Shown here one piece after another: positions 1 to 64,000 of a DNA stretch of 64,000 nt (position 1 is its first letter; each line of letters opens with the position of its first letter). The stretch comes from Bryum argenteum. Its lineage: Eukaryota > Streptophyta > Bryopsida > Bryales > Bryaceae. The stretch lies in the NCBI GenBank assembly GCA_037043015.1, contig CM073325.1, positions 14,797,001-14,861,000 on the forward strand. The letters run 5' to 3'. Under the pieces are notes generated by a model. It worked only from the letters and a program-made list of their open reading frames with translations. It was not told the DNA's origin and did no database searches. The translations under genes and the position numbers were made by a program.

Positions 1-319
1 CTTTGTTATACCAAGTTGACCCGTGAGCGACCCTGTGTAGGTTTGATATAGAAACACAATCCCTTCTGACGAGTCATTAATGTCAGTGAAGGTACCTCCT
101 ACAGAAACCTGTGTTTTTCGGAGCTTGGAATGCTTCACAAACATAAAAATTATCTTGGAGTCATTATATAAAACATTGTGAGTCTCAAGTCTTTCAAGAG
201 CACATGTCATGAGCTCAAGACCTTTGAGTAAAGCTGAGTTTTTGATGTTTTTAGCTCATCGCATGATCTGCACCTCAAAGATATATCTACACGGGCATAC
301 AAAGGAAGCAAATCTTGTA
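1..319. other. AT-rich intergenic DNA, no gene seen
   Basis: No convincing reading frame, RNA gene or repeat is visible on either strand. The short 28-bp repeat array begins just to the right. Confidence 0.5.
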
Positions 320-428
320 CAATTTTACTCAAGCCACTAGGTGATAACAATTTTATTCAAACCACTAGGTGATAACAATTCTACTCAAGCCAGTAGGTGA
401 TAACAATTCCACTCAGGCCACTAGGTGA
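320..428. repeat. 28-bp tandem repeat, about 3.9 copies
   Basis: The core CCACTAGGTGATAACAATT recurs with starts at 334, 362, 390 and 418, an exact 28-base period with a few substitutions per copy. The last copy decays after CCACTAGGTG. There is no coding potential. Confidence 0.9.
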
Positions 429-739
429 AAAAATGGCATCTTAAACTGGGCAATGACCTAATCGAATTAACCCTAGAAAGCCCACACTTGTCAAATTACA
501 CTGAAATTCAAACCGTTTTGGCTTGCTTGGGCGTTTGGGGGTCAAAGAAGAGTTTAGTTTATCTCTAAGAGGATTTCAATACATGATTACCATGAGCCTC
601 CATATGCATTCCAGCCCTTATATAATTTTGTAACATTAAAAGGTAATCTAATGGATGCTCATGATAGTATACTATGCAGTGTGATAAGTAAAAACGCTTT
701 CTTTTTCAACAAAATATTTGTCACTATAATCTTTGTGCA

Positions 740-1840
740 TTTGGCATATATACGGTATAGTAAGATAGAATGACATTTTTGAATTTGCAGTGAGAAAAAA
801 TTCATTACTTCCAACTTTGAAAGCCTCCTAAGAGCTTAAAAATTGGCATTTTACTACAAATTTTTACACAAGACTTGTCTTTAATTTACTTACATGTATG
901 CCAATTTTCAAGGCTAAAAGATACATTGAAAAAAATTTACTCAAAATCTATCAATTGTTGAAACTTTTTCACTACTGCCAACTTTGACACCCTCCAAAAG
1001 ATCAAGTTTTTTTTTTTTAATTTATTTTTTTGCCATGAAATTCTTGGAACAAAAATCTCGTTGGGTTCGTACCATATGATAAAAATTTCAAGGCAAAAAG
1101 ATTAATACATATAAAGAAATCCGCAATCTACCAACATGTGTAGGTTCGGGAAACAATGGGGGAAAGGATTTCATTGCCATCAAATTTGACACCCCTCTTA
1201 ACGGTTGTGAATTTTTCTTTTTTTGTATAAATCATTTGACCTTGGAATTTGGCATGAGTGTTGTTATCATAAAGAGCATGTTGTGCTAAAAGTTTCATGG
1301 TCAATATATTCATACAAAAAAAATATTTTCAACCAATGAGATGGTGTCAAAGCTCGTAAGCAATTATTTCCCACTATTTCCCACTATTACACATGTAACT
1401 GGTAGATTGTGGATGTCTTTTTTTGGATAAATCTTTTGGCCTTGAAATTTCATCATATGTAATAAACCTATGAAGATTTTTTTTTGAAGAATTTTATGGC
1501 AAAAAAAAAAAAAAAAAAAAAAGAAAGAAAAAAGAAGAAGAAAAAAGAAGAAAAAAAACTCAATCTTTGGGACGTTGTCATTTTGTCAAAGTTGGCAGGA
1601 GTGAAAAAATTTCCACACCTACCAATGTTGGTAAATTTTGAATAACCTTTTTTCAATGAATCTTTTCGCCTTGGAATTTGGCGCACATGTAAGTAACCTA
1701 AAGGAGTCTTTGGTAAAACTTTTGTAGTAAAATACTAATTTTTGAGCTCTCATGAGGCTTTCAAAGTTGGCAGCAATAAAAAAATTCTCACTGCAAATTC
1801 AGAAACACCATTCTGTCTTGGACCCTACTATACATCAAAA
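740..1840. mobile_element. foldback (long inverted-repeat) element
   Basis: The left arm (about 745-1190) is the imperfect reverse complement of the right arm (about 1345-1840). For example GAATTTGCAGTGAGAA near 790 matches TTCTCACTGCAAATTC near 1785, and CAACTTTGAAAGCCTC near 820 matches GAGGCTTTCAAAGTTG near 1755. Each arm is built from degenerate subrepeats of about 190 bases with the core 'TTCAAGGC..AAAGAT ... TGCCAACTTTGACACC'. A T-run in the left arm (about 1005-1030) and an A-run in the right arm (1500-1522) face each other. The whole would fold into a hairpin of several hundred base pairs. No transposase frame is visible, so this is a non-autonomous foldback or MITE-like element. Short open frames inside are chance. 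Confidence 0.75.
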
Positions 1841-3246
1841 AGTCATTGTTTTTGAGAATATATCTCCTTCCAATTGTAGCTCCATAAGTAGCTTCAAGAT
1901 CATACTTGGATATTAGAATAATAATAATAATAATAAATAAATAAATAAATAAATTTAAAAAAACGGTAAATACCAAGGGCAATAATATAAGCTATAAAAA
2001 AAGTATCATGTTACTGAAATAATATAGAACCATTCTAAGTAATTGGAGATGGACACACATTGATAGCTAGGAAGGTGTTCGGTTTTGCGCTTCATGTAGG
2101 ACCTCTCTGATTGATTTCAATGTGTTGAAATCTTTCTTGTCTTCATGAAAGTCATCATCGGCAATCATAGTGTTAGAGTCAATTTACACCACAGTGAAGA
2201 AGTCCTCCGATCAAGAAATTAAGGAAATTATAACCATCTTAACCCCTAAATTTCCTTGTTGCAAAAAGGTCTAAGTCATAAAAATTGACCTTCCTTTATA
2301 TTACGCTCAAAAAATCTCAATCTGAGCATTATTCAAAAGATTCAACCGTAAGATCTCAAAGTTCACTTGACATTCTTCTCACATACCAAATTTGAACCGT
2401 TCATTCTTCCTCATTTGTGAGATTATAATGGTCAAAGTTGGCTGAGTTTTTCTCCTGCGGGAACCTCCAAAACCCGTTTTGGGTTTTAAGGAAAGTTAGG
2501 GGTTAATAGAAAGTGAGACTCTTGGAATGTATTTGGTTGAATATGAAATTCTTGATCCATTGGTGGCCTTTTCCACCGTAGTGTAAACATGCCCTCAGTC
2601 CTATGGGGTGCACGTGATAGTGTTCAGTGTAAGAGCATGTCCAGCCCTGAGCTTTAGGCCGGGTCGCTCAGCTACATGAAAAGCTTGCAAGCGTTGCTCC
2701 TCCGGGCGATGCAACCCCACCCTAGACCAGCAGATAGGGTAGAGGAAAAAATCTGCTTACCAGTCACATTTGCTCACAAGCCACTTACAATAGAAATTAT
2801 TTTCTGCCAGTAAAGTTTTTGCTAAAGTTTCTGCCAATGTACTGTGAAAAAAATTGGAATCGAGTCGATGGCAGGCTGAAGAGCTCCGCAGTTTGTGGTG
2901 AGGAGGGGCGGAGAGGACAACAACCATCTGCTTCGCAGCATGCTGCTGCGATAGTAATGTGTTGATGAGATAGTAGTGTGTTTTGTAGTAGAGGGAAAGT
3001 GCAAGGAGATGTCCCATCGTTTGGCATTCGGAAGAAAGCTTTCGAAAAAGTTTGTGGAGATCTAGATCTACACAAACAGATCTGAAAGGTAGGAGCACCT
3101 ATAGTGTTGGCAGATTGGTTTCCTTAGGCTGGGCTTTGGAAACCACCAAAGGATTGGTAGTCTCCAGCACACTTCTTTTAAAACTCCAGATGCACAACTA
3201 GATCTGACATGCCTTTCCGCCCCCTGCACCAAGAACATGGAGATTT
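1841..3246. other. AT-rich intergenic DNA with an (AATA)n microsatellite
   Basis: A run of AAT then AAAT units lies at about 1918-1953. The stretch from 2640 to 3240 is less AT-rich and has short overlapping minus-strand frames (up to 113 codons at 2757-3098). None resembles a known protein or has a plausible exon structure. I see no gene. Confidence 0.4.
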
Positions 3247-3310
3247 GAACAATGAAAGACTCAAACTCGAGCTCAACAACACACAGGCCTTTTCTTACCA
3301 CTAAACTCTT
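3247..3310 (-). repeat. possible tRNA-derived SINE head (A- and B-box-like)
   Basis: On the minus strand an A-box-like TTTAGTGGTAAGA is followed about 20 bases later by a B-box-like GAGTTTGAGTC. The order and spacing suit a tRNA-derived promoter, but the tRNA fold is poor and no body or tail can be delimited. The call is weak. Confidence 0.25.
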
Positions 3311-5513
3311 TTGTATTCTATTGATATTTTGCTATCTAACACTATACAACACATATATTCTTATATGGCAAAACCTATCTAACATTCACAGTAACCTCAA
3401 TCTCTGCAGAACATTTTCTACTCCGAAGACGTCTAACCCTGCAGGAACTAGACCACTAGTCCAACACTACCACACAAGAGCCGCGTTCCAGAAGCCCCAA
3501 TCAACCGCAGTACCTGCAACCAACAACGGAGGTGAATCCAAAAGAACAAGAAAGCGAGATACAAGATCGAGAGGCATCGAACAAGTGATGTTCCATAGTC
3601 ATGTGATTGACCATGCTCCAGTGCAAAAAAGACAGGACCTTGAAGAACGTTACCTCATATCTACCCCAACGGCTACACACCAGGTAAGTAACCGTAACCC
3701 TATCTTCTCAAAAGATTATTTATTTCAAATTCCTTACTTAACCATTTCTAAAGAAGTAGAAACAAGTAGATCGACTTCAAATCGATCAATCTACACCATA
3801 CAATCAAAACTCAACTGTGTAAACCCTAACAAGTTTAAGATTCTACTACAACCTAGAAGTCAGTTAATAATAGCGCATAAATACAAGAAGGAGAAGCGTT
3901 GCAAACCCTCTTTGGCCATCACACTGAAAACTTGCGCTATACATTCCATAGCTTTCAGTCTGCCTGCCATTAAGCAATTGCTGAACTGTTACAAATTTGT
4001 GAGAGAGTGTTTCTGCTGGAGTTTTACTGTACCTGTTAGAACTACTCGAGAGGTAACCAAAGTAGAGAGTGGTTGCTGGAGCATACACTTGAAGGTGATC
4101 GTGAACATTCGAGGTGCTGAGGAAACTAGAAAAACTCACAAAGGAGCCCAACCTGCTTCTACATGCTACAAGTGGATTGTAGTTGTTGATAGTTGCTGCC
4201 AACTTCAACCTAACAACGCAACAGGTATCACACATCTGTTTTTGAATATACTACATTTTCCTACACTGATCATATTACTCCCTAGCACGTCTTGTGAATC
4301 GATTGTGCATACAGAGACAGAGTTGTCCACACCTTTGGAAATTGTGCTGTCGAAGTTAAGATTGCGAACAAGCCTGTCAAATCGAGCAAAGTTGCCGCCA
4401 TTTCGCCCCTTGGTGTTGCTGATTAATTGTTCCTCTTGTTACTCCACCGTTCACTTGTTGCTGTTCCACACAATGAGACTAGTGTTGCTTCGAGCAACCC
4501 TGATAGTGGTGCAAAGTACATTAACACCACTCCTGCCGAGAAGAAGCTTCTTGCGTCATCAAGTGTTACCGTTGCTATGGAGAAAGTTGCTGTGGAGAAA
4601 GCTGCTGTGGAGAAAGTTGTGTAAGAGAAAGCTGCGCCAACTATCAAGACTGTCAAACCACTCAATTGCCGAGACGATATTGCTGCTCCAACGGTCTCCT
4701 TCACAATTGCTGCACTCATTGCTCCAGAACGTTCTACTGACCAGAAAACCACAAACGTTGTTGGTGATACAACGAAACAAGCCATCGAAAGAGAACAATT
4801 TGCTGTTGCTGCGACCAAAGCATCTGGTTCGGAAACCCTCACCGCAAAAGTCCCCTACCGCACGAAAGACAATCACTTTGTGGAAAGAAGCTGCCATCGT
4901 AAGTGAAGAAGAGCCAGGTATGTTTTCGAATAGACTTTTTATGTCTATATTCTTTGATTTGACGTATCAAAATGTCAATTGTAGTACCATGTGTCTTAGA
5001 GTGCCCAAAGGTTTGCATGTAACACCATGCAAGTACTTCAATAGAATGTTTGCATATAGTATGGTGCAAGTATTATGTAAGGCAAGAGGACTCCTTTATT
5101 TTGAAAGGGAGCCTCTTTTTATCACCCATTTAGTAAAACTCAAAGTTTTGGGCTGGGGTTATTGTGTTTGTAGTAAAGAAGATAGAAATGCATGCATTCA
5201 CAAAATGAAGAAAATAAAGACATTGTTTAGAAATAAGATTAGGAAAATTATTGAATTATACAGAACTTGTATATCACCCTCTACAAATCTTCATAAAAGT
5301 GCATGGTATGTAGCCCACTGTAAAACATGGATATTATGTAGTTTTCTATATGGATTTGTTAAACATGTTCAATATTTTATCTACCTTCTCTCAAAAGCTA
5401 CCTACACAAGCCCTCAAATTAAGTTGTTGGAAGTGGGTAGTTTAGAGATCAAAGAAGGTAAAACTATGAAATTGAATACAAAAATTTCTTACAATTATTT
5501 TTTGTTTAATAGA
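3252..5513 (+). other. 754-codon open frame upstream of ORF1, identity unknown
   Basis: The frame that later encodes ORF1 is already open from 3252, an extension of 754 codons without a stop in AT-rich DNA. The translation does not look like a conserved protein: it is Leu/Ser/Thr/Arg-rich with no recognisable domain. Within it another frame (4427-4906) gives a more protein-like Ala/Val/Glu/Lys-rich stretch with a 'VAVEKAA' repeat, broken by one TAG at about 4622 and ending at a donor-like site (CGTAAGTG, near 4900). A second donor-like site (CAGGTAAGT) lies near 3680. It may be the retroelement's 5' leader, captured host exons, or a real N-terminal extension. I cannot decide between these. 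Confidence 0.3.
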
Positions 5514-7132
5514 ATGGCATCTGCAAGCTCAACCAACCCCATGCTAGGCAACTCAGGTGAGAATGAAATAAACATCCTACATAAGAGGCAAACAAATGAG
5601 CAAGAAAACACAAGCCAAAAGAAGGTTAAGAGCATGGAGATTACAACTCCTCGCCCTCCCTTTTGGCTAGGATTTCAAGCTCTTAACCTCACCAACCAAT
5701 CAAAAAATCTACCTAAAGAGAGTTTTGTGCCGATTCATTACTTGATAAAAAGAGGAATGGAGTTTGAGGAGGCAAAAGAAGCTGTGAATGCAACCCCTTC
5801 ATTCCCTTTCGTCATTCAACAAGAATGGCCTTATGTAAGGGAAGATGGGGTTGAAGGTCAACATTTCAACTTGACACAAATACCTTTTGATGTCGAAGTT
5901 GATGACCAAGGCTTTGCCCTTGACTACCACATAGCAATTCATTTTGAGATACATGGTGAAAAATGGTCAAAGGAAGTGATCTTGGAAAAAACTAAAGAGA
6001 GACTTAGAAAAATGGTGATTGAAGTGGGGGAAGACATTGGTGAACCCATCGCGGTGATTTGTTTTCACAAATCAACCACATGGAATGGGGTTTTAAAAAT
6101 TCACCTCAAAAATCCCCATAAGGATGGAAGGGACCTTCTCCAAGGAACGAGGGCATTCATCCTAATATTGGATGATAATGTCTCTCGAAGGGGAAAGGTG
6201 TGCAAATCTTATGATGCACTAGCCTTAAACAACCTTCTTTCTACCAAAATCGCAAGTGAGAATTTGAGAAACAAAGAATGGTACACTGTTTTAGAAGAAA
6301 CGGTGATAGAGGGATTCAAAAGAGGGTATGAGTTTGAAATCACCAATGTCCAAAAGAAAAAAGAGTTTGACTTTGCATGGGTTGTTGCACCATCACCCGA
6401 GCAAGCATACAAAATAGTTAACTTTAAAATCTCAATTGACAATGAGATTTTGGAGCCTAGGTTTACCACAAGTGAAAAACTAACGGAGAAAGAGAAAGCA
6501 AAGAAGAATGCCCTCATCTCATAGTTAAGAATCTAAATAAGATCAAAGGTACTCAAGAGATTGAGTACAAATTGAGAAAACTCATGGGCGAGAATAATGT
6601 CGTCAATGTGTTTTTCCGGCTTGAGGGGGGGAAACATGTAGGAAGTTGCAATGTACAATGCCTAAACCCGGCCGTCTACAAAATATTTCTTAAAAAGAGT
6701 GTTAAGATTTTGGGAAAATATGTGGAATTTACACCTCACCCTAAGAGTCTAGATGGTATTCATGCACCTACCCAAGAGGAGTTGGATAGGTGGGGCTTTG
6801 CGGATATCAATACAGCTCTTGCAAACACAGTGGAGGCAATGGAGAATGCACCAAACAAGGGGTATACCAAGGAGGACTTGAAGAATCTCATGAAGACTGC
6901 GGTTCAAGAGGGCAACAATGAAATAAGGAAGGAGATGGTCACCATGAAACAAAGCATAATTGTGAAAACAAAAGAGCACGTGGAATTGGTCACACGGGAA
7001 GCATCAAAGAAGATGAATGTGCAATTGGCATTACTCAAACAACAATTGGCAACTACCATGCAATGCATTGATAGTGCGGTGGAGAAATCGGAGGGGTTTG
7101 CTATTGAAGGAAACATGGACATGTCAAACTAA
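5514..7132 (+). pseudogene. retroelement ORF1-like protein with RRM-like modules (one frameshift)
   Basis: The protein begins MASASSTNPM and reads to a stop at 6524. A second frame (open before ATG 6572) continues it to 7132. Reading the second frame back across 6512-6571 gives 'HLIVKNLNKIKGTQE', a natural continuation, so one indel near 6500-6515 splits a single protein of about 540 residues. It holds three alternating beta/alpha modules that look RRM-like: around 'WNGVLKIHLKNP' (6080-6170), 'YEFEITNVQKKKEFDFAWVV' (6330-6390) and 'HLIVKNLN...VVNVFFRLEGG' (6515-6740). A Lys/Glu/Gln-rich, coiled-coil-like tail follows (6860-7130). Single-stranded-nucleic-acid-binding ORF1 proteins of LINEs have this plan, and ORF2 follows 305 bases downstream. 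Base use is unlike ORF2, since G is not depleted, so membership of the same element is likely but not proven. Confidence 0.55.
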
Positions 7133-7437
7133 TTTTGACAAACAACCGCTTGGTAAATTCTAAATTATTATTGTTGGTATATTTATATACCATGGTAAAA
7201 AACAATAAGGTATTACTAAATACCACCTATATTAAAAAATTAATCAACTCCAAGTCTAAAACATATATAAATAATAATCTGAAATCAAATAGAAAGAAAA
7301 ATTAAATAATAAGAAAAATTAAAACAAAAATAATAAAGAAAACAAAAGATGAAACAAAAATCTCTATTACAAAAACCAAAGGAAACAAATATACAACCAA
7401 AACAAAAGAAAACAAACTTAATAAAACGACATGGAAT
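7133..7437 (+). other. spacer between ORF1 and ORF2
   Basis: Very AT-rich, becoming almost pure A with scattered C and T after 7260. This marks the start of the G-depleted composition that continues through ORF2. No gene is seen. A short inverted repeat, GGTATATTTATATACC, lies at about 7175-7190. Confidence 0.5.
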
Positions 7438-7563
7438 ATGAATGGACATAGATACAATATATCATTTTTTAGAACATTCAAACTAAATGAAAATTTGAAA
7501 AGAAAGAAAAATAGAACTTATAAACAAAAACCAAAATTCACAGTTTCCTACTCTCCACAAAAC

Positions 7564-8010
7564 TTAAGAATAAAAACAATCCACGGTATATTTGGCGAGA
7601 ATAAATTGTCCGTTCAAACTACTCTTGGAAAGAAACCCAAAACACACCCCAATAAATCCACCTCAAAAACCTCATACAAAAACCACTTTGAAAACCACTC
7701 ACAAATAAATACGTTAAAAAAACCGAAAACACACTCTTCACTAAACTTAAGAATAAAATCAATCCACAATAAACACATTATGAATAAAGTGTCTATTCGA
7801 ACTACCCTTCGCAAAAAACCCAAACGACACCCCAACAAACCCATATTGAAAAACTTACATAAAATCCACTTTGAAAAACTCTCACAAATAAATACATTCA
7901 AAGGATCTAAAACACACTTAAGAATAAAAACAATCCATAATAAACATGACATAAATAAAGTGCCCGTTCGAACAACCAAAGGTCCAAGGACACAAAGCTC
8001 AAAACCAAGT
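7564..8010 (+). repeat. tandem repeats in the LINE leader (183 and 171 bp units)
   Basis: Units start at 7564, 7747 and 7918, each with the encoded signature 'LRIK(T/S)IH' followed about 10 codons later by a 'K(V/L)..(R/Q)TT' block and 'KKPK.HPNK'. The third unit is truncated near 8010. The unit length is whole codons, so the repeats are visible in the protein as about 60-residue repeats. Tandem 5' monomers are also known as promoter units of some LINEs, so the repeat may act as DNA rather than protein. Confidence 0.8.
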
Positions 8011-8601
8011 GTATTTTTCAAAACAATCAAAAATAGAAAATCTACATCTACAAATGGTCTAAGAAAAAATAATAAAATAGAAAATAACAAAAATAGGATT
8101 ACAAAAACAAATAGGAAAAACATATATAGATATACACTTACTACCTCCACATTTACACACTTTTTCAAACTTATATACCTCCTCATATATATTCTCCTAT
8201 ACATCATCCCAAAACCCCACTACGTAAAAATATTTTTCTCCCCCCTAAGAAACAAATATAAGCTCTCAACCATCAAAAGAAATACCAACCCAACCCCAAA
8301 CACATTTACAATCCCACACCCGGATCTAAACTCTAATCCAACACACACCTTACTTACATCCCCAAATCAAAGTATATCCCCTACTACGTACCCAACTCTC
8401 TTCCAAGATTCAAAACAAAACCTCCACTTCCACCCAAAAGTTAAAAACGACACACCCAAATCTCACCTAAACAAACTAAAAACCCTCCCAAACTACATCA
8501 ACAACCCAAAACCCCCATATCATGATGTAAAAATGAAACATATAAAATATCCTCCACATAAACACAAAGTCTCCACTAAAAACAAGAAAAATCACATATC
8601 G

Positions 8602-8649
8602 ATACTACTAATTCTCTGCGGAGATATCGAGACCAACCCTGGACCTATG
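8602..8649 (+). other. 2A-like ribosome-skipping peptide (GDIETNPGP)
   Basis: In the ORF2 frame codons 8602-8646 read ILLILCGDIETNPGP, matching the 2A consensus D-x-E-x-N-P-G-P with a hydrophobic run before it. Asp is codon 396 of ORF2, and the skipped bond would lie between Gly (8641-8643) and Pro (8644-8646, residue 403). 2A peptides cause the ribosome to release the upstream chain and continue. The basic leader (residues 1-402) would then be made separately from the enzymatic part. 2A-like sequences near the N-terminus of non-LTR elements are known, for example in trypanosome L1Tc and some animal LINEs. ATG follows immediately at 8647. Confidence 0.8.
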
Positions 8650-9282
8650 CCAAATATACTTGGAACACACCCACCCGCCCATAAAAGAAGAAATAAACTA
8701 TACTTTATACCTTGCACAATCAAACTTCACCCAGAATACCAACAATTAGCAACACAATTTGCTCCATGTTTAAACACCACACACCCAAAACATCAAGAAA
8801 CAAATATAAACTACCCACACCTCACAAAGTACATATACGAAAATCAACATCACCCACCACCACGCATGTTATTTGCTCTTATCACTACAATGAGCCCGTT
8901 GCTCAAATCATGCGACCACATATTATCCCAACTACCTGATCCAAACTGGACAACTATACTTCTAGAAAAAATGACATTATTACAAAACCCACCTGAAAGA
9001 CACATTATAAACATACATCCTTATACCCTATTTACAGAAACAAACACAAATTTAATAAAACCCCCCAATACTATCCACAAAGAACTATACGAATATATCC
9101 AACATGGTAATACACCACCCAATCTACAAGACATCTCCAAACAATTCTCATACCTACCAGAGAACTTACTTAAAGAAGCATTAAAATACAACGACCCACT
9201 ACCAGAATACTCCCATCCTCCACCAGCCCCACACTTTCCACCCTTGCAAAATCCTGAAATGATATCAACAAATCATGAAACA

Positions 9283-10062
9283 CACATTATCACATGGAAT
9301 GCGTCCTCGTTAAACACAACTCTACCTAACCTCCAGAATCTTATCAACAACACACCAACTTGCCCAGCAATCATCACAATACAAGAAACAAAACTGACAG
9401 CAACTAAATCCACGAAATACATAGAAAACTTATTCCCAAACTACAAACTAATTTTCAACAACACCCACACTTGGACCAGATGCTTACAACAAAGAATGCC
9501 ATATACTCGTGCAAGAGGTGGCCTCCTTACACTTATAAACAACAAGTACGCATACCCAGGCAATATCACCAAAATTCCTACCCCTGCTAATATATCTCCC
9601 TATCTACAAATAATTAATATAAAAAACGCACCTCTCCACCCTTGGCTACTGATAAACATGTACATGCCATCACATCCAGACGACACTCAATACATAATAG
9701 CAATCCAAGAGCAAATTACTCAACAAATCACGACACATCCTAACCACACCTACATCCTCTGTGGAGACTTCAATAGAGACATAGCCCTAATAGGACGCCA
9801 AAACGGATCTAACACAATACCACCACAACCAGAAGACATCGATTGGCGTTCATTTACTGACAACCTCCAATTAACATACATTCCAACAAACAGCCTATAC
9901 ACTAGACAAGGGGGTCAAAACTACAGCGAAACCAGTTTGATAGATGGATTCTACATAAAAACCACCAACACAGGACTCTTTGCATCAAATACAACCACTG
10001 AACATAACTTAAACTCAGACCATTTTCCAGTGACCCTACAAATACCACCAAATACATTACTA
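9283..10062 (+). other. APE-type endonuclease domain of ORF2
   Basis: Recognisable motifs in order: 'TWNASSL' (Asn near 9298), 'IQETKL' (catalytic Glu, about 9380-9400), 'RGGLLTLI', 'NMYMPSHPDD', 'CGDFNRD' (about 9761-9781), and 'LNSDHFPV' (Asp-His at 10018-10023). The full set expected of apurinic-endonuclease-like target nickases is present and none of the active residues is missing. The domain sits directly after the 2A peptide and a Pro-rich linker. Confidence 0.85.
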
Positions 10063-10899
10063 AGAAGGCCTATGAACCCAACAACAAATAAACCTACAAG
10101 GATCCTAAACCCGATTCCACAAGATAATTTGGAGAAATTCAAAAGAATATTCTTTGAAGAGAACTCACACCGAATAAACGAGCTCACAACACTTCTTACA
10201 AACGAACAATTAACCAACAATCAATGGCAAACATCATGCACAAAATTAGACCAGCTAATACAACAAATATCGGAAAAAATTGAAGAAACTTGTAGCGCTC
10301 CTCCACTACCCACTTTAACACACCGCACAAACGAACAAGGCGGATTTCTACCAAGAAAACTACAAAAACAATGGAAAAAACACCTATCCACTTATCATCT
10401 GGTAAGAAAAGCAATATATATCACCAAAAACACACCAAGCTGGCACAATCATCCAATCATAGACAAACTAAAAAACCACCGCCACATAAACATCCCCTCA
10501 CCCCCCACGCAAGAAAATAACCCACAAGAATGGACAAAAACCTTAGCAAAACTAGCTAAAACTGCAAACAAAGAAGCACGAAAAATTACCACAAAATACT
10601 CTCAAACTTGCATAAAAAAGGCCATCACAAAATATAGACAATTATATGAAAAAAGCCCCAAAAAAATAAACAAAAAAGTTTTTAAAAACCAAGAAACACC
10701 ACCACTTGATTGCATCTTAGATAGCCACAATAACTTACTTACAAATCCCCAAGATATTGCAAACGAAATATACATTCAACAATCAAGTAGTAACCGACCC
10801 ACTGTCCCAACATGCTATTACCAACCTCAACACCCGTCCAAATGCACATGCGCAGTAAGACAATATCCATGGCATGATTTGGACGGATTCGTATTAGAA

Positions 10900-11760
10900 A
10901 AACGAGGCAACCCAGAAAAACCCTTATATGAGTATTTTAGTAAAGAAACATACGACTTGTGTTTAAAAAATCTATCTAATAACAAAACTCCAGGCCCTGA
11001 TAAAATTCCAAACTCTATATTAAAAAATATGCCCGAAAATTTCCACAAACTACTCTTCCTATTTTTTACCCACTGTTACAAACAACAGCAAATACCACCA
11101 TCATGGAAAATAAGTTTAACCATATTATTATACAAAAAAGGAGACCCTGCACTATTACCAAACCACCGTCCCATAGCACTAGCCAATACAATATACAAAC
11201 TATTTACAAGCACTCTAACACTCATACTTTCAGCATATGGCGAAAAGTACCAAATACTACATGACAGCCAAGAAGGATTCAGAGCAGAAAGAAGCACATC
11301 CCGCCAAATACAACTAATTATAGCAGCCTTAGAAGATGCACGACTCACAAATCAAGACATATACATTTTGTACATAGACTTTAAAAATGCATTTGGATCC
11401 CTTGACCACGCTCGACTACTCACAATAATAAAAGACCTTGGATATCCTTCACATTCAGTGTCGCTAATTGGAAACATCTATTCAAATTCATCTACCATCT
11501 TTACAGGCGAACACTTTGGTACAACAAAACCAATACCAATCCAAAGAGGCACCATTCAGGGTGATACACTGAGTCCATACCTATTTCTAATTTTCCTTGA
11601 ACCATTACTTCCAATGGCTACAAAGAGGTAACAACGGATATGCATTTCGCACATCAAAAATTAACATCAGTGCAGCAGCATATGCTGACGATCTAGCAGG
11701 CCTCGCGAATAATCTTCAATCTTTACAAACCCAAATAAATAAAATAAACAAATTCTGTGA
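10900..11760 (+). other. reverse transcriptase domain of ORF2 (frameshift inside)
   Basis: Motifs in order: 'NKTPGPDKIPNSIL' (about 10980), 'ILLYKKGDP' (about 11130), 'NHRPIALANTIYK', 'QEGFRAERST', 'LYIDFKNAFGSLDH' (motif A, about 11370), 'QGDTLSPYLF' (motif B, about 11560) and 'YADD' (motif C, 11681-11692). Motifs A-B and motif C lie in different frames because of an indel near 11600-11610. Downstream, 'YLGIHL' (about 11925) marks the palm/thumb. Confidence 0.9.
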
Positions 11761-13562
11761 ATGGTCAGGCATGGACCTAAGCGCACAAAAATGTGCTATC
11801 ACTGGATGTCCCAATAAATCCAAAACAAAACCTGAAAATTTTAAACAAGAAATACAACAACATAAAATCTCATATAGAAACCAACTAATACCCGTCCTAA
11901 ACCAAAATGAACCCTATATATATCTAGGTATTCACCTTGTACCATCATTAAAATGGAAAATTCAAACACATATCGCCACAAACAAACTAGCAGACCAATA
12001 CAAAAAACTAGCAAATTGCCCGGCCACAATAAAACAAAAAATTAATATGGTGAACACTGTCTTAAGAGCAGGCATCGCATACAGCTTTTATGCAGTTCCA
12101 TTCTCGTTACCAACCATCAAAAAACTTGACAAAAAAATCACAGGTATTCAAAAAAAATTTGCGGACTCCCTAAATGTACAGCTAATGTAATCTCACAACT
12201 ACCCCATGAACTATTCGGACTTGAAGCTTTCTCACTAAAAACCGCATACTTGCGATGCATCGGCGAACAACTCAGAAATGCTCTAAACGACCAAGGCAGA
12301 CTAGGTAATGTATATAGGGGACTTATACAACACATACTCTCTAAATATGGTGGTGCTGAAAACATCCCAAGAATAAAAGCACATGATTGCATAAGATCAC
12401 CAACCACTAGAACGTTATTTCTCCTTAAACAAGAAGGAGGTATCCACCTCAAAAGCACAAATGAAAACTTCCAATTACATATGACAGAATTAGAAAAAGA
12501 ATGGAATATACAAGCCTCGACCGAATTGCCACAAACTCAATCCCAAACTCTCAATCAAACTATTACACAAACTTCTACTTCATAACATACATAAAATAAA
12601 ACACATCACCCTCCCTAATGGAACAACTCTTATGTCACCAAATGATTTCACAACATATTACAAAAAACCAACTAGATTAGAAAAAAGCGCGCTAGAAGTA
12701 GCTGAACAATTATTTTGCCAACCAAGATGCACATCAAACTCCCCAAACCCTTACACTCAACACCCTCCTACCCGCACACTCAAAACAATATACACATCTA
12801 ACAATTTCAACCTACTACCAAGAACGACAAATACTCCACTCCAAACTACAATCCAACAACAAATTCAACACCCACGCCCACCTATAAACATAAAAAATAA
12901 CCCACTTAGATTTCCTATAAACGGAATAATAAATCACAAAACAATCACTACAAAAGACAAATATAAAATAGCAAAAAAATACAATACATACCTATGCCAA
13001 TGGCTACACAACAACACTACATATCAAAAATGGATACCTCAACGCGAATTATTTCCTTTTAACCACCCCTCAGTCATCTCACATAATACTAACCTCCTTA
13101 GAGAATACTACACGAAAATTCAACATGAACACTTCAAAAACATCATCAACACACATTTCACTCAAGAACAAAACAGAGACACTAGATTCATCCCCCCACC
13201 AACATCTACCCCACTTACACAAATACACATTGAAGAATGCAACCCGGAAAAAGATATTATGATTAACCAAGACACTATACAAATAAAAAAATGAAAAAAC
13301 GGACCTGTACGAAGATACTGGCCGCTACCTCACTACCATACCCACCACAAGATTAAATTGGCTATGGCAACAATACAACAAAGCTATGTACAGCTCACAC
13401 GACCTAGTGCCCCCAACACAATCATTTGAAAAAGAAGTAATATGGCTATATCAAAGATATAAGATTAAAACCACAAGAAACAACCCTCAAAACATAACCC
13501 ACCACACCCTACCTACCAGCATACTTGAACAAATCACTTCCGCCTTTAACATCACCCACTCT

Positions 13563-13840
13563 TACTTCTCATCGCCATTAACATGCCCTATACAAATCTC
13601 GGAATTTCACTCCCCTTTCGCAAGAGACAAAGTTTTTGGTTCACGTGGTACCGCCTTCCAATACAAATGGAAAGGAATAGGCTACGCCCATCCACATAAC
13701 AAAGAAGCAGCCCAACAAGCAATCCATTGGGCACGACTAGCAGCCAAAAATGATCCAAACACCATCACCATACTAGTTATCCCAGATACTAACTGGTACC
13801 ACAATCCATCTCCATACATTGGGCCTTTCCCAGACACACA
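13563..13840 (+). other. PCIF1-methyltransferase-like module in ORF2
   Basis: Residues about 60-150 of the last open segment read 'FSSPLTC' (from 13566), a Ser/Phe-rich stretch, 'DKVFGSRG' (13626-13649), then 'YAHPHN' (13683-13700) and a hydrophobic strand 'ITILVIPDT'. The PCIF1 adenine-N6 methyltransferase family has the same run: F-A-S-P-L-N, then FGS-x-G, then the catalytic NPPF, then a strand ending in I-P. Here NPPF is replaced by HPHN, so the fold may be retained with the methyl-transfer site lost or altered. The assignment rests on motif order recalled from the family, not on a profile search. Its role in the element is unknown. Confidence 0.5.
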
Positions 13841-14189
13841 TATAATAATCCACTTCTCAGCGGACTCAGTCACCTATGATATACCAACACCTCCCCCAAA
13901 ATATAAACCTGAAACCGAACCACTTGCAATCCAAATTATGTGCATCCACCACCAAAACCATAACATTGGAACACCCCAACAAATTAATAACATCAAAACA
14001 ACAATTGACAGCTTACAAATCCCAAACTACCACTTAGAAATTGCACCACCCACCCCGCACAACACACCAGTCAACAAAAATAAAATATGGAACAAACTTA
14101 CTTACCCTCCGCCAATCAACACTTCCTTCCTAAACACACCACCTCTACCAACATTTACATCCACCTCTACACTAAAATTTCAACCACAA

Positions 14190-14640
14190 TATAGTTATTA
14201 TACCGACGGCTCTTTTATACCCCCTACAGAAGCTCCAGATGGTCACTGGAAAAAAGAAAAAGCAGGGTACGGAATATACAATGCAACTAAACCAGACATG
14301 CAAATATCAGAAAGGCTCCCTGGGCTACAGACACCCTTCCGCGCAGAACTGATGGCCATACATACAACACTCAGCTTATTAACCACCAAATACCCAAACG
14401 AACCTGCATACATCTTCACAGATTGTATTAACTGCCTATACAACCTCAACACACATATTCTATACCCATCTACGCATAACAACCACGCAGACAAAATCAT
14501 ACTAACAGAAATGGTAGATCTCTTAAAATCCCGCACCCAACCTACTATATTCTACAAAGTCAAAGCCCACATAAACATTACAGGCAACGAAGAGGCCGAT
14601 AAACTGGCAAAAGCAGACGCCGTTAAAAGATACTCAATAG
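14190..14640 (+). other. RNase H domain of ORF2
   Basis: 'SYYTDGSF' (first Asp at 14205-14207), 'FRAELMAIHTTL' (Glu), 'IFTDCINCLYNL' (second Asp), and 'KAHINITGNEEADKLA' (His and last Asp) supply the DEDD site of type I RNase H. The domain would degrade the RNA template during or after reverse transcription. It lies in a frame uninterrupted from 13300 to 15653. Confidence 0.88.
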
Positions 14641-14984
14641 CCACAAGACCCCATGAATTTGCACATACAACACCATTCTACTTCCATAAATATGTATGGC
14701 CTGGACCTGAAAAACGACCAGACAAAGGCCCAGTCAGATGTCTTCAAACATACCTTCATGACTATGACCGAGCAAACAACATCGAAACACTCGCAAACGA
14801 CTTCCCGAACATCAGTAAATGGACTACAAACCTAGATATTGACAACGAACTATCAAATGCATACTGGCTAAACCCTACAATAACAGACTACCAAAAAACA
14901 ACTATTTTGAAACTTCGTACCGGCCAATACATGGGCAACGCAAGAAAACAATTATTCTTTGGCAGAGACAATTTTCCCTCGATT

Positions 14985-15480
14985 ACATGCTCTATTTGCA
15001 ACTCTACAGATGCTGACACATGGTCACACGTACTTCTTAAATGCAAACATCACCACATACATGCCATCAGAGTCAAAAGACATAATAAAGCAGTATGGGA
15101 AATTAGAAAACTAATCCTTTCATCACAAAAATCTAGATGCTACATCCTCATGAACGCAGGAACATTCAACAACAACCCTCAAGAAAACACAGTACCCCCA
15201 TGGTTGTTACCATGTTCTTGTGCACAACAAAGATGCTATTGCAATGCTCGATTCAAACCAGATATCCTTTGCGTAAAAGGACTCCCACACAAAAGCGACC
15301 CACCATCAAACCCTTCCGTAGAACTAACAATCCAATTTATTGAATTTACATACTGCAACGACAGATTCTCACAAGAAAAAATTGATAACAAGACCCATAA
15401 ATACCAACCTCTTATTGATAATATCAAAAACCTAGGTTGGAAAGTTGACCCACTAATAGTCATCACCACGGGATCTAGAG
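14985..15480 (+). other. C-terminal CCHC finger and PD-(D/E)xK (RLE-like) nuclease
   Basis: A C-x2-C-x9-H-x4-C finger ('CSICNS...SHVLLKC', about 14988-15045) is followed by a second Cys cluster ('CSCAQQRCYC', about 15210). Then comes 'RFKPDIL' (Asp 15261-15263), 'IEFTYC' (Glu 15342-15344) and 'HKYQPL' (Lys 15399-15401). A CCHC followed by (R/K)-P-D, an acidic residue in an 'x-D/E-V/F-T' strand, and K-Y is the layout of the restriction-like endonuclease of R2-type LINEs. Here the second acid is Glu. Together with the N-terminal APE domain this would make a dual-endonuclease element. Confidence 0.6.
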
Positions 15481-15653
15481 GCACAACACATATTCCATCA
15501 ATGAAATACCTTGAAGACAAATTCAACCTATCTAAAACCAAAATCAAACACACATTCAAAGAAATAAACACCATTGCCATACAATATGCTGGTTCAATTG
15601 TCCTACACAAAAGAAAACTCGAAAATAACCAAACAATACCAAATATTGACTAA

Positions 15654-16144
15654 AGAAACTCTACATTATAGTACTAAAAAGGAAGAGGGGGGGGGGGGGA
15701 GTAGTGGCGTAAACCACTAATCAAAGTAAAGTAGCACTTGTCTCAAGGTAGATGGGACGGGGCCGATTGATTGGTACAAACTTTCCTGCCTCTGATAAAA
15801 TCACGAGCAACACCAAGTCATGCGGATCACATTAAACGCTCAAACGAATCCAACGGGAATCGAACCCGGACCGCTTATATGCAACACAAACGTCCCTTCC
15901 AATCAATTTGGAACCATGACTTGGCGACCACCAATTGATTTTTACAACAATTATACCTATAAACAAAACCCAGGTACTAGTATTACTAGTACTTTCTCTT
16001 TGGCCACAAAAGTGTCTATTCCCGAAAGGGGTGAGTAGTCTTGTATCAATGGACCCCTGTCCAGTGGACATCGGCTCATTGTCTTGACGAACAGACACTC
16101 TATTCACGCCGGCCTTGTAAAAGGACCGGAGTTCATATCTATCT
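15654..16144 (+). repeat. LINE 3' region: G-run, hairpin, shared SINE tail
   Basis: After the ORF2 stop there is a 13-base G-run (15687-15699), then a perfect stem TAGTGG-CGTAAA-CCACTA (15702-15719). From about 16010 the sequence aligns with the SINE copies at 47.0, 47.8 and 52.7 kb. It ends in ATTCACGCC, a hairpin (CCGGCCTT 16109-16116 with AAGG-A-CCGG 16121-16129), GGAGTT and two ATCT units. Either this is the LINE's own 3' end shared with its SINEs, or a SINE inserted just downstream. Confidence 0.65.
15812..15925 (-). repeat. tRNA-like segment within a 10-bp inverted repeat
   Basis: CCAAGTCATG (15812-15821) and its exact complement CATGACTTGG (15916-15925) flank a segment that reads on the minus strand as a D-arm-like GGTTCC...GGAA, an irregular anticodon-like arm, and a perfect B box and T-loop (CGGGTTCGATTCCCG). 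The anticodon loop has nine bases rather than seven, and the acceptor pairing CCAA/TTGG is short. It is therefore more likely a tRNA-derived SINE head or tRNA relic than a working tRNA. Confidence 0.45.
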
Positions 16145-16863
16145 GAAAAAAATTGAAGGCATTAGGAGAGCATTTCATACTAGTTCCTTACTGCACAAGA
16201 AAGATGGGTAACCTCGACAGAGTGGCGGCGCCATAGCCGTCTCTCTGTAGCCATTTTAGAGTACCGGCATTGGTCAAGCAGCAGATGCAAGAGACTCGCG
16301 AGCTGCCTTTGATCGTTGACTCCCAGTCTCCCACTTCACATTCCTTCGTTGCACCTTCGCCAGGAGTTTCATCGATCCCCTACAATCTTCAATCCTCTCA
16401 AGTATTCCCGGAACACAGACCATCGATCGATGAAAGGCTGTAATAACCAGCCTGTCGCTTTATCTCCAGGGTCGGCACCACAGCGCTAGAACAGCGGAAG
16501 CAAGCTTGCCATTATTCTCAATCACCATACGAAAGCCAAGAGCCCGATACTGCTTCCACTTTGACCTGGGATCTCCAATCAAAATTAAATGACCAGATAT
16601 ATTCTGCCCCCGGAAAGGTTGCTTGTCGGATGTAATTCTGGTGCTCGATCATGGTAAGCGGATTCTGTTGGTCTTGCACAGTCCTCGTGGGAATTACTGC
16701 AACAAGCTCTGACTGGACTTGATCAGCTAGAGTGACAATCAGAGAGTGGTGCTCCGGGTGGTGATGGGTTTCCAGGGGAGCCGGAGGTACCTCTAGCAGT
16801 TTGCGTATCGAGCTTGATAAGTCTCCGCGGTATGCTGAGGTTTCCACTCCCGATCGTGAAGTC
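16145..16863. promoter_or_regulatory. upstream region of the peroxidase gene
   Basis: Composition changes abruptly from the AT-rich retroelement to GC-balanced DNA near 16200. The region has no frame of its own that I trust. It presumably holds the promoter and 5' UTR of the peroxidase. I see no clear TATA box. Confidence 0.4.
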
Positions 16864-18268
16864 ATGGCATACCAGGTGCTGCCGTTTGTTGTCTTGTGCT
16901 GTCTAGTAGCTCTCGGATTGAGCTTTCACCTCACCCCAGTAGCAGCTGCGGAAAGATTCCGCTCCTCTGGGCGCGACTCTCGTCGGTCTGGCAGCGGGAC
17001 CAGCAGTATTGGTGGCCTACAAAACAACTTCTATCAACGAAGTTGCGCCAATGCGGAGCGGATTGTCTTCGCTTCCATGCAGAAGTCATATAGTGTCGAC
17101 AAAAGCATCGCTCCTGGAGTACTCCGCTTGTCCTTCCATGACTGCTTTGTTCGGGTGAGCACACAAGAGAAGCAGAACTCTAAACTTAGGCTGCGTAATG
17201 CGCGATATGGAACCAAAGCCTGATATGAATCATACGTTGTTCGTACGTGATTTCTAGGGGTGTGACGGCTCCGTGCTTCTGGAGGGACCGAACTCTGAAC
17301 GGAAGTCTTTCGCGAACAACTTCCGTCAGTCGACGTTCGATGCTATCGACGCTGCCAAGAAAGCCGTCGAGCAGGTCTGCCCAGGCGTTGTGTCGTGTGC
17401 CGATGTCATACAGTTCGCCGCTCGAGACGCAGTTATTCTCGTAAGTAGATCAACCATCCCTCTCTATCTCTAGAACTCGTTGCACTGGACCGAATTCTGT
17501 ACATGAACACAGCACTGAATTTGAATACAACTTATCACCTGTGCAGACGGGTGGCCAAGGGTGGACTGTGCCTGGTGGACGACGAGATGGAACGATCTCG
17601 TTAGCAGCAGATGCGAACGCAATACTGCCCGGTCCTGGATCCAATGCTGGCCAGCTCATTGCGCTGTTTGCAAAGAAAGGTCTCAGCAAGGAGCAGATGG
17701 TGGCACTCTCAGGTATATCTCGAACCACTGGCAGAGTCTCGCTATTACTCTAGAACTCGTTGCACGATCGATGGGATTGTCCCTCTGCTGTATCTATAGG
17801 AACATGTTGATTAGCCTGTGGAATGTAGACACGAGTCTAGTGGTGTTGAATGCGTTTGGATTGTGCCTGGCAGGTGCGCACACCATAGGGACAGCAGGGT
17901 GCATCACGATCGACAACCGGCTATTCGCGCAGCCGCGCGACCACACATTGCCGCTGAGGCTGGTGACATCGTTGTTGCAGCAATGTCCGAAGCCGCGGTT
18001 GTTCAACCGCGTGGCCTTCGACGCCAGCCCCGGGCGGTTCGACGCGCAATACTTCCAGGGCGTGGCCACAGGCCGAGGGCTGCTCACGTCCGACGAGACG
18101 CTGCTACTGGATGCCCGCACGCGCCCCAGCGTCATCGCCAATGCGTTCCCCTTCGTCTTCTCCCGCAACTTCGCCAGTGCCATGGTCGCCATGAGCAAGA
18201 TCGACGTGCTCACGGGCCGCCAGGGCGAGATTCGGCGTCAGGCCTTCAAGCCCAACAACAGCCTCTGA
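16864..18268 (+). CDS. class III (secretory) peroxidase
   Basis: Four exons: 16864-17154, 17258-17440, 17547-17712, 17874-18268, encoding 344 residues. Introns are GT-AG and lie after 'FHDCFVR', after 'FAARDAVIL' and inside the Gly of 'GAHTIG'. The secreted heme peroxidase uses H2O2 to oxidise phenolics in the apoplast. Residues 1-30 form a signal peptide, followed by a Ser/Arg/Gly-rich stretch before 'NNFYQRSC'. The distal His is in 'LRLSFHDCFV', 'GCDGSVLLEG' binds calcium, and the proximal His is in 'GAHTIGTAGC'. Cys residues matching seven of the usual eight are present. The last one, normally in 'GEIRRNC', is replaced ('GEIRRQAF'), so its disulfide to the 'VSCAD' Cys cannot form. An in-frame ATG at 16801 exists, but 16864 starts the signal peptide. 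Exons are GC-rich, especially exon 4. Confidence 0.93.
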
Positions 18269-18467
18269 CGCGCGTCGGCGTCCACTTGGCAGTCACTTCA
18301 TTCCCCACCGGGGTCAGTAACAGGATTCCACTTACTCCCTTCATTTTGAAAAAAGTGACGGTTTTTAGAGTGTTATACTCTACGGTCACTTATTTCAGAT
18401 CAAAAGGAGGACCCAGTTTTTCTTAGACATGGGACTCATTGCATTGCTGCGACACAAATTGCAACAC

Positions 18468-18473
18468 AATAAA
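18468..18473 (+). terminator. AATAAA polyadenylation signal of the peroxidase
   Basis: AATAAA lies 200 bases after the stop codon, in AT-rich DNA that follows the GC-rich last exon. It is placed as expected for a 3' UTR, but no transcript end can be seen. Confidence 0.4.
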
Positions 18474-19381
18474 TTAGTGTAGGTTGACATACCACTGTAC
18501 AATCATTTGCAAAATATCACGCCCTTCATTGTACTCTTCGTTATGACTCTCCAAATACCCATGTTTAAGTCATGATGGAAAAATGTGAAAATGTAGTCTA
18601 CGGATGGAGCGTAGAAAGCTTCCGACAATCAGATTAGAATGTTCTGTGACAACATCACGAAATATAATAGTTGTTAAATCATCAATCAGGTGTCGGTGCT
18701 GGTTGGTGGGGAACTATATTACATCGCAATCAAAGAATTTGCAACATAGAGGCATTGTGCAAGTTTTGAATAAACTTTCAGGTGACAGTCTTGAATTGAA
18801 ATGTCTGTACTTCACGCAAGCTACGTTCAGCAGTTACAGAATCGAAAACTAGAGGTTAGCATTCAGGCACTTCCTGAAGTGCCAGTGCATTCTTATTGTA
18901 AAATCATGCAACCTCACGTTCATTCGGACTATTGCATTAAAAAATGCATCACAGCGCTGCCTGTGAAATCAAATTTGTCTACAGGCGACGAGTCTTGAGA
19001 GGGGAAACTACAACTGTTATGCATACAAACTCAGGAACAGAGTCAATGTAACGTCAGGAAATGCTTCGGGGAGTTTGATTTTAAGCTTGAGGTCACTCTC
19101 TCGTTAGCAACTCCTCTGGTTGATACGAGCCCGTCGAAGTTCCGAAATGTGATTCAACTTGATGTTATGTTTGATTACCTGTCAAAGGTATCGACACCCA
19201 TTCTCGTTACTTGAATCTGCTGCATTGTCCCTGTGAAGAGAACGTGGAATATGTCAGGAACTTTAGAGCCATCTTTGAAAGCAGTTCTCGAAGTGGGCAT
19301 TCCCAGAATTGATTCAATCATATCTCTTCTACAGGAAGAGTATTCAGATTGATGTTTTAGATTTTGGGCAACCACGTACTA
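18474..19381. other. convergent spacer, peroxidase and IQD 3' ends
   Basis: This lies between two genes transcribed toward each other. It holds no credible frame and probably contains both 3' UTRs. Confidence 0.4.
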
Positions 19382-22124
19382 TCAGAAGGGAGCACGGCAA
19401 GTGGAGACGACTGTGGAAGTGGGAGTAGCAGCGTCTCCATTTTGGCTGAAACTGTCAGAGTTGGAGCGGTCAATGCGGAGGTGGAGGCTGGGGGAGCGCT
19501 GCGCGTATCCGGAGGGACGAAAGGGCTTCATGACGGGCATTCCACCGGCGTTGCTCATCATCAGGTGCTCGGAAATCGGAAAGGAGAGTCGTTTCGACGA
19601 TCTGGATGCCCACTCTCTGCCAGAGCCACTCGAGTGGTGATGATGGTGCTCCGGCGTCCCCGGTCGTTGCTTGGGCTGGCTGAGATTACGGGTCTTAGCG
19701 CGAGCAGACTGTGTAGCTTGCATGTAGCTCGGCACGGCCGGCGAGCTGCAGAAGCTGCCGGTGTCATCCCCACCGCATTTCGATCCCGCTTGACTGTAGT
19801 GCGTCCCGAATTGCATGCCTGATTGCGTCGACCTCGCCATTGTACCTGAAACCGAGCTTCCTCCTTCCACCTCCCCTCTCCTGCTCATCCCAGACAATCC
19901 AACTCTCACATCAGCATTGTCACCATAAGAACTCTCAAAGATAGGACATGGGATTTGAGCCATACCCGGATCTGTGCCGAGGAGAGGCTCGCATGCACGG
20001 GAGCTGTTCCGATCGGTGGCTATGGCGGGGAGAATGGAGCCCAGCGGTGCCCTGGCTGGTGGTGCGCTGCATTGTATTCGGACTGACGTGACTGTGGCTA
20101 TGGCTATGGCCTCGGTGGGGGAGGCCATGCGAAGCAGGCATGGAAGGCGGCTGTCCCTTGTTACGAGATTCTTGATGATAGTTCGAGATCAAGCCAAGAT
20201 CAGCTCGAGATCCTTTCTGGTTGTTGTTGTTTCTGTTATTGATGGCTTCGAGAGCTTTGGCCTTAACATTGGCAACGTCTTCGTTCTTCCTGGGATTTTC
20301 TAGGATGTGATTTTCTCTGAGAACGGACGATGTGTTGTCGAAGACGCGATTCTCCCATGGCTTTGCTGCCATCCACCTCTCCAACCAGTTCCATCCTGAG
20401 TTCGGCTTGTCGGCCTCGCAATCTATGAACAGCTGGGAGGCCTGGCAGCCACAAAAACGACAACAGCTTTGAAACTAAGGAATCACTTTACTAGGAGAAA
20501 GTAAAGCTTGAATCCGTTTCCAAGGTTCAGTGGACAATAAAATGATCTCAACCGAAATTTCTTTCACTAAAACTTGAGGTCTATTCTTGGATGAGTGAAA
20601 CTCATCACTGATACAAAAGGTACCTGGTGTGAGAAGGCATAAGCCAAAGCCCGCTCTCTCTTCATCGCAGCTTCCTGCTTGCTGATCAATTTGTCTTGCT
20701 CCTCCTGTATCGTTTGCGTGTTATCGTTCCATCCTCCATCCTGCCAATATATGTATCGAACCGAACTACTTTTAGAAACAAGGTTTCGCATTTCGATTTA
20801 TCAGTTTCAACTTTGCAAGCACTAAGAATGCAATATTGTGCTCAAGGACACGCTCCAGTGATGAGTGAGACATGCACGGGGGGTGGTCGGCGGTTGCAGC
20901 ATTATAGCATAGGCTTGTGTAGAGAGAAAGTACGTCGGCTGCAGAGACGAAGGATTTTCTTGGATGAGCAGCAGAGTCGAGATTCCTGCGCTCCCACAGA
21001 TGCTTCTGCACCGCCTGCCCTTCCGCCGACATACGAACTCGTCGCGCCCGAACGCGGGCCTGCACTCGCACCAGCGCTTGCATGCAGCGCAACGTGATGG
21101 AAGCTTGGCGTCGCACAGTGTGGCCCCTTACTAACGCTTGTAATCGTACCAGCCCCTTCAACGCCCGCAACGCTCGCCTTGCCTGCCCCAGATTACCAAA
21201 CAATCCGTGATCTCCCTATCAAGATCCAGAAGGAGACGCAAAGCATTTTGCCTCTTCTTCACCGACACCCCAACACTATCACTATACAGTGCCATCGGTG
21301 TCGTATGCTCAGTAAATGAACCAAGTTCCTCGGTGTAAACAAACGTCTAGTAAACTTGATCATCTACTACCGACAACGAATCATGCCTTTCGAAACACTC
21401 GGTTATCGAGTATACGGGGTCTGCAACTTTCAAGTGCAGCTTGAGTAGCTAAAATTCATACTGGTTTGGTTTCTGTAGCCAAATTGACCTCAAAAACCAT
21501 TACTTAGGACGCAAAGAGATTTCATTCACTTGATGGTGGGGAGATTTACGAACCAGATATGCTCGAAATGCAGTCTGGATCTTGAGGGCAGCCTCATTCT
21601 CCGAAGCGCTGTATGTCGGCAGGGTTACGACTGGATTCTCTGCACCTGATTGTTTGCTGATGGGAGCAATTGTAACTTCGGAAGCAGGTGGTGTGTATTG
21701 TAGGCCGTTCTTGAGAGTGTCAGATTCCGCTTTCTTCTCTGGTGGTGTGTAACTCTCCTTCGTTGATGGTGAACATGATTTGCCGAAGCTCCATCTTCTT
21801 TTCTTCTTGGTCTTCGCCTGCAAATGAAGCACAACACCAGCTACCTCAACAGTGGCCATGATGACAATCTGTGAGTGAAGCACATCCCTTGAGCCACAGA
21901 TGGAAATTGACACGAACCAAAAATATTGCATTCAGCTTGGAATTGTCTTTTCTGAACGCAGTGATACAGAGGAACACCATGCTCAATCAATGGGTGGAGC
22001 TTACATTGTGTGGAGGGATGTCGCCAATAAGGTCGAGATCACTGGCGGTAGTTTTATCGCAGTCTTTAGACGGAGATCGGAAAGCTCTCTTTACAGCACT
22101 GAACCAGGTACCCTTCTTCCCCAT
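19382..22124 (-). CDS. IQD (IQ67-domain) calmodulin-binding protein
   Basis: Read right to left, the exons are 22124-22005, 21817-21554, 21182-20949, 20740-20624, 20441-19966 and 19880-19382, giving 569 residues. IQD proteins are basic scaffolds that bind calmodulin and associate with microtubules or membranes. The N-terminus [20 protein letters not shown] and '[10 protein letters not shown]' are typical. The IQ67 domain crosses the exon 2/3 junction, as usual in the family, with IQ-type motifs 'IQTAFRAYL', '[14 protein letters not shown]' and '[11 protein letters not shown]'. Exon 4 carries '[15 protein letters not shown]' and '[13 protein letters not shown]'. The C-terminus has the DUF4005-type '[25 protein letters not shown]'. 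Exon 3 could instead end at 20934, adding five codons. The last intron (85 bases, 19881-19965) is my proposal to reconcile two frames; the alternative is a one-base indel. Confidence 0.9.
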
Positions 22125-22849
22125 CGTATCACACCTTCACTCAACCTGCAACAGCCAACTCGCATAAATGAGTTCTTACACGGAACCTGCCAAATTTTCT
22201 AACCAGAAGGGGTATGTCAGAGTTTCCGTTACACATTAGGCCAGATTTTGAGGTCAAACTTGCCAGTACTTCGTAGTACTAACAATGTGACTGTCCGAAT
22301 ATCGTAACGCAAATAGTAAAGGACGTCGACGTCCCGAAGCAAGGACAACAATTGCACGCAGACAATCACTGTACTTAACAAATACACGAACCATTTGCCT
22401 GTCTGATTTTCCCTGCTTGATAGCGAGCTGCTTTAATCAATACTTAAATGGATCCATACCGAAAACAAGCTAAACTTGCACCAAAGATATCTCAATGTGA
22501 ATGCACACTCAAAAAATTGTCCTCTTTCTTGAAACTGTTGATTGTCCGTATAAACAGAAGATCTACGACCAAAGCTGAATCTGAATCAAGAGACTTTTAT
22601 TAGCTTCACTAGCCATAGTGACCTTTACTACAATCCAGACTAGCTCGATCGGAATCTTCTCTACAAATGCTTGCCTTCCACTTCGGATGATCAAGTGAGT
22701 TCTATATCTCCTGAAGACCTACGGTTGTTTAGAATCGTACTAGGATGCTCATCGAGCAGTACCTGAAGGAGATCGACAGATCGATTGCAACACGGATTTG
22801 AATCGAAGCGAAACGAAAGAATGAATCATAATCTGAGCGCTCTATATAC
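22125..22849 (-). promoter_or_regulatory. IQD 5' UTR with intron, and TATA box
   Basis: On the minus strand an acceptor GCTGTTGCAG|GTTGAG lies 21 bases before the ATG (intron end 22146). A matching donor CCTTCAG|GTACTG sits at 22762, a 617-base 5' UTR intron. TATATAG (22842-22849) lies about 80 bases upstream of that donor and could be the TATA box. Confidence 0.5.
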
Positions 22850-23756
22850 TCCAGAAGTTGTGTCGTCGGAGCTTTTCCTGTAGTAATTGTCAGGCTACTT
22901 GACTAGCTGCACAGTGGCTAGCTTTGACTCTTCTTCGATTCAGTTTCTGTCAATAACAAGCCTAGGACTTGCAGAGTCGAGAGCACGGGAGCACAGTGAG
23001 AGCGTGCAACAAGAGGCAAGAGCAGGGAATGAGGGGAGAGCCAGGGAGAGAGATGGCATCACCCACAATGATTTGAGAGAACAGGCTGGATCGAATGAGA
23101 TCCATGCACACACGCACAGTCACACATACAGCGATGGCCCTGGAGCCGGTGCTAACTGCAACTGCAACGCACTCAAAACCTGGACCCCTCCAACACACAC
23201 AGACAGACTAGCGACACTCCCTTGAGCAATAATTGCGAATCCCGTCATCATACGGCCGGGCGAGCAAGTTTCCTTACCACGCCAACTGTCTTTCTTTCGA
23301 ACCTCTCAACTTTTTGCAACATGATAGCCATTGTTTAATTGATTAGAAGAGCTTGTTGATCTGATCGATCGAACGGGTTGTAAGTTAGCTGACCCACCGG
23401 CGAGCCTGCTTTGATATCCGAGCTCCTTTGTCACTATGTGTGATATGAATGATTAGCTGATTAATCAGTGGAAAGGTTGTTTGAGGGAGAAAAAGAGACG
23501 ATGGAGGTGGAAGGGGAAGTGAGTGGGGGTGACCGGAAGGGGTGTCTGTGATGAGTGAGGTTTCTGGCATGGCTTGGCTGGGTTCTGCCAGGTTCCATGT
23601 GGCCATCACATTCGTAGTAAGATGGCTCTCCCCTTTGCCGTCTGATCTTCACTCATCCATATCATAAGCACGGCAAGCATTCTCGTACACTGTTACTAGA
23701 ATGTTTTTGGGAGTAGAGATCAATGTAAGTAACTGTATGAAGATTATAAGTTTTCA

Positions 23757-23926
23757 CCAATATGTATTGTCTATTAACCAGTACGTATATGTATTGTTTA
23801 TCATCCAGTACGTTTACATATTGTCTATCAACCAGCACGTATATGTATTGTCTATCAACCAGCATGTATATGTATTGTCTATCAACCAGCACGTATATGT
23901 ATTGTCTATCAACCAACACGTATAAT
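23757..23926. repeat. 27-bp minisatellite, about six copies
   Basis: The unit CACGTATATGTATTGTCTATCAACCAG repeats with few changes. The copies are more divergent on the left. A 27-base period keeps the frame open on both strands, giving a nine-residue repeat on paper (minus strand 'LVDRQYIYV'). I treat this as a by-product, not a gene. Confidence 0.9.
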
Positions 23927-24003
23927 GTCTGCAAATAATTGATATTATGCTCTTTTTTTGCATTGGTTTTTGTGATATAGTATGTAGTGTCTCTGAAGCG
24001 TAT

Positions 24004-24056
24004 TCTAACTTTATCTATAGACTAACTTTATCTACAGACTAACTTTATCTACAGAC
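24004..24056. repeat. 17-bp tandem repeat, three copies
   Basis: TAACTTTATCTACAGAC recurs three times in direct order with one substitution. No function is visible. Confidence 0.85.
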
Positions 24057-25347
24057 GTAATTATTTCTTTTCTTTGAGAATTCAGTTATCAAATGACATT
24101 CCAACAAACACTTTCTCAACTTTCCACATTTGAAAACTTACCTGGCTGTATATATGATCACATTTGTTAGAATGAGAATTTCTGAGTGATCTATGAGATG
24201 GAGGGAGTAGTTGAAGCAGAAAAGCCCAAGACAAGGGTTTGCATAAAAAATATATATAGAAGCAAGGGATCAAGCTCCCAACGTCCCAACCTCTCGGCAA
24301 TGAGAAATGTAAAATGTTAACAAATAAATTACATGCTTGGTGCTTTTGGAATCAAAAGTGAAACCAAAGCCAGAATCAAACTTTCATACTACAGTAGAAG
24401 TGAACCAAATGGAGTCTTCAAATTTTGAAGAACAATCAATGCATAACTGGGTTTTTCTTTAAGAACTTACGTTTCACGATGCATGTCTCTAGATATGAAT
24501 GTGCGTTTGCAGAATTCACCATTTGGACATGCTCTATCATGGATTCGATTTAGTATTTTTGAAAACTTCATGTGAATATTGGCCACTCTTCGGTCCACTT
24601 TTTTATTCTCAATGTATTTTACAATGACAATGTTACAAGGTATGATTTCGCCAAAAACAAAATACTGTACCGCACTGTCCTGATGTCAAAGCAGTTGGTA
24701 CACTTATTAGGATTCTGAATTCTGAAATCTACGAAAGAGGCTTCATTGTATCCGACCATAATTGTTTCCACCGGCACGACCCATCTGCTCCGAGGTGGCC
24801 CCCTAATCATTACAATTGTGGCCCCTTCAATGACCCTTATCACATTGCTCTTTTTCCTTTTTTGCACTTTTTCTCATGCTTGTGTGGCTATTTTATAAAG
24901 GTCACAATCCTTGTGGGAAGTCATTCTTTGAAGAAATGTCACACCAATTCTTAGTAAAATGGAAAGAATAGTACAATGTGAATATTTTGTACTCAACAAC
25001 TTTATTCATTTTGTGTAAGAGAAAGGTGCTTTCTATGTCATGCATTCATTCCTCTGAAGACTATTTGAGTAATCTTCCAAAATGTAGGAGTTGTTTTGAG
25101 AAGAAGAGGAACAGTGGACCCCTATGGGTTGGCGTGAATATAGTGTTCATTTGACCTAACCTTGATGAAAGGGATGGTTTCACAATTGAACAACTTCGAA
25201 TGTTGCGGCTTCTTGGTTACTATCCTTTTTTTCTAAAGACCAGTTCTTCAATTTGATGATTTTATGACGAGAAACGAGAAGATATATCATAGATAGAGTA
25301 TTTCAGAAATCCATGTATCCAAACTCTGTCAAGGCATTGTAATCTTA

Positions 25348-26388
25348 TTATGAAAGCTTTTGATCTAGAAATCTCGTTTTTAATCTTCTTACAACACCAT
25401 TACAAAGTCTAGCACAATGTGTTGGGTTGTTCTTTAAAAATTCTTCATATCCACTAATCTCGGAGATATCTCCGAAAGTTGTTGCAACATAATCAATGAT
25501 CGCATGCACAAGGTTTTTGGCATGGGATTGGCAACCAAGGATATAATAACTAAATACACGGTCATGATGAATGGAGTTCATTAGTTTTATTTGACATTGA
25601 TCATGAAGTAAATTGATCTTATATTTATCTGCGGCTCGTAATAGTTTATCTGCAAACATATCCATGGCTTCATCTTTGATATAGCCGGTGTAGAAAAAGT
25701 GTACAAAAGCTTCTAAGGGTTCATATTCCATGTCCACCTTCAATATGATAGGACCTTGCTTCTCCAACATTGGTGAGAATAATAGTTTGAATGCCTCCGA
25801 TTTTCCCATCTAGACCAATCACAAAACATTTTAATCGCCTAATTAATACTCATTAATATGACATTAAAAATGAGATGTATTTTAATACTTCTATCACCAT
25901 TTGTACTATTGAGTTCCGTACTAACATTATACATCAATATGCAATATCTTTTTCACTTTTATATTAAGTATAGGATCAAATGATTTAAAAATATAGTGCA
26001 ATCTGTAGAGTGACTATAGATTTGGCAACAAGATAATCACTCATGGTTTTTATTATTAAAAGTTTTGAAATCAAACATAGAAGCTCTCCAAGAATAAGAA
26101 ACTAAGATTTTAGTGAGTTGCATGAACATAGATTGAGCTCAATTTTGAAAGATTTCATGTAAACATATCAATATGTTCAATGTAATAAAGTACCAAAGTA
26201 GCTCTATGCGCATGCACAGGCTTCCCTTCTAGAGATTCGAAAACAACATCAGTATGTGGAGGAAGCATTGTTTCTGGATCCCATGTAGTAATAAAATGTT
26301 GCTTTTCAAGAAGTTTCTGCATTTCACCTTGCAATTCTTCTATGTCTACTCTTGAACAACATAAACATGGTAGTCTACTTTTTGACAT
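25348..26388 (-). CDS. BTB/POZ domain protein (At4g08455-like)
   Basis: Two exons, 26388-26194 and 25809-25348, encode 218 residues. The single 384-base intron is GT-AG with a clean junction inside the BTB core ('HAHRATL' joined to 'MGKSEAFKLLF'). BTB proteins of this kind act as substrate adaptors of CUL3 ubiquitin ligases. A short N-terminal Cys-rich and coiled segment ('LPCLCCSRVDIEELQGEMQK') precedes the BTB fold: 'TDVVFESLEGKPVHAHRATL', 'LEAFVHFFYTGYI', 'LLRAADKYKINLLHDQCQ'. A BACK-like helical tail follows to 'GYEEFLKNNP'. Order and length resemble Arabidopsis At4g08455. The Ser/Arg-rich loop usually found between the BTB strands ('SRSPVFKAML') is altered here. Base composition is AT-rich, unlike other host genes in the window. 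Confidence 0.8.
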
Positions 26389-27972
26389 TTTGAAATTAAA
26401 TTGTTATGTTAGATGCAACAAAATTTATGAGATTATAATTATAACATTCTTGATAGTAGATTCAACTACATGGATCAATAACATCTTATCTTCCATATTT
26501 TCAGTGAAATTATATTCATCTTTGTAATAAGGTTTCTAACAAATTAAATGATTCATCTAACTTTCATTAGATTTATGTTAGATTTCTTTTCAATTATATT
26601 TATGAGGTAAATAAATCAAATAAGCCACTTGGTGATAATCCAAAGTGCTAATGGATGCCTCTTGGCATCCAACAATACTACTTGGCATCTTCGATTAAAT
26701 ATTTTTTAAACTTTGGGTAGTTTTCAGAACCCTATAATACAAGCGATAATTTCATAGAATTTCGATAAAACAAAATGCACTCATCTTATCAATGTAAAAA
26801 GATAGAAGTTCTATTAAAGAAACTACATAAATTTTAAATTTTTTATTTATACAACATAAACCGCTAAAAAGTATTGAAGTTCTTTTGATGATAATTTACA
26901 ATGAACTCTAAGCTGCTTAAATAAATTGCTAAGACCATTACTATTTAATAAACCACACCTCAAAAAGAGTAACTTCACAACTTTGTAAAATTAAAAAAAG
27001 TGTTACATTTATAGAAGCACTTATTGAAAGTTCATGAGGTTCACACAAGGAGGTTTCCAAAGTCTTCAACATGTTTTTAACCCTTAAAGGTCCTTATGAG
27101 TCCCTCGGGCTCTTTCCAAAACTTACGGTGGGCTTCCTAACGTCACTAATGCACAGAATATTCTCGCATTGGAGCTGTTCTAGTCAGGACCACCTACTCC
27201 ATTGTATTCAAAATAAAAATAAAAAGGTAAATGGAAGGCTTGCATTAAATTACACAATTGCATTTCGATTCCACTTGAAATGGCGTAGTGAGCCTTGTTA
27301 ATTGATGAAAATTACACCCTTAAAATGAAAAAATCTTAGGCGTGAGACATTCTCTTGATTTTATCTTTGCACTCGGCCCACTTCCCGATACTTGGTACTG
27401 AACTAAGAATTCCTATAAGATGTCACTCAATATAAGTACTTGAAACTAATAACCAAACATCTAGTTTGTCTTAATCAAATTAGAAGTGACTATTTTAGAG
27501 TGGTTTAAAATGGAGCAAGTCCCTTAGTGGAGCTCTAGTAATCTTCACTAGTATGTATATATAGTAAGTGGTTGAGAAACCGCTCTATTTTCTGATTGGC
27601 AAGCTCATTATATTCAACTTCAAAACCTTATCATTCACTGTAGAAGAGTTCAAGAATGATGATTCAACTTACTCTATCTTTCTACTAATCTTTCCATGCA
27701 CAAAAATTACTTGCGCGAGTAACTCCCCTAGATTTTTTGTGGTGAAAATTGAGTCAATAGCATACTATAGGTAGGTTACTGTTCACAAATGAACTGCAGT
27801 ATTGACCCATCTTATGTGCTTGGAATACACCTAAAGTAGATGTGACTGTTAAAAGGTTAATGTGCACCCTGTGGACGAACCTCATTCACAAATTCCTCAT
27901 CCACCCAAATCCACCTTTCATTCATCGGAGTGCATCATCAGACTCCATTGTCCCTGCCTTGGTCGAGATGTC
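26389..27972. other. AT-rich intergenic DNA
   Basis: No gene is seen. It contains only short frames and A/T runs between the divergently transcribed BTB and ClpP genes. Confidence 0.45.
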
Positions 27973-27981
27973 TTTAGGGTT
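27973..27981 (-). promoter_or_regulatory. telo-box-like element upstream of ClpP
   Basis: TTTAGGGTT (AACCCTAAA on the other strand) lies 254 bases before the ClpP start. Telo boxes are common near transcription starts of plant housekeeping genes. Function here is inferred from sequence only. Confidence 0.35.
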
Positions 27982-28234
27982 CGCTGGTTCACGCGACCTT
28001 TGTGAGGTCGCGTATTGCCATACTCAATCGGATTCCCACATACCAATTCGGCAAGCTTCATGAACGCAATTTGACAAGGAATCATAATATCTGAGAGTGT
28101 GGAGCTTCATAATCGGATGAGGAGGAAGGACTGGGGAAAGCTGTGATGCGGTCAGTAGGACTGTAGGATTTGAATTGCCAAGGGCGGGTGGATTGGGATT
28201 GGATTGGGAGAGGAGAGACTTGCAGCAGGCCAGG

Positions 28235-29985
<1,751 letters not shown>

Positions 29986-31621
29986 AGGGAGAGATTAGGC
30001 TCTCGCAAGTGAGAGCACGGAAGTCTGTCTGGTATGGGAATTGTGCTGCACTTAGACTCGTGGACCGCAGTAGATAAATGCCATTCCATATTGTAGTTGT
30101 CAATCAATCATGCTGTAAACAGTTAATAGGAAATCAAATTTCTTGAGCTTCAGAGAACTACATGTCGAGGTTTCTGCAGAAAATCATCTCGTATGAGAAC
30201 TGCATATTCTTGCTTTTTTCAGAGAGATCCGGTCAAGCCCACTTTCATTTTACTCTGTTGACAAAATTGTTACTTTCAACTGTCTTTGTTTTCTGCAGAT
30301 CTATCCCAAGGTGGCTTGAGTAATCTTTTTGATGATAATGACGATCAGAAATTAGGATGGAGGGACTTGAAATCGTACTGATTTGGTTCTCATGTTAACT
30401 CATGGTTACTAGAGAAGTGGTTTACCTGCAGCGAAATAATGGATGTAAAGCTATGAATTTCTCATAAATATGCAATAGATGGTGACAAGGTCCTGCAGTT
30501 CAATTATTTTGTGGCTGATGCGTGTCTTCAAGGTCACTCTAATGACCGTGCCATGCAATTATTTTTGAGGAGGTTGCCCGTATTTGAGCTCTGGTGCGCA
30601 ATCATGCAACCATTTCGTGGTGTCATGTTAGAATACTCTGGACTAATTTTGTTCATGTTGTTCATGATGCATTCATCCTTACTTCTGGATGTAGAATTTA
30701 TGTGAATTGCTCTTTGAGCCTTTCTTGGTTGGCATGGTTTTATGAATTTGAGTGGTTTCTAAGAAGGTTTTCGCAAAATTGTGAAGTAGGTTTCATTAAA
30801 AAACAGTGATAATCTGCAAAATGTATGATAATATTTGATGTATTAAAAAACAATGATAATATCTGATGTGACAGAATCACTTAAAAGTCCAACCAATCAT
30901 CGTCAATTTCACATTTCGAGGACCTATATTACACAGAATGTCATTCTACAAGCGCCTCACCTCTTAATGCGAAAAGTGCCACAAGTCTTGTGCACCATCA
31001 AATTAAAAGAAAGAGAATAACATAGATCTTCATGTTTGAAACATGGTGAATAGAATTTTCTCCTGTCATCGTCTTAAATTAGGTACAGGGCAAAGTGGAT
31101 TGTAATCCATCGCTCATTTCACCCCTGCAATCTTTGTTTGCTTTCGAATCATGAAAGTTTGTTCAAATAATCATGATGGACATGATTAGTGACCAATTCG
31201 GAAAAACTTAAAATGGTCACAGTAACAACGCAGTGTGGAGCTCTCAGGAATTTCAGAAATAATCACACAGGAGTACCTCTATCGGTTATCTTACACAAAT
31301 TCTAGTACACTATCAACAAACTGCACAAGAATGTCATGAACCGTAGCAGACATGGCGGTGATAAGGTCATGAAGAGAACGGCCGCAAGAGTGACGCAGCC
31401 TGCCGCGAACTGCCGGCGGCTTGCACTGGATAAGGCCACTCTTGCTGGAGGAATGGAATGCTCGTTCATGCCTGGGGTTTAAGGCAGAGCTCGAAATTGC
31501 AGAGGTTCTTGGTTTCCACCTCCTTGTGTAGATGGTGCAGAGAAATCTGCAGGCCAGTCGGTTCATAAGAGCTGGATGAAGGTTGTAGTGGAGGATTGCG
31601 GAGACAATTGACGGAGGTGCG
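29986..31621. other. spacer between ClpP and the FAD oxidoreductase
   Basis: Mostly AT-rich with the ClpP 3' UTR at its left. A 27-codon exon-like stretch after TTTCTGCAG at 30299 ('LSQGGLSNLFDDNDDQKLGW') has coding character but no partner. I do not call it a gene. Confidence 0.4.
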
Positions 31622-34588
31622 ATGTATACCGCCACTGCAGCTCAGCATTTGCTATCGAAATCGTCGCTGGCCGCCCACCTCGTAGTAGTACCCCATTCCT
31701 CACTCAAGCTTCTCGCTGCCAAATCCGCGAAGCTGCAGGCACTTGCACACACAAGCTCTCAATTCCTGTCCTTCTCCTCTCCCTCCCAGTCGCGGTGGAA
31801 GAACAACCTCCCGGCAATACAAGCATTGGCTTACGAAGATGACGACGACGATGTTTACGTGAACAGCTACAGACGCGAGTCGCCACCGGCGGAGAGGTCG
31901 TCGGCTCCAAGAATGGGCGACAGGAGGCGCTATGACGATTCGCGTTCGAGCGAGCCACCGGCGGAGAGGTCAATGGGCGACAGGAGGCGGTATGACGATT
32001 CGGGTTCGAGGGAGTCCTTAAACCCTAGGGGAGGGCTCAGTGGTGGTCGAGGTGGCCGAGGGGGTAGAGGTAGTGAGAATATTGGCAGTAGAGCATCGTT
32101 TGCATCGCGAGGACGAGGAAGAGGAAGGGGACGAGGTGCTCCTTTCAATTCCGATAGGCGTGCTCCTGCGAATTCCGAGAGACGAGCTCCTTCTGAGAGG
32201 CCGAATAATGGTCTTGTGCTGGACGAAGCTACTGGGGAGATGGTAGAGTACAAGCACCCCGATTGGAAGGAGGATCCCAAAGCCGCCAGGAAGGCGAAGA
32301 TGAGGCCCGCCGTCGCACCGCAAGTGCATTTTGAGACTCCCATGAGCAAGCAGCCGCATGTTGCCATTCTGGGTGGTGGCATGTCTGGCCTTGTTTGTGC
32401 TCTTACACTTGAACAACTCGGCATCCGCTCCACTGTCTTTGACACGGTAACAATCAAGCCCCTGCCCTTCTTACAAGATTTTTTAACAAAATGTTTGCTT
32501 GAAATACGCAAACTCCATACGAAATGAAACCAGCTCACATTCGAGTATGCACTCATCCAAACGACTCGAGTTCAGATTTCGCTTAAATCTCAGTTTCAAG
32601 CAAGTAGAGCCTTTCTTCCAATCCAAACAGCTTCAAACCTTATGCCTGAAACCTTATCGTTAATGCTGAAAGTTTGGTATTCAATTAGGGCGTAATGGAA
32701 TATAAGTGTAAGTGCCATGGGAGATGGTGGAGCAGTATTGAGTGATAGTTGATTAACTCAGTGGTCAGGCATGAGAAATGAGTGACGAGTTTGGATGTTG
32801 CGATGTTTGCAGGGGAAGCATGGACTTGGTGGGCGTATGGCCACCCGGGACATTCAGATTCGGGAGGGGCTATCGTTGGCCTTCGATCATGCGGCGCAGT
32901 ACTTCACAGTGTCAGATCCCAAGTTTCAGAGACTGGTAGACAGGTGGATCCAAGAAGGCGCTGTGAAGGAATGGAAGGGGGTGGTAGGGACATTACAAGC
33001 CGGTGGAAAGTATACTGGGTTGGCAGATGATGTGCCAAGGTATGTTGGAACGCATGGAATGCGTGCGCTCGCTGACCACATGGTCTCACAAGTAAGTGCC
33101 CGCGACTATGAATTTCTATTAGAGAAGCAATTATTGAAGGATACTCAAGCTGGCTTCTCTAACAGGGCCGATTGATTGAAGTGAAACGTCCAGTATGGAT
33201 CAGCAATATGGACGTGAGAGGCCCTGTATGGGCTTTGAATGAGAACGGGAAGCCTCATGGGGAGTACGATGCAGTTGTTGTTGCTCACAATGGTAAAGTC
33301 TCGACTCTTTCGTGTATCAAATCTGCGTTGTGATGTTTGTCCTTGAAGCTGAACTGTGTTTTGTCTTGGCAGGTAAATGTGCAAATCGTTTGCTTGCGCC
33401 ATCGGGAGCACCGGAAGTATTCAGGCAGATGAAGGTACTATGCTTGAACATGTGTAGTCAGTTCAGCAAGTGCTTGTTATATGTATACTAACATTTTGTG
33501 CTATCGCAGAGGTTGGAATTGAGTTCAATTTGGGCCTTGATGGCTGCCTTTGAAGAAGCGTTGCCTATTCCGGAGGGAGTTGGGGGCAGTCGTTTGGATG
33601 GTGCATTTGTTGAAGGTATAAGTGCCGTGTCATGGATGGCGAACAACTCAAGCAAGCTGGAAAATGCAGACAAAGATGCTCCTCACTGTTGGACCTTCTT
33701 CAGCACTGCTGCGTATGGCAAAAAGAACAAGGTCCCACAGGTGAGAATGTCAACAGAACCACTCGTTATCCCAATTCTAAAAAGCTTCAGATACGCTGTT
33801 ATTGTGCAACTTTTCCAGATATAGTGACGCTGCAATATTACAAACCCATTTAAGAAACTCTACCAAAAATAACCTATTTACACGATCACTGCCATACTAT
33901 ATCAGCGAACGTATCATGATGATGATTTTAACCTATTCATTTTGGAACACTTTGCTGTGGATTGTACAGGAGAGCATTCCCACAGTGAAAGCAGAGAGGG
34001 TGCAAAGGGAGATGCTTCAAGGAGTGGGGACGGCACTTGGATTGCCTGAAGGATCAATGCCAACTCCTTTCTTCACTAAAGTCCAACTTTGGTAATCAGA
34101 CTTCGACAGTTGTTCGGAATCAATTTTCTTTGCATCTATTCATAGACAAGTTTCTGATTCATTTTTCTGTGAATGCTTCAGGGGAGCCGGTTTACCAACA
34201 AACACGCCCGGTGTTCCTTGCATTTTTGACCCTGTAGCACGAGTAGGTATCTGTGGAGACTGGCTGTTAGGATCTAGCTTAGAGGCTGCGGCATTAAGCG
34301 GCATAGCACTTGCTGAACATGTAAGTTCACCACTCACTTTTGTGGCTTATATGTTGCTTGATTCAAAGAGTGGTTCCTTCTTGTTGGCAGTATGTTGATT
34401 CCTTTCAATGCCTCAACTTTATGCAGATTGCTGATTTTCGGGATAGAGGAGAAAACAACCCGGAAGAGTTTAGCATTGGATTACAGAAAGGCTTCTCCCA
34501 AGTTGAAGGCAAAGATATTGGGCAGTTTCCTGGGTCTTCAGCCCTGGAGCCAAAGGCACCTCAGGAGCTGGTTGGTTCTGCCCTTTGA
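31622..34588 (+). CDS. FAD/NAD(P)-binding oxidoreductase with RGG-rich insertion (At3g04650-like)
   Basis: Eight exons: 31622-32446, 32813-33091, 33166-33292, 33373-33434, 33510-33740, 33970-34091, 34182-34320, 34427-34588, encoding 648 residues. The enzyme belongs to the renalase/amine-oxidase-like flavoproteins. Residues 1-60 look like a plastid or mitochondrial targeting peptide. Residues 60-135 include a duplicated 'GDRRRYDDS' block, and about 136-195 form an RG/RGG-rich low-complexity stretch. The Rossmann motif GGGMSG lies at residues 251-256, ending in 'STVFDT', then 'GLGGRMATR', 'FDHAAQYFTV', 'AHNGKCANRLLAPSG', 'SIWALMAAFE', 'CWTFFSTAAYGKKNKVPQ', 'GLPTNTPGVPCIFDPVARVGICGDWL'. These closely follow Arabidopsis At3g04650. 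The substrate is unknown. An acceptor at 34390 would keep frame and add 12 residues before 'IADF'. The RGG segment is not usual in the family. Confidence 0.9.
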
Positions 34589-36620
34589 TTAATTACATGA
34601 TTATTTATTTACTCGTTGGATTAGTTTCGTAGTCAAGATTGTACGCTGGTATTCTCAGATGACATTTGCCAGGCATTTTTGAAGCTTCAAACCATTATAC
34701 TAATTGACAGGTTTTTGTTTAGAATTTCTGCAGTTCCTTCATCCAAGCATTCTGTGTCTCCTAAATTGCCTCAGTACTTGGAACTCGTGTCTTAAACATA
34801 CTCTCCTGGTAACTGTGAAGAGCTCATGTGGTGAATTCCTGTGAATTACAACATGTATTTTTATCATGTGCAATCGATTCTTGTCATATCTTGTGCCTCC
34901 CGATTTCTCAAAATTTGTAAGATTCTCGGCAAAGTTAATCAGAGTTTTACAGGTAGTAGTGGCTCACCTTTGAAGTAGCCTAACGCTTCAATATACAAAA
35001 TTGAAGAGATTGGTGAGGAAATTAAAGATTCTAAAATTCCAACCTGAGTTAGTCAACTTGAATGATTGGTTATGAGCAATCAAATGTAATTAAATTTTAT
35101 CATTGAGTTTTGATATTGACTTCAGTAGTCAATAAGGTTTCCAAACTTTGTGGCCTAAAATGAGTGCCTTAAGATTGTTCGTAAGTACAAAATGTGGTCA
35201 ACACTTGAGCAACCAAAATGAAAACTTTGGAGCGCAGTTAGTCACAAATATTTGACCAAATACGTGACCACGTTTATGTCCGAAAACATTTGATGAAGTG
35301 CCTAAGAGTATTCACAAGGCTTTCAAGAATTATAATCTTCTAAGAGCCTCCTACAAGCTAATCTGCGACACAATTTTTTGTTTCAATCATATCTAGAATT
35401 TAAATTGTAATCATTGTATATGGTAATATACACAAAGATATGCCATAGTTTATTTTTTGGCGAATGAAAAATACTTGAAGGGAAAATGACAATTCAAAAT
35501 TTATATTGCTCCAACAAAATGAATGTGTGGGCATATTAGAGTTAAGTCATAGCATAGCATCATGCATTGAATAATTCAAAACATGATTAATATTGTTCAT
35601 ACCTTCACAAAGGACATAATCAAGAACATGGTTATTATTGTTTATACCTTCACGAAGGACATAATCGTTTTGCTTGTTTATTGCCTTGTGGTAAAAGGGG
35701 CGAAATTGAAGGAACAAATGAACCTTGCATGACAAAAGTATTTACATGCATTATATTTTTATCCAACCGCTTGCATAACAACATCCGCTTAAATGCCTTT
35801 GTCATCATCATTAATTTAGTTGATCATTGTCCTTTTAGTTGACCATTGTCTCCTTGACCGCATAGACTACAGGCAAAAATGTAAGACCCATTAAGAATTA
35901 TCAACGGTGGTTGTTCAAACTTGCAGCCTTGAAAAGACCTCAACACTTCTTCTGAGAAAAGAAGAGAAGTGATTAACCAAAAGGAAAATTATAACCGTAA
36001 TGAGAAATTCAATGATTATGTGAATATTAGTCAATTCAACAAAGTTGAAATAAGCTTTCAAGGCCATATTCGTTAAATGGACACAATATGAGGTTCTTGG
36101 GACTTATATCACCATTTTGTGCACATAACACTTTGTTGTGCTTTGCCTTCAATTCCTTTGTGCTTGCAACAATTTCAAATTAAAATTAGTCTTGCAAAAG
36201 TATCGATTTCACATATATGAGTTTTTTTTCTTGATTGTATAACGTGTATTGAGAGGATTGGGGCTCCTAATGTCAGGTTCAAATAAATTCAATTTCAAAA
36301 GAACAAATGACATCCTTTCAACATGAGCCTGAGCTTGATGTATTTTCCCTAATTTTCAGTTTGAAACTGGGTGATTTTACTTCTGCTCTTCCGAAGCTCT
36401 AATTGATATGGTATTAAATTCAGATTACACTTTGGAAGTCCATGGTTCCGAGAAAGTGACATGCATTTGAGACATAAAAGAGTTTATCCTAAAACCGAGT
36501 TTCAAGTTTTCAACCCAAGAAGGTATGAATATTAGTACATATCCCCCGGCCACCAGAAGTGACCAGCTGTAATCCAAGTTAAAGAAAGCACACAAGGTCA
36601 TTAGCAATGACACCCGAGGG
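34589..36620. other. AT-rich intergenic DNA
   Basis: No gene is seen. It contains the 3' UTR of the oxidoreductase, a 45-bp duplication at 35.58 kb and many A/T runs. Confidence 0.45.
35580..35669. repeat. 45-bp direct duplication
   Basis: Two adjacent copies of a 45-base unit beginning AACATG and containing TACCTTCAC, GAAGGACATAATC or close variants. There are about five differences between the copies. Confidence 0.85.
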
Positions 36621-36699
36621 TGACGCACAGATGTTCAACAGCGATGACGCGATGGCATTCAGCAACGATGGCTTCTGGAGTGACGCAAGAGCAATGACG
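36621..36699 (+). promoter_or_regulatory. cluster of four TGACG motifs upstream of C4H
   Basis: TGACG occurs at 36621, 36645, 36681 and 36695, all in the same orientation within 79 bases; the last reads ATGACGTAC. Paired TGACG motifs are the as-1 type binding sites of TGA bZIP factors. The cluster is about 440-520 bases upstream of the TATA box of the C4H gene. Confidence 0.45.
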
Positions 36700-37134
36700 T
36701 ACGATGCACGTGATACCGCCACTCCATATTTTACCTAGAGTTTTAGTTTACATAGGCTCACTTTTGCTGTTTTGGCACACAGACCACTCCTGCAATCGAA
36801 GAATTTCAACGGAACCGTCAACCATTGTGCATAAAGCGAAGCTGTGAAGACTCTGGGCCGGAGCTAGACGACACCGTACCCTCTCCTGTCCAATACATTG
36901 AAGCTTCTTGAAAGGAACTGCAAGTGTGCAGATCAGAATTTTTAACATTAAGTTATTGTATAACGAGTTTGCATGGCGAGAATCTTATACCTCAAGTACC
37001 ATGGACGAAGAAGAGTGTCATTGAATTTGACCATCCAAGGGAAACCTCACAGACAGTTGCATGCCCTGATGAAACGGTGTCGATTTATTATCAGTCCAAG
37101 CACGCGCGTGTTGGCCCATCGGCAATGTTTCCAC

Positions 37135-37143
37135 TATATAAAG
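37135..37143 (+). promoter_or_regulatory. TATA box of the C4H gene
   Basis: The sequence TATATAAAG lies about 170 bases before the C4H start codon, which places a transcription start near 37165-37175 and gives a 5' UTR of normal length. Confidence 0.65.
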
Positions 37144-37314
37144 CTAGAGTTTCTCCCAACTCGAGCACTCCATTTCACAACTCTCAAACAATCGTAACGC
37201 ATGCATTGTCAGAGCAAAGGTAGCTATTATTTGAATCTTGTATTTCCAGAGTGCTGGTGATAGACATCACGTTGCAGTCTCGGAAGTGGGACTGAAAAGG
37301 AAAACGGGTGGAAG

Positions 37315-39331
37315 ATGGAGGCCTTGATAGCTAGTCTCAGCAATTTCAAGATGCAGGGGCTCACCTTCGAGAGTATATTGCAGGGGCTTTGTGTGGCTGT
37401 CTTCGTGGGACTAATCATCGTGAAGCTACGCGGACCGAAGCTGAAGCTCCCTCCTGGCCCTGTTGCCCTGCCCATCGTCGGGAATTGGCTTCAGGTCTAT
37501 TCGGCTCTACTTCTCATTTTCGACATACTAATGCCATTATAGCTCTCGATAGGGAAAGATAAAGAAGGAATTAATTGGCTGCCAATCGGAAAAATACAGC
37601 GGCTACGTTCATATAATTTGTTTTGTACGTGTTGAGTCTTGATCAGACTAGAATTTTCTCTTACGTCTAGTCGATCATTGAGGTTTACTTGGTGTAATGA
37701 CTGATCAAAAATGAAATAGTGACTTGGATATGATCTTGGTTTCTTGTGGTGTTACTAGGTCGGAAATGATTTGAATCACAGGAACTTGGCCGAGATGGCG
37801 AAGAAATACGGCGACGTGTTCAACCTCAAGATGGGACAACGTAACTACGTGGTGGTGTCGTCTCCCGAAATCGCCAGGGAGGTCCTTCACACACAAGGCG
37901 TGGAGTTCGGGTCTCGAACGCGCAACGTCGTCTTCGATATCTTCACGGGCAATGGTCAAGACATGGCATTCAGCGTGTACGGGGAGCATTGGCGCAGGAT
38001 GAGACGTATCATGACGGTTCCATTCTTCACCAACAAAGTGGTCCAGCAGTCACGCAGCGCATGGGAAGAAGAAGCTCTCAGCGTAATTCAAGACATCCAG
38101 GCCAACCCCGCGGCCGCCACGACCGGCATCAAGATCCGGACGCGCCTGCAGCTTATGATGTACAACATCATGTACCGCCTCATGTTCGACTCGCGCTTCG
38201 AGAGCGAGTCAGATCCGTTGTACCTCAAACTCAGGGCGCTCAACAACGAGCGATCCCGGCTAGCCCAGAGCTTCGACTACAACTACGGCGACTTCATTCC
38301 AATCTTTCGCCCCTTCCTGCGCGGTTACTTGAAACTATGCCAGGACATCAAGGACCGGCGCATGGCACTCTTTAAGGACAACTTCTTGGACAAGCGCCAG
38401 CAACTGCTCGCTACGGAAGGGCCCAGGCGCGAGGGCGCGAAGGCCGCCATCGACTACGTCATGGTAATCAATCTCATTGAAATTTCAAACACCTGACATC
38501 ACTTCATCAAGTAATCATCACAATCGAAAGAACCAAGATAAAAGAATTTCTCTGAACCTTCAACGATTCTTCCAAAGAACATCGAGTAAGATTCAACAAA
38601 AATTCCGAGTTTTGCTTTTCCACATGACTTTATCTAATTTCTGGATGATTTTTCCGCAGGACTCGGAGAAGAAAGGAGAGATCAACAAAGACAACGTACT
38701 CTACATCGTGGAGAACATCAACGTGGCAGCAATAGAAACAACATTATGGTCACTGGAGTGGGGAGTGGCGGAGCTCGTGAACAATCCAGAGATGCAGACA
38801 AAAATCCGTAATGAGCTAACATCGACGCTCGGCGCCGGAAATCTCATAACAGAGCCAGATACGTACAACAACAAGCTTCCCTACCTGACAGCGTTCGTGA
38901 AGGAGGTGATGCGGTTGCACATGGCCATCCCGCTGCTGGTCCCGCACATGAACCTGCAGCAGGCGAAGCTGATGGGGTACGACATCCCAGCTGAGAGCAA
39001 GATCCTGGTGAACGCATGGTGGATTGCGAATAACCCGAAGGACTGGACGCAGCCGGAGAAGTTCATGCCGGAGCGCTTCCTGGACGGCAAGATTGAAGCT
39101 ACGGGGAATGATTTCCGGTTCCTTCCGTTTGGTGCTGGACGGCGCGCGTGCCCTGGTATCATCATCGCCATGCCCCTCCTCGCCATTGTTTTCGGTCGTC
39201 TTGTTCAAACGTGTGATTTGCTTCTCCCGCCCGGAGTGGAGAAGTTGGATTTGAATGAGAAGGGCGGGCAATTTAGTCTTCATATTGCCACCCAATCCAC
39301 TGTCGTTGTTAGACCCCGCCCTGTGGAGTAA
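37315..39331 (+). CDS. CYP73A: trans-cinnamate 4-hydroxylase (CYP73)
   Basis: Three exons, 37315-37494, 37759-38463 and 38660-39331, encode 518 residues. This P450 hydroxylates cinnamate to p-coumarate at the ER, the second step of the phenylpropanoid pathway, with electrons from cytochrome P450 reductase. An N-terminal membrane anchor ('[15 protein letters not shown]') leads into the hinge '[16 protein letters not shown]'. Family-specific features: '[10 protein letters not shown]', '[18 protein letters not shown]', '[10 protein letters not shown]', and the unusual I-helix '[15 protein letters not shown]', which replaces the common AGTDTS motif in CYP73. The ExxR is in 'KEVMRLH', 'FMPERFL' follows, and the heme loop is '[11 protein letters not shown]'. 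Its length is slightly above the usual 505. Exons 2 and 3 are much more GC-rich than the flanking DNA. The phenolic product fits peroxidase substrates, but the two genes are 20 kb apart and need not be linked functionally. Confidence 0.95.
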
Positions 39332-40943
39332 ATTCCTTGTACTCCTATTTTGTGACTATAGCTCGTGTGTACAACTATTATGTTCAGTATATTTACATGC
39401 AGTTCATATATAATCATATTGGTAGTTTATATAGTTTGAGAGAAGCGCTGATTACAAAGGTTTTCAAGTGACGAGAGTCTCCCTCACAACCTTGTTCTAC
39501 GCATGCGTATTAGTTTTATTTTTTTGATAAAGTGATTTGTGTCTTCTATTCATTTAATATTATCTGATTGCTTGTACTTTTCCTTTGTCAATTTCCTTCT
39601 ATCAAATTGGAAATCAAATATTCTTTCTTGTACTTGAAAGGAGATTCAAAAATCTCTCGTTTGAATAAGTGGTGATGTTGTGAAATGCAAAACTCTCTTG
39701 AAAAGGTTAAAAGTAACTGCGCCTTTGCCTTTACTTAATCTAGGGTGTTCCTCTAAAGGAATGGAAATTTCTATCTTCCAAAGTGTTTGAGAGCTTGATC
39801 CTTTCTTATTGATACGATTGAGGTGACGGTTGAAGAATCTCTAATGATGGATTGTTAATTTCAAAATAGGTGTAATGAAAGGCTACTACGGATAAATCAT
39901 GAGCTATATCACACCACAAATGGTTAATACAAAAACTATAAGATCAACATCAAGCAGAGCAATTTTGTGAGCTTTACAATCATGTGGTCCAAATGTCCTT
40001 GGCACATATAATGGTATCAATTTTGCATTTAAGCCATGAGGTTAATTTAAATAGATATGTCTATTTGAATGCAATTACAAATTTACATTCAACTATAAAT
40101 CATAAATTTCAAATATCATTAGGAAAGTAAGTTAGTGATCTCCAAGAAGGGTTTCACTATGATCCAGCATGGCCAATAAAGCATTGTAGGGCAACCCTAA
40201 TTTTTTTGCAATTCCGGATTTTTTGAGTACCAATATGCTTTTTCTAAAATTGAAATTCATAGATCTCTCAACACCTAAAAATAGGACTAAATTTTTAGCC
40301 AAATTAGCCATGCAGGTACAATATTGGTATTACTACAATACCGTCCACCAATATTTCCACCAAGCTTGGTGGAGTGAGACATTCTTGATGGAAATATTGT
40401 TAAAGAGCTTAATTGAAATACCACATCTTCTTACTAGTGCTTCAATTGTTAAAACATGTTAGGGCTTCTCACAACCTATTCGTGACTAACATATGGCATG
40501 ATTTTGAGTTAGTCACCGGTACATGTGCTACATGTACCGTAATGATATAATCATGTGGAAATTTTGACTAACTAAGATAGGAGGCTCAACATTCACACAC
40601 GCTAAGACTGCTCACTATAGGCACTTAGGCAAGAATACATCATAGTTTCTAAATTTGAATTTCAAAATACTCATAATGTACACTTTAGATAGATAGATTG
40701 AATGGTTTCAATTACACCAATTAGCTAGATAGTGAGGTTAATTTTGGGCACAAGATCAAAGACTTAGAAGCCCAACAAATTTAGTTTTGGATTCCATTGT
40801 AGCTAATTCAAGAGTAAGTCACCACTGATTCCATAAGTCCAATCTCCTACACACTTTACACCTTTTCAATAGTCATTCCCATGTCCACTCCCAAGTAAGC
40901 TTGTCATTCTAAAATTTGTGCGGTCATTGAAAGTTGTTAAATC
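39332..40943. other. AT-rich intergenic DNA downstream of C4H
   Basis: No gene, RNA or long repeat is recognised. The C4H 3' UTR lies at its left edge. Confidence 0.45.
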
Positions 40944-41124
40944 GTGGAAGTAATTCTTCGATGCAATCAGTTACTTTTGCAACAATTGTTGTACATACAT
41001 GGTAACATGCCCATGTTCAAGAGTTCTCCACTTTTGCTCTCATGTTCCTCTGTACTCACAATCATGAATGGAGTTCTCTATAAAAATCTGATTCTACATA
41101 AAAATCCACTGCACGCGGCTTCGG

Positions 41125-41445
41125 GAAGCCGATGAGAGATTCATCTGGATCTTTACTACATGCCATCACTGCGACGTGCATGACAAGTGCAAAGCAAATA
41201 ATGTCGAGGAAGATCCATCACCTCAATTATTTAGGCTCAAATCGAATGCTCAAATCGAAGGCTTCAAATCTCTTAATGATATAATTCGAAGCAAACCTCT
41301 GTTTCGATCTTTGAGGGGACTACTCGAACAACAGACGTGCCTTTCTCTCATTCCGAATATCACATCCGGAGCACTTCATCCCTATGCTAATAAGTGTCTG
41401 AGCATATTTTTCAAGACCAACAGTGCTCAGAATACTGATAGCTAG
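41125..41445 (+). other. unassigned coding-like island (about 105 codons)
   Basis: An open frame ending at 41445 is GC-richer than its surroundings and reads 'DERFIWIFTTCHHCDVHDKC' followed by a Ser/Leu-rich segment. The C-x2-C-x3-H-x2-C spacing recalls a small zinc-binding motif, but I do not recognise a family. There is no convincing splice partner. It could be an exon relic of a decayed gene. Confidence 0.25.
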
Positions 41446-44400
41446 ATGCAATATCCGAAGTCTTTAATAAGTATGGAATAGTGGAAGATATTTGGAATGT
41501 CTGTGCAGCCACAGCGATCACATTATGAAATAAGGTAGACCATGCTAAATCCGTGCATTTAAGGACTACACTACAATTGGAAAGTTAGAATATGTGGATC
41601 AATATTTTTCAATTATAAATATGAAAAAATGAAGAAGTTCCCATATTTTGTGATATTTTTTATGCACTTATAAAAATAAATAAAAAATTCAGAAGTGACA
41701 TATACCGCATTACCTAAAACCGTTCACATGCTCCATGTGCACATGAGGTACATTCTTCTACATGAAATCTAGAAGTAGTAGGCAAAAATCTAGAGTGGGT
41801 GGTTTAAGGAGATGCACGGATTTAGCATTGTCTACCTTAGTTCAACAATTTTAGGAAGAGAAAAAGCAACAACAGACAAGCAGTGGGCAAAAGGGAGTAC
41901 GGTAGTAACACAAGCATCAAGCAAATTATTCTCAACCAATCAACCATTTTATGCTCCATCCCGAATTTTGAGGAGCTATACCTAGATTTTAGAAAGATTA
42001 TTTTGGAAATTTTTTAACTTTCTAAAAGTTTGGTGAGTTAGGAACCACATTCAATTCATAGAACTTTGTTTGGATTCATAGATTGTTCACAATAAGCCTT
42101 CAATTAGAAAGAGTGCAAGGTAGAAAACCCTATTGTTTAAGAAAAGTAGAGAGGTTCCTCATAGGTTATTGGTGGCCTCTCTCCATTTTATCACAAAATA
42201 TCAATCATATCAAATTCCAACTACTAGAAATAGAAAGTGTATTTTATATTAATTTTCAAAGTTTTGGTCTTTTTTATTCATTATGAAACAAATTTATCTG
42301 ATTTAAGAAATTCAATCGTTTAGACCTAATCAAGAGTTAGAGGTTTCTATGATATCCTTGGAGTGTAACATCATAAAAGTTACAGAATCCATATTTTATC
42401 CATATTTCTACCTCTAAACGCAATCAATCCGTCAATCTAAAAGCCCTTTTCCATGTGGCCTTTAATAAGAACATACATTAACACCTAAGACCTCCACAAT
42501 TATTGGGAAATTCCTTATCTTTAAAGAAGGCCTCATCAACATGTCTTGGAAAAGTATTATAAATAATAGCCTTAAAGACGTAATGGCTCTTCAAGAGCCA
42601 CATTAACTAAGACCACTCTTAAGTGTTTAAAAGTTGAGAATTTCCTAAATTGTAGTGCTTCCTTAACAGTTGCCTACTGTTACTGAATTATGTTGTCCCA
42701 TCACAATTATTAATTAATATTTTGTTTGTCCTCCATGTTTTAGAGTTTGCAATGTGGGCATCCATGTAGAATTGGTAACTACTAACAAATGTAGGTGAGG
42801 ACACACACTCTTTTAAGGAGATAAGACCACCTTCGAAGACCACTCCTCAGGCTAAGTACACCCCCAAGGCCAAGTGGGAACATATCTCAACCCCTAAAGA
42901 CCCCAGGGGTTTGAAGAAAAACGTGAATGTGTTATAAAATGTGTTATGAATGTGTTATACAATAAGCATTCATTAACACTTATAAAATTTTGCTTCAAAG
43001 ATGATATGAACATTTTATTTCCTGAAGTAGATCAATGCGGTTAAATTTTCTAAAATAGTATATATTTGTTTTATTTTGAATTAAAGAGACTTAAAACTTG
43101 ATAATCAATATAAAATGTACTTTCGATTATTGGTATTGGAAATTGATATGATTGGATGAAATGACCTTTCATATCATCAAATAGAGAGAGGCTTCCAATA
43201 ATTTGGAAAAAACACCATTAGTTTCTCAAAATAGTAACTTTTTTAACATCAATAAAACCTTGCCTTGTTTTTTATTAAATGCTTATTGTGACCAGATATA
43301 GCTCCTTTAAATTTGTAATAAACCATAAACTCGTTCATTAGGCTTCTAGGGGTTAAAGTTGGAAATGAAAGTAGATTCAATTGAAATGCATTTTTTTCTT
43401 TTTGTTCCCAATTTAATATTACATGACCCTAAAGAACAGTATAAACTGTAAGATACTGGGTATTTAATATAAGTATAAATCATAAAAACATTATCTTCCT
43501 AATAATCCATATTTTCTTGTATGGGGTTAGTATCCATATTCTAGTCAACTTGTATAGAGTTCTACATTGATGTTATAACCAACTTGCATGCATGATTGAT
43601 AAATAAACAAAATTCTTTAATACAAGTTTAGTTTATTACGATATCAACTTCAAATAGACCTCGAGTTTGTCATTACATACATAAAATTGGTTATTTCATC
43701 TTCATTAGTTACATTCAGAGCTTCTTATTTCTTCTTTTCCATATACATGTTTTTATCAATTCATGTTACATGTCTATTTTCAATCCCATTGTACACTTAG
43801 TTTCATCATTGTCATCCCTTGATGCCCTATCTTTTTTAACGTACAACACGTCTACATAGCCAATCACACCAACCTACTATAAACTCAATATGTTCGGGAA
43901 AGGGGACAAGTTTGATTCTTGAAAGTGACTAATGTGAATAAAGTCTTTGTTCATTTATAAAAAAACTCTAGTTACAAGAGATTGGCATATTAGTATAAAA
44001 CTCAATGAGGTTGTACAATATACTAGTATAATTTGTATCTAATTCAAACATGTAATGGAAAAAAAACGCAATGATTGAAATTGAGAGGGAATTCCATTGG
44101 TTTAAAGAAGGATGTCAAGTTGGAAACATAAACACTTTGCTATATCCTATAGGATAATGGTCAAATTGAAGAGGACCAACTTTTGTTGCTTGAGACAAAG
44201 ATGTTGGCGCCAAAAATAAACATTTTGAAATATACTCCAAAGATAAGAATATATATATATACAAGTCATTACCCGTGTCCTCCGGACATGGACATCAAAA
44301 AGGTCAATTAAAAATTTAAGAAACATATAAGTAATCTAGACCTAGGTATAAAAAAAGTAGAAGTTGGAGGACGTTCAATATCGTATAAAAAAAGGGAAGT

Positions 44401-45010
44401 GCTCCACTCAAATGTATTTCCTTCACCCTCCAAGCTACATATTATACCACCAAGACATGCGTCTCGAGGTGTTCTGATTACATATATCGTATAGTGCTAT
44501 AGCTATCAAAATCTCAAGTCTAGCTGAGGACTCAAATCTAACACTACCGTGCAAGCTCAACGAAGTGCCTCTGTATAGACAACATTTCGCATGATTTGGT
44601 CCTCAGACTATTCTACAGAGTCTGCTCTAGAACAGCGGCACACAACAGCGGCTACGTACACTTCTTCGAAATTGCTTCAGGATAAGAACTCCGCTCTTAA
44701 TCACAGAACAACAAAAGCCTAAATGACGAATGTGTTGAAGATAGTGGCTGCAGACATGGGGTCTGAGTAACAGACCTCCAATCTCAATAAAGAGATTGAG
44801 CTTACCTTGGGATCAAATGCTAACTTATATGCCTCTGATGGAGGTGTCTCCAGCGTCGTCACGGTGGCATTAGAGTCGATCTCCCAGACTGCTGCAATAT
44901 GTATCTGGAGTATGTCACAAATTCAAGAGCAAAGTCACCGAAAGTAGCCATGCATCAACGGAAGCCCTTGCAAATGAACCCTAAACGAAAGTTTGAAAGT
45001 CGGGTAAGTT
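41446..45010. other. long AT-rich gene-free stretch
   Basis: I see no gene. The left four-fifths is strongly AT-rich with a short (AT)n run near 44247-44260. From about 44500 the composition rises toward that of host genes, ahead of the small-heat-shock relic, and may be remains of its promoter. Confidence 0.4.
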
Positions 45011-45187
45011 CAACTCAGCATTTTCGATCCGTTTTTATGGGATCTGTTCAAGGAGATTGGGGCGCTGTAGAATGCTGGCAAGGCCGACAAAGCCTTCGCT
45101 GAAGACATGCGGGCCGTGGCGTGCACCAAAGTGGATTGGAAGGAGACGCCAGATTCTCACGTCATCCAAGCCGATCTCCCTGGTTAA
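45011..45187 (+). pseudogene. small heat-shock protein (Hsp20) relic
   Basis: Codons in the frame of 45011 read 'SIFDPFLWDLFKEIGAL', a TAG at 45068-45070, then 'NAGKADKAFAEDMRAVACT', 'KVDWKETPDSHVIQADLPG' and a TAA at 45185-45187. 'SIFDPF' and 'DWKETP(D/E)xHV...ADLPG' are the N-terminus and the start of the alpha-crystallin domain of plant class I cytosolic sHSPs. The rest of the alpha-crystallin domain ('LKKEEVKVEVED' onward) is not found downstream. With two in-frame stops and a truncated domain this is a dead copy or fragment. Confidence 0.75.
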
Positions 45188-46999
45188 AACTACAAAGGTG
45201 ATGCAGTGTCTTACCATTCACCGAGCTCTCGTCCGAAGCCGCTACGCTTGTGCACAACAGCAGTCCATGTCTTCTGCTGCAGTAAAGCCTCTCGCCCCTT
45301 CTGATGCCGAACCTATAGGAAGAAAGAATTGCGCTGCTCGAAGCTGATGAGATGATCACATGATGAGCAGACAAATTTTGTCTTCAGAAAATCGAAGAAA
45401 CGCGGAACATGCAACAAACGTCAAGCCAATCACGCACCAAAGTTTTACTCATTCAAGCATTTACGTATCCTAGGTATCTCATCAGATGCTCACAACATTG
45501 ATTTTACATTAAGTTTACTTTTCCTCGCTTCGAACTACACCACCGTTTCGAGTCTACAAGGAAGAGCAATGCAGGACGACGCGTACTATGATCTCATATG
45601 TTCTCAAATGTTTGGTAGAGAGCAATTCAATCTTATAAGTTTCAAAATTTATCAATAATCAACCCTTATACACCCAACAAAATGGAAAATACATCAAAAA
45701 ACTTGGGCGTCAAAGGGTTAAGGTACATCTAGTAAGGTACAGGTAGAAAAGGTACTGAGATATAATCTCACTATTACAATTGTACAAAAATACATGCCAT
45801 AAATTCTTACCGTCTTGGTAGATTAGAGGATTCTACTTCAAGAGCTAGACTTCTTTTGGTATGTAACTCAATGAATTCCATCAAAAACACATATGACGAA
45901 GAAAGGCTCCTAAAAGTTTATGCTTATCATTCAGAATGTTGAGTTTCTACATTCGGCACGTGTGAACTAAGTCCTATTTATGTGTAGGCAACATTCATGC
46001 AAATTATTTCTAGAAGAAGGTTTAGAAACATACATAACATGCATAACATTGATTGCACAATATTAGATTTAGAAGAAAAATGAACAATGACTAGATAGTT
46101 GCAGAGTTTCTTTAATTTTAGGTAGAATTATCTATAAAATTTTCCGAAATCTTAAGTTTTGACAGATCCTAAAAGAAAAGTTACAAAAGACTATGAAACT
46201 TAGCCTTGTAATTTCTGAATCTTGCCTTTGTGAAAGTGGTAAAGGTCACTTGGGAATTTTGCTATGGTTTTGGGTATGAACCAATTTCCAAAAAAAGAAA
46301 AGAAAAGAAAAAAATCAATCAAAAAAATGTTGAGGATATAAAGTTTTCTTCTCCCAAACTGGACTAGAAAACTAAATTCTAATTTATAGGCTTCAAAATT
46401 AGACTTTGACTTTTATACATACACCTTGTAGTCCAACACTAAAATTCTTGAAGCTTGCTCTTATAAATTTTAAAGGCTACCCTTGTAGAACTTGTGAAAG
46501 TTTTAACTAGGGTCACTTCAAAATATGCCTAGAAACTTGGTTATGAACATATTAAAAGTTTGGGGAAAAGGCTAAGTGTCTTATGAAATGTACTTTCCCT
46601 AAGTCTTTTGAAGTTTTGTCCAAAACATAGTATGAAGACTTTAATGCTTAATCTTAAAGATTTGAAATAAATTTCTTGTCGAAGTAACTATTTATTTTGC
46701 AATGAATAAATAAAACTAAAAGTACAACCCAAAAATCCAAGAAAGCCAAGATAATTATAAGGGATTTGAACTAATTTTTTTGCCTAGGATTTTTATGAGG
46801 TGTTTCCTACACTACAAAATGTATGTGGAAAAAATTGCAAAGTCAAATTTTAATTTTTGAGTCTTGTAGTGAAAGTTTTAAAGTTTTAAAGTTCAAAACA
46901 TGTTGTTAGCTTTAGCTTTCTTTGAATTTTTAGGGTAATAATGTTCATAACTAAATCACTAGTCAAGTTTCCTAGTGCCCTAAAGTGAAACCTTTTAAA
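45188..46999. other. AT-rich spacer with diffuse internal repetition
   Basis: No gene is seen. Around 46.2-46.5 kb phrases such as 'CTTGTGAAAG...GGTCACTT' occur twice in diverged form. A segment near 46.80 kb (GGTGTTTCCTACACTACAAAATGTATGTG) resembles one at 62.86 kb, so a dispersed AT-rich repeat may be present. Confidence 0.35.
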
Positions 47000-47335
47000 A
47001 AAGACAAATTCCAATCCTTTTTGAGGCCGACTTCAATAGAGTGACCGCTCGACCTATCCTTGGATGCATGCTCGGAGGTTTTAACACCAATGGTAGGACT
47101 ACCACCTCCTCTGTGACAAGACGCTATGCTAGTTCCTACCTAGCCGCTGGTGGCTTAGAGATATCCGATGTGGTATTCCCCCAAAAGGTCTTGAGGAACC
47201 CATACTATGAGCTCCAAAAGTCCCCCACTATAGCTGGGTGGAGTACGGTGGTGACCACCACACCGATATGGAGAATAGTAACTACAACCTCCTCATTGGG
47301 GTCATGAGGCTTGATCACCAAGCCAAGGATTTCCA
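47000..47335 (-). mobile_element. SINE, minus-strand copy, diverged
   Basis: Read on the minus strand, a tRNA-like head begins near 47335: D-arm GGCTTG-GTGAT-CAAGCC, anticodon-like arm CCTCA...TGAGG, degenerate B box GTAGTTACTATTC. The body aligns with the copy at 47.8 kb (for example CCACCCAGCTATAGTGGGGG against CCACCCAACTATTGTGGGGG). The 3' hairpin region at 47011-47029 pairs partly by G-U. No TATC tail remains. Confidence 0.7.
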
Positions 47336-47339
47336 ATGC

Positions 47340-47707
47340 CCTTTGAAACCTTTACCAAGTCTACAAGGGTAGCCTTAAAAATGTACAAAAGCACGCTTCA
47401 ATGGTTTTTGTAACTTCATATATTTTATTTCTTCTTATAATTTTCAAGATTTTAGAGTTTAGAAAATAATCCATTCTAAAACTTAAAAACTTATAGAGGT
47501 ACCTTCTCAACGTTCATTTTTTCCATTAACCAAATACAATAATAATAGCCCATTTGGAGAAATAAGGCTCATTTACCTTAGAGGTTCAAAATAATAAAGT
47601 AAAATTAGAAGTCAGTTGTATATATAAAAATAAATTTCTATTAGAAAGTTAAAAGCCAGGTTTTTAAGAAAAGAAATTAAGTCCATTTCGGAAGCTGAAA
47701 ATCAAAC
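47340..47707. other. AT-rich DNA between the two SINE copies
   Basis: No gene is seen. Confidence 0.45.
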
Positions 47708-47777
47708 AGGAAACCCCCACTTTTGAGTCGCTTCATCAATTGAGGAAACCCCCACTTTTGAGTCGCTTCATCAATTG
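47708..47777. repeat. 35-bp perfect tandem duplication at the SINE insertion site
   Basis: The 35-base unit starting AGGAAACCCCCACTTTTGAG and ending CATCAATTG is present twice without a mismatch (47708-47742, 47743-47777). The unit contains the sequence that also follows the SINE on its right side. Confidence 0.95.
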
Positions 47778-47779
47778 AG

Positions 47780-48090
47780 GAGGTCGTGGGTTCTAATCCC
47801 CATGCCGGCGTGGTGCTCACCACTATAGTCCACCCAACTATTGTGGGGGGTCTTTGGACCTTGTTGTATGGGTACCTCAAAGCCCTTTGGGGGGATACTA
47901 TGTCAAGTATCTTCAAGGCATTAGTAACTAGGCTAGAACCTAGCGTAGTTATAGTGTCCACCCTCGAGAGGGGAAGTAGTATTGTTCCAATTTCCCCTTG
48001 TCCGGTGACCATCGGGATATTAGCATTACGAACGGACACTTCATTCACGCCGGCCCCTTAGAAAGGGACCGGAGTTTCTATCTATCTATC
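47780..48090 (+). mobile_element. SINE with B box, 3' hairpin and TATC tail
   Basis: The copy starts at GAGGTCGTGGGTTCTAATCC, whose GGTTCTAATCC fits the Pol III B box. Any A box is lost or lies upstream. The 3' end has CATTCACGCC, a hairpin (CCGG 48050-48053 and CCCTT 48055-48059 with AAGGG 48063-48067 and CCGG 48069-48072), GGAGTT and three CTAT units. Flanks TCGCTTCATCAATTGAG (47763-47779) and TCGCTTCATCAATGAG (48091-48106) look like a target-site duplication. Confidence 0.8.
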
Positions 48091-48161
48091 TCGCTTCATC
48101 AATGAGAAAAAGGAGCACGGAAGGATTGAAATCTAGAAACGTTATACATGTTGACAGCCCT

Positions 48162-48169
48162 AACCCTAA
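48162..48169 (+). promoter_or_regulatory. telo-box-like element before seryl-tRNA synthetase
   Basis: AACCCTAA, inside a longer CCCTAACCCTAAACC stretch, is 154 bases before the start codon. Telo boxes are typical of plant genes for the translation machinery, which fits the downstream gene. Confidence 0.45.
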
Positions 48170-48322
48170 ACCTTAAACCCCACGTCTTCCTCCCACAAGC
48201 ATTTCTCAAGCCCAGCCCAAATCACAGGGCTGTGTTGCTTCGATTGTTCCCAGCTTGGATTGTTAGAGGTTTGTTGCTTCGGTTGTTAGCTGGGAAGCTT
48301 GGATTGTTGGTAGGACAGCAAA

Positions 48323-50983
48323 ATGTTGGACATTTTGCTGTTTCGGGAGGAGCGGGGCAATGACCCAGAGCGCATCCGGGAGTCTCAGCGACGCCGGTTC
48401 GCGAGCGTGGAGCTGGTGGACGAGGTAATCAAGCTGGACAAGGAATGGCGCCAGCGCCAGTACGAGGCGGACAACATCCGCAAGGAGGTTAACAAGGTGC
48501 AGGACGCCATCAAGAAGAAGAAGATGGTCAAGGAAGACACCACCGAACTTCTGAAGGAGAAGTGCCGCTTGGAGGAGGAGAAGGCTGCTAAGGAGAAGGA
48601 GACTGCCGATTGCAAGACCGCCATGGAAGCCAGCCTTCGACTTGTCGGCAATCTTGTCCACGATTCTGTGCCTATCGACAACAACGAGGTTCATAATCAC
48701 CCTATTGCTTCCTCACGTACAAAATTGGCGATCACGTCGCACAAGCTTATTACAAAATGCCTCGCTCATTTCGCGTGTTTAGCTCAATTTCTGGACTTTT
48801 CTTTCATTTGTGGGTAATGGCCTTCATCGCTAGAGGCGCTGCACATCAAGGCCGTAGCTCCCGTTGCATTCTTCGCATGGAGCCAACAGTAGTTGCGTGA
48901 ACCATTAGGGTTTTGGAGACGGGAGTTTGAAATCTTCTGGACAGACTTTTTGTCATTTTCTTTCTACAGAATATGCAGTACGTGGACTACACTTGACTGC
49001 CTCGGGAAGCGCGTAGCGAATAGGGGAAAGGGATGCTTAGAAATTGTGTTTGGGAGAAAGCGATGAGTTAGCCGTGGTTGACAGTATGGAGTTTTTTGAA
49101 ACAGGACAACAATTTGGTGGTTCGAAAGTGGGGGACGCCAAGGGAAGAAGCAGGTCTGTTGAACCACGTCGATTTGGTGAACAGATTGGGGATTGTAGAG
49201 CTCGAAGCCGGAACAGATGTTGCAGGAGGACGGGGCTACTTTCTGAAGCAATACGGAGTGATGCTGAACTAAGCTCTGATCAATTTCGGGTTAGCCTTTT
49301 TGATCAAGCGAGGGTACACGCTGTTGCAGACGCCTTTCTTCATGCGACAGGAGGTTATGGCTGAGTGCGCTCAGTTGGCGCAATTCGATGAGGAGCTTTA
49401 CAAGGTTTGCATCTTCCAGATATCCGCATAAAGTCAGGAAATGCATTACATAGAGTTTCTAAATACTTACTTCCTGCAGGTCACTGGCGAGGGCGATGAT
49501 AAGTACTTAATTGCCACCGCCGAACAACCTTTGTGCGCATTGCATCGTGGCAGTTGGATGGACCCCAAGACACTCCCCATCAAGTAAAGCCTTGTCTTGC
49601 TACAGAAACATCGATTTTTAGTTGGGCTTCGTAATTGAGGCAGTTTTATCTATCAGGGTTTGAAAATGATAATTTCTTGGGATTGCTTCGGCGTGCTCAT
49701 GTTACTTGAGGGTTTGTGTAGATTATTCTGCTAAATGTGTTGCTTTGATTCTCTGTAGGTATGCTGGGTATTCGACTTGCTTCAGGAAAGAGGCAGGTTC
49801 TCATGGAAGAGATACACTTGGAATTTTCCGAGTGCACCAGTTTGAGAAAGTGGAGCAGTTCTGTCTCACCAGCCCTAACGATGACGAGTCTTGGGAAGTG
49901 CACGAAGAAATGATGAAAAACTCGGAGGAGTTTTATCAACAGGTGTGAATGCTTCTTCAGTGGTTAGCGTTTTTGATGATTATATTGTTCGTGAACCCTT
50001 TCAGTCACCTTATTGAGTTGCATAAACACGGTGGATAAGTCATTTCACTTTTTGTCGTCTCAAGTGAATCTGGATATTGAACTCGAAGTGCAGAGATATG
50101 ACGTGAAACGTATGATGTCACGCAGTTGGGATTACCATACAGAGTGGTATCGATTGTTTCGGGAGCATTGAATGATAGTGCTGCCAAGAAGTACGATTTG
50201 GAGGCATGGTTTCCGGCTTCCAAGACTTACCGTGAGCTTGTATCGTGCTCGAATTGCACAGATTTCCAGTCAAGGAATCTTGAAATTCGCTATGGTCAAA
50301 AGAAGGTACGCTATCCGAATGATTGTGAGCTTGTTGTCTCTGATTCAATGTTCAATAGTGTGTTTTGCTTCAAGCCAGTAACTCGTTGAATGTCGGATAC
50401 ATTGACATTATGAAATGCTTTAGGACGCTTCTACAGTACGTGTAGAATGCCTCGTCGTTTTGAAAACTTCAGGGTATGTCATGAAATTGATTTCTACTTG
50501 CCATTCGCTCTGTTCAAGGAGGTAGGTTTCTGATTTGGGTTTGTGTAACGTAGATGAACGACACAGTGAAGAACTACTGTCACCTGCTGAATTCCACTCT
50601 CACTGCGACGGAGAGAACCTTGTGCTGCATTTTGGAGAATTACCAAACTCCTGATGGTGTGAGGGTACCGGAGGTGTTACGACCATTTATGCTCAACACT
50701 GAGTTCCTCCCTTTCACCGTCGAAGCTGCCAAGAAAGACGTGAAAAAGGACAACACCAAGAAGGACGCTAAAGCGAAGAATCCTCCTGCCAAGGTACTTT
50801 TCCTCATGACCTGTAGTTTCAACTTGAATGATACGCATGAGATTTCATGGAACATCGTACTTTTGGCGTCTTAGCATTTTGGTTTGACTGATTGAGCAGG
50901 TTCCAGCGGTGGCGGGGGATGGAAAGAAGGTCAGCGCAGACAATGCCTCGGGTACACCTGACATCCACCAACTGAAGCTCTGA
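48323..50983 (+). pseudogene. cytosolic seryl-tRNA synthetase, in-frame TAA at codon 178
   Basis: Seven exons: 48323-48688, 49105-49404, 49480-49583, 49759-49942, 50126-50305, 50554-50793, 50900-50983; 485 codons. The enzyme charges tRNA-Ser in the cytosol. Residues 1-115 form the tRNA-binding helical arm (MLDILLFREERGNDPE, then a long Lys/Glu coiled coil), then the class II core: motif 1 near 'TPFFMR', motif 2 '[23 protein letters not shown]', motif 3 '[16 protein letters not shown]'. A Lys-rich, Pro/Ala tail follows. At 49270-49272 the codon is TAA where homologues have CAA for Gln in 'NQALINFG'. A single C-to-T change explains it, and every other exon and splice site is intact. This is a fresh nonsense allele, a second dispensable copy, or a sequence error. 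The first donor (GAG|GTTCAT) is weak. If the TAA is an error this is an ordinary functional gene. Confidence 0.9.
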
Positions 50984-52699
50984 CTAGTTGATGAGTACTA
51001 CTTTACAGATTTAGTTGTCTAATTTGTACCCTTTTAGCAGGTGTAGTAAGTTACGTAGAGATTATCTAGCAGCCGCAGGACCATTGTTACTACCAGCATT
51101 CATATTTTGACGTCACATTCGGAATTGGTTTGATTCCTGTATATCAAATCTATTGCTCGATCGACTATTGTAGCATTTAATTTCTTGAAAGGGCGAGAGG
51201 TATCAGTCTGTCGCCCCTTGTGCTTGGATGTGTTAGTGAGCTGTCTGCACTCACATAGGCCCTGCGCTGGGTCATGGTGTCATGCGTCATTTCAGGTGTA
51301 CTTGAACTGTGTAGTCGACTTGGTTTGGACAGAAGGTGGTTCTCGGTGGGCGCTAGACGGCATTTTTCTCATTCTAGAGCTCTTCCTTCTTTTCGTATTG
51401 CTTCCTTGTCGTTCATGGCATCCAGATCCATTGCCCTTCTTTTGTAGCTGCATATGAGTAACTTCTTGTAGAGTGTAAGTTGTTGATTTCGGGCATCAGA
51501 TAAAATGCCGACAAGCTATCTTGTTACCGCATGGTGCGAGTGTCAAATAATGAGGTTTTGTACAACCACAGTAGCTTTTCGCACTCTCACCATCTTTAGA
51601 CGCTTGATATATTCTCATGATAGAATGCGGTTAGCCAATTGTGATCAAGCTTTTAGTGGCAGTGACATTATGCCTGGGCATCTCTGTGCCGAGAGATAAT
51701 ACAGTCTCATGGGAGGCCGGTTTGTGGGGAGCCTCCACCATGACATGGTTCGTCTTCCTCGCTTTTTCATGGTTCGTCTTCCTCTTGTTCAATATCAAAA
51801 GAACCCATGATTCTCTGTTAACGCTGTTCCTGTCTAAGTAGGTCTATTTGTAGAGAGTGGGCCTCAAGTAGCGAGAGTGCAAGGTGTAGAGGGAGACAAT
51901 CGCAAACCACCGTGGCCTTCAAGTGCTGCCCCACCTGGTTGGTGCTGTTGCCAAGACAAGTTACCGTACCTGGAAGGGATGTCCTTAGGGCAAAGATTAC
52001 GAAGATGTGGAGGTGTTGGGGGATGTGGGTACATTCGGATTAACACTACCATAAAGATTGGAGACCATTGTGGTGAAACCACCTAAAGGTGTGCACCACC
52101 CTAAAGGTTGGCACCCAAGATCCTTGTCTTCGTAAAGATCCAATGCATAAGATACAGATGCATGAGATACGGTTTCTAGAATTTGCATTTATTTATTTGT
52201 GTTTAAAATACCACAAAAAAAAGAAAAGTCCGTCTTTTTCTATTCCTTATCCTTGCAAAATGGTAATGCACTCATTTCATGACTCCAAGTATATAGGATC
52301 CTTAAATGCACAACTATAGGTGGGTTCCACCATGACCCCTAAAACTCATCTGGAACTCATTTGTTTACAAAGTTTCAATCATTAATGAATGGACATAAAT
52401 CTTATCACAAAATCAAATGTAAATGATTGACACATAAATATAGAAATTCTTCGAGTGTCATGTAATAGGTGTTTTCACCAAACTATGGTTAACCTTTACT
52501 ATTAGGTAGACTTCGCCATTGGACTTCCCCTTTAGGTGATTAGACTATGTACAATGAGTCAAGACTTCTTTGTTAAATTGTCTTTACTTCTTTTTTGACA
52601 CATCAATATTTGTCTCATGTAGCCATGTCTTGGGCAAGCATTCTTGACCAATTGGTAGTCCTCTCCATCGTAGCGTACTCGCCCTTAAATACAACTTTT
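50984..52699. other. spacer downstream of seryl-tRNA synthetase
   Basis: The left 800 bases are GC-balanced and may hold the 3' UTR. A GC-rich island at 51850-52130 has an open plus-strand frame without family resemblance and a short self-complementary phrase around CCACCTAAAGGTG. I see no gene. Confidence 0.4.
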
Positions 52700-52854
52700 T
52701 ACAATGAAGTGAATAAGTTTCTGAAATGTTATCTTTACAATTTTACCTCTTTGTCCTGTGGCCATTGAGGTAAAGACATTACAAACAGACACTGTATTCA
52801 CGCCAATCTTCGACTTGAAGATTGGAGTTCTTATCTATCTATCTATCTATCTAT
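52700..52854 (+). mobile_element. SINE 3' end with perfect hairpin and TATC tail
   Basis: From about 52757 the sequence aligns with the other copies (TTGTCCTGTGGCCAT, then ACAAACAGACACTGTATTCACGCC). The hairpin is CCAATCTTC (52803-52811), loop GACTT, GAAGATTGG (52817-52825), nine perfect pairs. It is followed by GAGTTC and six TATC-type units to 52854. The 5' part is unclear, so the copy is either truncated or too diverged to recognise. Confidence 0.75.
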
Positions 52855-53249
52855 GTTCACAATAGCATCATTAATATGTTGTAGTGAATGTAACCTTTTT
52901 TCATCTTATATCCTTCTTTTTTACTCTCAAAAAACACTTCTTATAGTACACACATTTTCTTTTTTATGTTCGAAACAAAGAGATTTTTGTTTCTAAACAA
53001 ATAGTATTTCGCACTGAATAGGATAATATTTTTTTTTGCCTCATTCAGAATCAATGGATCAAGAGGTTTCAAATTTCTCAAATAAACCTTGCTTGTATTT
53101 TCTAAAATATATATCAGAAGTTTTACTTCACTTTAGTTCAATTGTTTTCATATTTCATAAAAAAACATGATAAATGTTCTAAAGCGGGACAACAATGTGA
53201 CCAATTAGAGTTGATAGCGGTTGTAGTGCATATCAACAATTTACTCCTA
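52855..53249. other. AT-rich DNA, 3' flank of the giant gene
   Basis: Short A/T runs only. The 3' UTR and polyadenylation site of the minus-strand giant gene should lie here, but no single signal stands out. Confidence 0.4.
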
Positions 53250-56200
53250 TTAGCACATATTCCAAAATAACATCACCAATAACATAACCAACACATAGTA
53301 TGTGGAATTATTAAGTTGTTTGCAACCACCAAGTTGATTGTAACTGGCAATTGAATTAGAGCCAAATTGACTGTGATTAAAGAAGGTGATTGTATTTGTG
53401 GTAATGTCCTCCTCCTTTACTTTTAATGAATACTTGAAATTGTTTTTTGGAGGCTCAAAGTTGTCATGAAGTCCTGCCCATCCAACAGGGCTATAGTTCT
53501 TATCCATTTTCACCTTAATGAGACAAATCCTTGAATAAATTGTCACAAAGTCAAATGAAACACCCGTAATAGTGGGAACCACATTCTTGAGTATATCAAA
53601 ATCCGCAATTCCATCCTTGTCAAGTTGCACTACTTTATATGCATATCCTTTACCAATTTTCTTAAGGTTTGTACAAGAGGCAGTAATGGTAGTAGTAAAC
53701 AGATCAGCCATGGTGAGACCAACAATATCAAAGTCACAAACTTGCAACAACTTGACTAACTTCTTATCCCGATTTAAAGAGTCTTCACCATCTTTCGATA
53801 AGGGACTCCATCTATTGAAACAAGCAGCGGTAACTCCAAACTCTACCCCAAAACCTTGATCAACAGCAATAGTGGTGAAAAAACTTCCCATATTACTAGA
53901 GAGGTACACTGGTCCTCCTAAGGGATTAAGTGGATTTTGGGGCAACTTAAAGCCTAAAGCTCCAATCGTGAACATGGTCTTATCAACAACTGAGGGTGAC
54001 TCAAAAGCATTGTTGTGGTAAATCATTGTTGCCAATAATATTGGAATGTATGATATTTGGTCCATCAACATTTGTGCTTCAGTACCCGTTTTGAAGCATT
54101 TTAATTTCACTGCTTTTACAAACATATCACCTGTGTCTAAAAATGTCATAATAGGTGTGCCAACTATAGTTGGAACCTTTATACCATATCGTGCAACTTT
54201 CTCTAGTTTTTCCATAAAAATATGTAAGGCTGCTTTAAACTCATTTAAGTTAAGATTTTTAGGGCGGGAGACAAATCTACTATATATACTTGCGGTAACA
54301 AGTGCAATGTATGGGCCCGAACCAGACTCAATAGCATTCCCTTGACTTGCTACTGGATATTGAGGATCGTTGAAAGAAATGGTACCCATCATGTCTTTAA
54401 TAACCTTCTTATTTCCGCCTGAACCGCAAGTATTGCCTAATTTAGGAAATGCTTGGGAAGCGTATGCTTCCATGGACACAAGACTTTGGAAATACATGCC
54501 TCGTCTGGCAAAATCGTAGTAGTTGGACACAAGTGATGGAGCACTAAGGAGTGATATGCGGCCTTTTTTCACCATTATTGGTTCAAATTCAAAAAGAGTT
54601 CCATAAGGTGCATCATTTGGCATAAATCGAACTGGCCCTGGATTGATTACATATACTCGAAAGATCACCATGCCAGGACTTACAAACACATCAGTCACTT
54701 TGTTAACGATCGAAACAGGTCTTAGAACAACTTCTTTGGTAATCTCTCCATCATTATTCATGATCACATAACGGAACTCATATTTTAAAAACCCAATCAT
54801 GTCGCCACCAGGTGTCCATCCATATGCTCGTATTGTATACATTGTTGAGCCTGCAACATGTTCTGTAGCTGGATTTGAACTCAACTCTACCGTCCCACCT
54901 GGTCAAATAAGGATGAAATTTACAAATCATTACATGAATCTTGTAAGAACTTCATTAATGAACCAATTTTAAATATCATATGAAATAAAATAAGCATTTA
55001 TACCTGATGGTTCTGCTAACGTGCGAATAGAAACTGATGCGATACCGCTGACTCCTTGCATATTTGTAGCCATGCAAGAAAAGTTATACAAAGCCCCTGG
55101 TACCAATGTTCCTGGCTTAATTCGCATAGTGCTTTCATCAATCATTTCCACCTATCTCATGTACCACATGTAAAGTTCGGTTAGTAAATTTAAAACAAAG
55201 GCTACAATTCTAAGATTTCTAAATTGGATAATTATTTAGTTTTTCATTTGACTCTATAATTATATATATGGAAAACAATAGTTACTACACTACTTACCCC
55301 CATTTCCGCTTTTGATCTTTGATCCGCACTTGATTGTACAAACCACTTATAAGTACCTAGTTTTGAGCTACATGATACACGTAACAACCGCGAGACTGAC
55401 AAGCCATATGCCATTACTTCAGGTTGATTTGTTATTTTGGCAATTATACTCATGGCTGTACTCAAAGTGGTAATTGTTGCATTTGCAGTTGCATTGGTGC
55501 GTGTTATATCGGTATATGGAGCACGAGCCACCTAGAAATTATCTCATAAGTTAGTTATGAGTATTTAAATAAAAAAATACATCCTAAAAGATCAAAAATA
55601 GGAGGCAATATTTGCATTTGTGTAATTGGACAGAATTGTGGGTCAAACTTTTGTTTCGTCAACTTGATTTCTTATATTCAATCATGGTTAAGCTTTAACA
55701 AATCACAAAGACTTCACCCGTAATTCTTTTTTATAAGATGAATATAAAACAATGCAATAACGTCATTCATAAAGTATATATTACCATAGTTTCAAACATG
55801 AAGTACAAGAGATATTATAAATATAGTCATTAGTATCCTCTTATTTTTTGGACTTTTATAAGAAATACTATGTACCGTAACCATGAATGAATATGTTGCT
55901 CCATTCCGCAAAAAGCTTGATGGAATCATCAAAGTACGCTTAATATTACCTCCTACATCTGGATATATTATGGCATCGTACATAGAGGTCAAATCCAATT
56001 GGTCACAATACCAAGTATATTGAAAAGGATGTAAATCATCAACATTGCCTTCCACTGAATCATCAGGATCATAAACATTGGCCTTCAAGTAAAGATTCTC
56101 TGAGACATTGGCAACTCGGCTACCTCCAACAATTATTACCGTTAATGGAGATTGTGTGGCACGAACACCTACGGATGCAGTAGATGAGAGTTGAGGCGAG

Positions 56201-59200
56201 CTTGTTGGCCAACACCTCACCTGGAAAATATTACTAAAATATTTAAGTTGATTCATATACAAATCCAAATAGTTTTTTAGGAATAATTATAATACTTTGT
56301 TTCCTCAAACATGTGTGACTATTTCCTCTTAAACTAAAATCTACAACTTAGATTTGCAACCTTGAAAGATCACCAAGAACTAATGTTCAAAAATTATTGG
56401 TCATATTGTATGTTGTGATTATATTATGATGGAAAATTGAGACAAAAATGAATCCTTGAGAGATGCATGTATTACATCATATATAAAATCAATCATTCTT
56501 ATCAATCATCAATAGAGATGGATATGAAAACAAATTGCCATATGTTTTGAAATTACATGCTTAGTTGTTTTTTAATTTTATTTTTTAATTTTATTTTTTA
56601 ATTTAGTCTTCTACCAAACATTTATACATCAATATATAGCTTTTTTACTTTTTTGTATTGTACAACTAAACGTGAATGTACTATCAAAAACAACATAAGT
56701 GTGACTTTTTGTTTTCCAATAATTTTTTGGGAAATGTTACAATGATTGAAAATTAACATAATTAGAGGGATATTTAGTGATAAATTTAGAAATCTGTATA
56801 ACATGTCTAAAAAGTCATTCTAAATCATCCAATTAGATTTATTCTAGTTCTAGAAGGTCTGAGTTAATGAGATGTATTATAATTCAGTAATTCACTACTT
56901 TGAAAGCTCAGTTCGAGATTTTGCAATAAAGACATAAATGAAAAATATGACTACCAATCCAATTAATTTTGTGATATTAGAATTATGTTGCATTTGAGTG
57001 CACCCCCAAAAATGAAAAATTTAAGGATGATTGACTTTATTAAGCATGCATGTAACATGTTTTAGTATAGAATTCATTTAGCCTAAAGTTCAATAAGTCA
57101 AAATCTAAAAAACATAAGATTTTGGGATTAGTAGTCAATTAGAACAAACCTTATCACAAAAGAGTTTCCTTTAAAAATTTTTAAATTTTTAAAATATGAT
57201 AACTACAACTTCTTTTCTTTTTTTTCTTTTTTTTTTTTTTGAAAAAAATTCTTTTTAAGTAATTTCATGGTAAATAAGAATGTCTTAGTTTGTACCTGAA
57301 AAGCATATATTATGCCAGGTTTTAATAGGCTTCCTGGAATATTCAAGCTACGAGCAGTCCATCCAATGGTTTCTGATTCTAGAGTAGTTACTCCTGTTTG
57401 TGACCACTTATAAGAGAGGGGAGCTCGTGCAGGCATGGGTTTTTTGTTGTGTTTGGACACTAAAGCACATACACCATCTGGTTGTAGAGCAAAGCCATGA
57501 GAGAGGCGAGCATGAGCTTCAAGTTCCACAGTCTCCCAACGCATGACTTCAAGAAGCTTTTGGTTGTCTCGGATCGAAAGTTGTGGTATTGGTGTGCGAA
57601 CCGTATGCAAAGTTAGTGTAGCAGAATCTGACATGCCAAGGTAATTTGTAACAATGACTTCAAAAATGTAAGTTTGATCTGGATCTAAGATGCCTCCAGC
57701 AATGTTCACTACCATTTGGGAGGGAATTGATTCAAGGTAACTTGCAATAGCTGCAAGTTTATCAGGGTCCCCAGTACCACGCACATAGAAGTTATATTGC
57801 AATGCCCGCCCAGCTGCGCCACTAGAACTTGAGGCATCTAAGGTAATATTGTCACATACTCCTGTGATTATAGGACCAACTAATTGCGCCACTGGTGGAG
57901 GCATGAAGCTTGTTATACCCAAAGGCACCCACCCCATTAAAGGTGCAGAAGTATCATCTTGATTGTAAAGGTTTCCTAATAATGTAACATTATCACCTAT
58001 GCCACTATCTATTGGCATTATGGTGGCATTGTACCTATATACGTTAATATCAAAAATTGGTTACTAAAACATTATATCTAGAATGATTTTTTTATCACAT
58101 TATTGGTTTATACATGGTGTAAATTAAAACTTATTTCAAATAAGGATCATTGAGATAGTGGATAAAACAACCTAAAATCTTGAGAAGAAAAATAAATAAT
58201 ATAAAGATCTTTAGTTGTGGAAATTAGCTTATATAGCAAAGTATATTATAGGATATTTCAATTTATGTTCCACATATAAGTTCATGTTTTTTATAGTTCA
58301 CAAGCAATGAACATGTTTAAACATGTTTGGTGGATTACCCCAATTGGATGATCATAGTTTGGGCATTAGCAAAATAACAGTTTGGTCCTTGACCAATCTT
58401 GTCCATCACTGATGAATCTAATGTATTGTTGCATCGTTGCCAACCTAAATGTGCTCCATGCAACCCTACAAAACTTGCATATCCTGCATCTGTTGGTGAA
58501 TCAAATGTTACAGCAATGGATCCTAAGTTCTTTGACAAAGTTGCGTTCAAAGCAATTGGTCGTGTTCCAGGTAGTACTTGCACATTTTCATAATTAAGAA
58601 TATTTTCAGGGTCCCAAAATATAGAAATGTTCAATGATCTAGGCATAGTAGGTGTAAAAACAACTTTGGTTGTATACAGTGGATTGTAAGGATTGCATAT
58701 ATTCAACTCTTCCGAATTTGTTGATGCAGAACTACATGGTGAAATGACTGAAGAAGCATATGATGGTGCATTGAATTGCGAGATGAGTACTTGGGGCAAG
58801 ACATAGTTTGGATTGCTATAGCTATCCAATGCAATGATTTGGAAACTTGCAGGGTTACCAGCTTTATACACTTCAGTTGGAATAGATATTGTGGTTATAT
58901 TTAAGTCTACATGTCCAGGTAGTACAGTGACCGTCGAATATTTAAGCCCACGTCCACCACCTCTTGTTAAACTATCACCAATAATAATATCATAATATCC
59001 TGCTTTGCACGGTGTTATCGTTGCCACAAAATGACCCAAAGTCTCATTAGAAGGTGTTACAAATGTGCTATAGTTTCTTCCTTGATTCTCCAACACTACA
59101 TAAATATTTCCAGCCTCTGTGATTGGATTCTGATACTTATCTTGAGCGGATACAACAAACATAAATTCTTGACCAACTATAAGTGGTTCTACTAGTGATG

Positions 59201-62200
59201 TTAAGACACTTAAGGTTGTAAGATCCAATTCAGTATTAACTACACTCAATGGCAAGATGGAAGCTTGTTCATTATTCAAATAAATCGTGATATTGTATAA
59301 TCCAGTGGTAATGACAGGTAGAGTTAGATCATACGTTAAGTCACCATTATTAAGTCCTATCGCAGGGTTGTCAACAAGATCACCGGAAGGGTAGCTAGTC
59401 AATGTAGCACTAAACACATCAAAAAATGAACTACTATACACTTGAGGGTTGTTATACTCATCAAAGGCTTGCACTTTGAGTTTTATCTGTTGACCGGCGA
59501 CTATTTGGTAAGTATCAAGATTTAAAGAACTATGTATAATTTGGGTATTGGGTGCATGCGATACTCCAGGCACCCACAAAATGGTAAAACCACTATTTTT
59601 TACATCAGTAGAAGGTCCATGGAGGTTGGATTGAACTCCCACAAACATTGTAATTGCCATTGTTTGGTAAGGAATTGAAAATTGAAAACTCCACTCGTTA
59701 ACATCACTTTGTACCGTTTGTATTGCAACACCACCTCCATTTACAATCACAGTAAATACTGGTATGGTATCATTGAAGTTTGGATTGGTTATAATATATC
59801 CATTACTATCACGAGGTTGGATTGTGAATGCCAAGCTTGTGTCAGAGCTGCCAACCATGTATACTAAAGGAAGTGAAGTGCTAATTTGAACATTATCAGG
59901 TCCCAAAATTGCACATTGGCTGATATCTAAGGATCCAGGATAGTCCTTGACTTGCAAGTTGACTGGACTTTGTATCCGCATTCCACCATATAAGAGAGCT
60001 ATTGTCAATTTTATGGTAGATTGTATAGCCATGTAAGATATTAGCATGACACCGTTTCCAACATACATAATGGAAGTACCACTTGGCACTAGTGAAACTG
60101 GAGTTATTTTGACCTCAAAGTTGTCAGGCGGGTTTGAAAGAATCACTGCACCTTGTGCATCGCGAATGCGTATATAGAAGTACGTTGTCTCACCTGAAAT
60201 AGTTATGATATATGAAAGGGCATGATGAGAACTTTGTTTTGTTATACCTTTGTTTCTAAGATATGTTAATTGTTATATTTTCATATTGGAGCAAAGAAAC
60301 TATACATCAGTTAGTGTAAACTCATTTACATTTTTTAAGCACGACCTACTTGTAATTCCACCATTTTCAATTCCAGGTCCCCATACATCAAAATTCGAGG
60401 GAGCAGGAGGAAGAGGTGCAATCGTTGTTTGGTAAGGACTTCCATTATTCAAAACACCTTCTCCACCAACTTTAAAATTGATGTATACAACTCCTGGCAA
60501 TATTGGTAGAAAACTTATAGTGTAGATCAAAGAGTCATGATCAAAATCTACTAATAAATTAGCAGCTGATTGTAATGCGGTTCTTGCTGGTAAATCATTA
60601 CTGATATAAAATAGGCTTAAAACCATAGTATCCAACGCTCCACTCTCTGTGATATTATTTTGGTGTTCATCAAATATTTGAATAGTAAAAGAACCTTCAA
60701 CATTCATAGTATATCCATTTGGATCTAGATTAACTAATGTTTGAGGAGCACTTGGTGCACTTGGTAAGACCAACAATGTTTCCGAATAGAATGTATGACC
60801 ATTGTATTGTCCTATAACAAAGTAAATGCCACTCAACATTATTTGATAATTTAGTCCATAAGTTCCATCTGCATTGTCCGTTACTATCATTGTATCATTA
60901 CTTCCAGACATGGTCCAATATTGGATCTTATAAACTAACCCTCCATTTTTAAGTTGATGACCACCAATATCTCGACTAATAATAATGCCTCGTCCAACTT
61001 CACCTGCTTGTATTACAGCCGAATCTAATGACATAGTAGTTTGATTTGCATCTGCTAATCCAACAAATGCTCCAATTTTCCCTTGATAAACAAGCATGGC
61101 ATCATATGTGATTTGAATAAGGGTCTCATTCACGCATGTAAATCCATAGCTATATTCCCCATTTCCATTAGGTACCATTATATCTGATACCGATTCACTT
61201 GGAAAACCATCTACTTTCTTAAAAATATGAAAAACATCTTGTTCATTTAGGCGAATATTATCAAATAAATCTTTTGAGAGTAATGTAATATTTTTTGAAC
61301 TACCAACTGAACATTCATCTAATGAAGCTTCATCAAGTATACAATGAACATCAGTTGGGCCAACTTGTACTTCAACTTGGTATGGTGATCCCGATATTGG
61401 AACTGATGCATGCTCAATATAAATATAATAAAAGCCTGCTATTAGTGGAACATATTGGACCTCAAATATATTGTCCGCTATATGTATTGGATACCCTGTT
61501 TTTGGTACAATTATCCCTGATTGATTCCGATTTTCACCGTGCACTTCAAAATATATGTCATCCTCAACCACAATATTATTGAAGCGATCAAAGGTTTGAA
61601 TAGTAAATGATGTTGGCAAACCAGGATAAAGAGGTACTCCAGTCGTTCCAACACCGTCACCAATTGCTATACAATTTGTGCTACTTACAATACCATGTGC
61701 AACTTCAACACCAAGAGTTTTCAATCGGATTTCATTTGAATAAATATTAATAACATACCATCCTGGTATTGTTAGCATATATTGACATGTTACTCTAGGT
61801 GGATTAAAAGATGTGGTGCAATTAGCCTCGGTTTGATTTATTGATTTGTCAAGTGTCAATACAACTGTAATATTTGCATCCATTATATCTTGAGTTTCAC
61901 TAATTGGATTATTCAGTGAATCAAACATAGTTATGATTATACTCTCTATAATTCCTACATTTGCTCTTGATGTCCCAGATCCATCAACCTAGATATCAAG
62001 GCAATTGGTGTAATAATTCAAAGTTAGTGACTTATATATAATCACATCATCATACATCTGTGAGATTGGCATGCGAGTTTTTATTGAGATTGTAGTTTTT
62101 TATATCATATTGTGAAGGTTTAGTATGAGTCTAATAGACTTTATATATATTTTTAGTTTCTACGACATCGTAAAAACTTTTGGACTTTTAGAAGTGTCAA

Positions 62201-63809
62201 AATGACGCGTGAAAAAATATCCAGAGATCTTGTTGCTAAATTATGAATGCAATGACAATCTTTTAAAATATAGTATTGATTGAATTCAGGGTGTTGCTAC
62301 ACCTAATGATCCTTGTTTCAAAACTACAATTTTCCACCTCTTTGTACAAATTGGACATATGAACATTTTTGTTCAGTTTTTGGAAACTTTGACCTGTAGG
62401 ATCTTCAAGCTTACTACTATTAGATGTGTCTTAAAAAACCCATTTGAAAAAACACCACCTCTTTATATTTGTTAACCAACAAAGTTTAAAGTCATTTTAC
62501 AAGGGCGGGCTTTAAAGTATATAGTAGTTTTACATGCCTTTCCTTTTTTGTTTGTCAAAGTCTAAAGTTTGTGAATTTTTCAAGAGTGTTATTTCAAAGA
62601 TTAAAAAATCAAAATAACTCTTCATCACCATTTACTTTCTTCTATAAGCAAATATCATATGTGTTTATGTTTTGAAACATATATAAACACTACGCATATT
62701 TTACCATACCTTCATCTAATTGTTGTTTTCATACCTTTTAGGAATCAATCTGCATGAAGATCCAACAAGCTTAACCACTAAAGGACTAAGATGTCAAAAG
62801 TGCTTTGGGCAACCTAGATGAAGGTGTTAAAATCAGTCTAAGTATTTTACAAGGTGCTCCCTATACTACAAGGTATGTGTGCAAGAAGTCAAACTTCGAA
62901 TTCAGAAATTTTTAACACAAATTTTAGTATTCAAGCCCAAAATGGGCACTTCAGGCACGTTCAAATCTAGTCTTTTATTGGGAAAAGAGAAAAAAAATTA
63001 TTTGAATTTTTTTTTACAGCAAGGTCACTTCTTGAGTTCCAAAGTTCCCCAATTCAAGAGGTTTACCAATTTTACAATGGCAACCTCCAGAATTCACAAG
63101 AGCATACTTCAAAATGTTAAACCTCTTCATTATAAAGTTAGCTCTTACATCTATATATAAAGAAAAACCACTTAACAGTATTTTCATGCACTAAACATTT
63201 ACCATCCATTAAAGACCTTGCTACATTAGTCCTATATTGCAAATGAAACTCTCAATTCTATAAGATTGAAGTAAAAAACCTTAAAACTATAAAATTCATC
63301 TCTTAGATCCTCTAATATAACTTCATCATTTGATAAATGACAAATCTTATGTATTCCTAGTATTGATATACTAATTATGATATAACTTGGAATTAGTATC
63401 GTACTTTCATATTTAACGACGAAGGTGGTCCGGGTATTGTTGGAACTATCATATGTGGAGATGGAACTATAATCTCATTAGTATCATTTTTCCAAATGAT
63501 TGAAAAAGTGTAAATACTTTCAGGAAATGCTTGTAATGGTAGAAAATCAAGACTCCATAATGCATTGTACAGACCGTTGTCATTTAATTGCCAAGTGCGA
63601 TTTAGAGCAATCATTGCAAGAGTATTGTCTGGTTGTAGAATATTAGCTTGAAAACCATCAGTCTTAGCTAAGATACAATCTTGCAAATTTCCATATGCAT
63701 CAAAAGCTTGAAGAGAAAGTTTAACCCAATCTTGTCCGGCTCGATTTGTGGTTTCATTGGCAATCATGTTTATGACCGTACTCTCAATAACGGTTTCGGA
63801 TGATACAAC
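53250..63809 (-). CDS. giant filamin-repeat/REJ-like surface protein (5' end beyond the window)
   Basis: Read right to left, exons are 63809-63405, 61988-60350, 60193-58339, 58034-57296, 56220-55876, 55531-55298, 55151-55004, 54898-53250. They sum to exactly 2338 codons (2337 residues plus stop), all phases agreeing. The first part holds about eleven Ig-like filamin-type repeats of 100-118 residues, each with a 'D-x-x-x-N' turn such as 'AFDEYNNP', 'TFDRFNNI', 'AQDKYQNP' and a 'G-x-Y' strand. From 58.03 kb PKD/REJ-like modules follow with 'Y-x-W/F' strands ('LQYNFYV', 'LSYKWS', 'FQYTWY', 'TYKWF'). The last exon has no domain I recognise. It ends 'NNSTYYVLVMLLVMLFWNMC', a hydrophobic tail with no cytoplasmic part, as in GPI-anchored proteins. 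Many N-x-S/T sites support secretion. Filamin repeats occur in plant gamete-surface GEX2 and REJ domains in polycystins, so a gamete or cell-surface recognition role is possible but inferred. The signal peptide lies outside the window. Confidence 0.8.
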
Positions 63810-64000
63810 CTAAAAATTGCAACAAACCAAAAAAAAAATCAATTTTTTATTCAAAATATAAGTATCTTCTTATCTTTAAAACATCGCAAAAGATTCTTTT
63901 ATCTTATATAGTTTTGAGATATATCAATCAAACCAAATGAAAGTGCAATCATATCAGTCGTTGCAAAGTTTTTTTTAAATAAAATTATTTTGGTATAGGA
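63810..64000 (-). other. intron of the giant gene, running off the window
   Basis: AT-rich sequence upstream of the acceptor TTTTTAG at 63810. No exon is seen before the window ends. Confidence 0.6.

Follow-up and report, generated by a model that had tools for sequence, protein, structure and literature searches.

Nearly all LINEs have one DNA-cutting enzyme, and the pairing of two in a single element has been described mainly from green algae. The domain set of Dualen consists of an APE endonuclease, a reverse transcriptase (RT), RNase H and a restriction-like endonuclease (RLE). Dualen RTs are placed between the RLE groups and the APE groups. The 2005 Dualen paper reportedly adds a cysteine protease domain, and we know of no PCIF1-like domain or 2A peptide in the description of Dualen from Chlamydomonas. 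In two published accounts, a single Dualen/RandI LINE joins an APE to an RLE of the PD-(D/E)xK type (PMC3636483, PMC4640811); the second also gives them an RNase H domain and takes the position of a dual-endonuclease LINE as a sign that APE LINEs arose through replacement of the RLE (PMC4640811). Short-repeat tails are listed for RandI-related SINEs in table rows of a further source (PMC3747384). LINEs with a 2A-like motif in an element protein are, by the title of the study, of the APE type (Odon et al. 2013, as cited in PMC12846837). As LINEs of plants, a 2022 review gives only L1 and RTE (PMC9033089), and an excerpt on Physcomitrium patens reports two LINEs, LINE-1 and LINE-2, with their type not given (PMC7466625); these may include a related moss element.

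Results

We analyzed a 64-kb stretch of DNA (the window), and all coordinates below are window positions on the plus strand. A dual-endonuclease LINE of the Dualen/RandI type had been predicted at 9283..15480. This interval does lie inside a LINE, but it covers only part of the element; homology and TSDs place the whole insertion at 2857..16143 (13.3 kb). Homology to a second copy begins at 2867 (L037:602), and at the other end homology stops at ~16144 in many copies. An exact 12-bp TSD, TGAAAAAAATTG, is found at 2845..2856, with the 5' homology of the element beginning just inside it, and the same 12-mer recurs at 16144..16155. The window copy is dead, as ORF1 has a frame shift near 6520 and ORF2 is left as five separate open pieces, with breaks between 11.6 and 13.4 kb.

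ORF1 spans 5514..7132, with the start codon assumed at 5514. An open frame at 3249-6524 holds its N-terminal part, the stop lies at 7132, and three other copies (L011, L013 and L014) have open ORF1 frames of 463-499 codons. Pfam gave no match over cut-off for ORF1. A small hairpin between ORF1 and ORF2 (7204..7249) weakly resembles the histone 3' stem-loop (Rfam RF00032, 25.6 bits, E 0.0013, under the gathering score of 34), and other copies have a similar hairpin, read by eye, after the stop of ORF1. Rfam rows for the histone stem-loop and for IMES-2 both fell below gathering and were dropped. A 2A-like StopGo peptide, GDIETNPGP, is readable at 8620..8646, immediately upstream of the conserved part of ORF2, and its signature is present in 15 of 21 copies; the 2A named in the original prediction is thus a real feature of the family.

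The APE endonuclease domain, predicted to be complete and on the N-terminal side of ORF2, was found there at 9289..10032, N-terminal to the RT within one ORF. It matched PF03372 (E 1.8e-6) and PF14529 (E 2.9e-6), both above the curated cut-offs, and all six APE signatures are readable in the window copy (9292, 9379, 9658, 9760, 9934 and 10009). Across copies, the complete set is present in 10 of 21 and each signature singly in 15-20 of 21.

A frame change near 11600 breaks the RT (11143..11935) of the window copy in two; the open pieces matched Pfam RVT_1 at 1.5e-17 and 9.9e-8, and the YADD motif lies at 11681. The original prediction named two outcomes that together would speak against it, an RT inside ordinary plant L1 and a C-terminal region without a PD-(D/E)xK match, and our data, as far as the comparisons go, point the other way. 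In pairwise scoring, done without a tree and with neither plant L1 nor a Dualen reference in the set, the RT scored 132.7, 124.1 and 123.6 bits with vertebrate R2, 78-80 with L1 (PDB ORF2p) and 64-68 with R2Bm, so that R2 of two of the three species compared outscored L1. A zf-RVT domain, which we take to be the mark of plant L1, gave no row at E <= 1 in ORF2 of the window family, and the C-terminus matches the PD-(D/E)xK fold (below). Plant L1 elements have an APE and two ORFs, as does the window family, and they can carry RNase H; zf-RVT itself has at least 113 matches elsewhere in the genome (150 of 151 candidates scored). However, the absence of zf-RVT C-terminally in the window family, a tail of (ATCT)n instead of poly(A), the RT scores, the extra PCIF1-like domain and the predicted R2 RLE-like fold make it very improbable that the element is a standard plant L1 carrying an unrelated extension at its C-terminus. 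Viral contigs searched with the RT, RLE and PCIF1-like queries yielded no relatives. Two weak hits from another search, confined to residues 176-232, were dismissed as chance.

Between the RT and RNase H lies a PCIF1-like domain (13401..13787; PF12237, PCIF1_WW, E 4.5e-12), which bears out the PCIF1-like part of the original prediction. When aligned to solved PCIF1, it shares the FGSRG-type motif with this cap methyltransferase (CAPAM). However, where PCIF1 has ANPPF, the window domain, embedded in a retrotransposon protein, has AHPHN or similar, and NPPF was absent from all 30 readable stretches out of 23 places (seven of these being second readings of the same places). Because NPPF is the catalytic motif of the PCIF1 methyltransferase, the domain does not qualify as an active enzyme of this kind, and it more likely binds RNA or protein rather than methylating. 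A structure model of the domain was unusable (mean pLDDT 38). RNase H follows at 14190..14618 (PF00075, E 4.2e-12), with the D, E, D and GNExADK motifs.

After RNase H, the predicted arrangement of a CCHC finger followed by KPD, IEFT and HKY residues held up. The CCHC zinc knuckle, C-x2-C-x9-H-x4-C (14988..15044), is invariant in all 13 copies of an alignment, which share 62-83% identity with the window copy. The RLE (15075..15650) has RHN at 15078, KPD at 15255, IEFTYC at 15339 and NKTHKY at 15387; its key residues are invariant across the same alignment, with PD, E and K-x2-K-Y in 13/13. In R2Bm the second catalytic D is Asp1009, whereas the window RLE has E at this position, as placed by motif order. 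By sequence alone the RLE was not detected (best E 1.1 against PDB profiles, nothing above cut-off in Pfam), so we turned to structure. R2 proteins topped the matches to an AlphaFold2 model (pTM 0.71, mean pLDDT 68), and the proposed check of the C-terminal region against PD-(D/E)xK nucleases therefore succeeded by fold and not by sequence profile. The predicted fold and the diagnostic residues together mark the C-terminal domain as an R2-like PD-(D/E)xK nuclease.

The features of the element are not due to chance, because the same features recur in other copies. The C-terminal ORF was found at 58-98% amino-acid identity beyond the window copy (at least 59 places scored of 948 candidates, the window included) and the RLE at 61-97% (at least 150 scored of 678 candidates). 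Twenty genome copies were chosen from the list of C-terminal ORF matches and are not a random sample. Both APE and RLE have a low dN/dS, indicating purifying selection, and that of the RLE is as low as that of the APE.

The host is a land plant, because the window contains a cinnamate 4-hydroxylase (C4H) gene and the genome has ~15 NAC loci as well as five matches to SAM_LFY, of which one is strong. Since Dualen is known in green algae and has been annotated in cryptophytes, we considered whether the element could be contaminating algal or oomycete DNA. However, it lies within a 22-Mb contig with a peroxidase gene 0.6 kb downstream and the C4H gene ~22 kb downstream, and among the matches listed its copies are found on all eleven contigs (C1-C11), leaving contamination with practically no credibility. 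Taken with the Pfam matches to APE, the fold and residues of the RLE and the low dN/dS, the plant host genes support the predicted LINE with both nucleases in a land plant. We conclude with high confidence that the element, complete in length but mutated, belongs to a LINE family that is abundant in a land plant and whose ORF2 protein has an APE on its N-terminal side and an R2-type RLE on its C-terminal side.

The 3' UTR (15651..16143) closes with ~130 nt of conserved, structured sequence and a short tail of the ATCT type. The family bears the marks of target-primed reverse transcription, with 5' truncations, conservation of the 3' RNA structure, tails of (ATCT)n and TSDs in most of the cases tested. 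From a sample of 20 truncated-copy loci we set aside L059 and four loci whose 5' end lay at or beyond the limits of the fetched sequence (L044, L052, L054 and L056). A TSD repeat was detected in 11 of the 15 tested and was not found in L050, L055, L057 and L061. Shuffled flanks equaled the score in 0-2/200 or 0-1/60 (6/200 for L049), and TSD lengths were hand-trimmed from the script words. No clear TSD was seen at two truncated ends in L022 or at a third at window position 52740, and all three were omitted from the counts.

Insertions are at scattered target sites, and in a set of 15 sites the first nick appears to prefer G|T (top-strand sense), with T assigned to the TSD wherever the junction was ambiguous. 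Ten of these sites were read by script and five by eye (the window LINE, the L009 insert, the window SINE, L035 and L045 on the minus strand). L049, with a weak 8-bp TSD, was excluded; its -1 base is likewise G. A tRNA-like SINE in the window ends in the same tail as the LINE; ARAGORN detected no tRNA in the window.

Discussion

The window family shares several features with Dualen/RandI elements, namely an APE N-terminal to the RT, a PD-(D/E)xK RLE C-terminal to it (by fold and residues) and RNase H, and its (ATCT)n tail shared with a SINE is a RandI-like trait, though not a formal criterion. It differs in its land-plant host, in the PCIF1-like domain and in the 2A within ORF2. Its ORFs also have no protease family above the Pfam cut-off (Peptidase_C39_2 in ORF1 of L011 and L013 fell below it at E 0.12-0.22), in contrast to the cysteine protease said to occur in Dualen. 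The PCIF1-like domain, the 2A and the lack of a protease match above cut-off, together with an RT that scores best with vertebrate R2, could indicate a convergent dual-nuclease LINE outside Dualen/RandI, formed when an R2- or HERO-like RLE element gained an APE and RNase H or when an APE element gained an RLE. We consider this unlikely, as APE, RT, RNase H and RLE together make up the Dualen set, and common descent is the simpler account because the hosts are green algae and land plants. The short-repeat tails of RandI-related SINEs in the table rows mentioned above also argue against convergence (PMC3747384).

With R2 the family shares the CCHC and RLE motifs (RH, PD, an acidic residue and K-x2-K-Y) and the G|T first-nick step. 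However, R2 has a single RLE, no APE and rDNA-specific insertion, while the window family has an APE, RNase H, ORF1 and scattered insertions with TSDs. The 2A-bearing LINEs of the APE type differ from it, as judged by title, in that the window family has an RLE as well (Odon et al. 2013).

We tentatively propose that the two nicks are split between unrelated nucleases, although this reading is clearly short of even likelihood. Translation of the element RNA would include a 2A break ahead of the conserved ORF2 region. The first nick, on the bottom strand and preferably at G|T as in R2, would then come from the CCHC/RLE module, and the 3'-OH that it leaves would prime RT at the structured 3' end. 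The top strand would be opened by another nick ~12 nt away, plausibly made by the APE, and RNase H would strip the RNA. The PCIF1-like module, lacking its catalytic motif, may have been recruited for RNA handling. Alternatively, the APE may do all of the cutting, as it does in L1, with the RLE retained as a remnant that serves DNA binding or folding, much as in Prp8. This seems improbable to us, because a purely structural remnant would have no need to preserve the catalytic residues, which are invariant in the 13 aligned copies, the RLE is under selection as strong as that on the APE, and the G|T step fits R2 and not the T|A of L1-type first nicks.

The second half of LINE integration has been called very poorly understood (PMC6895275), and the window family should be useful for the study of how LINEs cut both target strands. 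If the proposed division of nicks is true, it explains top-strand cutting for the element in the window. The family adds a PCIF1-like module to the known parts of retrotransposons. Abundant in a land plant and with selection acting on both of its nucleases, it offers a living system in which to ask why both are kept and which cuts which strand.

Extent and coding capacity of the LINE

The window lies on contig C5, which is 22.2 Mb long in a genome of 258.8 Mb, and holds a single LINE insertion at 2857-16143 on the plus strand, as delimited by homology to other copies and by a target-site duplication (TSD): an exact, A-rich 12-mer just outside the 5' end (2845-2856) recurs directly past the 3' end (16144-16155). 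Homology to a second copy starts at 2867, and the 3' end matches that of many other copies. The original prediction placed a Dualen/RandI-type element at 9283-15480, an interval that does fall inside the LINE but represents only its middle part. The window copy is defective, with a frame change in ORF1 near 6520 and an ORF2 in five separate open pieces, the breaks falling between 11.6 and 13.4 kb.

We ran Pfam separately on each open ORF2 piece and obtained matches to the N-terminal endonuclease (APE; PF03372, 1.8e-6; PF14529, 2.9e-6), reverse transcriptase (RT; 1.5e-17 on one piece, 9.9e-8 on another), PCIF1_WW (4.5e-12) and RNase H (4.2e-12). The domain order is identical in natural copies whose frames stay open over long stretches, and in two of these, L026 and L025, a single frame spans 2,941 and 2,613 codons, respectively (both APE scores of L025 are slightly under the Pfam cut-offs). 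A 2A-like motif is located at 8620-8646, upstream of the conserved part of ORF2; both additional parts noted for this LINE, 2A and PCIF1-like, are present. Between ORF1 and ORF2, a hairpin at 7204-7249 weakly matches the histone 3' stem-loop (below gathering), and other copies also have such a hairpin after ORF1. ORF1 of copies L011 and L013 gave a Peptidase_C39_2 match below the cut-off (E 0.12-0.22), of interest solely because Dualen reportedly has a cysteine protease.

Conservation of both endonucleases and of the PCIF1-like domain

The 755-aa C-terminal ORF has at least 59 matches in the genome (59 scored, 948 candidates), which lie on each of the contigs C1-C11, and there are at least 150 matches each for the stretch of the C-terminal, R2-type restriction-like endonuclease (RLE; 150 scored, 678 candidates) and for PCIF1_WW (150 scored, 209 candidates). 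We surveyed signatures in 21 copies, namely the window copy and 20 picked from the C-terminal ORF match list. APE signatures were retained in 16 (N), 16 (E), 15 (Y), 18 (DxN), 19 (D) and 20 (SDH) copies, the RT A and C motifs in 18 each, the four RNase H signatures in 21, 19, 19 and 19, CCHC in 20, RLE PD in 21, RLE E in 19 and 2A in 15. The majority of fetched copies carry damage somewhere, and eight of the 21 have the complete set of tested APE and RLE signatures. The predicted dual-endonuclease LINE of a land plant is real, its APE being matched by Pfam and RLE signatures being present in most of these copies.

Among pairs of L019, L025 and L026, NG86 dN/dS was 0.08-0.12 for APE, 0.04-0.05 for RT (two of three pairs estimable), 0.06-0.09 for the PCIF1-like domain, 0.06-0.12 for RNase H and 0.07-0.12 for CCHC plus RLE. 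Pairs with the more distant L011, in which synonymous sites were saturated or almost so, gave 0.06 and 0.15 (APE), 0.07-0.12 (RLE) and 0.15 (PCIF1-like) where values were obtained. Constraint on the RLE and on the PCIF1-like domain is about as strong as that on the APE, and the low ratio of the PCIF1-like domain indicates that it does something. The ANPPF of solved PCIF1 aligns with AHPHN or a variant in the LINE domain, and all 30 readable stretches, drawn from 23 places, lacked NPPF, which makes methyl transfer through the known mechanism appear unlikely.

Affinity of the reverse transcriptase

The RT profile scored 132.7, 124.1 and 123.6 bits against vertebrate R2 sequences, 78-80 bits against L1 ORF2p and 64-68 bits against R2Bm. 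The higher scores with vertebrate R2 than with L1 argue against an ordinary L1, and these profile scores, which are not a phylogeny, fit an RT that would be intermediate or R2-leaning. The zf-RVT domain, which we take to be the C-terminal mark of plant L1, was not found by Pfam in ORF2 of the window pieces or of the other copies scanned; elsewhere in the same genome at least 113 matches were scored.

3' structure, integration and target sites

The terminal ~130 nt form a fold with covariation support in a 14-sequence alignment. With the structure taken from the same alignment as tested and one helix added by hand, both sides had changed in 26 cells (mean after shuffling 11.7) and 93.6% of cells were paired (32-47% after sliding); the pairs changed on both sides (7, equalled in 59 of 500 shuffles) and the pair types (18, shuffled mean 20.8) were unremarkable. 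A tRNA-like SINE at ~47741-48090 has a B-box-like stretch, ends in the LINE 3' structure and an ATCT tail, and is flanked by a 13-bp TSD adjoining a 35-bp tandem repeat of the target. This sharing resembles that described in Chlamydomonas, where tails are common to SINEX elements and RandI (PMC3747384). On the opposite strand of the LINE 3' UTR, 15840-15930 contains a tRNA B-box-like GGTTCGA stretch, at which ARAGORN found no tRNA.

5'-truncated copies retain the conserved 3' hairpin followed by an (ATCT)n end. Flanking repeats were found in 11 of 15 script-tested copies (one weak, 8 bp) and not in the other four; clear TSDs were mostly 10-14 bp after trimming by hand. At 15 tail-TSD junctions (10 by script, five by eye), the base preceding the first nick, in top-strand sense, was G at 10 (binomial probability 1.1e-4 for p = 0.2, with G at a local frequency of 0.173). 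The following base was T at all 15, ambiguous junctions having been put before T, and the final T of the tail could supply it. R2Bm is described as requiring T(+1), and one non-28S R2 insertion as located at G|T. By analogy, we infer that the RLE probably makes the first nick, and the APE may be the second nuclease.

L009, the copy most closely related to that in the window, has a short piece of the 3' end of a different subfamily inserted in its 3' UTR (540-667, minus strand), with the TSD TACTAAAAAGGA. The window has a short 5'-truncated 3' end of a related subfamily at 52740-52844, with an (ATCT)n tail and no clear TSD. In four truncated copies (L045, L051, L053 and L057), the 5' end falls no more than a few nucleotides from the base of the 3' structured domain, a pattern that frequent RT stops at this point, or a tiny SINE, would produce.

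Host and relationship to known elements

A cinnamate 4-hydroxylase in the window matches PDB Cinnamic acid 4-hydroxylase 6vby (E 2.8e-95), the sole PDB match at E <= 1e-40. Other window genes encode a peroxidase, a DUF4005 protein and filamin repeats, with pieces of Clp protease and seryl-tRNA synthetase. About 15 NAC loci, represented by 28 exon matches, were found in the genome. SAM_LFY has five matches there, of which one is strong (1.1e-28) and the others are weaker. Judged by such predicted genes, the LINE host is a land plant, and so few NAC loci point to a seedless lineage, probably a bryophyte. Long open frames occupy 53250-61988 (minus), of which the one scanned, 58338-60272 (minus), gave filamin repeats above the cut-off and also matched GEX2 Ig-like weakly.

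Dualen is described as encoding APE together with a PD-(D/E)xK-like endonuclease (PMC3636483, PMC4640811), as occurring in every core-Reinhardtinia species of one study (PMC8226300) and as annotated in most cryptophytes (PMC12747079). For plants, a 2022 review describes L1 and RTE only (PMC9033089), and two LINEs, type unstated, are mentioned for P. patens (PMC7466625). Among the matches listed for Dualen, RandI, bryophyte non-LTR elements and PCIF1 with retrotransposon, titles and abstract openings in the open-access literature named no land-plant Dualen/RandI-like element. The LINE family is of Dualen/RandI type, a putative member of that clade in a land-plant host, with a PCIF1-like module and a 2A.
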